A DNA stretch of 57,876 nt from positions 1 to 57,876 of IMG/VR virus record IMGVR_UViG_3300035195_000696, one strand, 5' to 3'. The stretch is from a virus. The notes under the pieces were generated by a model. It saw nothing but the letters and a program-made list of their open reading frames with translations. It made no database searches and was not told where the DNA came from. Of the stretch, positions 1-57,876 are shown one piece after another (the first letter of the stretch is position 1; the number at the start of each line of letters is the position of its first letter). The position numbers and the translations under genes were made by a program.

Positions 1-1256
1 GTGCTGGGTTTGGCATGTTGGCTTTGAAAGGCCTACTTGCAGAAGAAACAGCAATAAGTAATAAGAAGATTATATTCATGTACATGAATGGTGGGATGAG
101 TCACACTGATACTTTTGACTACAAACCTTTGATGGTTGAGAAAGACGGTATCGACGATCCAGTAAGTAAAGGTAGAAAGATTGTCAAGCCTGCTGTTCCA
201 CTCACACCAGCAGGAGAAAGTGGTATAGAAATTAGTGAAAATTTTCCTCACTTGAGAAAACATGCCGATGACCTATGTTTAATTAATGGAATGAAATCAA
301 AGTCTGGTAATCATAATCAAGCAAAACAATTATTACACACAGGCAATTTCCAGTTTACTCGTCCCAGTATGGGTAGTTGGCTGTTGTATGGTTTAGGAAC
401 TGAGAACAAAGAACTTCCCGGTTTTCTAACGATTGATGCTGGTGTTGGGCCAGAGAGTTACGGAAGTGCATTTCTTCCTGCAATATATCAAGGTACAGCA
501 GTTAATGCAGGCAATATGTCAAACGCAATACCTAATTTAAAAAGTCCAATAGGAACGGCTGAACAAAGAGAAAACTTAGATTTTCTTAGCGATCTTAATA
601 ACATGCAATTAAAAGGTGAGAACAGCAGATTAGAAGGACTGATTGAAAGTTATGAACTGGCTTTCAAGATGCAGACGAGTGTTCCACAAACTATTGATAT
701 ATCAAAAGAGTCACAAGAAACTTTAGAAAAATATGGAATAAATAATAAAACAACAGAAAAGTTTGGCAAGCAGTGTTTATTAGCGAAGAAATTTAGTGAA
801 GCAGGTGTGAGGTTTGTCGAGATTGGATTTGGCGGCTGGGACAACCATCAAGACATCGCTGGCAACATAAAACGCAAAGGAACTGCTATTGATCAACCTA
901 TTGGTGCATTGCTACAGGATTTAAAAGATTCTGGCATGTTTGAGGACACTATAGTTTTATTCGGTAGTGAGTTTGGTCGTACTCCGGGCATCAAGGCTGG
1001 TGCTACAGGACGAGATCATAACAACGGTGGATTTACTGTCTGGATGGCAGGAGGTGGAGTAAAGGGAGGCATGAGATACGGCACTACTGATGATTTTGGA
1101 CATAAGGCAGTAGACGGGCTTGACATACATGATTTACATGCTACTATATTATATCTGATGGGAATAGATCATACTAAACTTACTTATAGGTATAGTGGTA
1201 GAGACTTTAGACTAACAGACGTATTCGGAAATATCCAACACGATATTATAGCTTAA
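1..1256 (+). CDS. DUF1501-family exported protein, truncated at the left edge
   Basis: The frame is already open at base 3 (codons for AGFG precede the ATG at 15), so the gene begins outside the window. The first visible residues, AGFGMLALKGLLAEE, match the hydrophobic end of the Tat-type leader usual in DUF1501 proteins; the twin arginines would lie upstream. Family landmarks follow in order: YMNGGMSHTDTFDYKP near the start, GGWDNHQD in the middle, then FGSEFGRTP and RDHNNGGFTVWMAGGG. DUF1501 proteins resemble the alkaline phosphatase superfamily, are mostly of unknown function and are greatly expanded in Planctomycetota. The protein is presumably exported. Its stop overlaps the ferredoxin-like start by one base, so the two are probably co-translated. 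Such a gene is unexpected in a phage. The family call is firm; the role is unknown. Confidence 0.85.
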   Translation, partial: AGFGMLALKGLLAEETAISNKKIIFMYMNGGMSHTDTFDYKPLMVEKDGIDDPVSKGRKIVKPAVPLTPAGESGIEISENFPHLRKHADDLCLINGMKSKSGNHNQAKQLLHTGNFQFTRPSMGSWLLYGLGTENKELPGFLTIDAGVGPESYGSAFLPAIYQGTAVNAGNMSNAIPNLKSPIGTAEQRENLDFLSDLNNMQLKGENSRLEGLIESYELAFKMQTSVPQTIDISKESQETLEKYGINNKTTEKFGKQCLLAKKFSEAGVRFVEIGFGGWDNHQDIAGNIKRKGTAIDQPIGALLQDLKDSGMFEDTIVLFGSEFGRTPGIKAGATGRDHNNGGFTVWMAGGGVKGGMRYGTTDDFGHKAVDGLDIHDLHATILYLMGIDHTKLTYRYSGRDFRLTDVFGNIQHDIIA

Positions 1257-1636
1257 TGGCAGATAAAAAAGTAAGAAAAAAGATACCCAAAGAATTAGCA
1301 ATTATTCAAGCAGATAACTGTACGGGCTGCGAGGCCTGTTTAGAAGTGTGTCCTGTTGATTGTATATTCCAGATAAAACAGGGAGTAACTCAATGGTGTG
1401 AGATTGATCTGTCTACTTGCATAGGTTGCGAACAATGTATCCATGTTCCGGGTAATAAAGGAAAGTTATATGATGTTAAGGTTTGTCCTTGGGATGCTAT
1501 TGAAATGGTTCCCACTGAAGAAATAGCACAAGCACAGGCTGATATGGGTGGGCCAGAAAAATACATAGATGAAAATTGGGATAGGCTAGTAGATATAGCA
1601 CAAAACATAGCGGACTTAAAAGGTAAGAAGAAATGA
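1256..1636 (+). CDS. ferredoxin-like protein with two [4Fe-4S] cluster motifs
   Basis: 126 aa. One cluster motif is CTGCEACLEVCPVDC (around residues 22-36); the second is CIGCEQCIH (about 55-63), with its distal cysteine in VCPWDA after an insertion. This is the pattern of bacterial 2[4Fe-4S] ferredoxins, with an extra helical C-terminal tail of about 40 residues rich in Ala, Asp and Lys. It should carry electrons in the cytoplasm; the partner is not evident. The ATG overlaps the DUF1501 stop by one base, and the end overlaps the FkbM-type gene by four, so it sits inside a tight operon. No hydrogenase, nitrogenase or Fe-S enzyme is visible nearby. Coupling to an exported DUF1501 protein is unexplained. 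Confidence 0.85.
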   Translation: MADKKVRKKIPKELAIIQADNCTGCEACLEVCPVDCIFQIKQGVTQWCEIDLSTCIGCEQCIHVPGNKGKLYDVKVCPWDAIEMVPTEEIAQAQADMGGPEKYIDENWDRLVDIAQNIADLKGKKK

Positions 1637-2205
1637 ATATAGTACAGATAGGCAGCAACGATTGCTTCACATGTGACGATTGTTTTAAATTTGTAAAGGA
1701 AAACCATGAACAGATTGACAACATAGTTTGTGTAGACCCAAACATAGATAAACTTAGTAACTGTTTAAAGGTCTATGAGAACTTTGATATTGAAGTAAGG
1801 ATAATTGCTAGAGCAATCGTAACAGACCCAAATCAGAAAACAGCAAAACTTTATTATTCTGACGTAGAAAAAAATGGACACCATACAAGTTTTAATAGAG
1901 AACATCTAAAAAAGATGGGTTGGGAAGATTTTAATATATATATTAAAGAACATCTTGCGTGTACAGCAAATCAATTATTTGGAATGACAGCATTCAAAAC
2001 TATTGATAGATTATATGTAGATACTGAAGGTTATGATTTGGATATACTAGAAAGCATAGACTATGAAAAGTATGACATAAGATGGATACGATTTGAAACT
2101 GCACACACAAAGAAGAATTGTCATGAGTATTATAGAAAAGTGGGAAAATTAGGATACAGACACACACACGGTAGAAGAGATGCGGAGGTATGGAAAGATG
2201 AGTAA
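1633..2205 (+). CDS. FkbM-family methyltransferase-like protein
   Basis: 190 aa. The N-terminal MNIVQIGSNDC resembles the SAM-binding start of FkbM-type class I methyltransferases (IGANDG-like). The middle holds a clear FkbM signature, DRLYVDTEGYDLDILES, and the C-terminal part has IRWIRFETAHTKK, where these proteins carry an Asp/Glu-rich strand. FkbM enzymes usually O-methylate sugars or natural products. ATGA-type overlap with the ferredoxin gene upstream and an 8-base overlap with the glycosyltransferase-like gene downstream suggest it acts with the latter on a glycan. Four cysteines close to the N-terminus are unusual for the family. The substrate cannot be told. Confidence 0.7.
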   Translation: MNIVQIGSNDCFTCDDCFKFVKENHEQIDNIVCVDPNIDKLSNCLKVYENFDIEVRIIARAIVTDPNQKTAKLYYSDVEKNGHHTSFNREHLKKMGWEDFNIYIKEHLACTANQLFGMTAFKTIDRLYVDTEGYDLDILESIDYEKYDIRWIRFETAHTKKNCHEYYRKVGKLGYRHTHGRRDAEVWKDE

Positions 2206-2971
2206 GTTTATGTTTTATCACTGCACTGTATATAATCGCAATCCAAAAAAAGGATCAACTCCTTTATGGAAAGAAAGATTAGACGAGTCATTTGGCAGAT
2301 GCAAAAAATCTGGATTATATGATGAACTAGAAAAGATACATCTTTTGATAAACTGTGATAGAGAGTTTATGACAGTTGAAATTCCAGAATATGAGAATGA
2401 TCCTAAGATAGAAATAAGATACAGCAAGGAATACGCTAGACAGGAAACTGAAACAGCTACATGGTTGTGGGATTTTTGCAATGGTCTGGAAGATAACCAT
2501 CAAATATTTTATGATCATAGTAAAGGAGTTATGAGAAAAACAATATCTCCACCAGAAATATGTGATAAAGTAGACCTATGGAATGAGTACCTAGAATACT
2601 GGACAATGTATAGATGGAAAGATTGTGTAGATGCTTTAAATACTCATCATACTGCATCTTGTTTTATTAAACATACTGGTGGACATCCATTACATTATTG
2701 TGGCAATGTATGGTGGGCTAATAGTAAGTATATTAAGATGCTACATAAGCCAAACGAAGCAATAGATGATACAGTAGAAATGTGGCTTCTTTCTGATCTT
2801 TATGCAAAAGGAAACTCACATATGGGAGAACTAGATTATTTTAAGTTTATGAGAAGGCAACATTTTTATAGTGTGCATCAACCTACACTAACAAAATTTA
2901 TAGACAATCCTTATAGTGACCGTATCGAAAGAGATAGCTACAGAGATGGAGAAAATCTTGAGCCATTGTAG
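2198..2971 (+). CDS. putative glycosyltransferase of the phage/RgpF-neighbourhood type
   Basis: 257 aa from the ATG at 2198, chosen because GGAGG (2184-2188) lies nine bases upstream; an in-frame ATG at 2180 lacks such a site. Motifs seen: FYHCTVYN at the start, QIFYDHSKGVMRK mid-protein, and HYCGNVWWANSKYIKML towards the end. A histidine-serine-lysine element followed by a GNxWWA block occurs in a group of proteins annotated as glycosyltransferases. No classical DXD is obvious, so the activity is inferred. It closes the left-edge operon; a new promoter starts 1 base after its stop. Confidence 0.5.
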   Translation: MSKFMFYHCTVYNRNPKKGSTPLWKERLDESFGRCKKSGLYDELEKIHLLINCDREFMTVEIPEYENDPKIEIRYSKEYARQETETATWLWDFCNGLEDNHQIFYDHSKGVMRKTISPPEICDKVDLWNEYLEYWTMYRWKDCVDALNTHHTASCFIKHTGGHPLHYCGNVWWANSKYIKMLHKPNEAIDDTVEMWLLSDLYAKGNSHMGELDYFKFMRRQHFYSVHQPTLTKFIDNPYSDRIERDSYRDGENLEPL

Positions 2972-2999
2972 TTGACAGAAGGTGTATTTTGAGTATAAT
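2972..2999 (+). promoter_or_regulatory. sigma-70-type promoter, TTGACA-N16-TATAAT
   Basis: TTGACA at 2972-2977 and TATAAT at 2994-2999 are both perfect consensus hexamers with a 16-bp spacer. It lies immediately after the stop at 2971 and about 40 bases before the first small membrane-protein gene, so it should drive the 3038-3424 cluster. Confidence 0.8.
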
Positions 3000-3037
3000 G
3001 ATGTTATGGATTACTTTTATTACACAAAGAGGGTAAC

Positions 3038-3142
3038 ATGCAAGAGTTATATGTAGTTTTAATAGGCTGGAGCATGGCAATGACCGTAGAGTTGTCAGTA
3101 GGAGCGTTGATCGTGTGGAGAGTAAATAAAACAAAGGAGTAA
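3038..3142 (+). CDS. 34-aa single-span membrane peptide
   Basis: The ATG at 3038 has AAAGAGGG just upstream and follows a consensus promoter. The product starts MQELYVVLIGWSMAMTVELS and is one hydrophobic helix followed by a short basic tail (WRVNKTKE), so it is likely an inner-membrane peptide with a cytoplasmic C-terminus. Its stop is followed within three bases by the next start, and an AAAGGAG site for that gene is embedded in its 3' end. No family is recognised. The good promoter, ribosome site and coupling argue that it is real. Confidence 0.6.
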   Translation: MQELYVVLIGWSMAMTVELSVGALIVWRVNKTKE

Positions 3143-3144
3143 AT

Positions 3145-3258
3145 ATGTTAGACGAACTTTTCCCGGTGTATGGAGTTTATGTAACCATGATAATTGCTGG
3201 TTATAATCCTATTACAATACCGGAGATTTATAATGGCACAACAGTTATTCAAGAATAA
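3145..3258 (+). CDS. 37-aa hypothetical peptide
   Basis: The ATG at 3145 is preceded by AAAGGAG (3133-3139). It encodes a mildly hydrophobic peptide beginning MLDELFPVYGVYVTMIIAGY with a polar tail. The last 26 bases overlap the start of the PspC-like gene, whose GGAG site lies inside this gene; translational coupling is likely. No family is recognised. Confidence 0.45.
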   Translation: MLDELFPVYGVYVTMIIAGYNPITIPEIYNGTTVIQE

Positions 3259-3424
3259 ACAAGAAGGAATGATCTTTGGAGTATGTGCTGGTCTTTCAGA
3301 CTACATCGGCATAGATACTTCAATCCTAAGAATAGGAATGGTTGCAGGTTTCTTTTTCAGTTTGAGTATTACTTTCTGGGTTTATTTAGCCTTGGCAATA
3401 TTTTTGCCGGTTAAGCCAGAATAG
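3233..3424 (+). CDS. PspC-domain membrane protein
   Basis: 63 aa from the ATG at 3233, chosen for the GGAG site at about 3223; a longer frame from 3194 has no ribosome site. The sequence is a bare PspC domain: LFKNKQEGMIFGVCAGLSDY, then IDTSILRIGMVAGF, then a transmembrane helix ending in FLPVKPE. PspC-type proteins sit in the inner membrane and sense or modulate envelope stress in the phage-shock response. Here the domain stands alone, with no PspA or PspB nearby. A phage copy could dampen or mimic the host stress response during infection; that role is inference. Confidence 0.8.
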   Translation: MAQQLFKNKQEGMIFGVCAGLSDYIGIDTSILRIGMVAGFFFSLSITFWVYLALAIFLPVKPE

Positions 3425-3427
3425 CAC

Positions 3428-3455
3428 TTGACAAAGAAGAATGCTGTGCTATAAT
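3428..3455 (+). promoter_or_regulatory. sigma-70-type promoter, TTGACA-N16-TATAAT
   Basis: TTGACA at 3428-3433 and TATAAT at 3450-3455, a perfect match with a 16-bp spacer, in the short gap after the PspC-like gene. It should drive the gene at 3490 and those following. Confidence 0.8.
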
Positions 3456-3489
3456 TAAGTAGTTGGATTTATTTTTTGGAGGACTAATT

Positions 3490-3741
3490 ATGAAGCGAAA
3501 ACATTGTAGTGACGAACAATTTTTAAAGGCTGTGTTTACTAGCACAACCTATGCTGAGATTGCAGAAAAAACAGGACAAACGGAAGAAACCTCTGCTGCA
3601 AGATACTTGAGGATCAATAAGGCATTAAAACTAAAGAATGTCTCACTACCTGTTATGCTGCGTAAGCAGAAATCTGAAGAGGACAATACCGACAACCTAG
3701 TAAATATTGTAACTCAATTAAAGTTACAGTACGGTAAATAG
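3490..3741 (+). CDS. 83-aa possible HTH protein
   Basis: The ATG at 3490 follows TTTGGAGGAC. The first half, with DEQFLKAVFTSTTYAEIAEK, then TGQTEETSAARYLRINKAL, reads like a helix-turn-helix in which a sensing helix (YAEIAEKTGQTE) is followed by a recognition helix. The second half is basic and then acidic. It may be a small DNA-binding regulator, but no named family was recognised. It has its own consensus promoter 35 bases upstream. Confidence 0.5.
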   Translation: MKRKHCSDEQFLKAVFTSTTYAEIAEKTGQTEETSAARYLRINKALKLKNVSLPVMLRKQKSEEDNTDNLVNIVTQLKLQYGK

Positions 3742-3772
3742 TTTTTAAATTTAAGGAAAGAGGATTGATTAC

Positions 3773-3949
3773 ATGAAGAACGGTATTTTTTTTATTGCAG
3801 CGGCATTTGCCAGTTTCATCTTGAGTGTTTCTATTTGGTTTCTCGGAGATCAATCAGTCTCACAGCAGCAAGGAATTTTTGTAGGACTATGGGTTCCTAG
3901 CATTCTATCTCTAGGTCACTATTTTAAAGGCTGTAATAAAGATGGATAA
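3773..3949 (+). CDS. 58-aa two-span membrane protein
   Basis: The ATG at 3773 is preceded by AAGGAAAGAGG. Two hydrophobic segments, IFFIAAAFASFILSVSIWFL and IFVGLWVPSILSLGHYF, are joined by a short polar loop (GDQSVSQQQ). The 3' end overlaps the next gene by eight bases. No family is recognised; small membrane proteins of this sort are common in phage early regions. Confidence 0.55.
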   Translation: MKNGIFFIAAAFASFILSVSIWFLGDQSVSQQQGIFVGLWVPSILSLGHYFKGCNKDG

Positions 3950-4109
3950 TTTTAGTTTATTCATATGCGGATTAGTAGTCACGTTTATTGCTGGAATAGG
4001 CGTGATTACATCCGAAGTGTTTTTAGGTTATCACAAATTTGTAAAAAACACAATTAAAAAAACATTAGAAAAGGAAGAAGAAGATGACATCATCGAATCC
4101 ATTGTGTAA
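3942..4109 (+). CDS. 55-aa membrane protein with charged tail
   Basis: The ATG at 3942 lies within the end of the preceding gene. One N-terminal transmembrane helix (FSLFICGLVVTFIAGIGVIT) is followed by a basic then strongly acidic tail (KKTLEKEEEDDIIESIV). Its last 26 bases overlap the next start, and the GAAGAAGAA run encoding its acidic tail doubles as that gene's ribosome site. No family is recognised. Confidence 0.5.
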   Translation: MDNFSLFICGLVVTFIAGIGVITSEVFLGYHKFVKNTIKKTLEKEEEDDIIESIV

Positions 4110-4404
4110 CTGTTATGTCGTCAATACTAATCCGAAGTCTGCTTACGCAGGCTTCAGGTTGCAAACTTGTTTGGAGTTGGCCGATCCAGATGGTGGCACA
4201 TTTATCGAGCCAGTAGAAGATGGCGACGAATATATTGATCTAATTTATGAGGCTTTAGATGATCCGTTTTATAGGGTATTTGCAATATACGGAGAAGGTC
4301 ACACTCAGGGACATAGGGTAATAGCAGACTTCTACAATGTCAAAGAAGCATGTACTTTTTTGAGAGAATTAACGGGTTCTAGTATAGATATTTATTCTCG
4401 CTAG
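4084..4404 (+). CDS. 106-aa hypothetical protein
   Basis: Starts at 4084 behind GGAAGAAGAAG. A soluble, acidic alpha/beta-looking protein (GEGHTQGHRVIADFYNVKEA), with no signal peptide or membrane span and no recognised motif. It is the last gene of the run of small genes; a 121-base gap holding a weak promoter follows before the DUF1559 gene. Confidence 0.6.
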   Translation: MTSSNPLCNCYVVNTNPKSAYAGFRLQTCLELADPDGGTFIEPVEDGDEYIDLIYEALDDPFYRVFAIYGEGHTQGHRVIADFYNVKEACTFLRELTGSSIDIYSR

Positions 4405-4431
4405 CTAACACAATACTAACAGTTTATATGG

Positions 4432-4459
4432 TTGTTATTTTTTGCCGAATGGGTATTAT
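4432..4459 (+). promoter_or_regulatory. weak sigma-70-like promoter, TTGTTA-N16-TATTAT
   Basis: TTGTTA (4432-4437) and TATTAT (4454-4459) are spaced by 16 bp, the spacing of the clear promoters in this window. Downstream a small hairpin (GGGCGAA, CTC loop, TTCGTCC, about 4470-4487) falls in the leader of the DUF1559 gene, which starts at 4526. Confidence 0.35.
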
Positions 4460-4525
4460 AAGGTTTATAAGGGCGAACTCTTCGTCCTATCTAACCCAAT
4501 TTTACTTCAATTTAAAGGAAGAAAT

Positions 4526-5512
4526 ATGTACCAACGTAAAGGCTTTACACTCATCGAATTATTAGTGGTAATCGCAATTATTGGAGTATTAGTAGGGCTT
4601 TTGCTTCCTGCTGTACAACAGGCTAGAGAAGCAGCAAGACGAGTTTCTTGCACTAACAATTTAAAACAACAAGGTTTGGCTATGCACACAACTATGGATC
4701 AAAGAAGGTATTTTCCTGCTGCGGCATGGACTATCGAGGCGAAAGATTTAAGTGAGACTCCATCTGCACTTGGCAATCCATCACGAACAGAACATAGTTG
4801 GAGAGCATTTGTTCTTGCTAGTCTGGAGCAAAGGAATGTCATGGATTTATATGACTTTAATAAAAATTGGTGGGAGAATACACAGGCTGTAAGTACAACT
4901 GTAAATACATTTTTGTGTCCGTCTGCTTTGCCTGCTGGCGGTGGATATACAGATATTGATGGGCCTACCAGAGATGACGACAGTGCTGCTATCAGTATGA
5001 ATCCGAATAATCTAGGATATACAGACTATGAAACCTTTACAGGAGTTAAGAGTAAAGTATTTCCTGCTGGTAGCGATCCTTACGCAGCAAAAGGCCCGAT
5101 TGCAGAAGGATGCTTGGTAAAAGATAAAGTAACTAGAGAACAGCAAATAAGAGATGGCTTTTCTAATACACTTATGATTGCAGAGTGTAGCAGTAGGCCT
5201 GATACTTATAAAGCTGATACTAATAATGGTGGAACTCCTACAGGTGCTACTAATCAGTGTATTGGATGGGCAGATAGTGTGGGGCCATTTAAGTTAGATG
5301 GTATGGATAGTAATGGCGACAAGTGTAAGAATTGTGATGGCAATGTTCCATTTGGTGTTACTAATAATGGTGAAGCATTCAGTATGCACCCCGGAGTTAT
5401 GAATGCTTGTTACGCTGATGGATCGACTAGAACTATTAATAACAACGTAGACCTGAGAGTTTTTGCTGGAGTAATTACTAGAGCAGGTGGGGAAGTAGGA
5501 AGTATTGATTAA
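4526..5512 (+). CDS. DUF1559 family type IV pilin-like protein
   Basis: 328 aa. The start is ATG 4526 behind AAAGGAAG; upstream in-frame codons lack the family pattern. The N-terminus is a textbook prepilin leader, [17 protein letters not shown], cleaved after Gly6, with the conserved helix [20 protein letters not shown] and then [13 protein letters not shown]. The C-terminus ends in the family's [17 protein letters not shown] block. DUF1559 proteins are pseudopilin-like exported proteins found in dozens to hundreds of copies in Planctomycetota genomes; their job is unknown. Length and both ends are intact, so the gene looks functional. It is the best single clue to the host. It could be a captured host gene used for surface display or attachment; that is inference. 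Confidence 0.93.
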
Positions 5513-6005
5513 TAACGATTATTTAATTGAGTTAGAGGATGGTTCTTCAGGGTCGTACTGTGACGTATTACCTGTGAAGGATCATCCTTCTTTATTATTC
5601 AAGCATTTTAAGCATGAAGATAAAGCAAAAGAAGCATACTACAATCAAGTTAAGTTATCTAAATATAATTTAGCACCAAGAGTATATGGGGAACTATGTA
5701 AAATCCCCTATTTTTATGAGCCAGATTTACTTAGATACTATGATCCTAAAATAACGAGAACTAACTTAGGATATCTCACAGAAAAAGCAGAACTATTAAC
5801 TAAAGATATTGATGACATCTGGATTGAGAAACTACGTCATAAAATAAAATATCACACAGATTTGGATTTTTGGGATTGCCATTTTCAGAATATCGGTTAT
5901 ATTTATAGAGGAGTGTTGGAGAATGAAGTAGCGATGCTTTGTTGTATCGACACTGGTAACGAAAGTTTTTACAAAGATTGGGAGGTATATCATGCCATAT
6001 ATTAA
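5505..6005 (+). CDS. minimal protein-kinase-like protein
   Basis: 166 aa with a TTG start at 5505, eight bases inside the DUF1559 gene and behind GTAGGAAG. The motifs follow kinase order: an N-lobe strand with LLFKHF (lysine), then [10 protein letters not shown], a hinge-like [10 protein letters not shown], the catalytic-loop-like [15 protein letters not shown] (Asp and Asn present) and a metal loop [10 protein letters not shown] in place of DFG. It is about half the size of a canonical kinase. Similar small phage proteins with DCHxxN and DTG motifs are known; their targets are not. It may be an aminoglycoside-kinase-fold enzyme or a protein kinase. Confidence 0.55.
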
Positions 6006-6285
6006 TGAAAACGCCAGAGGGATGCTTGACAAGCCCATAGATGCTCTTATAGAGGAACTTACTCATGGTAATGAACTATCACCTGAAGAGTTGCTGCAAA
6101 TAGCAGGAGAGATCAATTACTGCTTTAGTAGGGTGATTGCTGGCTGTATGGGTACAGTGTCTTATAAAAAAATTGCTGTTTTAACAGGTGTTTTAGAAAA
6201 CATTAAGCAAGAAAATTACCGGAGAGTTGCAGTTCCATATGAGGATGAAAAGATTGTGGAAAACGGCGACATAAAAGGCTATTAG
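5992..6285 (+). CDS. DUF6899-like small phage protein
   Basis: 97 aa, starting behind GGGAGG and overlapping the kinase-like gene by 14 bases. The pattern [20 protein letters not shown], then AGEINYCFSRVIAG, then YRRVAVPYEDEKIVENGD is typical of a widespread small protein family in phages and metagenomes with no assigned function. The protein is soluble and helical. Strong conservation in phages supports the reading frame; no role can be assigned. Confidence 0.7.
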   Translation: MPYINENARGMLDKPIDALIEELTHGNELSPEELLQIAGEINYCFSRVIAGCMGTVSYKKIAVLTGVLENIKQENYRRVAVPYEDEKIVENGDIKGY

Positions 6286-6339
6286 GCTAATTTAAAGGTG
6301 TACTAGATTTATATTGCATTTTTTCCTAAGAGGTAATGT

Positions 6340-6585
6340 ATGAGCCAAGACTTACATCGAGATGTTAAAGACATTAAAAAAGAACTGAAAGAAGTTCATG
6401 AAAAATTAAATATACTAATTGATAAAATTAGTGAATTTGAAGCCGTCCTAGATGCCGCCGATATGATTGAAGAATCATTGGAGGATAGTAGAGACAAAGA
6501 AGATAAAGATAAAGATATTTGGGGAAGTAACTCTTGGGAGACAAGTTTAGAAGATGACGAAGATGACGAAGGAGGTCTATACTAA
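6340..6585 (+). CDS. 81-aa acidic coiled-coil protein
   Basis: Starts at 6340 behind AAGAGG. The first 45 residues form a likely coiled coil (DVKDIKKELKEVHEKLNILI), followed by a highly acidic tail (DSRDKEDKDKD and LEDDEDDEGG). No family is recognised. The stop overlaps the next start by one base. Confidence 0.6.
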   Translation: MSQDLHRDVKDIKKELKEVHEKLNILIDKISEFEAVLDAADMIEESLEDSRDKEDKDKDIWGSNSWETSLEDDEDDEGGLY

Positions 6586-6839
6586 TGCCTCTTTATGAAA
6601 TTAATACAGTTTCTACATATCGTCACAAATATATGGTAGAAGCAAAAGAATTAAATGATGCTTACGATATCTTGAGAGCAGGTAATGTAGATGAAATATC
6701 TACACGCTATCTTACTGAAGTAATTACAGATGGTCGAGAGATAACTAACGCACAATCAGAGACTATAATGGATCGTTTAGAAGATGACGATGAGGAAGAC
6801 TGTGTAAGAAATATGAGAGATAACATCTACAGGATATAA
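6585..6839 (+). CDS. 84-aa small acidic protein
   Basis: The ATG overlaps the previous stop by one base. MPLYEINTVSTYRHKYMVEA followed by a helix resembles the small phage protein type with a beta-strand start and an acidic C-terminus (RLEDDDEEDCVRN). It is cytoplasmic and of unknown role. Confidence 0.6.
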   Translation: MPLYEINTVSTYRHKYMVEAKELNDAYDILRAGNVDEISTRYLTEVITDGREITNAQSETIMDRLEDDDEEDCVRNMRDNIYRI

Positions 6840-6841
6840 CT

Positions 6842-6928
6842 ATGGATGACGAAGATTGGTTTGACTTACCTGACGAAGAATTAGAATATCCTTTTCTGCC
6901 ATGCTGCGATTCTCTATGGCCTGAATAA
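6842..6928 (+). CDS. 28-aa acidic peptide
   Basis: The ATG at 6842 has AGGA upstream and lies two bases after the previous stop. The product, with WFDLPDEELEYPFLPCCDSL, has a pair of cysteines and a compositional bias like its neighbours. It is short but well placed in the operon. No family is recognised. Confidence 0.4.
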   Translation: MDDEDWFDLPDEELEYPFLPCCDSLWPE

Positions 6929-6936
6929 ATTAATGC

Positions 6937-6964
6937 TTGACATCTCAAAATGACGATGTATAAT
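6937..6964 (+). promoter_or_regulatory. sigma-70-type promoter, TTGACA-N16-TATAAT
   Basis: TTGACA at 6937-6942 and TATAAT at 6959-6964, a perfect match with a 16-bp spacer, 43 bases before the rIIA-like start. It should drive the rIIA-rIIB region and perhaps the operon to 12905. Confidence 0.8.
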
Positions 6965-7007
6965 GAGAGCATCACAGGACAGATTTCACAAACTTTGGAG
7001 GACGATT

Positions 7008-9650
7008 ATGAAATTAGCAGATGTAACAGTTGAGAACCACAGTGCAGGAGTGCAAGGCACTAACGGATTCACTATCGCTCAGACGAGCAAGATGTTCAAG
7101 ATTTTGTCAGACTCTTTGTACTCTGATAAGATTATGGCAATCATTCGAGAACTATCTACGAATGCAAACGATGCACATATCTCAGCAAAATCCGAGAGAC
7201 CATTTAAGGTAACTTTGCCTAATGCTGGCGATCCTAACTTTACTATCAGAGATTATGGTACAGGTCTAAGTCAGCAGGACATGGAAGAACTATACACAAC
7301 GTATGGTGCTAGCAACAAGAATGATAGTAATGATTTTACTGGTTGTCTTGGTCTGGGTTCTAAGAGTCCATTTGCTTATACCAAGAGTTTTACTACTGCC
7401 TCATTCTTTAATGGCAAGTGCTACACTTATGTTGCTGCTATGGATGAGTCAGGCGTTCCTAGCTTGAGCCTGTTCGGTGTTACAGACACGAGTGAGCCTA
7501 ACGGTATCCAAATTAGTTTTGCTGTGAGTCAGTCGGACTTTGAAGAGTTTACAGAGAAGGCTAAGAGAGTCTTTCATTATTTCAAGAATCAGCCTACGAT
7601 TGTTGGTGGTGTCTCTGGAAACGTGAATGACGGCACATACAGAAACAATGAGACAGTTATCTCAGGTGAAGGCTGGAAGGTTGGACGACTTGACCATCGA
7701 GACGATACCTTCCCATCTCAGTACAACAACTGTGGTGCTGGTATTATAGCTATCATGGGAAATATTGCATACCCAGTAATTGCAGAGCAAGTTATCGGTA
7801 AAGAAAAAGACCAAGAAAATGATGCTATCCGAGCATGGAACAAAGTATTCGGCAAGGTAGACTTGGCTAATTGGAAAAATCTGGTGTCAGATATACTTAG
7901 TCAAGGTTTATATCTTGAGATTAACTTTGAGATTGGTGATCTTGAAATGGATGTTAGCCGAGAAGGTTTGCAGTATACTAAAGCAACTGTCTTAAAGTTA
8001 CGTGAGAAAACTCAGTCTATATACATGAAACTTAAAGAGAATGTTTCTAAGAAACTAGAAGAAACTAACTGTCTTGTAGAAGCATACCGCACATACTACA
8101 ACCTGAATGGTATTGCAGGTGGGTACACTGCTGGTGCAGCATGGACAGATGCGGATGGCATAACTCACGAACTCTCATCTGGTAAAGACCTGAAGGTTGA
8201 GATGGACAAACAGAGTCAGCTATATGTTTTTAATTGGAAAACTACTACATATCGTTCCAAGAGAAAAGTTTATCAGACAAACATTCTGCATGGTGAAACA
8301 CTTGAAGGCAAGGCAGATTCGTACTACGACAAAACCAAGCGTAATAGTCTTAAACTATTCGTCTGTGATGTTAAGTCTGTAGAACGTGCTAAGAAGATTG
8401 CACTAGAATATTGTGAGATTCATAATGCTCAAGCGTACCTGATGATTAATACAGTCAGACCTCATGAAATGTCATTGAACGGTTTTGATGAACTGATCAA
8501 ATGGTTTGGTGGCGAAGTATTAAAAGTCAGCGACTATGCAGACTTGATCCGCAGCGGTAGCAGCGGCGGTGGTGCTAAAGGTAGAATTTCTGTTAACGAA
8601 ATGTTTGTGGTTGCTAAAACTGGTGGTCACGAAGGGCTTGAGGGCCTTGCTGGAAACAGAGACATGAACGAGTCAGGCTACCTGCGTGAACTCAGCCAAG
8701 AAATGATAGATAAACTCAGTACTTATGATGGCAAGATTATTTACGTTCCAATTAGTCGATACCAAAGTATGGATAAGATCGCAATGTATCGTATCTGTAG
8801 ACTAGCAGGCAACGAGGGTGTGAAGTTTGGTAAGGAACTACTGTCTAAAAATACAGTCTTTGCTATCAAGACAAATGCTGTTAAAAAGCTGCAAAAAGAT
8901 GGTTACAAACTGGTTAAGTTCAGTGAGTGGTTCAAGGACAAAGCAACTAAATTGTACTCCAAGCAAATTAAAGATATTGCGGTATGGTGTAAAATAAGGG
9001 AGGCTGCTGTACTTGAACTAGCTATGGAAGACGGTAGCAGAACCAATGGATACCGCAAATGCAACAAGACAGAACAACTAATGTCTGCCCATCTGTTAAA
9101 CATCTATGGTAAGGGTTTTGCTAAAGAAATTAATGATAAAGATTTGGTAGAAGCACTAGAATCATATATCACTCTATATGCTATATCCAATTTTAATCAG
9201 CCGACATTAGCTAAACCTTTTAATAACCAAGAAGTATTGGATATTATTGAGGATAAACTGGTCGAATGTGGACTGCCACCAGTTGACCCATCACGTTTGT
9301 CAACTATTAAGTCTAGGTTAAACAAGGCCATAGAGGCCGAAAATGAACTGACAAGGGCTGGCATTGGAGATATAGTGTCAATGGGCGATCTTTTAAAACA
9401 ATTCGATTGTGAGTCAATTTTGAAGGCCTTGCCGAGTATCCATGATATTCGTAAGAAATTCAAACAGGGACTTGACAGATCACCAATGCTCAAGTATACT
9501 ATAGGTATCGGAGATCAAGATTTGGAGATGAAAGACGCAAAACCAGACGGCACAATCATGCGAATGGCTGATGACAACCGATATGGTTCAATGCTCTCAA
9601 GTGTTAAGAATGTTGATCGGGACGATGTTAAGAATAGTTTTGGACTTTAA
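7008..9650 (+). CDS. rIIA: rIIA-like GHKL ATPase
   Basis: 880 aa from ATG 7008 behind TTTGGAGGAC. The N-terminal third is a GHKL ATPase: IIRELSTNANDAH (residues 46-58, with the Mg-binding Asn), TIRDYGTGLS (79-88, G1 box) and LGLGSKSPFAY (G2 box). The rest is helical and lacks the MutL or histidine-kinase partner domains. This is the arrangement of T4 rIIA, a membrane-associated protein that with rIIB affects lysis timing and exclusion of competing phages. The next gene is rIIB-like, as in T4-type phages. It is somewhat longer than T4 rIIA (about 725 aa). Assignment by motif order and neighbour; identity is low by eye. Confidence 0.75.
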   Translation: MKLADVTVENHSAGVQGTNGFTIAQTSKMFKILSDSLYSDKIMAIIRELSTNANDAHISAKSERPFKVTLPNAGDPNFTIRDYGTGLSQQDMEELYTTYGASNKNDSNDFTGCLGLGSKSPFAYTKSFTTASFFNGKCYTYVAAMDESGVPSLSLFGVTDTSEPNGIQISFAVSQSDFEEFTEKAKRVFHYFKNQPTIVGGVSGNVNDGTYRNNETVISGEGWKVGRLDHRDDTFPSQYNNCGAGIIAIMGNIAYPVIAEQVIGKEKDQENDAIRAWNKVFGKVDLANWKNLVSDILSQGLYLEINFEIGDLEMDVSREGLQYTKATVLKLREKTQSIYMKLKENVSKKLEETNCLVEAYRTYYNLNGIAGGYTAGAAWTDADGITHELSSGKDLKVEMDKQSQLYVFNWKTTTYRSKRKVYQTNILHGETLEGKADSYYDKTKRNSLKLFVCDVKSVERAKKIALEYCEIHNAQAYLMINTVRPHEMSLNGFDELIKWFGGEVLKVSDYADLIRSGSSGGGAKGRISVNEMFVVAKTGGHEGLEGLAGNRDMNESGYLRELSQEMIDKLSTYDGKIIYVPISRYQSMDKIAMYRICRLAGNEGVKFGKELLSKNTVFAIKTNAVKKLQKDGYKLVKFSEWFKDKATKLYSKQIKDIAVWCKIREAAVLELAMEDGSRTNGYRKCNKTEQLMSAHLLNIYGKGFAKEINDKDLVEALESYITLYAISNFNQPTLAKPFNNQEVLDIIEDKLVECGLPPVDPSRLSTIKSRLNKAIEAENELTRAGIGDIVSMGDLLKQFDCESILKALPSIHDIRKKFKQGLDRSPMLKYTIGIGDQDLEMKDAKPDGTIMRMADDNRYGSMLSSVKNVDRDDVKNSFGL

Positions 9651-9670
9651 TTTCACAGGAGTAAATGATT

Positions 9671-10540
9671 ATGAGTGTACCTTTTATGTTTGTTGACGGA
9701 AATTTGACAGTAATGCTGAAGGGCAAAGCCTATCAGGTTCTTCCAGATCACGTTAACTATGAGAACATTTTGGAAGTTCTGCCAACTGCAACGGAAGACG
9801 AGTTGGTGGTACTGGTTGACCTAGAAGCATCGGTTGAAGCCTACTCTTCTGGTCAGGTAGTAATTAAGGATGGCAAGGTGCTACATGCAGGTGAAGAAGT
9901 GCATGGAAGTGTAGCCAAGCGAATCCTAGAGTTTATGAGTAAGGGTCTGCCGTTTGAGCCTCTTGTAAACTTTTTAAATAATGCAATGGAAAATCCAAGT
10001 ATGCAGAGTCAAAGAGAACTCTACGATTTCTTGGAGCATGAGAATCTGCCAATTACAGAAGACGGTTGTTTTCTGGCATACAAGGCAGTAAGCAAAGACT
10101 TCAAAGATAAATGGCGTGGAGTCTTTGATAATCAAGTAGGTAGTGTTTGTGAGATGCCGAGAGCAAAAGTAGACGACAATAGAAGTGTCGGCTGTTCGCA
10201 AGGACTACATGCTGGAGCGTTGAACTATGTTGCAAACTATGGCAGCGTAGATAACAATGATCGAATCGTTATCGTTAAGATAAACCCAGCAGACGTTGTA
10301 AGTGTTCCTAGTGATTGCAACTGCGAGAAACTAAGAACCTGCAAGTACGAGGTTGTTGGTGAATACCAAGGCGAACTGCCAAAACCTTTGTATAAGGCTG
10401 AATTTGAGGAGGACGAATACCATGATGAAGAGGATATTAACGCAAATGGCGATCCAAGATGGTACTCTCCTGCTTACTGGGATTCGTTTGATGAGTACGA
10501 CGAAGACGACGAAGATTATGATGATGACGACTGCTTCTAA
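9671..10540 (+). CDS. rIIB: rIIB-like protein
   Basis: 289 aa; ATG 9671 is preferred over 9665 because AGGAG (9657-9661) is nine bases upstream. The central part has the rIIB-type motif LYDFLEHENLPITEDGCFLA, then YKAVSKDFKDKW, and later SQGLHAGALNYVANYG and KINPADVVSVPSD, a pattern shared by phage rIIB proteins. The C-terminus is extremely acidic (DEYDEDDEDYDDDDCF), possibly for contact with basic partners. It lies 20 bases after rIIA and probably forms a complex with it. The TAA is part of a hairpin (TGCTTC/GAAGCA) that leads into a tRNA-like T-arm. Confidence 0.75.
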   Translation: MSVPFMFVDGNLTVMLKGKAYQVLPDHVNYENILEVLPTATEDELVVLVDLEASVEAYSSGQVVIKDGKVLHAGEEVHGSVAKRILEFMSKGLPFEPLVNFLNNAMENPSMQSQRELYDFLEHENLPITEDGCFLAYKAVSKDFKDKWRGVFDNQVGSVCEMPRAKVDDNRSVGCSQGLHAGALNYVANYGSVDNNDRIVIVKINPADVVSVPSDCNCEKLRTCKYEVVGEYQGELPKPLYKAEFEEDEYHDEEDINANGDPRWYSPAYWDSFDEYDEDDEDYDDDDCF

Positions 10541-10594
10541 AGAAGCAATGTACATTCTGGTGAAGCAGGGTGGGTTCGATTCCCACCTGTACTT
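10531..10594 (+). ncRNA. tRNA T-arm/acceptor-like hairpin without D or anticodon arms
   Basis: Bases 10569-10587 form a canonical T-arm: a 6-bp stem GGTGGG/CCCACC around the loop TTCGATT. TGTAC (10588-10592) directly after it pairs with GTACA (10550-10554), giving an acceptor-like helix. Only 14 bases lie between GTACA and the T-arm, so there is no room for D and anticodon arms. Upstream, CTGCTTC (10531-10537) can pair with AGAAGCA at once or with GAAGCAG (10562-10568), so two folds compete across the rIIB stop codon. No CCA is encoded. It may be a tRNA remnant, an attachment-site fragment, or a mimic recognised by tRNA-processing enzymes. It is not a functional tRNA as read. Confidence 0.5.
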
Positions 10595-10616
10595 TTAAAA
10601 GAAAGGTAGAATTATT

Positions 10617-11015
10617 ATGAAAGACCCAGAACATAATGAGTTTGATGACGATGAATACAACTACTATCCACAAGAAGGCTACGATGATTTCTTTAAAGAG
10701 TTTGGTAAGATGACTCCTGAAGAAATGAATCAGAAGTGGAATGATTGGATAGAAGACGTATTAGATGAACTACTTTTTGATGGCTCGTCCATCACATTCA
10801 ATCCAAAGTTTCCTGTGAGTGGTTCACCCAATGGTGCAGAGGATCAACCTCCTCTGTACCTTGGAGTGAATCATAACGGAGAACCAGTATGGAAGAACTT
10901 TTGGTTTAAGGATTGGGGTCTGTATGGTGAATGGAAAAGCCATATGATAGAACACAGTGCATATATTTTAAAAGAACCTGAGTACTATAGAAATCTTTAC
11001 GAGCTTATGAATTGA
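10617..11015 (+). CDS. 132-aa acidic hypothetical protein
   Basis: Starts at 10617 behind GAAAGG. A Trp-, Tyr- and Asp-rich soluble protein with blocks such as MTPEEMNQKWNDWIEDVLDE and PPLYLGVNHNGEPVWKNFWF. No family is recognised. It begins 23 bases after the tRNA-like hairpin, so that structure would sit in its leader. Confidence 0.55.
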   Translation: MKDPEHNEFDDDEYNYYPQEGYDDFFKEFGKMTPEEMNQKWNDWIEDVLDELLFDGSSITFNPKFPVSGSPNGAEDQPPLYLGVNHNGEPVWKNFWFKDWGLYGEWKSHMIEHSAYILKEPEYYRNLYELMN

Positions 11016-11022
11016 GGTAATT

Positions 11023-11454
11023 ATGTCAGATGATTATGAAGAACAATTTGTTATTGATAAACTCGGAGACTTTTTACAAGCAACAAGAGTTTGGGTATAT
11101 GGAATATTTGGTTCAATGCACGATAAAGACTCTAGTGAAATACTCAAATACAGATACGATGATCTTGATGAAGAGGAAAAACAAGAGATAAATGAATACC
11201 TAACTTTAAAAGAAGTAACTACTATATCAAAAGACTACATTCGATTTGACAAAAGGGATAAACGGTTTATAATTGGAGTACATGAATACGAAAAGTTGGT
11301 ACAAGATATCACTGGCAGGTTAGTCAGTAATTTGATGAATGGCCTAGTCGCCAAGGGACAGCTTGAGTGTGCTTTCGATGATGAACAGCAAGACTTTATT
11401 TTTTGGAAACCAGAAAAGGACGGACAAGATGAAGAACAACAGGAAAACATTTAA
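11023..11454 (+). CDS. 143-aa hypothetical protein
   Basis: Starts at 11023 behind GAGG. Soluble and charged, with a helical acidic centre (LDEEEKQEINEYL) and a glutamine/glutamate-rich end. The C-terminal segment GQLECAFDDEQQDFIFWKP resembles the end of several phage hypothetical proteins, possibly a small winged fold. It overlaps the next gene by 26 bases. No function assigned. Confidence 0.55.
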   Translation: MSDDYEEQFVIDKLGDFLQATRVWVYGIFGSMHDKDSSEILKYRYDDLDEEEKQEINEYLTLKEVTTISKDYIRFDKRDKRFIIGVHEYEKLVQDITGRLVSNLMNGLVAKGQLECAFDDEQQDFIFWKPEKDGQDEEQQENI

Positions 11455-12022
11455 CGAACAGAAGCCCAAGAGGTTTGAAGGACATCTAGTATACGCATGT
11501 CCTGAATGTGAGTGTGATAATTATATAACCTTGTCAGAAGCCATGACAGAAGGCTTTATGATTGTTTGTCCTGATTGCAACTCTATATTGCGACCTCAGT
11601 TCGTTACTAAAATGAAAGTCTACTATGATGATAAGAAGGTTCCTCCTGTACCAGAACAAACACCAAGACAAACTCAACCAGTATTTAATACTCCCGAGTC
11701 TAGGCCTGAGAAGTCTGAGCCTATGCCTAAATTAGAAGACTTTGATCCTAGTAATAATAATATAGTTCCTGATCATGACTATATGCAGGATTCTAAGTTT
11801 ACTCCACTAGAAAACACTTTTGAAATTAATGTGTTGACAGATGAGCAGATATATGCTATAACTGAATCAGTGAAGGTTTTGAAAAAGTACGGTTACAGTG
11901 CAGGAGTAGCAAGTAAGCTAGCCTCTGATTGTATGAGAGAAAACTGTGCTGACCTTACGATTGACAAGAAGAAATTACTTGAACTGGTTCTCAGGAAAGA
12001 AGGAGCAAAACTAAATGAATAA
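11429..12022 (+). CDS. zinc-ribbon protein with possible RuvA domain III-like tail
   Basis: 197 aa from ATG 11429 (AAGGACGGAC upstream). Near the N-terminus CPECECDNY and CPDCNS form a CxxC...CxxC zinc ribbon. A proline/charge-rich linker follows, then a C-terminal helical module with VKVLKKYGYSAGVASKLASD and KKLLELVLRK. A GYS-containing three-helix module at the C-terminus is the layout of RuvA domain III, which docks on RuvB. The next gene, overlapping by eight bases, is RuvB-like, which supports the reading. It may recruit the helicase to DNA in place of RuvA. The domain III call is tentative; the zinc ribbon is clear. Confidence 0.5.
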   Translation: MKNNRKTFNEQKPKRFEGHLVYACPECECDNYITLSEAMTEGFMIVCPDCNSILRPQFVTKMKVYYDDKKVPPVPEQTPRQTQPVFNTPESRPEKSEPMPKLEDFDPSNNNIVPDHDYMQDSKFTPLENTFEINVLTDEQIYAITESVKVLKKYGYSAGVASKLASDCMRENCADLTIDKKKLLELVLRKEGAKLNE

Positions 12023-12905
12023 TCTACGACCAACAAATTTTGAAGATGTAATTGGACAAACAGATGTTAAAGAACGTCTGAGCATTATGATTGCAGGATG
12101 CAAAGATGGAGAAGTTATGCCTCATACATTGCTTGATGGCCCACCGGGTTTAGGTAAAACTACTTTGTCTAATGCTATTGCTAATGAGTTAGGTGTAAAG
12201 ATTCATACTCTAAATGCTGCTACGATCAGAAACATTAAGAGTCTTATACCTTACCTCATGAGTGTAGAACGTGGCAGTATCGTATTCATTGATGAGATTC
12301 ATCGTCTGCCTACTCTTGTCGAAGAGTTCCTGTATCCAGTGATGGAGGACTTCAGGCTTGATATCATGCAGGAGAATGAAGATGAAGGTATTGACATTCC
12401 TCCGTTTTGCATGATCGGTGCAACAACCAATGGAGGTAGTCTAACCCAGCCGTTTTATGATAGGTTTGTAATTAAAGAACATCTACAGTTCTATACACCT
12501 AGTGAGTTAGCTAATCTAGCTAGGTCGAATGTAAAGAGGATGGGACTTGACGAACTGACTGATGAGGAGTTACTAGATATTGCTAAACGTAGCAAGGGTA
12601 CTCCTAGAGTTCTAAATGCTAGGCTTCAGTGGTACAAGAGTTACGTGCAGTTCCATCAACGTAAGGACGATGTTGAGGCCATATTCAATAAGCAAGGTAT
12701 TGATAAGAATGGGTTTGATATTAATGATCGTAAGTACATTGATGTGTTACAGAAGAAGTTAGGTCAACCTATGGGTATCAAAAGTATTGCTACGATGTGC
12801 GGTATCTCTGAGGATACTATATCAAATAGCATTGAACCGTATATGATTAGAATGGGTTTTGTTGTTAGAACGCCTAAAGGACGGGTGTTAGGCAAAATCA
12901 GATAA
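12015..12905 (+). CDS. ruvB: RuvB-like Holliday-junction branch-migration helicase
   Basis: 296 aa, about 40 shorter than bacterial RuvB. In order: RPTNFEDVIGQ (residues 5-15), Walker A GPPGLGKTT (42-50), Walker B FIDEIHRLP (91-99), sensor 1 GATTNGG (135-141), arginine-finger region FYDRF (147-151), sensor 2 SKGTPR and a C-terminal winged helix ending in EPYMIRMGFVVRTPKGRVLG. These match RuvB more closely than clamp loaders. RuvB is a hexameric AAA+ motor that drives branch migration during recombination. It follows the zinc-ribbon protein, with no RuvA or RuvC of the cellular type in view. Likely used in recombination-dependent phage replication together with the UvsX-like protein. Confidence 0.88.
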   Translation: MNNLRPTNFEDVIGQTDVKERLSIMIAGCKDGEVMPHTLLDGPPGLGKTTLSNAIANELGVKIHTLNAATIRNIKSLIPYLMSVERGSIVFIDEIHRLPTLVEEFLYPVMEDFRLDIMQENEDEGIDIPPFCMIGATTNGGSLTQPFYDRFVIKEHLQFYTPSELANLARSNVKRMGLDELTDEELLDIAKRSKGTPRVLNARLQWYKSYVQFHQRKDDVEAIFNKQGIDKNGFDINDRKYIDVLQKKLGQPMGIKSIATMCGISEDTISNSIEPYMIRMGFVVRTPKGRVLGKIR

Positions 12906-12953
12906 AAACCTTGTCGGGGTGTATATACTCATACGAACAGGAGGTGATGTATG

Positions 12954-13337
12954 ATGAAGAAAACTATAGCCTTTGTACTGGCTTGTTTGATTGGTGGCAC
13001 AGCATATGCTAAACCGCCAGTGTTTATGAATAATTATGAGAGTGCTGTAAAAGTTAGCAACGATCTAGGTATAGATATACTGTTAGTCTTTTCAGCAGAT
13101 TGGTGCAAATATTGTAAGATGCTTAAAAGAGATTTATCTGCTAGCGTTAGCAAAGATGAACTTCAAGACCTTATAATCTGTACAATAGATGTAGATAATA
13201 ATACCTCAATGAAAAGAAAATATGGTGTGGGAGCAATCCCTGATTCAGTATTCATGTCAGAAAATAAAATCAAATCAAGAAAGAAGGGCTATAACAGTTT
13301 AAGCGGTTATCTAAAATGGCTTAAATCTAATAGGTGA
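12954..13337 (+). CDS. exported thioredoxin-fold protein
   Basis: 127 aa. ATG 12954 is preferred because the near-perfect ribosome site AGGAGGTGA (12939-12947) is optimally placed for it; ATG 12951 is too close. A signal peptide ends at about TAYA|KPP. The mature part has VFSADWCKYCKMLKRDL, a CxxC thioredoxin active site, and GVGAIPDSVFMSENK, where the cis-proline (IP) is kept. It probably works in the periplasm as a thiol reductase or oxidase, perhaps folding disulphide-bonded proteins such as the exported protease at 18212. A TATACT box at 12924 has no -35 partner. Confidence 0.75.
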   Translation: MKKTIAFVLACLIGGTAYAKPPVFMNNYESAVKVSNDLGIDILLVFSADWCKYCKMLKRDLSASVSKDELQDLIICTIDVDNNTSMKRKYGVGAIPDSVFMSENKIKSRKKGYNSLSGYLKWLKSNR

Positions 13338-13338
13338 T

Positions 13339-13644
13339 ATGGAAATACCAATATATGTTATATCTTATTTGTTTGTGTTTACTATGGGTTTTGTTGGGGG
13401 CGTTTATGTCACTAAAACAAATGCCTCATCGGATAAGCCCAGAAGTTTTTTCGACAAACAAAAAGAAGTTGAGCAAGCGAGAAAGCATAATGCAATTAAT
13501 ATCGACGATACTAAAGTTGTATTAGATAAGCATATCGCTACAGACAATTTAGAAAAGAAATTTGATTCTCTTGGTAAAACCAAGACATCAAAAGATAACA
13601 CGCAGTCAGCAATTAGTAAACTAAAAAATATGAAAGGTAAATAA
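13339..13644 (+). CDS. 101-aa membrane-anchored helical protein
   Basis: Starts one base after the preceding stop, with AGGTGAT upstream. One N-terminal transmembrane helix (IYVISYLFVFTMGFVGGVYV) is followed by about 75 charged, helical residues (DKQKEVEQARKHNAI, SAISKLKNMKGK). It ends two bases before the actin-like ATPase gene, so it may anchor or regulate those filaments. The partner idea rests on position only; no family is recognised. Confidence 0.55.
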   Translation: MEIPIYVISYLFVFTMGFVGGVYVTKTNASSDKPRSFFDKQKEVEQARKHNAINIDDTKVVLDKHIATDNLEKKFDSLGKTKTSKDNTQSAISKLKNMKGK

Positions 13645-13646
13645 TT

Positions 13647-14648
13647 ATGGTAGGGCTTGACGTAGGCACGAGTTTTATTGTTCTGTCACAATACGATGGA
13701 GACAACATTAAATTCAAAGATTTTAGAGATGCGTTTTATATTATTAAACCATCTACTCCTATAGCAAATAAAATGATTGAAAAAGGTTTGGCAGGCAAAG
13801 TGTTTGTCAAAGATGAGGACGGTTCGTTTATTCTTTTAGGTTCTGATGCTATCGACAAAGCAGTAGAACGAAACGAAACGGCTCGTCGCCCTATGCACAG
13901 AGGAGTAATCTCTGTAAAAGAAAAAGAAGCCAAGCGTGTGCTAGCATACATTTTAAAAGAAGTAGTCGGTCAGGCTGAAACTAAAGGCGAGAAACTGGTA
14001 TACTGTGTTCCTGCACAACCAGTGGATCAAGAAGATGAGGACTTTGATGTAGGCTTCCACGAAGACACGGTACAAGCTATCCTTGCAGAAGTTGGATATG
14101 ACGCGAGGTCAGTGAATGAAGCAGAAGCATTGTGTTACGCTGAGTTAGAAGATACGGACTATACTGGCATCGGAGTTAGTTGCGGTGCAGGCATGACTAA
14201 TGTTTGTGTTATGCTCAACGGTGAACCAACAGTAGTCTTTAGTACCACAAAGTCAGGTGATTGGGTTGACCGCATGAGTGCAGTTGCCACAGGTGAACCT
14301 GATAGTGTTGTACAAGTAGAGAAAGAGGGCGGTGGTTTTAAAGTCGGTGAAGCTAATGACAATCCGGTTTTAAGTGCTGTTGCTTCTTACTATGAAAGAC
14401 TTATTGATTATACTGCTAAACAATTATCCGCAGCGTTAGATGGTCACAAATCTTTACCTAAGTTTAAAGACGACATCAAGATTGTTGTTGCTGGTGGCAC
14501 ATCGAGGGCTGAAGGTTATGTAGAAAAGCTAGAGGAAAAATTGAAAGAGTCAGGGTTTCCTCTTGATATTAAAGTCGTGAAACATGCAGACGATCCATTA
14601 CATTCAGTATCGAAAGGTTGCTTGATTGCTGCAAGTCTTCTGGATTAA
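13647..14648 (+). CDS. actin-like ATPase (ParM/MreB/Hsp70 fold)
   Basis: 333 aa. The three nucleotide-binding signatures of the actin fold are present: phosphate 1 MVGLDVGTSFIVL at the start, phosphate 2 GIGVSCGAGMTNVCVML near residue 180, and adenosine motif IVVAGGTSRAEGY near 285. There is no Hsp70 substrate domain, so it is filament-type (ParM- or MreB-like). Such proteins segregate plasmids or position phage DNA. It lies two bases after a membrane coiled-coil gene, which could supply an anchor. Two bases separate it from the methyltransferase downstream. The polymer class cannot be told by eye. Confidence 0.8.
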   Translation: MVGLDVGTSFIVLSQYDGDNIKFKDFRDAFYIIKPSTPIANKMIEKGLAGKVFVKDEDGSFILLGSDAIDKAVERNETARRPMHRGVISVKEKEAKRVLAYILKEVVGQAETKGEKLVYCVPAQPVDQEDEDFDVGFHEDTVQAILAEVGYDARSVNEAEALCYAELEDTDYTGIGVSCGAGMTNVCVMLNGEPTVVFSTTKSGDWVDRMSAVATGEPDSVVQVEKEGGGFKVGEANDNPVLSAVASYYERLIDYTAKQLSAALDGHKSLPKFKDDIKIVVAGGTSRAEGYVEKLEEKLKESGFPLDIKVVKHADDPLHSVSKGCLIAASLLD

Positions 14649-14650
14649 TT

Positions 14651-15229
14651 ATGAAAAACATTAGATTTCCAAAATCAAAATTAGCAACTGAATTATTAAC
14701 AGGTTTATCTGGTATTGAGATCGGAGGGTCAGCACATAACTCCTTCGGTCTCGATACTCTTAATGTTGACTACACTGATAGCATGGACACAGTATTTAAA
14801 GACGCAGAAAGAGATATGTGTGGAGAGGCTATGTCAGTTGATATCATTGCCTTTGGAGACGACCTGCCTTTTGCAGATAGTGAATTTGACTTTGTGATTA
14901 GTTCTCATGTGATAGAACATTTCTGGTGTCCTATAAAAGCAATAAAAGAATGGCACAGAGTAACAAAGAAGGGTGGATATATCTACATTGTATGTCCACA
15001 TAAAGATAGAATATTTGATAAGAATCGTCCTGTGACAGACTCAGCAGAAATCAGGGCGAGAGAAGGAAAGCCTATGCCTGAATGCGAAGACCCGTATATA
15101 CACTGGTCAGTGTGGACTACACAGGCCTTCGTTAAACTGTGCAAAGATATGGGTTGGAATATTCACACAGTTCAAGAAGTAGACGACAAAGTAGGCAACG
15201 GCTTTACCGTAGTACTACAAAATATTTAA
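14651..15229 (+). CDS. class I SAM-dependent methyltransferase
   Basis: 192 aa from ATG 14651; a longer frame from 14618 would overlap the actin-like gene. Motif I is poorly kept (GIEIGGSAHNSFG) but the later strands are clear: DDLPFADSEFDFVISSHVIE is the motif II/III pattern of Methyltransf_11 enzymes, then EWHRVTKKGGYIYIVCPHK. These enzymes methylate small molecules or sugars. The gene is convergent with the minus-strand sugar cassette and its stop abuts that cassette's last stop with no intervening base. Confidence 0.75.
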   Translation: MKNIRFPKSKLATELLTGLSGIEIGGSAHNSFGLDTLNVDYTDSMDTVFKDAERDMCGEAMSVDIIAFGDDLPFADSEFDFVISSHVIEHFWCPIKAIKEWHRVTKKGGYIYIVCPHKDRIFDKNRPVTDSAEIRAREGKPMPECEDPYIHWSVWTTQAFVKLCKDMGWNIHTVQEVDDKVGNGFTVVLQNI

Positions 15230-15883
15230 TTAGTGCATTATTAGTTTGATGCCACCACTAACACATACTTGTTGTATAGTACTTCTACAACCCGAGCGAA
15301 GGCCCCAGCTATAAGGATGGCTATCAGACTTGTTGGAAAAATTAGCATGGTGTCCTGTGTACTTGTCTCTTTCGTCCGTTGATTCTCCAGCAGCGATGCC
15401 ATAGGTTTCGATTTCTTTTATATTCAGCATAAATGCTCTTACAAACTGAACTGCTCTGGGGCCACTACTCCCGATGACTTTACTTGTGTAACTGCCATCA
15501 TGACGATTTAAATTTATATAAGGAATATAAGTCCCTTTAAATTTAGCAGTTGAAAGAATGTCCGCAACAGTAGTATGATCAATTTTTTGCTTACTCCAGT
15601 CTTTGCCGTTTGCGTTCACTACTAATCCTTTGTGTGGTATCGCTGGAGTCGCAACATATTTTAATGAGCCTAAAGATGTAAAATCACTAAAAAATTCTAC
15701 ATCTTGGCACAATAATATATCAGGATTAATAAGAAAATCTACAGCATGATTCACTCCCATTAGTAAAGTTTTTTTATTTGGTTTACTTATTGGTTGAAAA
15801 GTTGGGCCTTTGCCAACAATTATAGCCTTTGTGTATTGATCAAACATATGGGGATTAAAATTATTATCTAAGATTATGTTCAT
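15230..15883 (-). CDS. glycosyltransferase-like protein (DUF115/GT42-like start)
   Basis: 217 aa. The first part reads KAIIVGKGPTFQPI, then MGVNHAVDFLINPDILLCQD; this resembles the GNGPSL and N-x-A pattern of sialyltransferase-like (GT42) and MptE-like/DUF115 proteins, which bind CMP-sugars or pterins. Further on IGSSGPRAVQFVRAF and ETYGIAAGES fit a second half of such a fold. It is the last gene of a three-gene minus-strand operon, overlapping the CMP-sugar synthetase gene by 20 bases, which supports a CMP-sugar transferase role. The exact family is uncertain. Confidence 0.5.
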   Translation of the reverse strand: MNIILDNNFNPHMFDQYTKAIIVGKGPTFQPISKPNKKTLLMGVNHAVDFLINPDILLCQDVEFFSDFTSLGSLKYVATPAIPHKGLVVNANGKDWSKQKIDHTTVADILSTAKFKGTYIPYINLNRHDGSYTSKVIGSSGPRAVQFVRAFMLNIKEIETYGIAAGESTDERDKYTGHHANFSNKSDSHPYSWGLRSGCRSTIQQVCVSGGIKLIMH

Positions 15884-16544
15884 TAGTATTTCCTTTCAAG
15901 TTTTTACACAGGGCTTCTGAGAAACTAAAATCAAAAGCAGTATCAATGTCTACTGCCTCTATCTCATTGCATGGATAAAAGAAGCAGTTGTCTCCAACCA
16001 CATACTTTTTCTCTATTGCTTTCTTTGTTTTAATGATACAACATCCAAAGGTCAGGTTGTTTACAATTTGTAAATCTTGACTATTAGGTGGAGTATCTAA
16101 AGAAAAGTTGACAGGTTTACCATCCATGAAATAGAAATCTTTATTAACTCCAACAGAAGCTACAGAGTCATAGTCGTGACTATTATAGAACTCTATCATC
16201 TCTGTCATCTTCTCTCTACCCATGAAAGGAGACATAGGAGAAGCGTAGATCAGTGTTTCTGTATCAATATCTTTAAAAAGACTATACATGAAGTCAGGCA
16301 CTTCCGTTGTCGAAAGTGCATACTTCTCATCTCTCTTAACGAAGACAACTCCGCTAAGATGTTTTACAGCATCTATGATCTCTTCTGAGTCTGTATTAAC
16401 AATTACATAATCAATTAAGTCTACAGCCAGCAGTTGCTCAACTTTGTTAGCTATCAAAGAAGTCTCACACCAAGGTATAATATTCTTTTTAGGAACTCGT
16501 TGAGAACCGATTCTAGCTGGAACTATTGCAGCTATATTACTCAT
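15864..16544 (-). CDS. CMP-sugar synthetase (acylneuraminate cytidylyltransferase family)
   Basis: 226 aa. Starts MSNIAAIVPARIGSQRVPKK; the PARxGSxRxPxKN signature is the CTP-binding loop of NeuA/KdsB-type enzymes. DYVIVNTDSEEI, ASPMSPFMG and EAVDIDTAFDFSFSE (metal-binding region) follow in the expected order, and the length equals typical NeuA N-domains. The enzyme activates a keto-acid sugar (sialic, pseudaminic, legionaminic or similar) as its CMP derivative. It overlaps the aldolase gene by eight bases. No NeuB-like synthase is in the window, so the sugar is either taken from the host or made by the neighbouring DRE-TIM enzyme. Confidence 0.85.
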   Translation of the reverse strand: MSNIAAIVPARIGSQRVPKKNIIPWCETSLIANKVEQLLAVDLIDYVIVNTDSEEIIDAVKHLSGVVFVKRDEKYALSTTEVPDFMYSLFKDIDTETLIYASPMSPFMGREKMTEMIEFYNSHDYDSVASVGVNKDFYFMDGKPVNFSLDTPPNSQDLQIVNNLTFGCCIIKTKKAIEKKYVVGDNCFFYPCNEIEAVDIDTAFDFSFSEALCKNLKGNTNEHNLR

Positions 16545-17520
16545 TCACTACCTCTTTAGTTACATCTTTACTATAAAAACAAATGTGCTTATCGTCTATC
16601 TTTTCGATAAGGCTTATTACGTCTTTATCTTTATGACTGTTGCAAATCTCTTTGATATAGTCAGGGTGTACTTTCTTAGCACCAGCAACCATATACAAGA
16701 AATCTTTAACATAGTCAGGGAAATGCTTACTAAAGAAGTTGTACATTGTACGAATGTAGCCATAATCACAATCTGATCTAAGCATCAGAGTCTCAGTTCT
16801 CAGATTGCCTAATGCTCTACCCATACCGTGTAGACAACTATCAATATAAGTGTAACCTAAATTTGAAGCTATCATGCTTTTCTCATAAGCGTTTTCTAGA
16901 TTATTATGGGTGTGTAACCCGATAGTTCCTCTATACTGCTTTTTCAAAACGTCTGTTAGAGAATGTAGTTCTGCTACTGTAAAGCTACCAAACGTGTCTG
17001 CAATATATAGACACTGGAATGGAATATCTTTGATGAACTTAACTATCATCTCTATCTCGTCTTCTGTTATAAGATCGCCACAAGGCAAATTAAGAGTCAC
17101 GTTGTAACCCTTGTCTATCAGTTGTCTTGCAACTACAGAAGCCTCTAAGACTTTCTCTGGACTGAAACCAGATACAGTCTCACCATTTACTTTGTAACTT
17201 CTTGGGATAAGTATTCTAACAAGACTGATCTTGCTATCTTTTCTATCGCGGAAGTCTTCTAGGTCGAAACCACCTAGCTTAACCATGACTGCGATCTTGC
17301 AGCCTTGATAATGAGAGTATATCCTGTCTATGTCACTGTCTAAGCAGTGAGCCCATTTTCCTTTGGTCGGAGCATACTTTGGATTACCTTTAAAGCCAAT
17401 CTCAAAATAATCGAACCCCAACTCTGTAACAGTTTTGTATGAGTCAATAACAAACTCATCTGTAAACTGCCAATCATTTAAATAACCACCATCACGAATG
17501 GTACAATCTAAAAGTTTCAT
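16537..17520 (-). CDS. DRE-TIM aldolase (HMGL-like)
   Basis: 327 aa, starting behind GGAGGTGC. MKLLDCTIRDGGY is the DRE-type metal site of the HMGL/4-hydroxy-2-oxovalerate aldolase family; GLHTHNNLENAYEKSM carries the HxH metal ligands and DSCLHGMGRALGNLRTE the conserved C-terminal loop. Full length for the catalytic barrel; no regulatory domain. In bacteria members of this group occur in surface-sugar clusters next to acylneuraminate cytidylyltransferases, as here. It may make or cleave an alpha-keto acid sugar before CMP activation. First gene of the operon. Confidence 0.85.
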   Translation of the reverse strand: MKLLDCTIRDGGYLNDWQFTDEFVIDSYKTVTELGFDYFEIGFKGNPKYAPTKGKWAHCLDSDIDRIYSHYQGCKIAVMVKLGGFDLEDFRDRKDSKISLVRILIPRSYKVNGETVSGFSPEKVLEASVVARQLIDKGYNVTLNLPCGDLITEDEIEMIVKFIKDIPFQCLYIADTFGSFTVAELHSLTDVLKKQYRGTIGLHTHNNLENAYEKSMIASNLGYTYIDSCLHGMGRALGNLRTETLMLRSDCDYGYIRTMYNFFSKHFPDYVKDFLYMVAGAKKVHPDYIKEICNSHKDKDVISLIEKIDDKHICFYSKDVTKEVVNE

Positions 17521-17582
17521 AATGCACCTCCAATAAAAACCAAAAAAACCAACTACTATTAATTACACCGGCAAAAAAATTT

Positions 17583-17610
17583 TCTATATCCACAACAAGT
17601 AACAAGACAA
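17583..17610 (-). promoter_or_regulatory. possible minus-strand promoter, TTGTCT-N16-TATAGA
   Basis: On the minus strand TTGTCT (17610-17605) and TATAGA (17588-17583) are separated by 16 bp, about 63 bases upstream of the aldolase start at 17520. The -10 is a moderate match; it is the best candidate for the minus-strand operon. Confidence 0.4.
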
Positions 17611-17739
17611 CCATTGTTTTATTCGTGTTTATGTTTCTAGTTATTAAAAATATCCAAAAAACGAAAACAGTAATATCTAACAACAGCTACTATAGTTCCG
17701 GCAAGCAAGGTGTATATAATAATATAACAAACATCTATG

Positions 17740-17839
17740 ACGGTAGACCCCTGTTGTTATATCAGGCTCATTATTTCCCAGTTGGTTGGGTTTAATAAAC
17801 CCTGTTGTTGTGAGTGAGATTTTATAACGGGTCTGCCGT
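17740..17839 (+). ncRNA. candidate structured RNA closed by an 11-bp helix
   Basis: ACGGTAGACCC (17740-17750) pairs with GGGTCTGCCGT (17829-17839): 11 bp with one G-T, extendable by one more G-T pair. Inside, GGGTTTAATAAACCC folds as a second hairpin and the sequence CCCTGTTGTT occurs twice. The right arm runs into TTTTT (17839-17843). A TATAAT box sits 20 bases upstream. It could be a small RNA with its own terminator or a leader controlling the HNH gene at 17887. The pairing is direct; expression is inferred. Confidence 0.5.
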
Positions 17840-17886
17840 TTTTGGTGTATCTCTAGTTAGATTAATTTACTTTTGGGTTTAGTACT

Positions 17887-18273
17887 ATGTTATTTAAGCG
17901 AGAATTGAGATACGCAGCACGTTCTTCAAAATGGCCTGCGTTACGTAAAGAACATTTAAAAGAGCAACCGGTATGTCAGGCTTGTGGTTCAGATAGAAAA
18001 CCAGAAGTCCATCATATCGTTCCTGTCCATCTTGATCCATCTCGTGAATTAGACCCTTCTAACTTAATTACTCTTTGTGATAAGTGGTGTCACTTTGTTT
18101 TTGGTCATTTATTAAACTATCAAAGTTGGAATAAAGACGTTGTAAGAGATGCTCGTATATATCTTGACAAGATACGTACTCGCCCATATAAAACAAAGGA
18201 GGGTAACAACTATGAGGCTTTTGATTGGTATTCTGCTGCTGTTTATAACAGTTCAGCTAATGACCCCGACTAG
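17887..18273 (+). CDS. HNH endonuclease
   Basis: 128 aa. A compact HNH nuclease: VCQACGSDRKPEVHHIVPVH carries the first CxxC and the catalytic HH, SNLITLCDKWCH the Asn region and second zinc pair. A Lys/Arg-rich N-terminus fits DNA binding. No strong ribosome site precedes the ATG. Free-standing HNH genes in phages act in DNA packaging, as homing enzymes or in degrading competing DNA; nothing here separates these. The last 62 bases overlap the exported protease gene. Confidence 0.8.
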   Translation: MLFKRELRYAARSSKWPALRKEHLKEQPVCQACGSDRKPEVHHIVPVHLDPSRELDPSNLITLCDKWCHFVFGHLLNYQSWNKDVVRDARIYLDKIRTRPYKTKEGNNYEAFDWYSAAVYNSSANDPD

Positions 18274-19054
18274 TGGTATCGCAGGAACTAGACTTCCCAG
18301 TGTACCTGATTCAAAATATTTAGAATACGGAAAGAAACATAAGTGTGTTTTACCCATTCAAGGTATAATGTCTAACGATCTTAATAGTACCTTTAGAGGT
18401 TCTTGTATTTTAATCTCTCCTAAATACATAATAACCGCTGCCCATGTAGTAGCAGGAAGTTTGTCGCAGAATGTAATCTTTAACAATAAAATAGTCCCCG
18501 TCAGCATAATTGCTATACATTCAGATTGGAAGTATGATAAAACAGGAGTAGCTGATATAGCAGTTGGCAAATTAAGCAAACCAATAAACTTAGATTTTTA
18601 TCCTGAACTATATACTGAATCAGATGAGATGGGTAAAGTTTGCAGTATGGCAGGGTATGGACATCACGGAACATTTAAAACCGGCTGGAAACCTTTTGAT
18701 AACAAGAGGAGAGCAGGTTCTAATATTGTTGCTGATATGTATAAAGAGTGTCTGCTTGTTAAATCAGATGATGCACATACTACCCTAGAATTTTTAATAG
18801 CACCCGGAGATAGTGGAGGTGGGATGTTTATAGACCAAAAGCTAGCTGGTATCAATTCTTTCATAATGGCTACAGATGGCAAAGGAGACTCAGATTATGG
18901 TGACGATGCTTGCTTTACTAGAATTAGCAAATATATTCCTTGGATTAAATCAGTGAAAGAACAAATAGAGATTATAGATAAATTAACACCTGAACAAATT
19001 GCAACAATACAAAAAATACAGAAAGAGAGAGTGAAAAGTGAGAAGAAGAAATGA
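18212..19054 (+). CDS. exported trypsin-like serine protease
   Basis: 280 aa. The start is ATG 18212, directly behind the strong site AAAGGAGGG; it lies inside the HNH gene. A signal peptide (MRLLIGILLLFITVQLMTPT) ends near SGIAG. The catalytic triad is complete: His78 in ITAAHVV, Asp115 in VADIAVG and Ser201 in APGDSGGG. The C-terminus is a lysine-rich helix. The chymotrypsin/V8 fold and export suggest action in the periplasm or outside. It overlaps the subtilase gene by 17 bases. Possible roles are envelope lysis, maturation of exported proteins or digestion of host surface proteins. Confidence 0.85.
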   Translation: MRLLIGILLLFITVQLMTPTSGIAGTRLPSVPDSKYLEYGKKHKCVLPIQGIMSNDLNSTFRGSCILISPKYIITAAHVVAGSLSQNVIFNNKIVPVSIIAIHSDWKYDKTGVADIAVGKLSKPINLDFYPELYTESDEMGKVCSMAGYGHHGTFKTGWKPFDNKRRAGSNIVADMYKECLLVKSDDAHTTLEFLIAPGDSGGGMFIDQKLAGINSFIMATDGKGDSDYGDDACFTRISKYIPWIKSVKEQIEIIDKLTPEQIATIQKIQKERVKSEKKK

Positions 19055-19955
19055 TTGTGGTCTATTACCATATATTAGAGAAGATATCTATGGTCTTAAT
19101 TTAGGTTCTGCACAGTTGATTCCGTGGGCATTAAATGAATTTGATATACCATCTTGTTGGAATGTGACTGAAGGAGGTGGTGTACGAGTCGCAGTTATAG
19201 ACACTGGATGTGATCTTGAACACCCCGATCTGCATGAGAATCTAGCTTTACCCGGATATTGTGCCATAGAACCCGGAACGTATCCTTCTGACCATAATGG
19301 TCACGGAAGTCATGTTGCAGGCACTATTGGTGCTGTTGCCAATAAATACGGAGTAGTAGGAGTTGCACCTAAAGTTAAAATTATACCAATAAAAGTATTA
19401 GGTGATAATGGTATGGGTAATAATAATCATGTTGCTGATGGAGTCAGAGCAGCAGTACAATTAGATGCAGATTTAATTACTATGTCATTAGGTTCTCCTC
19501 ATCATTCTCCTAGATTAGAATCAGCATTAAAATATGCTCATGATCATGGAATAGGAATATTCTGTGCTGCTGGTAATAGTGGTAATCATAAAAAAGTTAA
19601 TTATCCTGCCAGTTCTAGGTATACGGTGGCTGTTGGTTCAGTAGGTAGAAGATTAAATGTCTCTAATTTTAGTTGCACAGGAGAAACTTTAGATTTTGTT
19701 GCTCCGGGTGAAGACATAATCTCTTGCGTCCCTGAAGGTTATGCTAGATTAAGTGGCACTTCAATGGCTACTCCTTATGTAGTTGGTATTGCTGCTTTAA
19801 CTTTGTCATATCTCAAGGGCATGAGCAAACCTTTGCCTAAAACTTCTGACGATTGGGTAGTGCTTCTTAGTAAAAACTGCCAAGACTTACCTGATATAAA
19901 GCACCGTAATCCTAATTACCAAGGAAATGGCATTCCTTCACCTGTCTTTGAATAA
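19038..19955 (+). CDS. subtilisin-family serine protease
   Basis: 305 aa with a GTG start at 19038 inside the preceding gene. A bare peptidase S8 catalytic domain: Asp55 in VAVIDTGCD, His89 in NGHGSHVAGT, oxyanion Asn180 in AAGNSG and Ser242 in SGTSMATPYVVG. No signal peptide and no inhibitory propeptide are visible, unlike most exported subtilases, so it is probably cytoplasmic, released at lysis or packaged. Coupled to the exported trypsin-like gene, it forms a protease pair. Length is that of the core domain. Confidence 0.9.
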   Translation: MRRRNDCGLLPYIREDIYGLNLGSAQLIPWALNEFDIPSCWNVTEGGGVRVAVIDTGCDLEHPDLHENLALPGYCAIEPGTYPSDHNGHGSHVAGTIGAVANKYGVVGVAPKVKIIPIKVLGDNGMGNNNHVADGVRAAVQLDADLITMSLGSPHHSPRLESALKYAHDHGIGIFCAAGNSGNHKKVNYPASSRYTVAVGSVGRRLNVSNFSCTGETLDFVAPGEDIISCVPEGYARLSGTSMATPYVVGIAALTLSYLKGMSKPLPKTSDDWVVLLSKNCQDLPDIKHRNPNYQGNGIPSPVFE

Positions 19956-19996
19956 CTCTTAGACAGTAGTAAGCAATTATTTACACCCGATGTAAC

Positions 19997-20025
19997 ATCA
20001 TAAACTTTTTAGGCCTCCTTGTCAA
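19997..20025 (-). promoter_or_regulatory. possible antisense promoter, TTGACA-N17-TATGAT
   Basis: On the minus strand TTGACA (20025-20020) and TATGAT (20002-19997) are spaced by 17 bp and point left into the 3' end of the subtilase gene, where no minus-strand gene exists. The -35 lies in an inverted repeat with the plus-strand promoter at 20079. It could give an antisense RNA or be a by-product of the repeat. Confidence 0.3.
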
Positions 20026-20078
20026 GTTTTTAATTTCTTATTTTCCCTACTTAAAAAAACTACTTGTAAAAAAAAGAC

Positions 20079-20106
20079 TTGACAACAAGGACAATGCGTA
20101 TATAAT
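20079..20106 (+). promoter_or_regulatory. sigma-70-type promoter, TTGACA-N16-TATAAT
   Basis: TTGACA at 20079-20084 and TATAAT at 20101-20106, a perfect match with a 16-bp spacer, 33 bases before the ATG at 20139. It starts the nuclease, macro, SET and GMP reductase run. Confidence 0.8.
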
Positions 20107-20138
20107 AGTATGTATTCACTAATAGAGAAAGGGTGAAG

Positions 20139-20327
20139 ATGTTTAATGAAGATTTAGAAGACCGTAAAGATGTTAGGCGTGAGCATATTCAAAGCAAGAA
20201 GTCTCATGTAAACACTAAGGATGCAGAGAAGAAAACCCAGAAAAAAATAAACAGACAGTATAGAAACCGTAAGGTAGATTTAGAGCAAGAAGAAAAATGG
20301 GAAAATTGGAAACAAGAATATAAGTAA
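20139..20327 (+). CDS. 62-aa highly charged helical protein
   Basis: ATG 20139 is taken because AGAAAGGG is well placed; an in-frame GTG at 20133 lies too close. It is rich in Lys, Arg and Glu (EKKTQKKINRQYRNRKVDLE) with a Trp pair at the end, likely all-helical and nucleic-acid binding. First gene after a consensus promoter, so probably expressed early. No family is recognised. Confidence 0.55.
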   Translation: MFNEDLEDRKDVRREHIQSKKSHVNTKDAEKKTQKKINRQYRNRKVDLEQEEKWENWKQEYK

Positions 20328-20328
20328 C

Positions 20329-20943
20329 ATGCACACTAAAAAAGATCAAAGATTTGATAACCGAAGTAAGGATACCTTCAAGAAAGATATATACTTTGGT
20401 ACAGCAATCGAATCCTATTGGTGGGACAAACTGGTGGTGGAAGCAGAGCGTCGTAATGGCTTTGGTTTTGATCGTCATAGAAGTAACGGCTGCGGCAACG
20501 ATGGTCGCTATTTAAAGACCGGGACTAACACAGGTGGTGCTGACTACTGGGCTGACGGCTGGGTATTTGACCAAGTATTTAGTCATGGCATAGAAGTCAA
20601 ATGGGTTTCATCTCCCGGTAGAATTACCCTTAAAAAAGCAGACGTTAACTGCTATCTAAAAGAAGGCTCAGGACTGTATATTATTCAGAACATTGATCGT
20701 AATATAGATTTAAGAAAGCCTAAAGGAAATCATAATATTGAAACACATCTCTCAAGACTTGACAAGGCTTGTGCCGATGGTAAGATTGTATGGAGTCTTA
20801 TGCTGGCGAACAACTTTGCCTGCATGATGGATGAGTTTACTGATTATCGTCCAATTAAATATATGGGTAATAAACAAGGTGTTGTTATTCAAGATGATGA
20901 TTGGATACGTTACGCAAGTGTATCGGGAGCATTTTTCAAATGA
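20329..20943 (+). CDS. putative PD-(D/E)XK-type nuclease
   Basis: 204 aa. The core pattern is GADYWADGWVFDQVF, then GIEVKWVSSPGRITLKKADV: an acidic residue on one strand followed by E-V-K on the next, as in PD-(D/E)XK nucleases, with a glycine-rich NGCGNDGRYLKTGTNTGG block before it. An FGTAIESYWWDKL helix at the N-terminus fits the family's first helix. It may cut host or competing DNA, or process replication intermediates. No family name is certain; a non-nuclease is possible. Confidence 0.45.
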   Translation: MHTKKDQRFDNRSKDTFKKDIYFGTAIESYWWDKLVVEAERRNGFGFDRHRSNGCGNDGRYLKTGTNTGGADYWADGWVFDQVFSHGIEVKWVSSPGRITLKKADVNCYLKEGSGLYIIQNIDRNIDLRKPKGNHNIETHLSRLDKACADGKIVWSLMLANNFACMMDEFTDYRPIKYMGNKQGVVIQDDDWIRYASVSGAFFK

Positions 20944-21209
20944 AATACATCGAAGAGCTAGAGGCTGGAGAACTATTTGTTATAGATAAGAAGAAATATA
21001 TTATAAGTGCAGACTTTAAATCTAGCGGTAGCAGGATGGCAGTCTCTCTGAATACTGGACAGGTACAATGGTTTAAGCCTGATTCTGTCTGCCAGATTCA
21101 AGACCTGTATTATAGAGATGAAGAAAATAATATACTTTTAGTTAAGGAAGAACCACCACTTTCAGTAGAAGCAGCAATTAGAAAAGTAAATCCACAGAGG
21201 TTTCCATAA
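20940..21209 (+). CDS. 89-aa hypothetical protein
   Basis: Starts with an ATGA overlap on the previous stop. A small beta-rich domain, MKYIEELEAGELFVIDKKKY, then MAVSLNTGQVQWFKPDSVCQ, resembling SH3-like barrels. Its stop overlaps the next ATG by one base. No function assigned. Confidence 0.6.
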   Translation: MKYIEELEAGELFVIDKKKYIISADFKSSGSRMAVSLNTGQVQWFKPDSVCQIQDLYYRDEENNILLVKEEPPLSVEAAIRKVNPQRFP

Positions 21210-21472
21210 TGAGCGTACCATTTCATATTAAATTAAAGAACTTTTTTAAGTCTCTATGGTTTCACATAGGGGCAGGATTACCTAAGTGTACACAGGAACA
21301 AATAAATTACAGATTTTCCATTTGCAAAAATGAATGTGAGTGGTATAATAAGGAAGACAGCAGTTGCCTCCAGTGTGGATGCAATGTGAGTGAGAAGAAA
21401 ATTTTTATGAACAAACTGGCATGGGCAGATCAACAATGTCCTGTAGACAAATGGTACAAAATAACAAAATAA
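21209..21472 (+). CDS. small zinc-binding phage protein (DUF6171-like)
   Basis: 87 aa. ICKNECEWYNKEDSSCLQCG followed by CNV and CPVDKWYK gives five or six cysteines arranged as in a common family of small phage proteins ending in a CPxxKW motif, which probably bind zinc. The N-terminal half is amphipathic. Function unknown; the cysteine pattern supports it as a real gene. Confidence 0.65.
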   Translation: MSVPFHIKLKNFFKSLWFHIGAGLPKCTQEQINYRFSICKNECEWYNKEDSSCLQCGCNVSEKKIFMNKLAWADQQCPVDKWYKITK

Positions 21473-22029
21473 CAAAGCGAACAACCAGAAGAAACACTCC
21501 TCAGCACTCGTTTGTTGTGGAGAAGTCTGCTGATATATTTGATGCTGCTAAAAATGAAGTTGAAGGCAAAGAGTACGGCACAAGTATCATGATTCCTCAT
21601 GTGTGCAACAACGTCAATGCTTTCGGTGCAGGGTTTGCTAGTGCTGTAGCTAAAAGACATTACGAAGTAAAAGCTAATTTTCATTTACTTGGACGTTCTG
21701 CCAAGATGGGACAAGTACAATACGTTACAGTTTATACTGAGCCAAAATATCAATACAAAATAATCTTTGCTAATATGATAGCACAAAATAGAATATACCA
21801 CCCAGAAACAAATTCGCGTCCTCTTAATTATGGGGCCTTGACATATTGTATGATGGATGTTAAAATGACAATTAAGAAGATGATGTACAATGAAGACCAA
21901 ACCAAGTTCAAGATTTTTGCTCCAAAGTTTGGCAGCGGTCTTGCAGGAGGCAACTGGGATTTCATTGCGGACTTGATTGATGATTGTTGGTCAGAATTTG
22001 GTGTTAGTGTATTTCTTGGAAAGGATTGA
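21451..22029 (+). CDS. macro-domain protein (ADP-ribose binding/hydrolysis)
   Basis: 192 aa from ATG 21451, inside the preceding gene; a frame from 21421 has no better site. IMIPHVCNNVNAFGAGFASA is the macro-domain binding loop (HVCNN for the usual HxxN, then GAGFAxA), KMGQVQYVTVY and IFANMIAQN follow, and KIFAPKFGSGLAGGNWDFIA carries the second loop (GxGLAGGxW). Such domains bind or remove ADP-ribose. In a phage this could reverse ADP-ribosylation-based or NAD-linked defences, or process ADP-ribose-1''-phosphate. The fold call is firm, the role inferred. Confidence 0.82.
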   Translation: MVQNNKITKRTTRRNTPQHSFVVEKSADIFDAAKNEVEGKEYGTSIMIPHVCNNVNAFGAGFASAVAKRHYEVKANFHLLGRSAKMGQVQYVTVYTEPKYQYKIIFANMIAQNRIYHPETNSRPLNYGALTYCMMDVKMTIKKMMYNEDQTKFKIFAPKFGSGLAGGNWDFIADLIDDCWSEFGVSVFLGKD

Positions 22030-22031
22030 TT

Positions 22032-22196
22032 ATGACTATTTCAATGGGAATTGTTTGTTTTTTAATGATTGTTTATTTTATGAGCCTGTCGATTGAGACA
22101 TCAAGAGCACTTGGTGTGTGTCGCAATCTAGAGGTGAAGAATTACGATAAGCAAAACGAGTCTATGTATATGTACTTTGCAATGCACGAAGATTGA
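22032..22196 (+). CDS. 54-aa single-span membrane protein
   Basis: ATG 22032 is two bases after the macro gene stop. An N-terminal transmembrane helix (MGIVCFLMIVYFMSLSIETS) leads into a polar tail rich in Met and Tyr (NESMYMYFAMHED). The spacing argues for a real gene; no family is recognised. Confidence 0.5.
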   Translation: MTISMGIVCFLMIVYFMSLSIETSRALGVCRNLEVKNYDKQNESMYMYFAMHED

Positions 22197-22206
22197 AAGG
22201 AAGAAA

Positions 22207-22737
22207 ATGGCTAGACTTAAAGGACAAAGAGTATATTTAGCTGGTGCTATGGACAGGGTATTAGACAGAGGTATAGGATGGAGAAAAGAAATAACTCCGT
22301 TTCTACAAAACCTTGAGGTTACAGTGTTTAATCCGTTGACTAAACCAACAGAAGTGGGGATGGAGGATGTAGAAACACATGCTCACAAAACCAAGCTAAA
22401 AAAATCCAAAAGGTATGACGAGATGGCCCATCTTATGAAAACGATAAGGTCAGTAGATTTAAGGCTCGTTGACATAAGCGACTTCTTAGTTGTCAACTTG
22501 GACTTAAATGGTCATCCTTGCGGAACATATGAAGAAATTTTTTGGGCTAACAGACAGAAGAAGCCTATCATTATACATATGGTACAAGGTAAGGAGAATG
22601 CACCTGATTGGCTTTTTGGAACGATACCTCACCAGCATATTTTCTCAGATTGGAATGATGTTTATGGATATCTAGAACATGTCAATCTTGCAGAAAATGT
22701 CAACAACTATAACAGATGGTACTTTTTTACAATATAG
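22207..22737 (+). CDS. nucleoside 2-deoxyribosyltransferase-like protein
   Basis: 176 aa; ATG 22207 follows AAAGGAAG. RVYLAGAMDRVLDRGIGWRK is the substrate-loop start of the NDT family (YLAGPM-like), VDISDFLVVNLDLNGHPCGT holds the acidic residues after the central strand, and YEEIFWANRQKKPIIIHM matches the G-T-Y-E-E stretch containing the catalytic glutamate. NDT enzymes move or hydrolyse deoxyribose on bases; related proteins cleave nucleotides. With GMP reductase and the reductase/deaminase genes it fits nucleotide-pool control; an anti-defence role against a nucleotide signal is possible. Confidence 0.7.
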   Translation: MARLKGQRVYLAGAMDRVLDRGIGWRKEITPFLQNLEVTVFNPLTKPTEVGMEDVETHAHKTKLKKSKRYDEMAHLMKTIRSVDLRLVDISDFLVVNLDLNGHPCGTYEEIFWANRQKKPIIIHMVQGKENAPDWLFGTIPHQHIFSDWNDVYGYLEHVNLAENVNNYNRWYFFTI

Positions 22738-22746
22738 GAATAAATT

Positions 22747-23226
22747 ATGGACAGTCTTATTACATTGACAGAGAGTGAATTTGCCTCTTTTGATAGCGTT
22801 GCATACGAAGAATCAAGAGTAAAGGTCGGAAAGTCTAGAGTTCATGGTCGTGGAGTTATGGCTACTGAAACTATTTTAGCCAATGAATTAGTAGAAAGGT
22901 TTCCTCTCGTTCCTCTCGCATTTCGTATTAGGTATCAGGGAGACCCGATGTTGTTGAGTTCAACACTGATCCATACTACTTGTCCTTGTGAAGAATGCAA
23001 ACAGCATGGATGGAAAATGTATATGCAGGGTGGTAATGGAATGTTCTATAATCATCAAGATACTAATAATGCTGTTGTAAGAGTTCATTGGGATATGCTA
23101 TATGTAGAAGTCAAAGCAATAGCTCCAATACCCGCAGGCACAGAAGTCTATATAGACTATGGTAATAATTATCCTTGGGAAGTGTCAGGAATTGAAAAGG
23201 TGACTATAGAAAGTAGCCAGCAATGA
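22747..23226 (+). CDS. SET-domain protein (lysine methyltransferase-like)
   Basis: 159 aa. The SET order is visible: KVGKSRVHGRGVMATETI (the SRVHGRG start), an inserted segment with CPCEECKQHG, GMFYNHQDTNNAVV (the NHxxxxN knot) and AGTEVYIDYGNNYPW (the ELxxDYG motif). SET proteins methylate lysines in proteins using SAM. Free-standing SET proteins occur in some large phages with unknown targets. Its end overlaps GMP reductase by four bases. Confidence 0.8.
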   Translation: MDSLITLTESEFASFDSVAYEESRVKVGKSRVHGRGVMATETILANELVERFPLVPLAFRIRYQGDPMLLSSTLIHTTCPCEECKQHGWKMYMQGGNGMFYNHQDTNNAVVRVHWDMLYVEVKAIAPIPAGTEVYIDYGNNYPWEVSGIEKVTIESSQQ

Positions 23227-24344
23227 AGATAGTTGACGAACTAAAATTAGATTTTGATGATGTATTGATTAAACCTAAGAGGTCTAGCCTCAGTACTCGT
23301 TCAAATGTGCATCTTAATAGAGATTTTATATTTAGGCATTCACCGAGAAAACTAAGGTGCATACCTCTGATTGCTGCAAACATGGACACCACTGGTAGCA
23401 TGATGATGGCTCGTCAGCTAACTAAAGAAGGTGGACTAGTAGCACTCCACAAACACTACCATCCTGATGAATATATAAACTTCTATATGAAGGCACATTC
23501 ATTAGAATATCCAGCATCACATTCTTTTTTCTCTATCGGCACAAAAGATAAAGATATGCTAAGATTAGTCAAAGTATTTGAAGCCCTCGACGAATATCCA
23601 AATATTTGTGTAGATGTTGCAAACGGCTATAGCGAAGGTTTCGTGCAAAAGCTAGCAGAAATCAGACAACAATACCCAAAAAGTATTATCATGGCTGGCA
23701 ACGTAGTGTCTCCAGAAATGACAGAAGAATTAATACTACATGGTAAAGTTGATATAGTTAAAATAGGTATAGGATCAGGCAGCGTCTGTACAACTAGACT
23801 AAAAACTGGCGTTGGATATCCTCAACTATCAGCAGTAATGGAATGTGCTGCTGCTGCACATGGGCTAGGTGGTCATGTTTGTAGTGACGGAGGCTGCAAA
23901 ACTCCTGCTGATGTATGCAAGGCATTTGGTGCTAACAGTGATTTTGTAATGTTGGGTAGTATGCTTGCAGGCACAGACTGCTGTGAAGGCAAATGGAATC
24001 TTGAATACTTTCAGAAGACCATTAAAGATAACAAAATAACAGAAGAGTGGGTCAGTGAAGACCCCGGCTTTGAAACTAAGACAAGAAAAAAGAGTCTTGT
24101 TTTCTATGGCATGAGTAGCAAAACGGCACAGGATAAGCACAACGGAGGTTTATCAGCCTACAGAACCAGCGAAGGTAGGACTGTAGTAATACCTTACAAA
24201 GGCAGCACAGAAGAAGTGATGTCGGATATTTGTGGAGGTCTAAGAAGTTGCGGAACATACATAGGTGCAGATTGCATTAAAGATTTTGGAAAGAAGACGA
24301 TTTTTATTAAGGTTAAAAATACTCATAACAGGATATACGAATGA
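23223..24344 (+). CDS. guaC: GMP reductase
   Basis: 373 aa, close to E. coli GuaC (347). It starts ELKLDFDDVLIKPKRSSL, has IPLIAANMDTTG, ICVDVANGYSEGFVQK and IVKIGIGSGSVCTTRLKTG with the catalytic cysteine and threonine, then VCSDGGCKTPADVCKAFG, LFYGM-type FYGMSSKTA and the ending KNTHNRIYE, matching GuaC rather than IMP dehydrogenase (no CBS domains). GuaC turns GMP into IMP with NADPH, allowing guanine nucleotides to feed adenine synthesis. In an AT-rich phage this could shift the purine balance. The gene looks intact and is coupled to the SET gene. Confidence 0.93.
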   Translation: MKIVDELKLDFDDVLIKPKRSSLSTRSNVHLNRDFIFRHSPRKLRCIPLIAANMDTTGSMMMARQLTKEGGLVALHKHYHPDEYINFYMKAHSLEYPASHSFFSIGTKDKDMLRLVKVFEALDEYPNICVDVANGYSEGFVQKLAEIRQQYPKSIIMAGNVVSPEMTEELILHGKVDIVKIGIGSGSVCTTRLKTGVGYPQLSAVMECAAAAHGLGGHVCSDGGCKTPADVCKAFGANSDFVMLGSMLAGTDCCEGKWNLEYFQKTIKDNKITEEWVSEDPGFETKTRKKSLVFYGMSSKTAQDKHNGGLSAYRTSEGRTVVIPYKGSTEEVMSDICGGLRSCGTYIGADCIKDFGKKTIFIKVKNTHNRIYE

Positions 24345-25402
24345 ACATACATATAAATTCACCTATCGGTGGCACTGGATACGGCGTTGCTAGTTTTAAT
24401 ATCTTGAAAGGTCTATCACAACTACCAGAAACAAATGTCTCACTATCTGTAATAGGTAGCCCTCATTTAGATAATCAAAACGATGTTGAGTATGTACAAG
24501 AAGCACTTAATAATTCTGTCTCTGTAGATTATAAAGCAGCTACATTAAAGATATGGCATCAATTTGATTTGCTTAATAGGCCGGGAAGAGGCAAGTACTT
24601 TGCATTGCCATTTTACGAAGTTGATACCTTAGACGAGAGAGAAAAGCATCACCTCGGTTTTCCTGATCATCTTATTGTTTCTTCTAAGTGGGCTAAAGGA
24701 GTCCTAAAAGAAAATGGTATTAAAAAACGTGCTACTGTCGTACCAATGGGAGTAGATAGTGTCATGTTTAGTCCTCAAGAAGTAACTATAAATAAGCCTA
24801 ACTATATATTTTTAACAGTAGGGAAATGGGAAGTAAGGAAAGGACATGACGTAATACTAGAATGCTTTAACAAGGCGTTCAAAGAAACCGACAATGTAGA
24901 ATTATGGATGGCAACATCCAATCCGTTTCTGAATCAAGAGGAAGTGGGCAAGTGGACTAATTTAGTAGAGTCATCACCTCTCAAGAATAAAATTAGGCTA
25001 TTCCCAAGATTTCCAACACATGAAAAGATAGCAGAACTGATGTCGTATTCTGACTGTGGACTGTATCCATCTAGAGGAGAAGGATGGAATTTAGAACTGC
25101 TGGAACATATGGCTATGAACAAGCCAGTGATAGCAACTAATTGGTCGGCACACGAAGAGTTTTGTACTAAGAAAAATTCAAGACTCATAGACGTTACTGA
25201 AAAAGAACTAGCATATGATGGAAAATGGTTTTTTGGTAAGAGTAGTTGGGGAAAAATCGGTCAAAATCAAAAAGACCAACTCATTAGCCATATGCAAGAG
25301 GTTTATAATACAGGCATAAAAACCAACCCAGCAGGCGTTGAGACAGCCAAGAAGTTTTCATGGAAAAATACTGCTGAAAATCTTTTAAGGTGTATGTCGT
25401 AA
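24341..25402 (+). CDS. GT4-type glycosyltransferase
   Basis: 353 aa. N-terminal domain starts MNIHINSPIGGTGYGVASFN; the linker region has VVPMGVDSVMFSP, and the C-terminal nucleotide-sugar domain has LTVGKWEVRKGHDVILECF, PRFPTHEKIAELMSYSDCGL and PSRGEGWNLELLEHMAMNKP (the E-x7-E motif). It is a GT-B retaining enzyme of family 4. ATGA overlap with guaC. Donor and acceptor are not evident; it may glycosylate virion proteins, DNA or host surface. Confidence 0.88.
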   Translation: MNIHINSPIGGTGYGVASFNILKGLSQLPETNVSLSVIGSPHLDNQNDVEYVQEALNNSVSVDYKAATLKIWHQFDLLNRPGRGKYFALPFYEVDTLDEREKHHLGFPDHLIVSSKWAKGVLKENGIKKRATVVPMGVDSVMFSPQEVTINKPNYIFLTVGKWEVRKGHDVILECFNKAFKETDNVELWMATSNPFLNQEEVGKWTNLVESSPLKNKIRLFPRFPTHEKIAELMSYSDCGLYPSRGEGWNLELLEHMAMNKPVIATNWSAHEEFCTKKNSRLIDVTEKELAYDGKWFFGKSSWGKIGQNQKDQLISHMQEVYNTGIKTNPAGVETAKKFSWKNTAENLLRCMS

Positions 25403-25436
25403 ATAAGACCAAAATATAAAACAATAGGGAATAACC

Positions 25437-25931
25437 ATGCCTTCACCAAAAATAAAACCCGGAGAAAGTAAACAAGCGTTTGTCAAAAGATGCATGGCTG
25501 ACCCTACATTGAAAAAGGAAAATCCAGAACCAAATAAGCGTCTTCCTATATGTCTAGCAGCATGGGAAGATAGCCTTTCTCTATTGGAGAGAGTGACCAA
25601 CAACTTAATAAAGCCAGATTGTTTTGAAGATTTTTTTGATCCAGAAAATTTAAACTGGGACGAGGAAGAAAATGATTTTACTGATGCTGCTGAATATCAA
25701 GGCAGAAAAGTACAGCTAGGTAAACCTTTCTTAACTCCTGATGGGCCTAAGAAGCGTAGCGTATACGTAAAAAACGACAAAGGTAATGTCGTCAAGGTCA
25801 ATTTCGGAGACCCTAATATGAAGATCAAAAAAAGCGATCCTGCAAGACGCAAATCGTTCAGAGCAAGACATAATTGTAGCAGTCCCGGCCCACGCTGGAA
25901 AGCACGATACTGGAGTTGTAGAGCATGGTGA
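25437..25931 (+). CDS. conserved phage protein with RCM/CRAW motifs
   Basis: 164 aa. N-terminal GESKQAFVKRCMADP, then PICLAAWED, is a motif often fused to phage capsid-maturation or virion proteins; the C-terminal GPKKRSVYVKNDKGNVVKVN, FGDPNM and RHNCSSPGPRWKARYWSCRA stretch is another phage-restricted module. An acidic linker joins them. Most likely a virion-assembly component; precise role unknown. Confidence 0.65.
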   Translation: MPSPKIKPGESKQAFVKRCMADPTLKKENPEPNKRLPICLAAWEDSLSLLERVTNNLIKPDCFEDFFDPENLNWDEEENDFTDAAEYQGRKVQLGKPFLTPDGPKKRSVYVKNDKGNVVKVNFGDPNMKIKKSDPARRKSFRARHNCSSPGPRWKARYWSCRAW

Positions 25932-25957
25932 TTTTCCTCAAACCCGTTTGGTAAATT

Positions 25958-26659
25958 ATGGATTTAATAAATGCTGTTAGAAAAAATTTAAACAAAGCGA
26001 AAGACATTGATGATATTCGCTATATTTCTGGTTATGATTATAATCAGTCTGTACATCGTCATATAACTTTCCCAGAATTAAAAGGCTTGGATTTATTTTC
26101 CATTATTCCTGAACCATACAAAAACTCTAGCAAAGAAACTGAAGCCGAGTTGAGAGAGGTAGTTTCTAACACAAAAGCATTATCCAAGTCTGATAAACTT
26201 AAAGAATTTACTACAAAAGTTGACAAAGAACCATTGTTTATTTATCAGCCAGTTTTAGACAGACTAGGTATCAGGTTTCCAGAAGGTAAATTTTTGTCGC
26301 TGTATTATAATTCAGTATACGACATTCTTGACCACTTGAAACATTACTATAACAGACCTAGACCTACACAGTTAATGAAATATTATGACATGGAAATCCC
26401 TGTTATGGTAACTAGTACTCACCAAACACCAGCATATCCTAGTGGTCACACCGCTTACGCTGCTCTGGCTAGTGCCGTTTTATCTGACAGGTATCCAGAA
26501 CATACTAAAATATTTAATGACCTTGCAGATCAGGTCGGAATGGCTAGACAATATCAGGGAGTACACTATCCTTCGGATAGTTCTGCTTCTATTAAATTGA
26601 TCAAAGCTATTTATCCTAAATTAAAAGAATATTACGAGGAGCAAACTAATGAATTATAA
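25958..26659 (+). CDS. PAP2/vanadium-haloperoxidase-fold phosphatase
   Basis: 233 aa, soluble with no membrane helices. The three acid-phosphatase motifs are present: YNRPRP (motif 1), AYPSGHTAYA (motif 2, catalytic His) and ARQYQGVHYPSDS (motif 3). Soluble PAP2 proteins of this kind occur in large phages near structural genes; substrates are unknown. It overlaps the next gene by 11 bases. Confidence 0.82.
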   Translation: MDLINAVRKNLNKAKDIDDIRYISGYDYNQSVHRHITFPELKGLDLFSIIPEPYKNSSKETEAELREVVSNTKALSKSDKLKEFTTKVDKEPLFIYQPVLDRLGIRFPEGKFLSLYYNSVYDILDHLKHYYNRPRPTQLMKYYDMEIPVMVTSTHQTPAYPSGHTAYAALASAVLSDRYPEHTKIFNDLADQVGMARQYQGVHYPSDSSASIKLIKAIYPKLKEYYEEQTNEL

Positions 26660-27308
26660 GAAGATGTTCGCATGTATGCAAGACTCTATCCAAAATACGA
26701 ACGAAGACAAGACAGCTTTTGCTGTAGGAGACAGAGTAAAGAATGTAAACCCTGAATGTATACACTACGGTAGTCGTGGCACAGTAATAGGAGTTTCATA
26801 TCTCCCTAATGAAATGGGTAAAGTTGTCACATACGAAGCAAGTAATACAGGAGATAATTGGACTATTGGACAACCCATAACAAAAACAGAAGTACAACTT
26901 GAACATGACAACCCCAACTTAGCTAGCGAAAATGAATATAAAGAAGATTTTATTCAGATGAATATTGGTTCATTAAATGCTATTATGTCTAAATCCCAAG
27001 AAATAATTAAGGCTCTAAGTCAAGAAAATGTAAAAGAGAACTTGACAGAAGCATGGTTACAGGGTAAAATAGCTATAACGGAAGACTACATGAAAACTAT
27101 TCATGATTTTGTAATGTACAATCCGTCAGATGACGATACTACAGAAGGGGCAGACCGTCCCGGTTTGTGGGAAAACATTCGACGTAAGAAAGAAAGAGAA
27201 GGCAAAAACTATCGACCTGCCAAACCGGGAGACCCAGATAGGCCAACTAAAGATGCTCTGAAGAAGTCGCAGACTCCTTCGGAAGATAAGAAGAAGAAGA
27301 AGAAGTAA
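26649..27308 (+). CDS. conserved phage protein with C-terminal GLWENIRRKK module
   Basis: 219 aa. A beta-barrel-like N-terminal part (FAVGDRVKNVNPECIHYGSR, GTVIGVSYLP) resembles KOW/SH3 domains; a helical middle (LNAIMSKSQEIIKALSQ) follows; the C-terminus has RPGLWENIRRKKEREG and KPGDPDRP, a tail signature found in many phage structural proteins. It ends in six lysines. Probably a virion or scaffold component. Confidence 0.6.
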   Translation: MNYKKMFACMQDSIQNTNEDKTAFAVGDRVKNVNPECIHYGSRGTVIGVSYLPNEMGKVVTYEASNTGDNWTIGQPITKTEVQLEHDNPNLASENEYKEDFIQMNIGSLNAIMSKSQEIIKALSQENVKENLTEAWLQGKIAITEDYMKTIHDFVMYNPSDDDTTEGADRPGLWENIRRKKEREGKNYRPAKPGDPDRPTKDALKKSQTPSEDKKKKKK

Positions 27309-27357
27309 ATAACAGTTTTAGATTTTGGACGACTAACTTTTAGGAAAGAGGATGATT

Positions 27358-27942
27358 ATGGAAAAATACGAGAATCTCAGTGTGTACTTAGGTCTTGCTA
27401 AAAAGACTATTTCTAAATTTGCTCCGCAGTTTTATTCAGGTTTACGAATGGAACTGCTGAACAATGACGATGCAGTATCGGACGTTGCTCATGCTATCAT
27501 GCAAGCGGATTGGAAATGGGACGCTAACCGTAAAGGCCATGAAGGTAGAAGTAAGAGTAGATACTCATACAGAAACCAGTGTGCTATCTGGGCTATAAAG
27601 ACTTATATTAGTCAAAAGTATAAGAAGAAGAATTGTAACCTGTCTTTAGATAGTGTCATTACAGACGACGAAGGCAGTACATTCGCACAGTCTCTACATG
27701 ATAATAGTTCTAGTGACCCCTATGTATTGGTGTCAGAAAAAGAACAGTCAGATAATTTGAAGTCAATTATAAACCGTTTGATTTCTTCTGACCTGTTGAC
27801 AGACAAGCAGCGTCAGCAAATTAAGATGTATTACTTTGAAGATAAAACCTTGTTAGAGATAGGTAATATATTTGGTGTTACTAGGGAGGCTATTCGTCAG
27901 AACATTCAGAAAGGAATAAAGAGGATCAGGGCTTATGTTTAA
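27358..27942 (+). CDS. small sigma-70-family RNA polymerase sigma factor
   Basis: 194 aa; ATG 27358 is taken because GGAAAGAGG (27343-27351) abuts the ATG at 27352. Region 2-like SRYSYRNQCAIWAIKTYISQ follows a helical start, and region 4 is clear at the end: LTDKQRQQIKMYYFEDKTLL, EIGNIFGVTREAIRQNIQKG. Regions 1 and 3 are absent or short. It could redirect host polymerase to later phage genes; it sits just ahead of the protease and virion-type genes, which supports that. Confidence 0.82.
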   Translation: MEKYENLSVYLGLAKKTISKFAPQFYSGLRMELLNNDDAVSDVAHAIMQADWKWDANRKGHEGRSKSRYSYRNQCAIWAIKTYISQKYKKKNCNLSLDSVITDDEGSTFAQSLHDNSSSDPYVLVSEKEQSDNLKSIINRLISSDLLTDKQRQQIKMYYFEDKTLLEIGNIFGVTREAIRQNIQKGIKRIRAYV

Positions 27943-28288
27943 GGTTGAACTAAAGGCAGTTGCAAGTACTTTAAATACTGATGAATTACAACAGTACTTT
28001 TTGTCAGACGGCACTTCTAACTTCTTTTCTCCAATGACTTATACGCTACAAGAGTCAGATGTAAACTTAAAATTTGCTCTGGCTAAGTGCGTATCGGATA
28101 AGTTGGATATAGATAGTAGTCAACTTCATTCATCATTTTGCGGATTAAATAAAATAGAAAACTGTATAGAAATAATATTCTATATTAAACTATCTACTGA
28201 TTTTAATCCACCAGAAAAATATTACTTAATACCAAAGTCAATAGCAAGGGAGTCAGAATATGTTAGAAAAGTTGAAGTCTTTATTTAG
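27935..28288 (+). CDS. 117-aa hypothetical protein
   Basis: Overlaps the sigma gene by eight bases. Alpha/beta pattern with LNTDELQQYFLSDG and IEIIFYIKLSTDFNPPEKYY. No signal, membrane span or known motif. It overlaps the next gene by 29 bases. Confidence 0.55.
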   Translation: MFKVELKAVASTLNTDELQQYFLSDGTSNFFSPMTYTLQESDVNLKFALAKCVSDKLDIDSSQLHSSFCGLNKIENCIEIIFYIKLSTDFNPPEKYYLIPKSIARESEYVRKVEVFI

Positions 28289-28652
28289 CAGGAAAAGAGT
28301 TCTGAGTGAAGATGATATCAGGCTTGCCAAAAAAATGGCTAGTTTTACAATTAGTGTAAACGTAGACAATACTACAGACCTAGTATATGATTGGCCTGAT
28401 TGGACCCCAGACAATCAAGCGTCAGCAAAATTAGTCGCTACTAGCTTGGCCCAAGCCTTATTTACATTAACGAATGGGGCTTTAAGCAAAGATATGGTAG
28501 ATACTTTAATTAGCTATGAATGCTTCAATACTACAGATCAGATGTTTGTAGATACTACTGTGGCAACTTGGGCAAATATGGACAATATGATGAGAGATCA
28601 ATTAAAAGGTCAAAATACTCCTCTTATAAAACCCAGAGAAGCCTTCAAATAA
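28260..28652 (+). CDS. 130-aa hypothetical protein
   Basis: Starts at 28260 behind AGGGAG. A basic start (EKLKSLFSRKRVL), a middle with VYDWPDWTPDNQASAKLVAT and a helical end (MVDTLISYECF, WANMDNMMRDQL). No family recognised. A promoter begins two bases after its stop. Confidence 0.55.
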   Translation: MLEKLKSLFSRKRVLSEDDIRLAKKMASFTISVNVDNTTDLVYDWPDWTPDNQASAKLVATSLAQALFTLTNGALSKDMVDTLISYECFNTTDQMFVDTTVATWANMDNMMRDQLKGQNTPLIKPREAFK

Positions 28653-28654
28653 GG

Positions 28655-28682
28655 TTGACCTCACGCATCTTGCGTCTATAAT
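28655..28682 (+). promoter_or_regulatory. sigma-70-type promoter, TTGACC-N16-TATAAT
   Basis: TTGACC (28655-28660) and TATAAT (28677-28682) with a 16-bp spacer, 33 bases before the start at 28716; drives the ClpP-like gene operon. Confidence 0.75.
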
Positions 28683-28715
28683 AATAAGTACACATATATA
28701 ACCCAGAGACCCCTT

Positions 28716-29237
28716 ATGAATAATCACAAATTAGTATGGGAGAAGTGGCGTGATCCTTTTGGAGATGACGATCTCAAAGAAGAGATCATGGACAATCAGC
28801 AATATGCTGAAGAACAATTTTTAGAAGAAATAGGACTTGAGTCTTTTGAGCATTTCCGTAAGCACTTAGAAGAGGCTGCTGAAAATGACGAGGAAGAAGA
28901 AGTTGAAGAACCAGATATGCCTAAAGATACTTTTTCTCCTGCTCCAATAAAAGCAATAAATACTCCTATGGGAATTATACCTTATGCAGAACAAACTGCG
29001 TCAGGTAAAATTTTTAATTTTTGGGTAGGGCATACAAACTTCAACATCACTGAACCAATAGCAAGTATAATAGAATATTGTGCTGGTACAGAATGCTTGG
29101 ATGTGTTTACACGTTATCGTTTCAGGGTAGGAATAGGTAAGCTGTTTACCGAACGAGATGTCATGGCAGATATCAACAATAGAGTTTTAGCATACCTAGA
29201 GAGTAAAGAGGTGGACGTTAAAAATGGTGGTAAATAA
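28716..29237 (+). CDS. conserved phage hypothetical protein
   Basis: 173 aa. An acidic N-terminal half precedes a conserved-looking module: NTPMGIIPYAEQTASGKIFN, FWVGHTNFNIT and LDVFTRYRFRVGIGKLF. This module recurs in marine phage proteins of unknown function. Overlaps the ClpP-like gene by 14 bases, suggesting joint action. Confidence 0.6.
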   Translation: MNNHKLVWEKWRDPFGDDDLKEEIMDNQQYAEEQFLEEIGLESFEHFRKHLEEAAENDEEEEVEEPDMPKDTFSPAPIKAINTPMGIIPYAEQTASGKIFNFWVGHTNFNITEPIASIIEYCAGTECLDVFTRYRFRVGIGKLFTERDVMADINNRVLAYLESKEVDVKNGGK

Positions 29238-29907
29238 TAATGACCATGAGATAAGTACTCTACATAATTATAATATAGACATAAGAAACCGTGAAGTATT
29301 TTTACATTCTCCTACAGACTATGACGAGGAAAGTGGAGTTGAATACAGGTCTGCTATTACATTTGAAAAGAATGTACGGCACCTTAACCATCTTTCATTA
29401 GACCCTATTTTAGTTCACATGCACATTCCCGGTGGTGATTGGCAAGACTGTATGGCTATATATGATACAGTAACATACAGTAAAGCACCAATAGCTATTC
29501 TAGCATATGCTAAAGTGGAATCTGCTAGCGGGATACTATTCCAATCCGCACCTCTTAGAGTTATGATGCCTAATGCTAATATGTTAATACATTATGGTTC
29601 TCTGGCTTTAGACGCAGAACACAAAGCGGCGATAGCTACATTCGCTTGGTCGCAAAAAGAATCACAAAAAATGATAAATATATTTACGGATAAATGTATG
29701 GGAAGTCCTTTAGCAGAATCAAAAAAATGGAAAAAAATGATGGTCAAAAGGCACATTGTTTCTCAATTAGATAGCAAGAGCGATTGGATTTTAGACCCAG
29801 AAGAAAGTGTTGACTATGGATTTGCAGATGGTGTACTTGGTAGTAGGAAGTTTCCTAACATAGACACAATAAAATCTGCTCTTAGTAAATCTAAAAAGAA
29901 GAGATAA
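29224..29907 (+). CDS. ClpP-like serine protease
   Basis: 227 aa. The ClpP fold is visible: PILVHMHIPGGDWQDCMAIY, then ILAYAKVESASGILFQSAP with the catalytic serine at residue 100 or 102, MLIHYGSLAL with the catalytic His123, and a C-terminal DPEESVDYGFADGVLG, the usual ClpP ending. An N-terminal extension of about 45 residues is not typical. Phages use ClpP-like enzymes as capsid-maturation proteases; a housekeeping-type role is the alternative. Confidence 0.78.
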   Translation: MVVNNNDHEISTLHNYNIDIRNREVFLHSPTDYDEESGVEYRSAITFEKNVRHLNHLSLDPILVHMHIPGGDWQDCMAIYDTVTYSKAPIAILAYAKVESASGILFQSAPLRVMMPNANMLIHYGSLALDAEHKAAIATFAWSQKESQKMINIFTDKCMGSPLAESKKWKKMMVKRHIVSQLDSKSDWILDPEESVDYGFADGVLGSRKFPNIDTIKSALSKSKKKR

Positions 29908-29911
29908 TAAA

Positions 29912-30586
29912 ATGTGTGAAATAGAATATGCTAATTATGATTTAGGGTCCAATGACTCTGAAGTTAAAGCAGACATAGCAAACATAAAACATTTAAAGCC
30001 AGATATAATATCTGTACTTCCCTACTATATAAAGGGAGTAAAAAATCTAATACCTGACAGTACTAAACTTAGTACAGTAATAGATTATCCGTTTGGTTTG
30101 TCTAGCACGGATTCTCGAATCAACGAAATAGAAACATGTATTAAAAATGGTTGCGATATTATAGAAGTAGTAGCACCTTTAACTATGTGCAGTAATAGGA
30201 AATATGATAAGTTTAGACAGGATATAAACGCCTGTAGAAACATATGCAATCAAAATGCAGTAGAATGTCGCTATATATTAGAATACAGAATTATGAGTGC
30301 AGACCTTATGTACAAGTGTGCTCAAATTCTAGCTGGATTTAACATAGAAACTATCTATGTGTCCACCTCCCATCTTCTAGATTGTATAGCAGATCATATG
30401 CTTGCTTGTATATTGACCAATCAAAAAGTGGCTAATATCGAGATTATGGCTGGCGGTCCAGCATGGACAGATAGACAGCTAGAGATACTTTTCAATAACA
30501 AAAATAAAATTAAAGGATATAAGTGTACAAATCCGTACTCTCTTGAAAAAATAGTCAATTTCTTTTCCACTTCTTCCACAAATTAG
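29912..30586 (+). CDS. DeoC-like TIM-barrel protein lacking the catalytic lysines
   Basis: 224 aa. The barrel pattern follows deoxyribose-phosphate aldolase: IISVLPYYIKG, TVIDYPFGLSSTDSRINEIE, NGCDIIEVVAPLT, IYVSTSHL and IEIMAGGPAWT. In DeoC the Schiff-base lysine lies in a KTSTG strand and a second in KxSGG; here these read YVSTS and IMAGG, with no lysine. It is therefore probably not an aldolase; it may bind a phosphate ligand or be structural. It sits between the ClpP-like gene and the highly expressed 200-aa gene. Confidence 0.6.
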   Translation: MCEIEYANYDLGSNDSEVKADIANIKHLKPDIISVLPYYIKGVKNLIPDSTKLSTVIDYPFGLSSTDSRINEIETCIKNGCDIIEVVAPLTMCSNRKYDKFRQDINACRNICNQNAVECRYILEYRIMSADLMYKCAQILAGFNIETIYVSTSHLLDCIADHMLACILTNQKVANIEIMAGGPAWTDRQLEILFNNKNKIKGYKCTNPYSLEKIVNFFSTSSTN

Positions 30587-30624
30587 CCTTATTTTTATTT
30601 GCTGATTTTTCTCCTTCGTAGGTG

Positions 30625-30641
30625 TATACAATGATTGTATA
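30625..30641. promoter_or_regulatory. 17-bp palindrome, candidate operator
   Basis: TATACAATGATTGTATA is a perfect inverted repeat (8 + 1 + 8) 30 bases before the start of the 200-aa gene. It lies where a promoter is needed (TATACA could act as -10) and may bind a dimeric regulator. Confidence 0.4.
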
Positions 30642-30670
30642 TACAGTTCCTTAACTTCATGGAGAAAATT

Positions 30671-31273
30671 ATGATAGTTACTACAGAAAAGGCAGTCTCA
30701 AGTGAGGCAGTACAGAACAATCACGGTTCTGCTGTTGATCTTGGAAATCCTTTAAATCCCAGCGTTTACCTTCTGGACAATGTTAATTCAGCTTTGCGTC
30801 CTCTACAAAACGGAGTTTTTGCTTCGACTGTTGTAGATGGTGTGAATACTGATAAGGCAGTTGACGCAGGTGAATTTGCTTACAATATGGGTCAAGGCAA
30901 ATCAGAAGGTCATGTCTACAAGATGGTTGCTGCTCGCGTCAGTGACACAATCGGTGGCGTAGCCAATGATTTCTTGACACACATTAATGACGATCCGTCA
31001 TGGATTCGTAACCCAGCAAAGCGTGAGAAAACTTACACTTATCAAATTGCAACAGCAATTCGTGCTGGTCAGTGGAATGCCTATCTAGGTGAGTTTGATC
31101 CAGCGGTCACTGTCTCTGACGATCCATTCTGGTCGCCAGTTGATGGCTCTAGTGCCACTTCAACGGACGTTGCAGCCCAGCCTACGCAGTCCTGTCCCGG
31201 CAAGTTGGTCTATCTTGGCCCCGGTGGTAAACTACCAGTTTCAGAATGTTATGATGCAAAAACCGTATGGTAA
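30671..31273 (+). CDS. 200-aa probable abundant virion protein
   Basis: ATG 30671 with GGAGA upstream; a frame from 30635 lacks a site. No family is recognised. The protein is neutral, Gly/Ala/Val/Asp-rich with few lysines, has no signal or membrane segment and ends in a Gly/Pro-rich tail (KLVYLGPGGKLPVSECYD). It uses more GC-rich codons than its neighbours. It stands alone between an upstream palindromic element and a strong terminator, the arrangement of highly expressed structural genes. A capsid decoration or tail protein is plausible; this is inferred from expression signals only. Confidence 0.65.
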   Translation: MIVTTEKAVSSEAVQNNHGSAVDLGNPLNPSVYLLDNVNSALRPLQNGVFASTVVDGVNTDKAVDAGEFAYNMGQGKSEGHVYKMVAARVSDTIGGVANDFLTHINDDPSWIRNPAKREKTYTYQIATAIRAGQWNAYLGEFDPAVTVSDDPFWSPVDGSSATSTDVAAQPTQSCPGKLVYLGPGGKLPVSECYDAKTVW

Positions 31274-31312
31274 TCTGCATTTTTAATTCTAAATTGTGTA
31301 TTTAATATAGGA

Positions 31313-31343
31313 GCCGGTGAAGTTCGCTTCACTGGCTTTTTTT
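31313..31343 (+). terminator. strong intrinsic terminator
   Basis: GCCGGTGAAG / CTTCACTGGC (31313-31322 and 31327-31336) form a 10-bp stem with one G-T pair around a TTCG tetraloop, followed by seven T residues (31337-31343). It follows the 200-aa gene by about 40 bases. Confidence 0.92.
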
Positions 31344-31381
31344 GAATAGTTTTCTTTATTTTTACAAACGAGGCGAACAAT

Positions 31382-31705
31382 ATGGAAGTAACAAATTTTT
31401 GGGCTCATGTAGCATCAACATCACTAGGCATAATTATCACTCTTCTTGGTTTCTGGGCGACCTTTATTCGTCATATGGTTACTAAGCAAGAAGTGGCTAA
31501 TATTATAGAAAATCAAAGTCAGTACACTAGAGATAGATCACTGATTATGCAAAGACTAGAAGAAAACAAAGATATGCAAGAGCAGTTCTCTAAAGCACTT
31601 TGGAGAAATGCAGAAGTTATGAATGAATTAAAAATTCAGATAGCAACTCTCGGAAACACTTTGACTAATCTAGAGGAAAGAATAGATCACTTACCTAAAC
31701 AATAA
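31382..31705 (+). CDS. 107-aa membrane protein with coiled coil
   Basis: Starts behind GAGGCG. One transmembrane helix near the N-terminus (STSLGIIITLLGFWATFI) is followed by about 70 residues of coiled coil (MQRLEENKDMQEQF, LGNTLTNLEERIDHL). The layout resembles spanins and small membrane-tethered phage proteins. First gene of a membrane-protein cluster that includes a holin-like protein. Confidence 0.65.
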   Translation: MEVTNFWAHVASTSLGIIITLLGFWATFIRHMVTKQEVANIIENQSQYTRDRSLIMQRLEENKDMQEQFSKALWRNAEVMNELKIQIATLGNTLTNLEERIDHLPKQ

Positions 31706-31718
31706 ATGAGGTTTTACA

Positions 31719-32063
31719 ATGGCAGTCATTCACCCAGCAATATCAGGCAATCCAGTACTCAATGGTTGTGGAGCCATGAGTACAAAAGTCACAGGCTACA
31801 CAAGTTATTATTGTGGAGGTTGCAACTACCACCCTGAATTAGACTTAGCCGACTGTTGCTGCAATCCTTATGGCAGAACTTTAGACAATCCTAATGCAGA
31901 AGTTATTTCACCTACTGGTGGTAGCGGAGTATTTGATGAAACATTAGGCAATCGTTTTGATAACTGCGAACCATGTAATGGTGGTGGTGGCGGTGGTTCT
32001 TCAGAAGGTTACTTAGTTGATGGAGGGTTTTCGGACACTATTCCCGGCACACCAATTCCTTAA
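31719..32063 (+). CDS. Cys/Gly-rich 114-aa protein
   Basis: Starts behind GAGG. It contains YYCGGCNYHP, DCCCNPYGR and NCEPCNGGGGGGSS, nine cysteines in total, and a Gly/Ser/Pro-rich tail. No signal peptide is seen, yet the composition is that of an extracellular or virion-exposed protein with disulphides or bound zinc. Cysteine-rich segments recur in the 696-aa protein at 37597, so both may lie in the same virion appendage. No family recognised. Confidence 0.6.
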   Translation: MAVIHPAISGNPVLNGCGAMSTKVTGYTSYYCGGCNYHPELDLADCCCNPYGRTLDNPNAEVISPTGGSGVFDETLGNRFDNCEPCNGGGGGGSSEGYLVDGGFSDTIPGTPIP

Positions 32064-32086
32064 TCCAAACTTCTTGGAGAATAACA

Positions 32087-32143
32087 ATGGGCGTTTATCC
32101 TACTAAAATAGCCGTTTTTATAAGATTTTGTGCTATCTTATAA
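32087..32143 (+). CDS. possible 18-aa leader-like peptide
   Basis: ATG 32087 with TTGGAGAA upstream encodes MGVYPTKIAVFIRFCAIL then stop. The last codons overlap a hairpin (ATAAGAT/ATCTTAT, about 32122-32144). It could be a leader peptide controlling the holin-like gene at 32176, or a tiny membrane peptide. Confidence 0.35.
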   Translation: MGVYPTKIAVFIRFCAIL

Positions 32144-32175
32144 CTTTAAGGTGTAAATAATAGATAGGTGACATT

Positions 32176-32556
32176 ATGCAAAAACCCGGATATAAAACAA
32201 GTGAATTTTGGTTCTGTTTAGTCAGTTTCATTTTTAGTGGATTATTCTTATTAGGGATAATAGGAGATATTGATCAGAAAGAAGAATTAACCAGTGTCGT
32301 CACCCACGCAGTTGAATCTATCATACTTATAGCCGGACAATTTGGAATTTTATCAAGATATTTAAAGACAAGAACTCCTGAGCCTGTAGCGGAGCCTACA
32401 CCTCCAGAACCATTGAATGAACCAGAACCTGAACAACAACCCATAAAGGAAAATACCAATGAGCGAAGCAACGAAAGATCAGATAGGCGTAGAGTTCGAC
32501 AAGGTAAAAGAGGACGTACTCGCAAGCCTCGGAGAAGTAAAAAGATTAGCAATTAA
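32176..32556 (+). CDS. holin-like membrane protein with overprinted basic tail
   Basis: 126 aa. Two transmembrane helices (FWFCLVSFIFSGLFLLGIIG and an amphipathic SVVTHAVESIILIAGQFGIL) with a short polar loop between them, then a Pro/Glu linker (PEPVAEPTPPEPLNEPEPE) and a very basic end (DRRRVRQGKRGRTRKPRRSK). The helix-loop-helix plus charged tail fits phage holins, which hold lysis timing. The last 98 bases overlap the next gene in another frame, so the basic tail is overprinted. Holin is an inference from topology and context. Confidence 0.6.
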   Translation: MQKPGYKTSEFWFCLVSFIFSGLFLLGIIGDIDQKEELTSVVTHAVESIILIAGQFGILSRYLKTRTPEPVAEPTPPEPLNEPEPEQQPIKENTNERSNERSDRRRVRQGKRGRTRKPRRSKKISN

Positions 32557-32893
32557 AGAAGCATGGAAAGTCATGCAGGTTGTTATCGGTGAGTTAGTAA
32601 TGTTAATCGAAAAAATAGGAACAGACTTGTCTAGTACAGAAAAGAAAGAACTGGCTATGAATCTTCTATCAGGATTTTATGATAGTGTTTTCAAGGTTGT
32701 TGATCTTCCTTTTATTCCTAACGTGTTTGAACCATTGTTTCATTCTTACGTCAAAAAGTTTGTCATGGGTCTTGCCAGTGCTGGTATTGATGCCATTGTA
32801 ACTACATTCAGAGAAATCGGAGTCTTCCTAAAAAATAAAGTAGACTCAAACCCATACAGTCCCGAAACACTAGAAGTATCATACGTTAAATAA
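32459..32893 (+). CDS. 144-aa helical protein
   Basis: ATG 32459 has AAAGGA upstream and lies deep inside the holin-like gene, one frame shifted. Almost entirely helical and amphipathic (VLASLGEVKRLAIKEAWKVM, FVMGLASAGIDAIVTTFREI). No clear transmembrane span. It may associate with the membrane or with the holin. No family recognised. Confidence 0.6.
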   Translation: MSEATKDQIGVEFDKVKEDVLASLGEVKRLAIKEAWKVMQVVIGELVMLIEKIGTDLSSTEKKELAMNLLSGFYDSVFKVVDLPFIPNVFEPLFHSYVKKFVMGLASAGIDAIVTTFREIGVFLKNKVDSNPYSPETLEVSYVK

Positions 32894-32907
32894 GAGAGGC
32901 GGTCACA

Positions 32908-33324
32908 ATGGATTACACTCAAACATTCAATGAGTTCAGCGGTAGCGTAGGGCCAACAGACTTGGCTTTATACGCAGGAATAGGTATTGTCCTTTGGGTT
33001 TTATTTAAAGACAAACTTAGTCCAGTACAGAAACTTGTTTTACAATTTGTAGATCAGGTTAAGAAGTTGCTTGGTAAAGTAGGAGACAAGACTGTAGTAG
33101 TCAAACCTCTTCCAAGTCGTGACAAAGTATCAAGGAATGAAGAAGACATTTTCTTTGATCTAGTCGTATCTTGGAAACAAACAAGAGACTTAGCAGTTCA
33201 AAGCGGTTGTGATAAAGCCGTAGAAGTTGCGGATCAAATGTTTCCTTACCTAAGTCCTACGATATGCGAAGAAGAACCTACGGTTACTCCCGCTAAACAA
33301 CCATCAGTTTCATCATTACATTAG
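32908..33324 (+). CDS. 138-aa single-span membrane protein
   Basis: Starts behind GAGAGGCGG. A transmembrane helix (TDLALYAGIGIVLWVLF) lies at residues 17-33; the rest is basic then acidic and proline-rich (EEEPTVTPAKQPSVSS). Member of the 31382-33837 membrane cluster; no family recognised. Confidence 0.6.
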   Translation: MDYTQTFNEFSGSVGPTDLALYAGIGIVLWVLFKDKLSPVQKLVLQFVDQVKKLLGKVGDKTVVVKPLPSRDKVSRNEEDIFFDLVVSWKQTRDLAVQSGCDKAVEVADQMFPYLSPTICEEEPTVTPAKQPSVSSLH

Positions 33325-33333
33325 GAGAATACA

Positions 33334-33837
33334 ATGAAAGAAAAAGTTGCACTAGCAATAGGAGCCATATTAATTTTATTCGGACTCTTTCAGCCTGATC
33401 TTGGTAGTTTAATTCCTAACATAGTAAGACCGGATATAGTAGTTACTGTACCAACGGTTGATGCACCAGAAGACGAAGTGCTTCTTGAAAAAGGTACTGT
33501 TATTGTAGATTTGTTGCGTGAGTCAAATGCTTCTGGTAAAAGAGAAGACTGTCTCAAACTTTCTTCTTTATACAAAGACATGGGAGTTCTTATTAGCTTA
33601 GACGGTAAAGAAGGAGTCATTAAAGATACTGCTAGTATCAGAGAGGCTAATGTCCTTGCAGGCAAAATGCTTAAACTTGATATTGACGGCAAGTACGATG
33701 GTCTTGCAGAAGCTGCCGGTGATCTTGTTGCGTCAAGCATAGGCAAAGATGCAGTAGTACTGAATGATGAACTCAGAGCCAAAAGTGTCGAAGCCTTCAA
33801 TGCATTGTCATGGGCTTTTTATGAAGGGAGCAAGTAA
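33334..33837 (+). CDS. 167-aa membrane-anchored protein
   Basis: Starts behind TAGGAGAA. A signal-anchor (KVALAIGAILILFGLFQP) is followed by about 140 soluble residues with GTVIVDLLRESNASGKREDC and a helical end. The soluble part probably faces the periplasm. The stop overlaps the papain-like start by one base, suggesting close partnership. Confidence 0.6.
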   Translation: MKEKVALAIGAILILFGLFQPDLGSLIPNIVRPDIVVTVPTVDAPEDEVLLEKGTVIVDLLRESNASGKREDCLKLSSLYKDMGVLISLDGKEGVIKDTASIREANVLAGKMLKLDIDGKYDGLAEAAGDLVASSIGKDAVVLNDELRAKSVEAFNALSWAFYEGSK

Positions 33838-34763
33838 TGCCAAGGTTAACTCCTGATGATCTTTATAGATTGTATCGTGAAGGTATGCCCGGAACACTTT
33901 GGGAGAATCATGTGTTTGAAGAACTTATAGAAAGTTCTAAGTATGCATATTTTAAAGATGGTGCAAAAAAAATTAAGAATAGTGGGAAAGGGAAGTTATC
34001 TACTCCGTTTCGTTCTGCTCTAAGTTTTGATAAGAACTGCTATATCGAAAGGCAAACCACTGGAGATTGTGTCTCACATTCTACTAGGAATGCTGTTGAT
34101 GTAACCAGAGCAGTTGAAATGCATGTAGAAGGAGAACCTGAAAGCTGGATTGCCAGAGGGGCCACAGAAGCAATCTATGGTTGTAGAGGTCATGGTGGAC
34201 AAGGTATGAGTTGTAGTCGTGCTGCAACATTTGTCAGTCAAAGCGGTGGCGTTCTTGTTCGTAAAAACTATCCCGGTGTTGCTGACTTCAGTAAATACAA
34301 TGGAAGCATGGGAGCAAGATGGGGAAGTAGAGGACTTCCAGACAAAGTAACTGATGAAGCAGAAAAACATAAAATTAAAACAGTCTCACTTGTTAGGACT
34401 GTGGAAGAAGCAAGAGACGCACTAGCCAATGGATATGGTTTAAGTGTGTGTAGTGGCTATGGATTTTCTAACAAAAGAGATAGCAAGGGATTCGCCCGAA
34501 AAAGTGGGGGCTGGAATCACGCAATGGCATGGACGGCCTGCGACGACACAGGCAACGAGCCAGCATTTCTTGTACAAAACAGTTGGGGGAAATTTAATAG
34601 TGGAGGACATCCTGAATGGGGTCCGATACCAGATGGATCATTCCTAATACATGCTGACATCGCAGCAGGAATGCTTAGAGGAAATGGTGCTTATGCTTTC
34701 AGTTCCTTCAATGGCTTTCCACCACAAGAGTTACCAGATTACGGTTTTGATACTTATCTATAA
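33837..34763 (+). CDS. papain-like cysteine protease (C1 family)
   Basis: 308 aa. The catalytic set is complete: ERQTTGDCVSHSTRNA with Cys78 (and the oxyanion Gln73), GGWNHAMAWTACDD with His228 and FLVQNSWGKFNSGGHPEWGP with Asn248. No signal peptide; about 60 residues precede the core. It directly follows a membrane-anchored gene and precedes a tail-fibre-like gene, so it could be a virion-borne or lysis protease. A paralogue without these residues lies at 37597. The family call is firm. Confidence 0.88.
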   Translation: MPRLTPDDLYRLYREGMPGTLWENHVFEELIESSKYAYFKDGAKKIKNSGKGKLSTPFRSALSFDKNCYIERQTTGDCVSHSTRNAVDVTRAVEMHVEGEPESWIARGATEAIYGCRGHGGQGMSCSRAATFVSQSGGVLVRKNYPGVADFSKYNGSMGARWGSRGLPDKVTDEAEKHKIKTVSLVRTVEEARDALANGYGLSVCSGYGFSNKRDSKGFARKSGGWNHAMAWTACDDTGNEPAFLVQNSWGKFNSGGHPEWGPIPDGSFLIHADIAAGMLRGNGAYAFSSFNGFPPQELPDYGFDTYL

Positions 34764-34774
34764 AGGGATAAACT

Positions 34775-35521
34775 ATGGCAGATGCAAAAATTACACAGTT
34801 ACCTGAAGCAGCTACTATAGCTACAGATGACTTACTTTGCGTAGTAACAGGAGTGGATATCACTCCAGAGACTATGAAGGTTGATGTGAATCGTTTTGTT
34901 TCACAGTCAGTCAAACCAAGTAATCTACTGATACAAGGAGATGGAGTAACCTTAACAACTAATGCCGCACCAGATGCAGATAGTCCTGAGACAGTCACTA
35001 TATCTGCTGCTACAGACACTATTGGTCAAGACATATTCCCTATTAGGGTTGCTACACAAAACTATTCACTTGCACAGAATACAATACTAAAGCCTTTAGA
35101 ACTATCACAGACTATTGCTGATGGTACTCAATATATGGTTAGTACTCATTTTGTTTTTAATATAGGCAACGGCTTTACTAGTACTAACCCTTCTGCTATA
35201 AGTGGAGGACTTGATAGTGACCAATTTATTACAAGAGGTAACTGGGTACACTACCAATGCGTATCTTTAGATCAGCTAGAGTTACATCAAGACGCATCAG
35301 AACAGATAGCTAATACCGGTACATGGATCGATTTCGGAAGTGACCCATCAGTATTGAGTTCGCCATGTACGATTACCTCAGAGCAAAAGTTCTATGTAAA
35401 GAATGATTCTGGTGGAGACTTAACCCTACAATTAGAAATAGCTACAAATCACAGTTTTGTAGGCAACGATAGTATCGCTCTCTTAACAGGCAGTTCCGTA
35501 ACTTATACAAAGGTGACCTAA
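34775..35521 (+). CDS. tail-fibre/appendage-type protein
   Basis: 248 aa. The N-terminus MADAKITQLPEAATIATDDL is the widespread phage signature (KIxxLPxAxxxxxxDL) found at the start of fibre and appendage proteins. The rest is beta-rich with Ser/Thr/Asn repeats and no obvious enzyme. It is likely a virion surface protein contacting the host. Confidence 0.72.
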   Translation: MADAKITQLPEAATIATDDLLCVVTGVDITPETMKVDVNRFVSQSVKPSNLLIQGDGVTLTTNAAPDADSPETVTISAATDTIGQDIFPIRVATQNYSLAQNTILKPLELSQTIADGTQYMVSTHFVFNIGNGFTSTNPSAISGGLDSDQFITRGNWVHYQCVSLDQLELHQDASEQIANTGTWIDFGSDPSVLSSPCTITSEQKFYVKNDSGGDLTLQLEIATNHSFVGNDSIALLTGSSVTYTKVT

Positions 35522-35682
35522 TGAGTATCATAGATAAAATTGCTATGAATAGATTAATTAAAATTATTGGAGACTTTATATTGGCTTTACTAAAAATGTT
35601 TCAGCCTAATGACACCATAACGAAGCCTGAGAAAAAAAGACCAATTATAGATAAACTAAAAAATATTTTTAAAAAAGAATAA
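35521..35682 (+). CDS. 53-aa small basic protein
   Basis: TAATG overlap with the fibre-like gene. MSIIDKIAMNRLIKIIGDFI is an amphipathic or membrane-skimming helix, followed by a lysine-rich end (DKLKNIFKKE). The stop lies inside the 5' arm of the RNA structure at 35678. No family recognised. Confidence 0.55.
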   Translation: MSIIDKIAMNRLIKIIGDFILALLKMFQPNDTITKPEKKRPIIDKLKNIFKKE

Positions 35683-35787
35683 CGTCACTAAACAGTCTGG
35701 TTCACAAATAATTTGTCCTTATATTAAGGTGGATCATACCTCCCGACATTATCAAAACTGATACAAAGTTCAGGGAGTGGCGTTATT
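35678..35787 (+). ncRNA. candidate structured RNA closed by a 12-bp helix
   Basis: AATAACGTCACT (35678-35689) pairs with AGTGGCGTTATT (35776-35787): 12 bp with one G-T. Within it are ACAAAT/ATTTGT, CCTTA/TAAGG (loop TAT) and CTGA/TCAG hairpins, a multibranch junction. CTCCC (35740s) can instead pair with GGGAG (35773-35777), which competes with the outer helix: two mutually exclusive folds. The T-rich end (TTATTTTATTT) is terminator-like. It lies before the gene at 35817 and could be a small RNA or a switch. Pairing is seen; function is inferred. Confidence 0.5.
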
Positions 35788-35816
35788 TTATTTAACAAGA
35801 AAGATAGGATGAACAA

Positions 35817-36050
35817 ATGAGTAGAGTTATTTTATGCGGTGTACTTGCTACTGTGGTTGCAGTATCTACACTACCCAAATACAGCACAACTGCGGTTACT
35901 ACATTAGTTGGAGCCGTAATAAAGTCTTCTCAGTCAATAGAGATAACTGAAAAATATAAAAGAAAAGATTGTCCTGTTTGTGAGGGCAAAGGCTGGTACT
36001 GGAGTGGTGATGGAATTGCAAAAATTAACTGTCAGTATTGTGAACCTTAA
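35817..36050 (+). CDS. membrane-anchored protein with DnaJ-type zinc motif
   Basis: 77 aa behind GATAGGATG. An N-terminal hydrophobic stretch (VILCGVLATVVAVSTL) acts as signal or anchor; the C-terminus has CPVCEGKGWYWSGDGIAK and CQYC, the CxxCxGxG...CxxC pattern of DnaJ-like zinc centres. Function unknown. Confidence 0.65.
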   Translation: MSRVILCGVLATVVAVSTLPKYSTTAVTTLVGAVIKSSQSIEITEKYKRKDCPVCEGKGWYWSGDGIAKINCQYCEP

Positions 36051-36069
36051 ACCCAGCGTAGAGAACATC

Positions 36070-36453
36070 ATGGAAAATCAAGAAAAACTTAAAGAGATTG
36101 CTGCCCGTGTTTTAGAAAAGGCAAACTACCAATCTGATGATAATGTAGAGTCTGATGAACATGGTAGCGTAATAGCTGTAATAATGGTTATTAGTGTGAT
36201 GCTTACTCTTATTAGAATTATACAAGAGTGCAATAAAAATAAAGATAAAATGTTTTATGCCAATCGTGTCAGAAACTTTAGCGTAAGACGAGGTTGGTTT
36301 ACAAAGATGAAAATTAAACGAGTACTAAGGAGAGAACTCAAACCTGAAGATTATAAAAAAAATTCAGCCTCTCTAGTTAATGCTATATTGGATGAAGCAG
36401 CAACTATGAAAGAGGAAGACCTTATTGCTTTACTGGAGGCCTCAAATGTTTAG
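36070..36453 (+). CDS. 127-aa membrane protein
   Basis: ATG 36070 is taken; a frame from 35980 would overlap the preceding gene by 71 bases. One transmembrane helix (SVIAVIMVISVMLTLIRII) separates an acidic N-terminus from a basic cytoplasmic-type domain (VRRGWFTKMKIKRVLRREL) and a helical end. No family recognised. Confidence 0.55.
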   Translation: MENQEKLKEIAARVLEKANYQSDDNVESDEHGSVIAVIMVISVMLTLIRIIQECNKNKDKMFYANRVRNFSVRRGWFTKMKIKRVLRRELKPEDYKKNSASLVNAILDEAATMKEEDLIALLEASNV

Positions 36454-36694
36454 TTTATTTATATGGGCGGTATATGGTATTTTTGTAGGATCAATAGCTA
36501 AAACTATAGTTCCCGGCGAAGAAAACTTTGGTTTCATTAAGACTGTAGCTTTAGGAGTCATAGGATCATATATGGGAGGGGCAGGATTATATATGCTAGG
36601 GTCATATTCTGCAATAGAACCAGCAGGTATTTTTGCTGGCGTAGCAGGCAGTGTACTAGCGTTAGTACTGTACAATAAATTAAATGAGAAATAA
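36446..36694 (+). CDS. GlsB/YeaQ/YmgE-family membrane protein
   Basis: 82 aa; ATG 36446 behind CTGGAGG. Three hydrophobic helices with the family glycine pattern: IWAVYGIFVGSIAKTIVPGE, VALGVIGSYMGGAGLYML, and IFAGVAGSVLALVLY. These small inner-membrane proteins are linked to stress responses in bacteria; in phages the role is unknown. Like the PspC-like protein at 3233, it hints at control of envelope stress. Confidence 0.78.
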   Translation: MFSLFIWAVYGIFVGSIAKTIVPGEENFGFIKTVALGVIGSYMGGAGLYMLGSYSAIEPAGIFAGVAGSVLALVLYNKLNEK

Positions 36695-37610
36695 AACAGC
36701 AGTATTCTTACATTTATACCACCAAGATCAAGCAAAGTATTTTTACGACTATCTTTTCCCAATTAAAGATATGGTAGATTTATATATCACACTCCCCGAC
36801 TCAGTAGACACTGCTGTTGCAGTCAGTATGTTCAGTGACCTGAATACTAAGATTGACTATGTAGATAATGTTGGTGGAGATATATTGCCATTTCTAAGAA
36901 CTTTAGTAAAATATGGATCACATTATAAGTATTTTTTTAAAATACATAGTAAAAAAAGCCTACTCCATAGATTCTGTAACTGGAAAGAAATATTAGTATA
37001 TGAACTATTAGGTAGTCCAAAAATACTAAAACAAAACTGCCTATTGTTGGATAATACTTTTATAGATAGTATAGGTCCGCTTTCCATGCTGATGAACCAC
37101 GATAGATGCCACAAGCCCTATATCCACTTTCTTATGGATGAATTAGGCATACCTTTCGATAATTATAGTCATTTTGTTGGAGGTACTATGTTCGCAGGCT
37201 GTTCTGAAACATATTTAAAATATTTCAATAAAGAGGTTGTAGATTATATAGAAGGGCTTATGATAGATAATAAGGAACTTGGTCGTACAGTAAAAGATCA
37301 GGATGTTAAGGGTCTTTGTGTAGCAACTTATATTCATGCCTTAGAAAGAATTTTTGGCTATTTAGGAAACCTTTATCCTATAACTATGTCCACTATTACC
37401 GTGAACGGAATCAACTCCCCTAAACAAATAGTGATCACTAAAAATAATGAAGTCTATTGCCATAACGACAATTCAATTTGTGGTAATATAGTAGAAGAAG
37501 ATTTGGATAACCTGACTATCATATGGAAACATAAAAGACCTAGAAGAAAAGAGATATACAAAAAGATTTCTGAGAACACAATAACGAAGGTTACGAATGA
37601 CTCCAGATGA
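36684..37610 (+). CDS. rhamnan-synthesis-F-like glycosyltransferase
   Basis: 308 aa. AVFLHLYHQDQAKYFYDYL, DLYITLPDS, NVGGDILPFLRTLVKYGSHY and FFKIHSKKSLLH follow the RgpF pattern (HLYY...T...NxGxDixPFL...KxHxKKS). A later HFVGGTMFAGCSETYLKYF fits the acceptor half. RgpF proteins build rhamnose-containing polysaccharides. It sits between structural genes, suggesting virion glycosylation or surface remodelling. Confidence 0.75.
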   Translation: MRNKTAVFLHLYHQDQAKYFYDYLFPIKDMVDLYITLPDSVDTAVAVSMFSDLNTKIDYVDNVGGDILPFLRTLVKYGSHYKYFFKIHSKKSLLHRFCNWKEILVYELLGSPKILKQNCLLLDNTFIDSIGPLSMLMNHDRCHKPYIHFLMDELGIPFDNYSHFVGGTMFAGCSETYLKYFNKEVVDYIEGLMIDNKELGRTVKDQDVKGLCVATYIHALERIFGYLGNLYPITMSTITVNGINSPKQIVITKNNEVYCHNDNSICGNIVEEDLDNLTIIWKHKRPRRKEIYKKISENTITKVTNDSR

Positions 37611-39687
37611 ACTATATGAGGAACTCACAAGAAACCCTTGTGATCCTAATCCAACATCACCTAGAACGATTGATTTCCTTGCAGGAAACAGCGAAGTATT
37701 CGGTACTTATTCACAGGGGGTTTCTGCTGCCTATTGGTTGGCTAGAATTGTTGATGCCGCCTCTATTTTAAAATATCCTTGCTTTAGTGCCGCAGCAGAT
37801 TCTACACTATACAGTGCAACTAATAATGACCATGAATACCAATTAGTATTGCCATTTAAATTTTTAGAACAATTAGATGGCGGGGCTTATAAAGAATGTT
37901 GCTCAATACCACAAGCCGCAGTAGCACACGCTTTCAGGAACTCTGCGGACACTATGAGGGCTTGTCACTATGTAGGAGATAACAATTTCTCAAAAAGTTT
38001 TCACAGAATGGCTACTGAATACATGACATACTGGGGATGGAACAGCATACCAGACAATATGTTGATGATGGGGCCAGATTTAATACCAGCAGAAGAAGTA
38101 GGACGAACTCTAGAAGCACAAGACGTACTTGAAGTAAGGTCTCCTACAGTAGGAGTAATGAATTGTTGGCCCGGAAATCAAGGTGTGCCGGGAGCCGCAC
38201 ATTCATGCGTAGCATGTGCTGGTGAAGATCAGCCAAAGTGTAGATCGTGTGGCTGCTGCCCACCAACCGACCCTCCTCCTGAAAACGACCCTTGCTGTAA
38301 GCAAGGAACTCCAGAGTACTATAGTGAATGTTGTGGATTTGATAGGACTAGCGTATTTGAGGGTAGATATATACAGTTCGCATACTGGGTTCCTTCTCAA
38401 GACGGTTCGCAGAGAGGAGACTTATCATCAGGTAGACAAGATGAAAAAATGTATCACATAGGAGTTTTAGAAAGAAGAGAATATTCAGGTATATGTAACC
38501 TAAGAAACAATCAGGCAGGCAGATTAAACACTATTGATAAAGGCCTATTCTTTGAATGGCTACAGGAACGTAATGGCTGGAATTATGAAACGATGAAGCC
38601 AAAGGTTACTGATCCTGATAGTCCCAACTTAAAACAAGACGAAAAAATAGAACGAATTAGGGCTACAGTGCCTCTTATGCTAGACGTAAGCGTAAGCAGC
38701 AAAGGAGGGATGCCAAGTTCATCCAGTGACTACGAAGCATATCTTAGAACAATAAAGCAACTGCTCTGGAACGGAGAAGGCGTAGCTTTGTTTACTAACG
38801 TAGGTTTTCCCAGCAGAAGAGACAGTCAAGGTTTAGCCTATCCAGATCGAATATGGTATACAATGTATAGTATCATAGGCTATGACGATAGAAGACTAGA
38901 GTTTGATGAATGCGTCTATGTTCTACAATGTCCATTAGGAGATTGGATAAGTGGAGGCAATCCAAGTTGGGGGCCATTACCAGATGGTTCTTTTTTAGTT
39001 ACTGAAACAGTTCTAAAAGACATGATTAGATACATGAACGGTAGCGACTATTATCCTTGTAGACAAGAAGTCTGCCCAGCCAATGAAGGGATAGATTGTA
39101 ATGATCCTTTTGTTAGAGAAGAGTATGCGGGATGTCAAGGAGTTCCTATTTATCCTAACTGCCTCCCCTACTTCTGTACTAAAAGACAAAGTGCTTTCGG
39201 TATGTTATTTGCTCTCTCTCTTAATCCTCGTTTCACCCAAAGTAACAAGGGTGATAATTTGTTGCACTATTCTCAAAGCATACCTACTCATGTTACAGCA
39301 GATTTGATTTCACAGAGTAAGGCTTATTGCAAAATACCTTCTCATGAAATTGAATGCGAAGGAGAAGGAGAAGATGAGAAATGTACTTCTGATGCTGTAA
39401 ATCTAGAGTTTATTTGGGGTTACGGAAGAGTCTTTAATAATGAAGGAGTGATGGATCGTCTTGAAGGTAATATGTACAAGGACAGAGCATTTAAAAAACG
39501 GGCTTATAATCATTCTAGAGAGCATCAGGACATAGAGACATCCGCAATACCTTTAAACTGCGTAGATGAAGTCGGTTCTGCGACCATCAACATACAATGG
39601 GAAAGATATTTAGGCTATCTTAAAGTAAACGTAGCAAAGCCACCGGGATATCACATAATTCACTTAGTAGGAAAAGGATGTTTTTAA
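37597..39687 (+). CDS. papain-like pseudoprotease, probable virion protein
   Basis: 696 aa. Its start (MTPDELYEELTRNP) resembles that of the papain-like gene (LTPDDLYRLYREGMPG). The core aligns by eye with that protein at NVGFPSRRDSQGLAY (versus YGFSNKRDSKGFA) and SGGNPSWGPLPDGSFLVTE (versus SGGHPEWGPIPDGSFLIHA), yet every catalytic residue is replaced: Cys to Gly41, His to Thr422, Asn to Cys445. A Cys-rich insertion with 11 cysteines spans residues 190-246. The C-terminal third has no recognised family. It is likely a structural, possibly ligand-binding, derivative of the active enzyme. Confidence 0.7.
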   Translation: MTPDELYEELTRNPCDPNPTSPRTIDFLAGNSEVFGTYSQGVSAAYWLARIVDAASILKYPCFSAAADSTLYSATNNDHEYQLVLPFKFLEQLDGGAYKECCSIPQAAVAHAFRNSADTMRACHYVGDNNFSKSFHRMATEYMTYWGWNSIPDNMLMMGPDLIPAEEVGRTLEAQDVLEVRSPTVGVMNCWPGNQGVPGAAHSCVACAGEDQPKCRSCGCCPPTDPPPENDPCCKQGTPEYYSECCGFDRTSVFEGRYIQFAYWVPSQDGSQRGDLSSGRQDEKMYHIGVLERREYSGICNLRNNQAGRLNTIDKGLFFEWLQERNGWNYETMKPKVTDPDSPNLKQDEKIERIRATVPLMLDVSVSSKGGMPSSSSDYEAYLRTIKQLLWNGEGVALFTNVGFPSRRDSQGLAYPDRIWYTMYSIIGYDDRRLEFDECVYVLQCPLGDWISGGNPSWGPLPDGSFLVTETVLKDMIRYMNGSDYYPCRQEVCPANEGIDCNDPFVREEYAGCQGVPIYPNCLPYFCTKRQSAFGMLFALSLNPRFTQSNKGDNLLHYSQSIPTHVTADLISQSKAYCKIPSHEIECEGEGEDEKCTSDAVNLEFIWGYGRVFNNEGVMDRLEGNMYKDRAFKKRAYNHSREHQDIETSAIPLNCVDEVGSATINIQWERYLGYLKVNVAKPPGYHIIHLVGKGCF

Positions 39688-41342
39688 TGGATAGATTTGA
39701 AGTAGAAAATTTTACCACAGTCACAGACTTAGTAGATCAGGACTGCACCTTCTCGCTCCCTGTAAAATCAGAGTTTGATCTTGTAGACTTAAATAGATGT
39801 TTTATACAAGGAGGGTCTGTTACGTTTACAGACAAATATAGGCTTTCCAATAGTCAAGCATGTGTAACTGTTATGGAAAAATTGTTTCCAGTGCCTTCAT
39901 GTGTTTATCCAGAAGATGAAGATGGAGAAGAATCAGACACTCCTAAAGAATTAAGAACAGAGGCACAAGCAAGTACGTTGTTTGGTATTTCAGACCCAGA
40001 GACTTTAGGAGAAGTACAGACAAGTAGTGAGTGGGAACCTGCATCAGACTATGAAGACAGCAAGTCTTATGAATATTGGGACTCTGTGAACGCCATAAAC
40101 AACAACATATCTTACACTAACATCCTAGATGAATGCGAAATAAGTTTTTATGGTCTACCTAAAGGAGAAGCATATATATGTTCTTGGGTGAATGGAGGGA
40201 TTCTACTTTGTAATAATATGAACTTTTTTGCAATCAACTTGGATTCTCCACCTCCAGTAGAAGAAGAGGATGCCGCTTTTTTTGCTAGCTTTGAAAACCC
40301 TATGGAATCACGAAACTATGGATGCTATTTAATAATTGATGGTCAAGACAGAAGTAAAATACCAAATAGAGAAGATGGTATTCCTGTAGAGCAAACAGTA
40401 ACGAACCAAGAAATTAGATTTATTAATAACACCTTGACTGCTGAAGAACAATGGTATCACGCGTACTTTGTACAACCGCTAGCGTACAGGCTTACATTTC
40501 AAGACCTTCAAGTTTATAAAATGGATTTAATTTCCTATGACAACAGTGCTGGCGACGATACGACCAAGCTGTTTCCACCACCTGTAAAAAGGCCTGATCT
40601 ACAGGAGGCAGTGTTTGATTACGACAGCATGAGTTCAGAATGCGTGTATAGCTACAGCAGTATAAAGGCTTATGATCTACCAGCAGGAGGTGCAGGATAT
40701 CTAGTTTTCCCAAATCTTGAATTGTATAATACCGAAGTCTCCGCACCTCAAACTATTTATGTGGAGGATGACATCGTGATTGACGAACTATCAGCAATGT
40801 CTTGTGGTAAACTTGTTTGTGGCAGCATAGATAGTCTCGACAGTACAATTACTGTAGGAGACCTAGGAGGTGAAATCCTTGGAGGATGTAACTTAGAGAG
40901 CTCAACTTTAAATGTAGAAAACCTTGCTAATAATCCGCTTGTTGTGGGAGACGCTATTACCGCTAGTTACTCCAATATTAAGATTAATTTTTTAAATTTA
41001 GATGACACATTATCTGCTGTGTTCTCCAGTATTAACATAGGAACTTTTCGTGGTAAGTGCTTCCTTGACGGTAATAATACGGTAAATTTTGGCACCTTTA
41101 TCGGTGCCTGTAATCTCTCAAATCAGGATGCTTTCCGAATAGAAACACTGTATGTTGAAGAAGGTGGATTTCTAAGAGCAAACGGTAAAATCAACAAGGT
41201 ATATGCTTATGATACTATCGGTGTCATTGACTGTATTGTAGAGGTAGATGAATGGTACGGTGAACTTCCCGGTATGTCAAACGCGGGGTCTGTAATTTCA
41301 GGTTATTATAGCCCTGATTTACCTCCTTTTCCGGGGACTTGA
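39687..41342 (+). CDS. beta-rich appendage protein
   Basis: 551 aa; ATG 39687 has AAAGGA upstream, whereas an ATG at 39678 would lie on that site. An acidic N-terminal half is followed by a C-terminal third of short beta repeats (LGGEILGGCNLESSTLNVEN, INIGTFRGKCFLDGNNTVNF) with regular Gly/Asn turns, as in right-handed beta-helices. Such folds occur in tail spikes. No catalytic motif is seen. It overlaps the pseudoprotease stop by one base. Confidence 0.6.
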   Translation: MDRFEVENFTTVTDLVDQDCTFSLPVKSEFDLVDLNRCFIQGGSVTFTDKYRLSNSQACVTVMEKLFPVPSCVYPEDEDGEESDTPKELRTEAQASTLFGISDPETLGEVQTSSEWEPASDYEDSKSYEYWDSVNAINNNISYTNILDECEISFYGLPKGEAYICSWVNGGILLCNNMNFFAINLDSPPPVEEEDAAFFASFENPMESRNYGCYLIIDGQDRSKIPNREDGIPVEQTVTNQEIRFINNTLTAEEQWYHAYFVQPLAYRLTFQDLQVYKMDLISYDNSAGDDTTKLFPPPVKRPDLQEAVFDYDSMSSECVYSYSSIKAYDLPAGGAGYLVFPNLELYNTEVSAPQTIYVEDDIVIDELSAMSCGKLVCGSIDSLDSTITVGDLGGEILGGCNLESSTLNVENLANNPLVVGDAITASYSNIKINFLNLDDTLSAVFSSINIGTFRGKCFLDGNNTVNFGTFIGACNLSNQDAFRIETLYVEEGGFLRANGKINKVYAYDTIGVIDCIVEVDEWYGELPGMSNAGSVISGYYSPDLPPFPGT

Positions 41343-41366
41343 CAACCAGTAGAATAAAACTATTAT
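41339..41366 (+). promoter_or_regulatory. sigma-70-type promoter, TTGACA-N16-TATTAT
   Basis: TTGACA (41339-41344, overlapping the preceding stop) and TATTAT (41361-41366), 16-bp spacer, 29 bases before the start at 41395. It should drive the glycan block. Confidence 0.6.
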
Positions 41367-41394
41367 AAGTATATCTCTATTAAGGAAACGACCT

Positions 41395-41997
41395 ATGTCT
41401 ATATCATACACAGTAGTTGTACAAAATGAACTTAATGAAGTCAAAAGACTTCATCATACGCTAGGAGTCTGCAAAAGGGATCAAGACGAGACTATAGCTG
41501 TGCATCTTTACCGAGAAAACCAAGAAATGAGTGACGCTATCCATGTAGAGATCAAAGAATATTTGATGGATAATTTTGACACATATTGTAACTATAAAAA
41601 TGAAAATGATATAACCCACTTAAAAAACTATGTTTGTGACTTAGCCACTAAAGATTATATTTTCCTGTTAGATGCAAATGAATTTTTAACTGCACAAACA
41701 CTTGCACTGTGGAACAACGTAATCAAGAATGAACCCGCATATGATATATTTTGGACTCCCAGAGTAAATATTGATGATACAATTAGTGATAAAGAAAAAG
41801 AAGAACGATACGGATTAAAACTTAATGAAAAGGGGTGGATCAACTGGCCTGATAATCAGCCTAGAATTATTAAAAAAAGTGCTGGTCTGATATGGCAACA
41901 ACAGGAAAGAGGCATCTCAATCAAAGGGGCTAAAAAGTCAGGGTCTCTGGCACCAGACCCAAGACTAGCTACCGTAAACCATAAGAGGAATCAATGA
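41395..41997 (+). CDS. degenerate GT2-like glycosyltransferase (paralogue 1)
   Basis: 200 aa, behind AAGGAAAC. Aligns along its length with the next gene: MSISYTVVVQNELNE, then DYIFLLDANEFLTAQTLALW, then LNEKGWINWPDNQPRIIKK. In GT2 enzymes the metal site is DADE; here it reads DANE, and the downstream VHEQ element is replaced by ERGI. It is probably inactive or altered in specificity. Tandem duplication of 41994. Confidence 0.7.
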   Translation: MSISYTVVVQNELNEVKRLHHTLGVCKRDQDETIAVHLYRENQEMSDAIHVEIKEYLMDNFDTYCNYKNENDITHLKNYVCDLATKDYIFLLDANEFLTAQTLALWNNVIKNEPAYDIFWTPRVNIDDTISDKEKEERYGLKLNEKGWINWPDNQPRIIKKSAGLIWQQQERGISIKGAKKSGSLAPDPRLATVNHKRNQ

Positions 41998-42626
41998 GCA
42001 TATCGTACACTGTAACAGTTTATAACGAGTTAAAAGAACTAAAGACTCTCCTTCCACTTCTCAAACAGGTTAGGTCACATAATGATGAAATAATTATCGT
42101 GCATACTTTTAGAGAAGAAAAAGAAAAACAGACAAACTTAGATGTAGATATCCGTCAATACTCACAGCAAGTAGCAGATACATACATGAGGTATCATTTT
42201 GATAAAAGGTTTGCTGAAATGAAAAATTTTACCAATGGATTAGCTAATAAAGATTGGATTATAAATTTCGATGCAGACGAATACGCTTCTGTGGAAACAA
42301 TCGAAATATGGAAAAGCCAACTAACAGAAGAAGTTGACATGTTATATGTTCCTCGTATCAATACAGTAGAAGGCCACACAGAAGAAGACGTTAAGAAATA
42401 TAGCTGGAACATCAATGAAAACGGATGGATTAACTGGCCTGACTATCAGCCAAGAATATTTAAAAATAACGGCAACATTAGATGGGAAGGTAACGTCCAC
42501 GAACAAATTGTAGGATACAAAGAAATGGGAGGGTTTCCGCAAAATCCACAATGTGCATTAATACATAGTAAAGAGATTAATAAGCAACGCCAACAAAACG
42601 AATTATATGAAAGTATTAAAAGATAA
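41994..42626 (+). CDS. GT2-family glycosyltransferase (paralogue 2)
   Basis: 210 aa, ATGA-type overlap with the previous gene. MSISYTVTVYNELKELKTLL, AEMKNFTNGLANKDWIINFD, ADEYASVE (intact DADE), LYVPRINTVEG and IRWEGNVHEQIVG, the usual order for a small GT2 enzyme. It probably adds a sugar using a nucleotide-sugar donor. The intact copy of a tandem pair. Confidence 0.8.
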   Translation: MSISYTVTVYNELKELKTLLPLLKQVRSHNDEIIIVHTFREEKEKQTNLDVDIRQYSQQVADTYMRYHFDKRFAEMKNFTNGLANKDWIINFDADEYASVETIEIWKSQLTEEVDMLYVPRINTVEGHTEEDVKKYSWNINENGWINWPDYQPRIFKNNGNIRWEGNVHEQIVGYKEMGGFPQNPQCALIHSKEINKQRQQNELYESIKR

Positions 42627-42964
42627 TGGATAAGTTACGCTACATAATACATATGTTCCCCTTTTGTAAAGAGTCCTCAGAATATAAATCGGAGGAATCT
42701 CTGAACAACTGGGCAGACACAGAAGATTTTATAGAACTATTTGACAACTTTGTACAGGTTTGTGTTAGGCCTTTATATCTGGGTGCAATAGTGGTAGACT
42801 CTAAGCCTGTATTTATAATAGGAGAGCCTACAGAATGCGAATATGGCTGGTACACTAAAAATGAATCTGTTTTTTGCGTACCTTTCACAGACAGTATGTC
42901 AATGAAGTTTAGTGTCTCTAAGCAAACTATTGATACAGGAGAATACTACAGACAATATGATTAG
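42626..42964 (+). CDS. 112-aa hypothetical protein
   Basis: The start shares one base with the previous stop. A Cys/Tyr-containing soluble protein (LRYIIHMFPFCKESSEYKSE, EPTECEYGWYTKNES). No known motif. Lies inside the glycan operon and overlaps the next gene by eight bases. Confidence 0.5.
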   Translation: MDKLRYIIHMFPFCKESSEYKSEESLNNWADTEDFIELFDNFVQVCVRPLYLGAIVVDSKPVFIIGEPTECEYGWYTKNESVFCVPFTDSMSMKFSVSKQTIDTGEYYRQYD

Positions 42965-43727
42965 TGTAATTATACCAACATTTAAGACTCCTCAAGCATT
43001 AGACTTATGTTTACGGTCTGTTATTGAAGGACAGGAAAAACTCAATGAGATATTAGTGATTGTTGATGGAACCCTTGAGGTCAATACAGATGTTCTCAGT
43101 AAATACTACAGCCAAATACACCCTGTCGTCCTACCTAGCAATGTTGGAATGACCAGAGCACAAAACCTTGGAGTGTCTTTAGCTAAAAATAAGCGTGTGC
43201 TTATTACAAATGATGACAATGTTTTCCCCAAGGGATGGGACACTATTTTGGGGAAATTAGATGTTACAAATTCAGTGATGGCACCCAATCAGATTGAGCC
43301 TTACAACAGCATGTTTAGCCAGTTTGTTATTAAGGACTGCGGTAAAGACCCAACAGAGTTTGACTTAGAAGGTTTTTGGGAATTTGAAGAGTCCCAAAGA
43401 AAAGACCTAATTGAAGACACCGGCTCTACCTATCCGATATATATGAGCAGGTTGAATTATATGGCTTGTGGAGGCTTTGATATAGAATATCCTACTTTAA
43501 CAGGTTCATATACTGATTGGGATTTTTTCTTGAAATGCGAACTTAATGGATGGAAGATGCTAAGGACTTATCAGTGTTCTTTTTATCATTTTGTTTCAGT
43601 AAGCAGAAAAAGTTCAGAAGCTAAAGTCAAAGAGCAGTCGATAGAAGCAGAATGTAAAAAGTTTTTTGCTACTAAATGGCAAAATCAACCGAAACACAAT
43701 CCAATAAATAATTCTAAAATGATATAG
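42957..43727 (+). CDS. GT2-family glycosyltransferase
   Basis: 256 aa from ATG 42957 (MISVIIPTFKTPQALDLCLR), which is where the conserved GT-A fold begins; an in-frame start at 42912 would add 15 residues outside it. NVGMTRAQNLGVSLAKNKRV, LITNDDNVFPKGWD (DDN metal site) and YTDWDFFLKCELNGWKM complete the pattern. Likely adds a sugar to a virion or surface glycan. Confidence 0.83.
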   Translation: MISVIIPTFKTPQALDLCLRSVIEGQEKLNEILVIVDGTLEVNTDVLSKYYSQIHPVVLPSNVGMTRAQNLGVSLAKNKRVLITNDDNVFPKGWDTILGKLDVTNSVMAPNQIEPYNSMFSQFVIKDCGKDPTEFDLEGFWEFEESQRKDLIEDTGSTYPIYMSRLNYMACGGFDIEYPTLTGSYTDWDFFLKCELNGWKMLRTYQCSFYHFVSVSRKSSEAKVKEQSIEAECKKFFATKWQNQPKHNPINNSKMI

Positions 43728-43737
43728 AGGGGCAACA

Positions 43738-44727
43738 ATGACAAAATGTTTAATCACCGGTAATGCTGGACTTCTAGGTTCCAACTTAGCAGACTATATA
43801 TTAGATAATACAGATTGGATAGTCTATGGTGCTGATGATATGAGTGGAGGATATGAAAACAATATAGACCCTCGCGTAAACCATAATACAATTAGCTGCA
43901 ACCACTCTGACTTTAAGAACTATTTTGCTAAAATTAAACCGGATTATGTATTTCATCTAGCCGCTTATGCAGCGGAAGGATTGAGTCCTTTTATTAGATG
44001 TTTTAATTATGAAAATAATCTCAAGGCAACCGCAAATGTGGTCAACTGCTGTATCATGAATGGAGTAGAGAGACTTGTATTTACTTCTACTATGGCTACA
44101 TATGGTGACTTAGAAGCACCATTCGATGAAGCTATGCAGCCTATGCCTATTGATCCATATGGAGTCGCTAAATATGCTGCTGAGTGCGATATACGCATAG
44201 CAGGAGAGCAACACGGTTTAGATTGGTGTGTTATTAGACCCCATAATGTTTATGGTCGCAAACAGAACATTTGGGATAAATACAGAAACGTATTAGGAAT
44301 ATGGATGTATCAGGCATTAAACAATGAACCTATGACTATATTTGGAGATGGTCATCAGACAAGAGCATTCAGCCATATTAATGACAGCGTAGAACCACTA
44401 TTTAAATCAGCGGTTGACTCCAGAGCATCTAAGCAAATTATTAATCTAGGAGGAATGAAAGAATTTTCTATAAATTTCGCCTGTGACACTTTGTTAAATA
44501 TCATAGGAGATGGTTCTAAAAAACATTTAGAGAGTAGACACGAAGTAAAACATGCTTTCGCTACTTACCAAAAATCTATAGACTTATTAGATTTTGAACA
44601 CAAGACCGATCTAAAAGAAGGTCTAGTTGATATGTGGGAGTGGGCTAAAAAGCAACCTAAACGTGAAAGGTTCATTTGGCCTTTTTATGAAATAGATAAA
44701 AATATTTATTCTTACTGGAAACATTAA
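43738..44727 (+). CDS. NAD-dependent sugar epimerase/dehydratase (extended SDR)
   Basis: 329 aa. MTKCLITGNAGLLGSNLADY is the NAD-binding loop, YVFHLAAYAAEG and FTSTMATYGD the central strands, and DPYGVAKYAAECDIR the Tyr-x3-Lys catalytic pair. HNVYGRKQNIWDKY and FGDGHQTRAFSHI follow GalE-type enzymes. It interconverts nucleotide sugars, most likely a UDP-hexose, for the neighbouring transferases. Confidence 0.86.
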   Translation: MTKCLITGNAGLLGSNLADYILDNTDWIVYGADDMSGGYENNIDPRVNHNTISCNHSDFKNYFAKIKPDYVFHLAAYAAEGLSPFIRCFNYENNLKATANVVNCCIMNGVERLVFTSTMATYGDLEAPFDEAMQPMPIDPYGVAKYAAECDIRIAGEQHGLDWCVIRPHNVYGRKQNIWDKYRNVLGIWMYQALNNEPMTIFGDGHQTRAFSHINDSVEPLFKSAVDSRASKQIINLGGMKEFSINFACDTLLNIIGDGSKKHLESRHEVKHAFATYQKSIDLLDFEHKTDLKEGLVDMWEWAKKQPKRERFIWPFYEIDKNIYSYWKH

Positions 44728-44728
44728 T

Positions 44729-45283
44729 ATGATTGACATTAGGCAAACTTTTATTTTAGACTGCGTAGTAATGTACCCAAACGTAAAACACAGAGACCGT
44801 GGAGTATTTGCAGAGATGTACAAGCGTTGTGCTCTGCCTGAGTTTGTCCCATTTCAAACAAATTATGAAGAAGCTACAGTCGGTACGATTTCTGGAATAC
44901 ACCAGACTCCTTATGCAAAATTAATTAGTTGTCTCGCCGGTAAGGTGTATATTGTATGTGTAGACTTACGACCGAAGAGTGAAACATACAACCAATATTT
45001 TGGAACTACTATTGATTCTGAAATATTAAACAGTATTTACATTCCTCCAAATTGTGGTCATGGGTTTTTTGCACAAGAAGACTGTAAACTTTATCATCAA
45101 CAAGATTCTGTGTATGACCCTAAGCATGATGTGGGGCATTGCTGGTGTGATCCTACATTTAATATTATTTGGCCGGTGGCAACACCTAGCGTTATATCAC
45201 AAAGAGATAAAAAATCATGCGAAGACATCTTAAAAAATGTATCGACGAGCAATCAACCCTCTACAAATCAGTTAGAGCATTAG
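44729..45283 (+). CDS. dTDP-4-dehydrorhamnose 3,5-epimerase-like
   Basis: 184 aa. The cupin shape of RmlC is visible: RGVFAEMYKRCALPEFVPFQ, GTISGIHQTPYAKLISCLAG (active-site His), VYIVCVDLRP, IPPNCGHGFFAQEDCKLYHQ and FNIIWPVATPSVIS. RmlC makes dTDP-rhamnose precursors; no RmlA, B or D lies in view, so it may act on a host-made intermediate or another 4-keto sugar. Six cysteines is unusual. Confidence 0.8.
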   Translation: MIDIRQTFILDCVVMYPNVKHRDRGVFAEMYKRCALPEFVPFQTNYEEATVGTISGIHQTPYAKLISCLAGKVYIVCVDLRPKSETYNQYFGTTIDSEILNSIYIPPNCGHGFFAQEDCKLYHQQDSVYDPKHDVGHCWCDPTFNIIWPVATPSVISQRDKKSCEDILKNVSTSNQPSTNQLEH

Positions 45284-46608
45284 TACCTGACTTTAATCAC
45301 ATAGAATATTTAAACGTAAACCCAGACCTACAAGAGCATTTTCTATTCGATAAATTTGATTTATATCTGCACTATTTAATGATGGGACAAAAAGAGAATA
45401 GGCCTGTTAAAAATCTATACCACACTGAACTATCTTCTTTACCTAGTAGCTTTGACCCCGATATATATACTTTTATTAATCCCGAAATAAAAAAGATGAA
45501 ATCTCCTAGCGATCATTTCATGAAACATGGCTATGGAGAAGGTAGACTGTGGGATGTAGGCATGTCTTACCAAGAACTAAATAAGTTCTTAGTAGAGCAA
45601 GACATATTTTTTGACGATGATGCTATTGTCCTAGTAAATCACCATACTAGCAGAACAGGTGCTCCTTTTTACTTACAGGATTTAGCTAATTGGCTTGTTG
45701 ACCAAGGAGAGAAAGTTGTATGGGTAGACATCTTCCCTTCAGACTGTTTCAAATTACACAAATCTATACAAAAGATATACTACTTTGGCAATACTAATAT
45801 ACTTAAAGACATATTAGATGCTAATGAACCTAGATTAATTTACTCAAACTCTATGACTAGGATAACTAAAGACTACAAAGTTTTTGAAAAATACCTAGGT
45901 CGTACAATATTACATCTCCATGAGACCTATAATGATCTATACAGATGTTTTGACTTAAACAGAAAAGAAATCATAACACTGATATCGCAGTTTAAATCTA
46001 CGTATTTTGTAGCAGATAAAATAATGCAAAACTTTAATTTACCACCAGAGATTAAAAAGAAATGTAAACTGGTTCCAGAATTTATACATCCTGCTCGTCA
46101 AGCTAAAATTTTAAAAACTAGAAAAAGGACAAGAAAAAACAAACGTATTAAAATAGGAATGTGCGGTACTGTATGTGGTCGCAAAAACCCTAGATTGTTT
46201 GCTTTATTAGCAAGAGACAACCCTGAATATGATTTCATTTGGATAGGAGGAGAATTTCCGCACAATGAAACAAATCTTTCCTGTCTTCCCGTAACAAAAA
46301 ACCCGTATAAAGAACTAGAAAAATTAGACTATTTTATATTAACTAGCACCCGTGACCCTTGTCCTGTGGTAGTGTTAGAGTCTTTATTAATGAATCATAA
46401 GATAATATTATTAGAAGGTAACATTAGATACGAGCATCCAATAGAAGAACTAGAGAATGTAATTTTAATTAAAGACCATAAACTTAATGAAAAAACTATT
46501 GTACAGAAATTTACCAGCCTAAAACTGGATAATGAATTTAATAAAACTAATAAGAATCAAGACTATATAATAAGTAACTTTAGCAAACCACAGATAGGTG
46601 ATTTATGA
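45217..46608 (+). CDS. large GT-B glycosyltransferase with N-terminal helical domain
   Basis: 463 aa. The start inside the preceding gene has no good ribosome site; a later start is possible. An N-terminal domain with FNHIEYLNVNPDLQEHF and HYLMMGQKENRP, repeated as DPDIYTFINPEIK and HGYGEGR, is a motif found fused to glycosyltransferases. The GT4-like part holds VNHHTSRTGAPFYLQDLANW, LHLHETYND, IKIGMCGTVCGRKNPRLFAL and STRDPCPVVVLESL. It transfers a sugar from an unknown donor. Confidence 0.78.
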   Translation: MRRHLKKCIDEQSTLYKSVRALVPDFNHIEYLNVNPDLQEHFLFDKFDLYLHYLMMGQKENRPVKNLYHTELSSLPSSFDPDIYTFINPEIKKMKSPSDHFMKHGYGEGRLWDVGMSYQELNKFLVEQDIFFDDDAIVLVNHHTSRTGAPFYLQDLANWLVDQGEKVVWVDIFPSDCFKLHKSIQKIYYFGNTNILKDILDANEPRLIYSNSMTRITKDYKVFEKYLGRTILHLHETYNDLYRCFDLNRKEIITLISQFKSTYFVADKIMQNFNLPPEIKKKCKLVPEFIHPARQAKILKTRKRTRKNKRIKIGMCGTVCGRKNPRLFALLARDNPEYDFIWIGGEFPHNETNLSCLPVTKNPYKELEKLDYFILTSTRDPCPVVVLESLLMNHKIILLEGNIRYEHPIEELENVILIKDHKLNEKTIVQKFTSLKLDNEFNKTNKNQDYIISNFSKPQIGDL

Positions 46609-47192
46609 TAGTAAACCGTAAGAAGAAATTTTGTATTTACACACCTTTTAAAAATTATTCTAGTAGCATAATAGACTTCTTTAATCAATGGAATTGCTAT
46701 ACTAGGTTTCTGGGTAGTAATCCACATTATAGCTGGGAGACTACATTATGGACAAATCCCCATTCAGCCACGGTTCCTGAACTAGTTATGCAAGAAGGAT
46801 GGAAAAGATATTTACCGATTAGAAACCCATATGATAGAGTTATTAGTCAATGGAAGTGGCATATACAAATGGAAAATGACGGTATATCATTTGATGAGTG
46901 GTTAATGATACACTCTAAGCAAGCAGTACAAATGCCTGTCAGCATAGTATATCCGCAATATACACATCTAATAAAATGTGAAAATATCATTGAAGAATTT
47001 TTAAACAATGAAGACATATATCACGGTGACGGTCCAGAAAGGTTCGATATACTTAACAACTTTCCGCATACTAATAAAAGTCTAATTAAAAAATCTATAG
47101 CGTTAACTCAGAGACAACAAGACATTATATATTACTATCACTATATGGATTTTATTGTTGGAGACTACTCAAAAAACTATAATCCTTCTTGA
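46605..47192 (+). CDS. sulfotransferase-family protein
   Basis: 195 aa. LPIRNPYDRVISQWKWHI is the 3'-phosphate-binding motif of PAPS-dependent sulfotransferases (RNPxxRxxSxW); the 5' site is weaker (YTPFKNYSSSIIDFF). Shorter than usual (about 250 aa). It likely sulfates a glycan made by the preceding genes; Planctomycetes are rich in sulfated-glycan chemistry, a suggestive context only. Confidence 0.65.
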   Translation: MIVNRKKKFCIYTPFKNYSSSIIDFFNQWNCYTRFLGSNPHYSWETTLWTNPHSATVPELVMQEGWKRYLPIRNPYDRVISQWKWHIQMENDGISFDEWLMIHSKQAVQMPVSIVYPQYTHLIKCENIIEEFLNNEDIYHGDGPERFDILNNFPHTNKSLIKKSIALTQRQQDIIYYYHYMDFIVGDYSKNYNPS

Positions 47193-47216
47193 CTTCGTAG
47201 CGATTTTAACTATAAT
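47189..47216 (+). promoter_or_regulatory. sigma-70-type promoter, TTGACT-N16-TATAAT
   Basis: TTGACT (47189-47194, over the sulfotransferase stop) and TATAAT (47211-47216), 16-bp spacer, 40 bases before the dCMP deaminase start. Confidence 0.75.
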
Positions 47217-47255
47217 AGGTAGGTACGAACTCTTTTCAAAATAGGTAAAATAAAG

Positions 47256-47714
47256 ATGCGACCAGAGTGGGACGATTATTTTTTAGGAATAGCACAGGTT
47301 GTGGCTCAACGCAGTCACGACACTGAAACCCAACACGGTTGTGTCATTACAGATGCTGATCGTAGAATCATAGGAGTAGGATACAATGGATTCCCTAGAG
47401 GAATGGATGACTCATCTCTGCCTACTACTCGTCCTGAGAAGTATCCGTGGATGATTCATGCTGAAAGAAATGCACTGTCGAACTGTGTAATTAGACCAGA
47501 TAAAGGAATTGCTTATGTGACCGGACAATGTTGTAACGACTGTATTATGGCCCTTTGGCAAGAAGGCGTAGAAACCGTAGTTATGGCAAAAAATCATGGT
47601 ACACATTTATTTGACGAAGAAGCTAAAAATCGTTTTGATTTTTTTATAAAAAATTCTGGAATGAAAATTTTATATAAAGAAGCAGATATATCTTGGTTAA
47701 AGCGGTGTATATAA
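47256..47714 (+). CDS. dCMP deaminase
   Basis: 152 aa. CVITDADRRIIGVGYNGFPR, MIHAERNALSN (zinc His and catalytic Glu) and VTGQCCNDCIMALWQEGVET (the CxxC zinc pair, with CCNDC for the usual PCxxC) define a cytidine/deoxycytidylate deaminase of the ComEB type. It supplies dUMP for thymidylate, fitting the AT-rich genome. No allosteric extension is obvious. Confidence 0.85.
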   Translation: MRPEWDDYFLGIAQVVAQRSHDTETQHGCVITDADRRIIGVGYNGFPRGMDDSSLPTTRPEKYPWMIHAERNALSNCVIRPDKGIAYVTGQCCNDCIMALWQEGVETVVMAKNHGTHLFDEEAKNRFDFFIKNSGMKILYKEADISWLKRCI

Positions 47715-47773
47715 GTGATATCACAAGGACAAACAAATAATTTATTATACTTTCATTTTGATCAGGAGATGCA

Positions 47774-49975
47774 ATGTCGGCGTTAAATGAATTACAGAAC
47801 TATACTTTTGTTAGCAAGTACGCACGTTGGGTAGAGTCAGAAAACAGAAGAGAAACTTGGAAAGAGGCGGTAGAGCGTGTAGAGGGAATGATGCATACCC
47901 AGTACGGAAGTATAGAAGGTCTGGTAGATCAGATTAACTGGGCTTATAGTATGATGCACAAAAAGAAAGTGCTGGGCAGTCAAAGAGCATTGCAGTTCGG
48001 TGGAGACCCCATATTAAAGCGACATGCTAAGATTTATAACTGTACCAGTTCTTATTGTGATCGTCCAAGATTCTTTCAAGAATGTTTCTGGCTATTACTA
48101 TGTGGTAGCGGAACGGGCTTTAGTGTACAAAAGCATCACGTATCGAAACTTCCTTCGTTGACACAAACTAAAAAAGATAAGCGAAAAGGTGTAAAGTATA
48201 AAATAGAAGATAGTATTGAAGGCTGGGCTGATGCTTTGGGTGTTTTGCTTAGTTCCTACTTTACTAAGCCTACAGATGAAAAATTTAAACAATATAAAGA
48301 TCAGTACATTGTCTTTGATTATAGTAACATTCGTGAAAAAGGTGCTACTTTATCTTCCGGCGTAGGTAAGGCTCCCGGTTTCGAGCCACTGCAAAATGGT
48401 CTAGAAAAAATTAGAGAGTTATTGGAGAGTTGCGTTGAAAATAGAGTCAAAAAACTTAAACCTATTGATGCTTATGATATTATTATGCACTCAAGCGATG
48501 CTGTATTATCTGGTGGTGTTCGTAGGAGTGCGTCCTTAGCATTATTTAGTGCAGATGACGAAGAAATGGCTAAAGCCAAAACAGGTAACTGGTATGTAGA
48601 TAATCCACAACGAGCCAGAAGCAACAACTCTGCGTTGCTGTTGAAAGACGAGACTACATACGAACAATTTAAAAAACTAATGGATTCAGTCAAAGAGTTC
48701 GGTGAACCCGGATTTATCTGGAGTGACTCCACAGAGATGACATTCAACCCATGCGTAGAAGTAGGCATGTGGCCTGTAGATGAGAAAACAGGCAAGTCTG
48801 GTTGGCAGGGCTGTAATCTTTCTACAATTAATTGTTCTTCCGTAGTAGATGAAGAAGACTTTTACGAAAGATGTCGGGCTGCTGCTATTATTGGCACTCT
48901 GCAAGCAGGTTTTACAAACCTAGAATATCTAGGCGATGTCACCAATGCTATCTTTGAAAGAGAAGCACTGCTAGGTGTGTCTCTAACAGGAATAATGGAA
49001 AAACATGATTTAGTATTGACAGAAAAAGTACTCAAGAAAGGTGCTAAGATTGCTGTTGATACAAACAAAGAGATCGCTAAAATAATTAAGATTAATCAGG
49101 CAGCTAGGGTAACTTGCTTGAAACCAGAAGGAACGTCAAGTTCTATGCTTGGTACAAGTTCCGGTATTCATCCTCACCACGCCAAGAGATACATTAGACA
49201 TGTACAGGCGAATATTCTGGAAGCCCCCTTTCAACATTTTAAGAGTTATAACCCACAGGCCTGCGAGAAGTCTTCATGGTCTGCCAATGATACAGATGAA
49301 GTTGTTAAATTTCCTATAGAGGTTCCTGATGGCTCTAAGCTAAAGAACCAGTTGCCTGCTGTAGAAATGCTGGGTGTTGTAAAAGATGCTCAAAGAAACT
49401 GGGTACAATCTGGAAAAAACAGATCGTTATGTACACAGGACTTTCTGAGTCACAACGTCAGCAACACGGTTACTGTAAAACCTGAAGAATGGGAATCTGT
49501 AACTAAATACATATATAATAATAGAAAGTTCTTTGCTGGAATTAGTTTGATTCCTCAGAGTGGTGACAAGGACTATCCTCAAGCACCATTTACTACAGTT
49601 TATACTCCTAGAGAGATTGTCAAAGAATATGGCGATGCCGCCTTGTGGTGTTCTGGCTTAATTGAATTAGGTCTGAATGCTTTTAATTTAAATTTATGGG
49701 CTGCATGTGATTATATTACTCTGAAGCAAGAAGCTGATAGTGACACTGATGATAAAAAACTTTTTGCTGTAAAGATGCATAGATTTGCCGCCAGCTATTT
49801 TGACGGTGATGAAAAACGTCTGACATACTGTATGAAAGACGTATATAACTGGAAAAGGTATAAAGACCTTTACGAAAGTTTTATTAAAGTTGATTATACA
49901 CAACTCTTAGAAACAGAGGATAATACGACAGGAATAGAGGAAATTAGTTGTGCAGGAGGTGCTTGTCTAATTTAA
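47774..49975 (+). CDS. nrdJ: adenosylcobalamin-dependent (class II) ribonucleotide reductase
   Basis: 733 aa behind CAGGAG, in one intact frame with no intron or intein. VLGSQRALQFGGDPILKRHA, IYNCTSSYCD (redox Cys), LLLCGSGTGFSVQKHH, LSGGVRRSASLALFS, FNPCVEVGMW and GWQGCNLSTINCS (radical Cys region), KPEGTSSSMLGTSSGIHPHH are the monomeric class II pattern; the C-terminal CAGGAC is the reductant shuttle pair. It reduces ribonucleotides to deoxyribonucleotides and needs vitamin B12 from the host. No thioredoxin for it is obvious except the exported one at 12954. Confidence 0.94.
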   Translation: MSALNELQNYTFVSKYARWVESENRRETWKEAVERVEGMMHTQYGSIEGLVDQINWAYSMMHKKKVLGSQRALQFGGDPILKRHAKIYNCTSSYCDRPRFFQECFWLLLCGSGTGFSVQKHHVSKLPSLTQTKKDKRKGVKYKIEDSIEGWADALGVLLSSYFTKPTDEKFKQYKDQYIVFDYSNIREKGATLSSGVGKAPGFEPLQNGLEKIRELLESCVENRVKKLKPIDAYDIIMHSSDAVLSGGVRRSASLALFSADDEEMAKAKTGNWYVDNPQRARSNNSALLLKDETTYEQFKKLMDSVKEFGEPGFIWSDSTEMTFNPCVEVGMWPVDEKTGKSGWQGCNLSTINCSSVVDEEDFYERCRAAAIIGTLQAGFTNLEYLGDVTNAIFEREALLGVSLTGIMEKHDLVLTEKVLKKGAKIAVDTNKEIAKIIKINQAARVTCLKPEGTSSSMLGTSSGIHPHHAKRYIRHVQANILEAPFQHFKSYNPQACEKSSWSANDTDEVVKFPIEVPDGSKLKNQLPAVEMLGVVKDAQRNWVQSGKNRSLCTQDFLSHNVSNTVTVKPEEWESVTKYIYNNRKFFAGISLIPQSGDKDYPQAPFTTVYTPREIVKEYGDAALWCSGLIELGLNAFNLNLWAACDYITLKQEADSDTDDKKLFAVKMHRFAASYFDGDEKRLTYCMKDVYNWKRYKDLYESFIKVDYTQLLETEDNTTGIEEISCAGGACLI

Positions 49976-50004
49976 ACTCTAACCCTTTACCGAGAGGTAT
50001 TATT

Positions 50005-50721
50005 TTGCGAAAGAAAAAAAAGAACACTGTTACTAACAGACTTGAAAAGCCTGAAGAGATTATCGTTGGATTCAGAAACAGGTTAAAGCCTAAAACAGTT
50101 AATCAGAAAGATTATATTCGTTCTGTGGCTGAGAATACTATTACTTTTTGCCAAGGTGCAGCGGGTACTGGTAAAACTCATATTGCTGTAGGAATGGCTT
50201 TAGAATATCTATTAGATATGAAAGTTGAAAGAATAGTTATTACCAGACCAGTAGTGGAAGCCGGAGAAAAGCTGGGCTTTTTACCGGGAACAGCAGAAGA
50301 GAAACTGCATCCCTACCTACTCCCCTTGTTTGATGAATTAAGTCACTTTTTAATGCCTACTCATATAGGTATGTTAAAAGCTAAGAAAAAACTTGAAGTT
50401 GTACCTCTGGCTTTGATGAGAGGTCGTAGTTTCCACAATGCTTTTATCATAGCTGACGAGTGCCAGAATGCATCCTATGACCAACTTAAAATGCTGTTGA
50501 CTAGAATTGGCATGGATAGCAAAATGGTCTTAACCGGAGACGTAGAGCAGTCTGATCTGATGAGACAGCAACAAGGTGGTTTCTACGCACTGACTGATGT
50601 ACTAGAAGATGTTTATGGCGTAGGATGCCAAAGACTAGAAGACATAGACATAGTTAGAAATCCAATCATCGCTGATATCGTAGATAGGCTGTCTAAGCAT
50701 GAAAACAATAGAAGACCATAA
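50005..50721 (+). CDS. phoH: PhoH-like ATPase
   Basis: 238 aa with a TTG start at 50005, chosen because AGAGG (49993-49997) is seven bases upstream; the only in-frame ATG lies inside the reductase gene. A lysine-rich start is followed by TFCQGAAGTGKTHIAVGMAL (Walker A 51-58), ITRPVVEAGEKLGFLPG and NAFIIADECQNASYDQLKML (Walker B). PhoH is an RNA-helicase/NTPase-like protein common in marine phages; the role is unsettled. The end overlaps an HNH gene by 23 bases. Confidence 0.88.
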   Translation: MRKKKKNTVTNRLEKPEEIIVGFRNRLKPKTVNQKDYIRSVAENTITFCQGAAGTGKTHIAVGMALEYLLDMKVERIVITRPVVEAGEKLGFLPGTAEEKLHPYLLPLFDELSHFLMPTHIGMLKAKKKLEVVPLALMRGRSFHNAFIIADECQNASYDQLKMLLTRIGMDSKMVLTGDVEQSDLMRQQQGGFYALTDVLEDVYGVGCQRLEDIDIVRNPIIADIVDRLSKHENNRRP

Positions 50722-51280
50722 AAAGTGCTTGATATTAAATGCTGACTTCTCTCCGATTGGTATTATCAGTTGGAGAAAAGCCATCGTTTGGGAATATCAA
50801 TATTCTATGCATGAAAAGCCTTCTATTGAAATTGTAGAATATTATACTGATGATTTTATACAAGGCACTAAGAGTACTATTCAAGTCCCTTCTGTTATTA
50901 AAACAGCTAAGTATTTTAATATATATAATGCTCACCATGTCGTCTTTTCTAGAAAGAATATATTTATTAGAGATGATTATAGTTGTCAGTATTGTGGAGT
51001 CTTGCCAAGTGTAAATCAATTAACTTATGATCATGTTATTCCTAAATCCAGATGGGAAGAACCAAGTTCTCCTACTGTTTGGGAAAACATTGTAACCTGC
51101 TGTGTAAAATGTAATCGCAGAAAATCTAATAAAATGTTAAATCAAACAGACCTAAAACTGCGTAAAAAACCGGTTCGTCCAAAAAAATCTAATAAGTACT
51201 TGCCAATCACCCATGAACTGCATATAATAAAGGATAGGATACCAAGTCAATGGAACAATTACCTCAAAGGTTACTTATAG
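50699..51280 (+). CDS. HNH endonuclease
   Basis: 193 aa. CLILNADFSPIGIISWRKAI is the typical start of this phage/bacterial HNH group; DDYSCQYCGVLP and LTYDHVIPKSRW hold the first CxxC and the DH, and VTCCVKCNRRKSNKML the second. Basic C-terminal tail. It may be a homing-type or packaging nuclease; position between PhoH and FmdB-like genes gives no further clue. Confidence 0.82.
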   Translation: MKTIEDHKKCLILNADFSPIGIISWRKAIVWEYQYSMHEKPSIEIVEYYTDDFIQGTKSTIQVPSVIKTAKYFNIYNAHHVVFSRKNIFIRDDYSCQYCGVLPSVNQLTYDHVIPKSRWEEPSSPTVWENIVTCCVKCNRRKSNKMLNQTDLKLRKKPVRPKKSNKYLPITHELHIIKDRIPSQWNNYLKGYL

Positions 51281-51281
51281 G

Positions 51282-51650
51282 ATGCCAACATATACATATC
51301 TCTGCGAAGATAAAAATTGCAACATTTACTTCGAATTGACTGCATCAATCTCAGAATATGATAGTCAACCAAGTTGTCCTAAATGTGAAAAGAAAGAACA
51401 TGTGTGTCGTTCATATGAAGATGATCTGCCTTTGGTCAGTGTAATAAAGGGAGACAGTGAAATTACATTAGGTCATCTAGCAGAGCGTAATGGCAGGAGG
51501 TTTAGTGAAGACAAAAAGCAATCCATTCAGGCCAAGCATTATGACCAGAAACAAAAAGAAGACGCTAGGAAAGTACTAGATGAACAGTTACCAGCAGGTA
51601 TGAGTAGGATACAGACACCCAAAACTAAAATTAAATGGACTAAAGATTAG
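51282..51650 (+). CDS. FmdB-type zinc-ribbon protein
   Basis: 122 aa. MPTYTYLCEDKNCNIYFEL and SQPSCPKCEKKEHVCRSYED give the FmdB pattern of two CxxC-type pairs (first one CEDKNC). The remainder is charged and helical, with SEDKKQSIQAKHYDQKQKED. A possible nucleic-acid-binding regulator, common beside phage replication genes. Confidence 0.7.
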   Translation: MPTYTYLCEDKNCNIYFELTASISEYDSQPSCPKCEKKEHVCRSYEDDLPLVSVIKGDSEITLGHLAERNGRRFSEDKKQSIQAKHYDQKQKEDARKVLDEQLPAGMSRIQTPKTKIKWTKD

Positions 51651-51658
51651 GAGAACAC

Positions 51659-52069
51659 ATGTCAGAAGAACATATATTTAACCCGAAGAGTGTATACAAA
51701 GAACAGAAGACCGTCAGAAAAGAAAACACTGAAAAGGGTGTGGCTTTTTATACAATGGCAGGTACTCAGGACTTTAATGATCAGGACGACTATCCACGCA
51801 GGGAATCGGACGACAAGAGAGTATATGCTAAAACAATGGTCAGAAAAGACGGCAGCAACAAATATTTAGTTAAAACTGCACAGACAGGCAAGTTATTTGA
51901 TGCTCTAAGTATCTACGGAATGAAAGAAAACGAGGACTTTTTGGATCGGGTGTGCCGTTCTAATGACAGGTTCAAGGAAGTAAATCTGAAAGCCTTTACA
52001 CTGTATATTGATTTTTTAAAAACTAGGAACAAATCATTTTTACTTAACGCAGAAAGAGAGATAGAATAA
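51659..52069 (+). CDS. 136-aa hypothetical protein
   Basis: Behind TAGGAGAA. Soluble, basic/acidic mix: NPKSVYKEQKTVRKENTEKG, VAFYTMAGTQDFNDQDDYPR, VKTAQTGKLFDALSIYG. No known motif. Shares a base with the next start; part of the replication operon. Confidence 0.55.
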   Translation: MSEEHIFNPKSVYKEQKTVRKENTEKGVAFYTMAGTQDFNDQDDYPRRESDDKRVYAKTMVRKDGSNKYLVKTAQTGKLFDALSIYGMKENEDFLDRVCRSNDRFKEVNLKAFTLYIDFLKTRNKSFLLNAEREIE

Positions 52070-52413
52070 TGGCAAAGATTACACAGACACAGACGTATGC
52101 TGTCTTGCACTTGATTAGTGAAGGGAAGACCACATCACAGACTGCTGAAGAACTAGGTCTTACTCCTGCACAAGTTAGAGGCGTATTAAAGAAGCATCAT
52201 CCTCAACCAGCACAAAAAGAATCTGCTGTAAAGACAAAGCAGGCTCCTGTAACGGGTGTTAGAGACCTGATGAGTCATGAGACCGTTGGTGGTAAGAGTA
52301 CTGTTTCTGTAATGACAGAAGCAGCATCTATGCAGGCAGACGAGGCCGTCAAGAAGGCTAAAGAAGCAGGAGAAGGAAGAGATACTTCCGGCTTCATTTT
52401 CAGGCCAGAATGA
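52069..52413 (+). CDS. HTH-domain protein
   Basis: 114 aa. TQTYAVLHLISEGKTTSQTA, EELGLTPAQVRGVLKKHH is a clear helix-turn-helix at the N-terminus; the rest is low-complexity (Lys, Ala, Glu, Thr). It may be a DNA-binding factor of the replication or transcription machinery. No named family. Confidence 0.6.
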   Translation: MAKITQTQTYAVLHLISEGKTTSQTAEELGLTPAQVRGVLKKHHPQPAQKESAVKTKQAPVTGVRDLMSHETVGGKSTVSVMTEAASMQADEAVKKAKEAGEGRDTSGFIFRPE

Positions 52414-52547
52414 TGGGCGGCATACCCTCGATAGAATTTGCAATTAGATTTTTTGTCTGGCTAACAACAGCAGGAGTTGTTGTAGCGTTTATATTAGCAG
52501 TATTGGAGAACAGAAATGAAGAACGAAGAAGACGTAAAGATAGATGA
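52413..52547 (+). CDS. 44-aa single-span membrane peptide
   Basis: ATG 52413 (or 52410) overlaps the preceding stop. MGGIPSIEFAIRFFVWLTTA continues into a hydrophobic helix (VVVAFILAV), then a charged tail (NRNEERRRRKDR). Its end overlaps the next gene by 32 bases. No recognised family. Confidence 0.45.
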   Translation: MGGIPSIEFAIRFFVWLTTAGVVVAFILAVLENRNEERRRRKDR

Positions 52548-52953
52548 AGAACTCAAGACTTTTCTGGACCTTATTAGCCCAGAAGAAATTGAAGAGTATC
52601 ACAGGCTCAAGAAAAAAATGGAACAGGCAGCTAGCGGTCGAACAAGCCAAAATGAAACCCCTATAGATGAAGCAGCATACTATTATGGGGATACTCATCC
52701 TGAATTTGTTACTGAAGGCATTACACATCTTTTTATTAATGTCAAGTCAGAGTTACACCACATGAATGATGAGTGTACAGAGTTAACAGATATACAACAG
52801 ATTAATAGTGTAGATTATCATGTAGTAGTCAAGCCCGGAATAGACCCCGTAAATCTTTCAAAAGATTTTATAGAAACACTTGACAAATCTCTTGATGCTT
52901 CGTATGTTAATATAGAGAAAGAATTAGAAAAAAAGAAATCGAACGAAGCATAA
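52516..52953 (+). CDS. 145-aa acidic helical protein
   Basis: ATG 52516 with GGAGAA upstream. Acidic and mostly helical (DEELKTFLDLISPEEIEEYH, CTELTDIQQINSVDY, KSLDASYVNIEKELEKKK). No motif. In the recombination/replication operon; its stop overlaps the next start. Confidence 0.55.
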   Translation: MKNEEDVKIDEELKTFLDLISPEEIEEYHRLKKKMEQAASGRTSQNETPIDEAAYYYGDTHPEFVTEGITHLFINVKSELHHMNDECTELTDIQQINSVDYHVVVKPGIDPVNLSKDFIETLDKSLDASYVNIEKELEKKKSNEA

Positions 52954-53360
52954 TGAAATACCCATCTAAATATTTTCAAGATAAAGAGATAACACCGGCT
53001 CAGTTTATCACAGAGATGATATGCGAACGTAAAGCCAAAAAGGAAAAACAAGACTTACACCATCGTTTCTGGCTCAGTGACAAGTGGAATAAATACTTCA
53101 GGAATCAGATACCAACTGCAAATAGATTATGTAAGCAGTTTTCTCCAAGGGCGATAATTAATGCGTTAAATACTAACGCCGGTCTAAGAATTTTTTCCTT
53201 GCGAGCACCACACCTCAAGGCTATAATAGAAGAGGAAGAAGTTAAACTTGCAGCACAGAATACAACGATGCGTAAGGACATAGAGAGAATAGAAAAACCA
53301 ACCTATACAAAACATAAAACTAAAGACAACATTATCAGTAGACTTAAGGAGTTAGATTAA
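52953..53360 (+). CDS. 135-aa basic helical protein
   Basis: Overlaps the previous stop by one base and ends directly at the recombinase start (53361). Lys-rich with FWLSDKWNKYFRNQIPTANR, LCKQFSPRAIINALNTNAGL and KEKQDLHH; probably DNA-binding. Position suggests a replication or recombination accessory such as a loader; inferred only from neighbours. Confidence 0.5.
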   Translation: MKYPSKYFQDKEITPAQFITEMICERKAKKEKQDLHHRFWLSDKWNKYFRNQIPTANRLCKQFSPRAIINALNTNAGLRIFSLRAPHLKAIIEEEEVKLAAQNTTMRKDIERIEKPTYTKHKTKDNIISRLKELD

Positions 53361-54380
53361 ATGGCATTAAAGGAAGATATTAAAAAACAATTTGGTGATG
53401 AAGTTGTAGTTTCAGCAAATGCTGTCGTCGATCAAAAGCAAGTTATTATACCAGTTAGTCCAGCGTTAGACTTGGGACTAGGAGGAGGTATACCAGAAGG
53501 TAGCTTCATAATCTTCACTGGACAACCTAAATGTGGCAAGACCACATCCTCTCTGGACTTTACTGCCACAGCACTCAAGCCAGAATATCAAGGAGACTTA
53601 AAAGAACCAAGACAAGCGTATTACCTAAACATAGAAGGTAGATTAAAGCAGCGGGATTTAAAAGGTATTGAAGGACTAGACTTAGACAGGTTTGAAATCG
53701 TAGGCTCTCAACAAGGTAAGATTCTACATGGTGAAGAATATCTTGCTATCGCAGAGCGTATCATCAATGAGATTCCCGGCTCTATTTTAATTATTGATTC
53801 TTATTCAGCACTTTGTACAGAAGCAGAGATAACTTCAGATATGAATAAAATGCAGCGGGCTGATGGTGCTAAGTTACTCGCTAAATTTTGTAGAAAGGTA
53901 GCTAATGTTATTCCTGTCAATAAGAATATTGTTATTGGTATCACTCATCTTATGGGTAATCCTACCGGCTATGGCAAAGAGTTTAAAGAAAAGTCAGGAC
54001 AAGCCGTAGCATACCAGACTGACGTAAAACTATGGGCTGAAAAAGTAGAGGCATGGCACATCCCTGCAACAGGGCCACAGGTTGGTCAAAAGGTAACATG
54101 GAAAACTATAACATCTGCTCTGGGGCCGCCGGGAATTAAGAGCGTAAGTTTCCTAAGATACGGACAAGGAATTGATAAGATGTCCGAGTTGGTCGAATTA
54201 TGCAGCGACTTGGGAGTTATTAAAAAAGGTGGTGCATGGTACACTCTAGAATCTATTAAAGATAAGCCCAAATTTCAAGGTGCAGAGAAAGTACGTCTGT
54301 ACTTGCTGGAGAACCCTGATCATGCAAAACAACTTGATAAAGAATTGAAACAAATGCTAGGATTGGAAGTAGATGAGTAA
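53361..54380 (+). CDS. UvsX/RecA-like recombinase
   Basis: 339 aa. Walker A GQPKCGKTT (54-62) after VSPALDLGLGGGIPEGSF, the RecA-family loop before the P-loop; AYYLNIEGRLKQRDLKG holds the catalytic-Glu region and SILIIDSYSALCTEAEI the Walker B. A later GYGKEFKEKSGQAVAYQTDV is L2-like. C-terminal helical extension. It pairs DNA strands during recombination-dependent replication; likely works with the helicase, primase and RuvB-like protein. Overlaps the nuclease gene by eight bases. Confidence 0.85.
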   Translation: MALKEDIKKQFGDEVVVSANAVVDQKQVIIPVSPALDLGLGGGIPEGSFIIFTGQPKCGKTTSSLDFTATALKPEYQGDLKEPRQAYYLNIEGRLKQRDLKGIEGLDLDRFEIVGSQQGKILHGEEYLAIAERIINEIPGSILIIDSYSALCTEAEITSDMNKMQRADGAKLLAKFCRKVANVIPVNKNIVIGITHLMGNPTGYGKEFKEKSGQAVAYQTDVKLWAEKVEAWHIPATGPQVGQKVTWKTITSALGPPGIKSVSFLRYGQGIDKMSELVELCSDLGVIKKGGAWYTLESIKDKPKFQGAEKVRLYLLENPDHAKQLDKELKQMLGLEVDE

Positions 54381-54783
54381 AACTGTATATGATCTGGATG
54401 GTAACCAGATAAAACTGAATATCGGACAAGGCCTTTCTAGAGCAACTAGGTCAGGCAAGTCGAAATATCATACAGCAGCGAGAGATTTAATTAAAGAATG
54501 TTTTCCGACTTTACAAATATGTGAAGAGATTACAATACCGATTAAGAAGGGTCAGAGAGTATATTTAGATTTTTTCCTACCCCTTAATAGCAAGTGTATT
54601 GAGGTACATGGCGAACAACACTATAAGTTTATCCCTCACTTTCATCAAACACCAATGAATTTTGCAAAACACAAAAAACGAGACAGAGAAAAAATAGAAT
54701 GGTGCGAAATAAATGGAATAGAATATATTGAGTTACCATACAACGAAGACTTAGAACAATGGCGTAAAAGGATATTAGGATGA
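54373..54783 (+). CDS. PD-(D/E)XK-type endonuclease (Vsr/DUF559-like)
   Basis: 136 aa. RVYLDFFLPLNSKCIEVHGE then QHYKF carries the catalytic Asp and E-x-x/xQH pattern, followed by RDREKIEWCEINGIEYIELP, the closing helix-strand of this nuclease fold. Overlaps the recombinase gene by eight bases and the next by four. It may resolve or trim recombination intermediates; no substrate is shown. Confidence 0.65.
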   Translation: MSKTVYDLDGNQIKLNIGQGLSRATRSGKSKYHTAARDLIKECFPTLQICEEITIPIKKGQRVYLDFFLPLNSKCIEVHGEQHYKFIPHFHQTPMNFAKHKKRDREKIEWCEINGIEYIELPYNEDLEQWRKRILG

Positions 54784-55268
54784 AAACTGCTAAAGAACAA
54801 GTAGAATATTGGGATACAGTACTAGACGAATATGAACGTGGTCTAGGTATGCCATCATATAAAGGCGATAGCCTACCAGAAAAAGAATTAAATGATTACT
54901 TGACAATGACGAGAGATGTGTTAGAAAAGATGGATATAACTCACTGTGCAGAGATCGCTTTCAGACTTGGACAATTTGGTTTCCATCTCCAGCGAACTAT
55001 AAACCGTGAGCAGGCAAGAATTAATTGGGCTGACGACGAAATCAAGATTGTGATTGCTGATGAGATCAACAGTTACAAAGGCTATGGATATCTTGAAAAA
55101 TCATACCAAGCAATTAAACACAATGAAAAAGCATTTAAATTAAACATGATAAAAAAGTACGCGACACAGAGACTAGACAGATTAACCTACTTGTCTAGTT
55201 CATTGAAAAACCTATCGGATATTTTAATTAACATTCAAAGAGCAAAGGGTATGGTGAAAAATGGCTGA
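54780..55268 (+). CDS. 162-aa helical hypothetical protein
   Basis: Almost all-helical (VEYWDTVLDEYERGLGMPS, YATQRLDRLTYLSSSLKN). No motif. Lies between the nuclease and a zinc-finger gene, with overlaps on both sides, in the replication operon. Confidence 0.55.
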   Translation: MKTAKEQVEYWDTVLDEYERGLGMPSYKGDSLPEKELNDYLTMTRDVLEKMDITHCAEIAFRLGQFGFHLQRTINREQARINWADDEIKIVIADEINSYKGYGYLEKSYQAIKHNEKAFKLNMIKKYATQRLDRLTYLSSSLKNLSDILINIQRAKGMVKNG

Positions 55269-55656
55269 GGAATCTTTAAGTCCAGCACAGATCAAGCAAA
55301 TGATCGGCATGTTAAAAGCAATGCTTCCAGAAGATAAAGAAGCAGTGACAGAGGTCAAAACCGATACCTCTCCACTGATCAACCCTAATACTCCTATTAA
55401 GGATGCTGGGCCTTCGTATAGAAGTGGCAAACACTATAACAAGTTTGATGACATGATGGAGAATAGACTGCACAAGGATGATACAGAACTACAGAAAAAG
55501 TTGTCACAGTATCCTCCTGTTCCTAGAAACCGTAGCGTGTCTATGGTAGAAGCCACCTGTCGAGTGTGCGGTAAAACAGAGGAAGTTAGTACTAGTCTAT
55601 TGTATGAAGGCAAAGATAGATATAAGTGTAACTCATGTTCAAAGGGTAGTGGTTAA
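55261..55656 (+). CDS. 131-aa protein with C-terminal zinc finger
   Basis: Starts eight bases inside the preceding gene. The C-terminus holds CRVCGKTEEVSTSLLYEG then CNSCSKG, a CxxC...CxxC zinc knuckle; an acidic helical region precedes it. Similar small zinc proteins precede phage replicative helicases. Helicase loader or primase partner is possible, unproven. Confidence 0.55.
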   Translation: MAEESLSPAQIKQMIGMLKAMLPEDKEAVTEVKTDTSPLINPNTPIKDAGPSYRSGKHYNKFDDMMENRLHKDDTELQKKLSQYPPVPRNRSVSMVEATCRVCGKTEEVSTSLLYEGKDRYKCNSCSKGSG

Positions 55657-57125
55657 TGTTAGTATTAAGTGATACATCAGCAGAACGAGCAGTGCTTGCA
55701 GGGCTGTGCAAGTATGGTCATGATGGCTGGTTAGATATAGCAGATATTGTAACCGCATCCACATTCACTGTAGATAGTAATGTGGTACTGTTTAAATGTC
55801 TAAAAACTATTTTTGATAAAGAAGAAGTACAAACATCTATTGATGTGGCATCTATCTTTTCTGTTGCTGAAGAGTTAACTCTTGGTGCAGTTATTCAGAG
55901 AAAAGAGGAAGTCCAGCATCTCAAAGCAGTAATAGATTTCCCTGTGAATCTGGACAACGTCAGAAAGTTCGCAGCAAAAATTCGTAAATTAGAAATCGCT
56001 AGATTGCTCAAGAAGCAACTAGAAGGGGCTGGAGATAAATTGCTGGATGTTACTGGTACAGAGAGCATTGGCTCTATTCTGGCTGTAGCTGAAGACGCTG
56101 TTTTTGACTTTACTAATGTGCTTAACGATTCTGACGGCAAACCAGAAACCATCGGTAGTGATATAGATGCGTATGTAAAAGACCTTGTAGAAAATAAAGT
56201 TGATCAAGTAGGTATTGCTACTGGGTTTCCTGCATATGATCAAGCTATAGGTGGAGGACTACGAAAATCTACAGTCAACGTCATTGCTGCAAGACCAAAA
56301 ACTGGTAAAACTCTTTTATCTGATAATATGGGTTTTTATATAGCTAGCGAACTAGGTATTCCAGTATTAAATATGGACACTGAGATGACTAAGGAAGATC
56401 ATATTAATCGTGTGCTTGCTATGATGACAGAGATTGAGATTAATGATATAGAAACGGGCAGGTTCGCTGCAACACCCGGAAAGAAAACAAAAATAAAAGA
56501 AGCAATGGCAACACTCAAAAAGACACCATATTATCACAAGTCTATTGCTGGTAAAAGTTTTGATGATCAGATGTCTATTGTGCGTAGATGGATCGTAAAA
56601 GAAGTAGGACTAAATGATGATGGGACAGCAAAAGATTGTGTCATCTTCTATGACTACCTAAAATTGATGGATACGCAAGGCATGAGTGCAGATATGAAAG
56701 AGTATCAACTGTTGGGATTTATGATGACACAGTTACATAACTTTGCAACAAAATATAAAATACCTATCATGGCATTTATTCAATTAAACCGTGACGGTAT
56801 AACAAAAGAGAGTACAGATACGGCTAGCGGATCAGATAGAATTGTATGGCTCTGTAGCAACTTCAGTATCTTTAAACGTAAATCGTCTGAAGAGATTGCT
56901 GAAGACGGTGCAGACAATGGAAACCGCAAGCTAGTTCCGCTTATTAGTCGTCACGGTGGAGGCCTAGACGACAACGACTACATCAACTGTAATATGAAGG
57001 GTTGGTGTGCAAAAATTACCGAAGGTAAAACTAAATTAGAAGTGATGAATAATCGACAACAAACATCAGATGGCTTTTTGGTAGAGGGTGAAAATGAAAA
57101 CAATGAACAAATCCCGTTTGAGTGA
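55656..57125 (+). CDS. DnaB-type replicative helicase
   Basis: 489 aa. N-terminal helical domain (SAERAVLAGLCKYGHDGWLD), linker, then the RecA-like core: FPAYDQAIGGGLRKSTVNVI, AARPKTGKTLLSD (Walker A), VLNMDTEMTKEDHINR, CVIFYDYLKLMD (Walker B) and AFIQLNRDGIT. These are the DnaB/T4 gp41-like motifs. It unwinds DNA at the fork and is followed by the primase; they overlap by 32 bases. Acidic tail. Confidence 0.9.
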   Translation: MLVLSDTSAERAVLAGLCKYGHDGWLDIADIVTASTFTVDSNVVLFKCLKTIFDKEEVQTSIDVASIFSVAEELTLGAVIQRKEEVQHLKAVIDFPVNLDNVRKFAAKIRKLEIARLLKKQLEGAGDKLLDVTGTESIGSILAVAEDAVFDFTNVLNDSDGKPETIGSDIDAYVKDLVENKVDQVGIATGFPAYDQAIGGGLRKSTVNVIAARPKTGKTLLSDNMGFYIASELGIPVLNMDTEMTKEDHINRVLAMMTEIEINDIETGRFAATPGKKTKIKEAMATLKKTPYYHKSIAGKSFDDQMSIVRRWIVKEVGLNDDGTAKDCVIFYDYLKLMDTQGMSADMKEYQLLGFMMTQLHNFATKYKIPIMAFIQLNRDGITKESTDTASGSDRIVWLCSNFSIFKRKSSEEIAEDGADNGNRKLVPLISRHGGGLDDNDYINCNMKGWCAKITEGKTKLEVMNNRQQTSDGFLVEGENENNEQIPFE

Positions 57126-57876
57126 TCAGAAGAAATTAAAAGTTCTTTGTGATTTGGCATGTGAAAACATAGAGGAACTTTTTGACTACTTTGATCTTGA
57201 ATATAAAGACAAGGGAAAAATGTATAGTATGTCTTGTCCTATACATGGTGGAGACAATGATTCCGCATTAAACATTTATTATGTGGGAGATGAAAATTAT
57301 GATGACTATAAAGGTAACTGGAAATGTAGAACTCACGGTTGCGAGAAATGCTTTAGAGGATCGCTCGTAGGTTTTATTAGAGGTATTATATCTCATAGAA
57401 AATATAAGTGGTATAAGCAAGGAGATAAGACAGCGACCTTTAAAGAGGCTGTAACATTTCTAGAAAAGTTTGTTAATAAAGATATGAAGGATATCAAGAT
57501 TACTAACATTAATAGGGATAAGTCTAACTTTACTAATGCTATTAATCACATAAAAGAAAATCAGCCTGTTGATATTCCTAAAGTTACCAGATCGTCTGTA
57601 CGAAAGGCCTTGTCCATACCTGCTGAATATTTTATCCAAAGAGGTTACACAAAAGAGATTTTGGATAGGTATGACGTAGGACTTTGTAATATCGCAGGCA
57701 AGCCTATGTGTAATCGTGCTGTAGCACCGATATATGATATTACTGGCGATAATATGGTAGGTTGTACAGGAAGAAGCATCTACGAGGCCTGTCCTAAATG
57801 TGGTGCTTATCATAATCCTAATAATGATTGTCCTAATCCAGAAATTAGATGGGCTTATTCTAAGTGGAAACATAGT
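57094..57876 (+). CDS. DNA primase, truncated at the right edge
   Basis: 261 codons visible, open to the end of the window. ATG 57094 follows GAGGGTG; ATG 57103 is an alternative. MYSMSCPIHGGDNDSALNIY and WKCRTHGCEKCFRGSLVGF give a CHC2-type zinc finger (CPxH ... CxxHxCxxC). Later SIPAEYFIQRGYTKEILDRY, DVGLCNIAGKPMCNRAVAPI, YDITGDNMVGCTGRSIY is the start of the DnaG-like core (RxVxPI, GxxGR). CPKCGAYHNPNNDC may form a second zinc site. The TOPRIM end lies beyond the window. Confidence 0.85.
   Translation, partial: MKTMNKSRLSDQKKLKVLCDLACENIEELFDYFDLEYKDKGKMYSMSCPIHGGDNDSALNIYYVGDENYDDYKGNWKCRTHGCEKCFRGSLVGFIRGIISHRKYKWYKQGDKTATFKEAVTFLEKFVNKDMKDIKITNINRDKSNFTNAINHIKENQPVDIPKVTRSSVRKALSIPAEYFIQRGYTKEILDRYDVGLCNIAGKPMCNRAVAPIYDITGDNMVGCTGRSIYEACPKCGAYHNPNNDCPNPEIRWAYSKWKHS

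Follow-up and report, generated by a model that had tools for sequence, protein, structure and literature searches.

A phage gene cassette pairing a DRE-TIM aldolase with a CMP-sugar synthetase: a candidate aldolase-based route to CMP-activated sugar acids

The routes known to lead to CMP-Kdo and CMP-nonulosonates begin with PEP-dependent synthases of the NeuB/KdsA type, and genome surveys take genes of this type as pathway markers. In the Kdo pathway (KdsA, KdsC, KdsB, and WaaA), C–C bond formation yields a 2-keto sugar acid, which is activated in a CTP-dependent step and passed on by a transferase, whereas the nonulosonic acid pathways (Neu5Ac, pseudaminic acid, and legionaminic acid) use NeuB/PseI, NeuA/PseF, and Maf or GT42/GT29 proteins. 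The phage gene cassette analyzed here is proposed to follow the same order of steps as the Kdo pathway, but an HMGL/DRE-TIM aldolase would stand in for the PEP-dependent KdsA, the synthetase is of the NeuA/PseF type rather than KdsB, and the transferase would be of the GT42/DUF115 type; the HAD phosphatase of the Kdo pathway is matched only by bacterial versions of the set, and the phage cassette has no phosphatase. With the nonulosonic acid pathways it shares a similar CMP synthetase and a GT42/Maf-related partner, and GT29-like partners also occur in related aldolase-bearing phages; however, the aldolase takes the place of NeuB, which was not found in the 57.9-kb record. Virus-borne ulosonic acid chemistry also appears in the Acinetobacter phage proteins EpaA and EpaB, which are reported to alter pseudaminic acid by converting a host-made sugar (PMC12053666), whereas the present cassette seems to encode synthesis, activation, and transfer.

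The material was IMG/VR record IMGVR_UViG_3300035195_000696, which was analyzed over its whole length of 57,876 bases (the window). The record carries genes typical of large phages (homologues of RIIA/RIIB, clamp loader, DnaB, UvsX, PhoH, and RNR) and is a fragment of such a phage, the sister contigs of which reach 171–230 kb. The cassette consists of three overlapping minus-strand genes (17520–15230), with an 8-bp overlap between the aldolase and synthetase ORFs and a 20-bp overlap between the synthetase and 217-aa ORFs. The features of the locus are as follows.

13647..14648, plus strand: actin-like (Volactin family) gene, left flank of the slot (PF25216, 1.2e-66)
14649..17683, no strand: variable cargo slot, set by the limits of blastn homology to the sister contig L171; content differs among sisters
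14654..15229, plus strand: class I SAM methyltransferase, convergent with the cassette (Methyltransf_11, 3e-13)
15230..15883, minus strand: putative divergent GT42/DUF115-like protein, proposed transferase, 217 aa (14.1–14.3 bits against a phage DUF115-like profile)
15864..16544, minus strand: CMP-sugar (NeuA/PseF-type) cytidylyltransferase, 226 aa (PF02348, 6.2e-16)
16537..17520, minus strand: HMGL-like (DRE-TIM) aldolase, proposed maker of a 2-keto sugar acid, 327 aa (PF00682, 3.6e-18)
17542..17594, no strand: element of about 55 bp lying ahead of the minus-strand cargo (shared with L171:11221–11275 at 80% identity, blastn 5e-7)
17887..18273, plus strand: HNH endonuclease, right flank of the slot (PF01844, 1e-6; synteny in sisters)

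A first-pass annotation, made from the sequence without database searches, had described this as the only minus-strand block, which is true in substance: the record has six further ORFs of 100 aa or more on this strand, but the majority overlie genes of the plus strand and one sits at the extreme end. The same annotation recognized three overlapping genes including an aldolase and a CMP-sugar synthetase, and the ORF coordinates and Pfam matches agree, making both identities firm. Its statement that NeuB is missing holds for the 57.9-kb record, in which PF03102 had no match, but does not extend to the whole phage genome, of which the record is a fragment. Elsewhere in the record, a second glycan cluster lies on the plus strand (36684–47192) and contains RgpF-like, two GT2, NAD epimerase, dTDP-sugar 3,5-epimerase, GT4-like, and sulfotransferase-like genes. 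A SET-domain gene (22747–23226) adjoins an IMP dehydrogenase-like gene (23223–24344), a pair also found in many sister phages. A DUF1559 prepilin (4442–5512, 9e-38) and a DUF1501 protein (15–1256, 7e-130) are also encoded; both families are known mainly from Planctomycetota, and these genes are possibly a signal of the host or captured host genes.

The 327-aa protein scored 66.4 bits against PF00682 (curated cut-off, 29), and the closest solved structure to its subfamily was 3DXI (83 bits), a putative aldolase without assigned function, and we found no publication that connects it with such a CMP-sugar pathway. R9 and D10 (RD motif) and the HxH ligands H203 and H205 are invariant in the alignment of the aldolase family (A1). 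The DRE-TIM barrel family, the RD motif, and the HxH metal ligands are shared with DmpG/HsaF (TIGR03217), but RDGGY occurs where DmpG/HsaF has RDGSH, in the region of the catalytic His, and unlike those enzymes the cassette-type aldolase is linked to CMP synthetases. Assignment as a 4-hydroxy-2-oxovalerate aldolase was rejected (TIGR03217, 52.1 bits; equivalog cut-off, 286). When the aldolase or the synthetase was used as a lone query, the scans returned no close relatives. The nearest aldolase is viral (locus L091, 37% identity, tree support 100/99) and adjoins a synthetase and two GT29-like genes.

The 226-aa protein scored 59.3 bits against PF02348 (CTP_transf_3; cut-off, 22.6) and matched the CMP-Neu5Ac synthetase 1QWJ at 2.5e-7. 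Two specific assignments were rejected: PseF (TIGR03584, 69.3 bits; equivalog cut-off, 205.7) and KdsB (at most 43.6 bits; equivalog/subfamily cut-offs, 155–281), the latter also having the QGDEP motif where the cassette protein has YASPMSP. Neither the synthetase nor the aldolase reaches the equivalog cut-off for any known substrate. The DxD metal pair is kept as DID at residues 199–201; in the N. meningitidis enzyme the Asp209/Asp211 pair was found by mutagenesis to be essential, and in the Neisseria CMP-Neu5Ac synthetase Gln104 is critical for Neu5Ac binding (PMC2901514). Ser102 aligns with this Gln104 in the cassette synthetase, which points to another sugar; therefore, Neu5Ac itself is an unlikely substrate, as judged from the alignment. 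The equivalent of Gln104 is replaced by His or Ser in the aldolase-linked NeuA-type synthetases of the window and of L067, L125, and L138, a hint that several of these enzymes use a substrate other than a sialic acid.

The 217-aa protein had no match in Pfam (E ≤ 1), NCBIfam, PHROGs, or, by sequence, the PDB. Single-sequence searches at ordinary thresholds returned nothing from viral contigs, phages, or plasmids, nor from 45 virus records, 25 genomes, and a set of 392 genomes from one phylum; a degenerate motif scan with [IV]I[IV]GKGP[ST]F was likewise empty. We built a profile from phage DUF115-like proteins without the 217-aa protein and then scored that protein against it, obtaining 14.1–14.3 bits over residues 19–178, which include a GKGPT motif and an SSGPRAV...IKEIETYG region. 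None of 2000 shuffled sequences reached this score (best, 11.2), and of the 7392 ORFs searched, those scoring as high were all DUF115- or GT29-like, the first unrelated ORF receiving about 10 bits. Two later iterations of the profile gave the protein less (12.5 and 10.8 bits), with one shuffle passing the last. Single-sequence hhalign against the phage DUF115-like proteins gave 27.8 versus at most 19.1 for 30 shuffles, over a 41-residue stretch only; against bacterial C-terminal domains and GT29 the scores were no better than those of shuffles. A joint profile of the phage DUF115-like family and the 217-aa protein (A2, 28 rows), which tests the family rather than that protein alone, matched the GT42 sialyltransferases Cst-II/Cst-I best (7e-6 to 1.5e-4), followed by MptE (0.05) and Maf (0.15). 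Structure prediction, proposed in the first-pass annotation, was performed with AlphaFold: the pLDDT was 28.5 from the single sequence and 51.7 with the 28-row alignment, in which only the core was fair (pLDDT of core residues, about 80), and a Foldseek search with this low-confidence model returned no significant match, the hits being noise. The GT42/DUF115 label given earlier thus gains a weak but specific profile match; we assign the protein, which matched no Pfam family, with moderate confidence as a divergent GT42/DUF115-like protein. Outside support for the use of CMP-ulosonates by proteins of this type comes from the resemblance of the Maf_flag10 domain (PF01973) to Cst-II and from the transfer of Neu5Ac and Kdo by CbMaf (PMC11339370).

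A genome-context search for the triplet found it recurring in both viruses and bacteria. The aldolase family alignment as query recovered 80 genome loci and 80 viral loci, and removal of near copies at 80% aldolase identity left 43 non-redundant viral loci. A cytidylyltransferase was present in 35 of the 43, fused to the aldolase in 21 and within 150 bp in 14; related loci inflate such counts, and some of the IMG/VR contigs may be bacterial. Chance pairing of the aldolase and the synthetase is excluded. A GT42/DUF115- or GT29-like gene lay within 5 kb in 29 of the 35 loci with a synthetase versus 1 of the 8 without (p = 3.6e-4, a value inflated by relatedness); by partner type, 8 viral loci had GT29 only and 15 had DUF115 only. 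The HMGL + CTP_transf_3 fusions in L092, L111, and L125 were confirmed by Pfam, with the synthetase N-terminal in L111 and C-terminal in L092 and L125. In the aldolase tree these three fall into different clades, so the fusions appear to have arisen independently, a reading tempered by the long branches of the tree. L137 contains a comparable triplet of three separate overlapping genes, and in L111 and L121 the fusion is followed directly by a DUF115-like gene. No NeuB was found in the eight aldolase-bearing virus records tested. Among other neighbors, the synthetase–aldolase pair of L158, L160, L161, L165, and L168 (about 4.5–5.4 kb) has a YjbQ-like (UPF0047) gene just before it and an SDR gene after it, and PfkB-family sugar kinases, possibly linked to the sugar substrate, lie beside aldolase–synthetase loci at L017:5624–6667 and L138:3193–4218. 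We found no paper describing the aldolase–synthetase linkage in a literature search whose coverage was thin for subscription papers and excluded bioRxiv preprints.

The cassette lies in a variable cargo slot. With the actin-like gene as query, 80 sister contigs were found (75–97% identity), and the actin gene always stood beside the slot in the order rIIA, rIIB, clamp loader, (thioredoxin), small gene, actin, slot, HNH, trypsin-like, and subtilisin-like. In blastn against the closest sister, L171, 94% homology stops at 14648, the stop codon of the actin gene, and restarts at 17683; the methyltransferase gene (14654–15229) is inside the segment absent from L171, the slot of which instead holds a different methyltransferase and a minus-strand sulfotransferase-like gene. 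Given this break in homology and the different content, the cassette was swapped as one block, probably together with the methyltransferase, which could modify the sugar or have a role unrelated to the cassette. The slot is often empty in sisters, and other sister slots contain GT25-like, GT29-like, GT11-/GT2-like, nucleotidyltransferase-like, HAD, or methyltransferase genes, several of them named from sequence motifs and some on the minus strand. The element at 17542–17594, which stands upstream of unrelated minus-strand cargo in two sisters, is possibly a promoter or an exchange site. Among 41 sister records, none carried the aldolase and six carried a synthetase. In L252 (1483–2772), the CMP-sugar synthetase is fused to an RraA-type aldolase (PF03737, 2.8e-18) of an unrelated fold, and in L257 (1432–2917) a NeuB gene overlaps a DUF115-like gene, which suggests that the front-end enzymes are interchangeable and feed similar activation and transfer steps.

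The proposed aldolase-based pathway is wider than viral, and the earlier description of a new viral glycosylation pathway fails insofar as it implied a purely viral one. In bacteria (Myxococcota, Omnitrophota, Bacillota, and several Pseudomonadota), the aldolase often carries a fused DUF115-like domain at its C terminus, with PF01973 seen below cut-off in the fusions L014 and L016. A synthetase was present in the locus for 13 of 14 such fusions versus 2 of the 42 aldolases lacking this fusion (p = 7e-10); these synthetases are KdsB-like, and HAD phosphatase-like genes occur in 12 of the fusion loci. By analogy, this aldolase–DUF115, synthetase, and HAD set would parallel KdsA/KdsC/KdsB. The bacterial fused domain aligns with A2 at 98.7% probability, and a profile of it (A3) matched MptE 8SD5 (0.003) ahead of Cst-II (0.24–0.47).

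On balance, we consider it fairly probable that the cassette encodes a version of the CMP-ulosonate (Kdo/nonulosonic acid) pathways built around an aldolase, and that it is carried as exchangeable glycosylation cargo. The DRE-TIM aldolase would condense an aldehyde sugar with a 2-keto acid of the pyruvate type, replacing NeuB/KdsA; the cytidylyltransferase, as its family and active-site motifs suggest, would couple the resulting 2-keto sugar acid to CMP; and the 217-aa protein may then hand the sugar on to its acceptor, which would be a protein of the phage virion or a glycan on the host surface. This last step is the weakest of the three, and is supported by the joint profile matching Cst-II/Cst-I first. 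Against this reading, no HAD phosphatase or sugar kinase is encoded within the cassette, so the substrate would need to be unphosphorylated or dephosphorylated by another enzyme. The earlier idea of a compact set that would make, activate, and transfer an ulosonic-type sugar is thus partly supported, its core being strongly favored by the genomic context (35/43 with a synthetase, 29/35 with a GT-like gene).

The main rival reading accepts the aldolase and the synthetase as proposed but regards the 217-aa protein as an MptE-like nucleotide-binding or kinase protein that prepares or binds the substrate, leaving attachment of the sugar to another phage glycosyltransferase, candidates for which are present in the record (24341–25402 and 36684–46608). 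PF01973 is named after a pterin pyrophosphokinase, the bacterial fused domain hits MptE before Cst-II, and a transferase fused to the first enzyme of a pathway would be unusual. However, the phage family prefers Cst-II/Cst-I over MptE by almost four orders of magnitude (7e-6 versus 0.05), GT29-like sialyltransferase genes fill the same role in other phage loci, and in a sister phage the partner of a DUF115-like gene is NeuB; we therefore regard an MptE-like accessory role as unlikely.

Two further readings would deny the cassette a part in glycosylation. That the aldolase is catabolic or makes a small branched acid, and that the cassette serves to salvage or divert sugar acids of the host and decorates nothing, would suit the small acids used by the nearest characterized families (4-hydroxy-2-oxovalerate aldolase and isopropylmalate/homocitrate synthases), the many stand-alone bacterial homologues without a synthetase nearby, and one plasmid copy near catabolic genes. 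Yet an activation step would be useless in catabolism, the aldolase is repeatedly fused to or overlaps CMP-sugar synthetases, and its loci sit among polysaccharide genes, which makes this reading quite improbable. The genes could also be decaying or host-derived passengers without function in the phage, as the fast turnover of slot content and the presence of the aldolase in none of the 41 sister records might suggest; but the three frames are intact and overlapping, the metal-site motifs of the aldolase and the synthetase are kept, and the nearest aldolase is itself viral, and we give this account very little weight.

Returning to the aldolase-based pathway, a broader and more tentative proposal, to which we assign slightly less than an even chance, is that CMP-activated 2-keto sugar acids are widely made by a route in which a DRE-TIM aldolase, or independently an RraA-type aldolase, replaces the PEP-dependent NeuB/KdsA and works with dedicated synthetases and GT42/GT29-like transferases, and that phages swap its modules in fused or split form as glycosylation cargo, yielding an undescribed sugar acid. 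Such a route would escape surveys that rely on NeuB/KdsA markers, although its genes were found here in numerous phages and across no fewer than four bacterial phyla, and the gene fusions offer a direct prediction of the pathway partners. If the proposal is true, phages could make a foreign acidic sugar and attach it to the virion or the host surface, which would bear on superinfection, receptor masking, and recognition.
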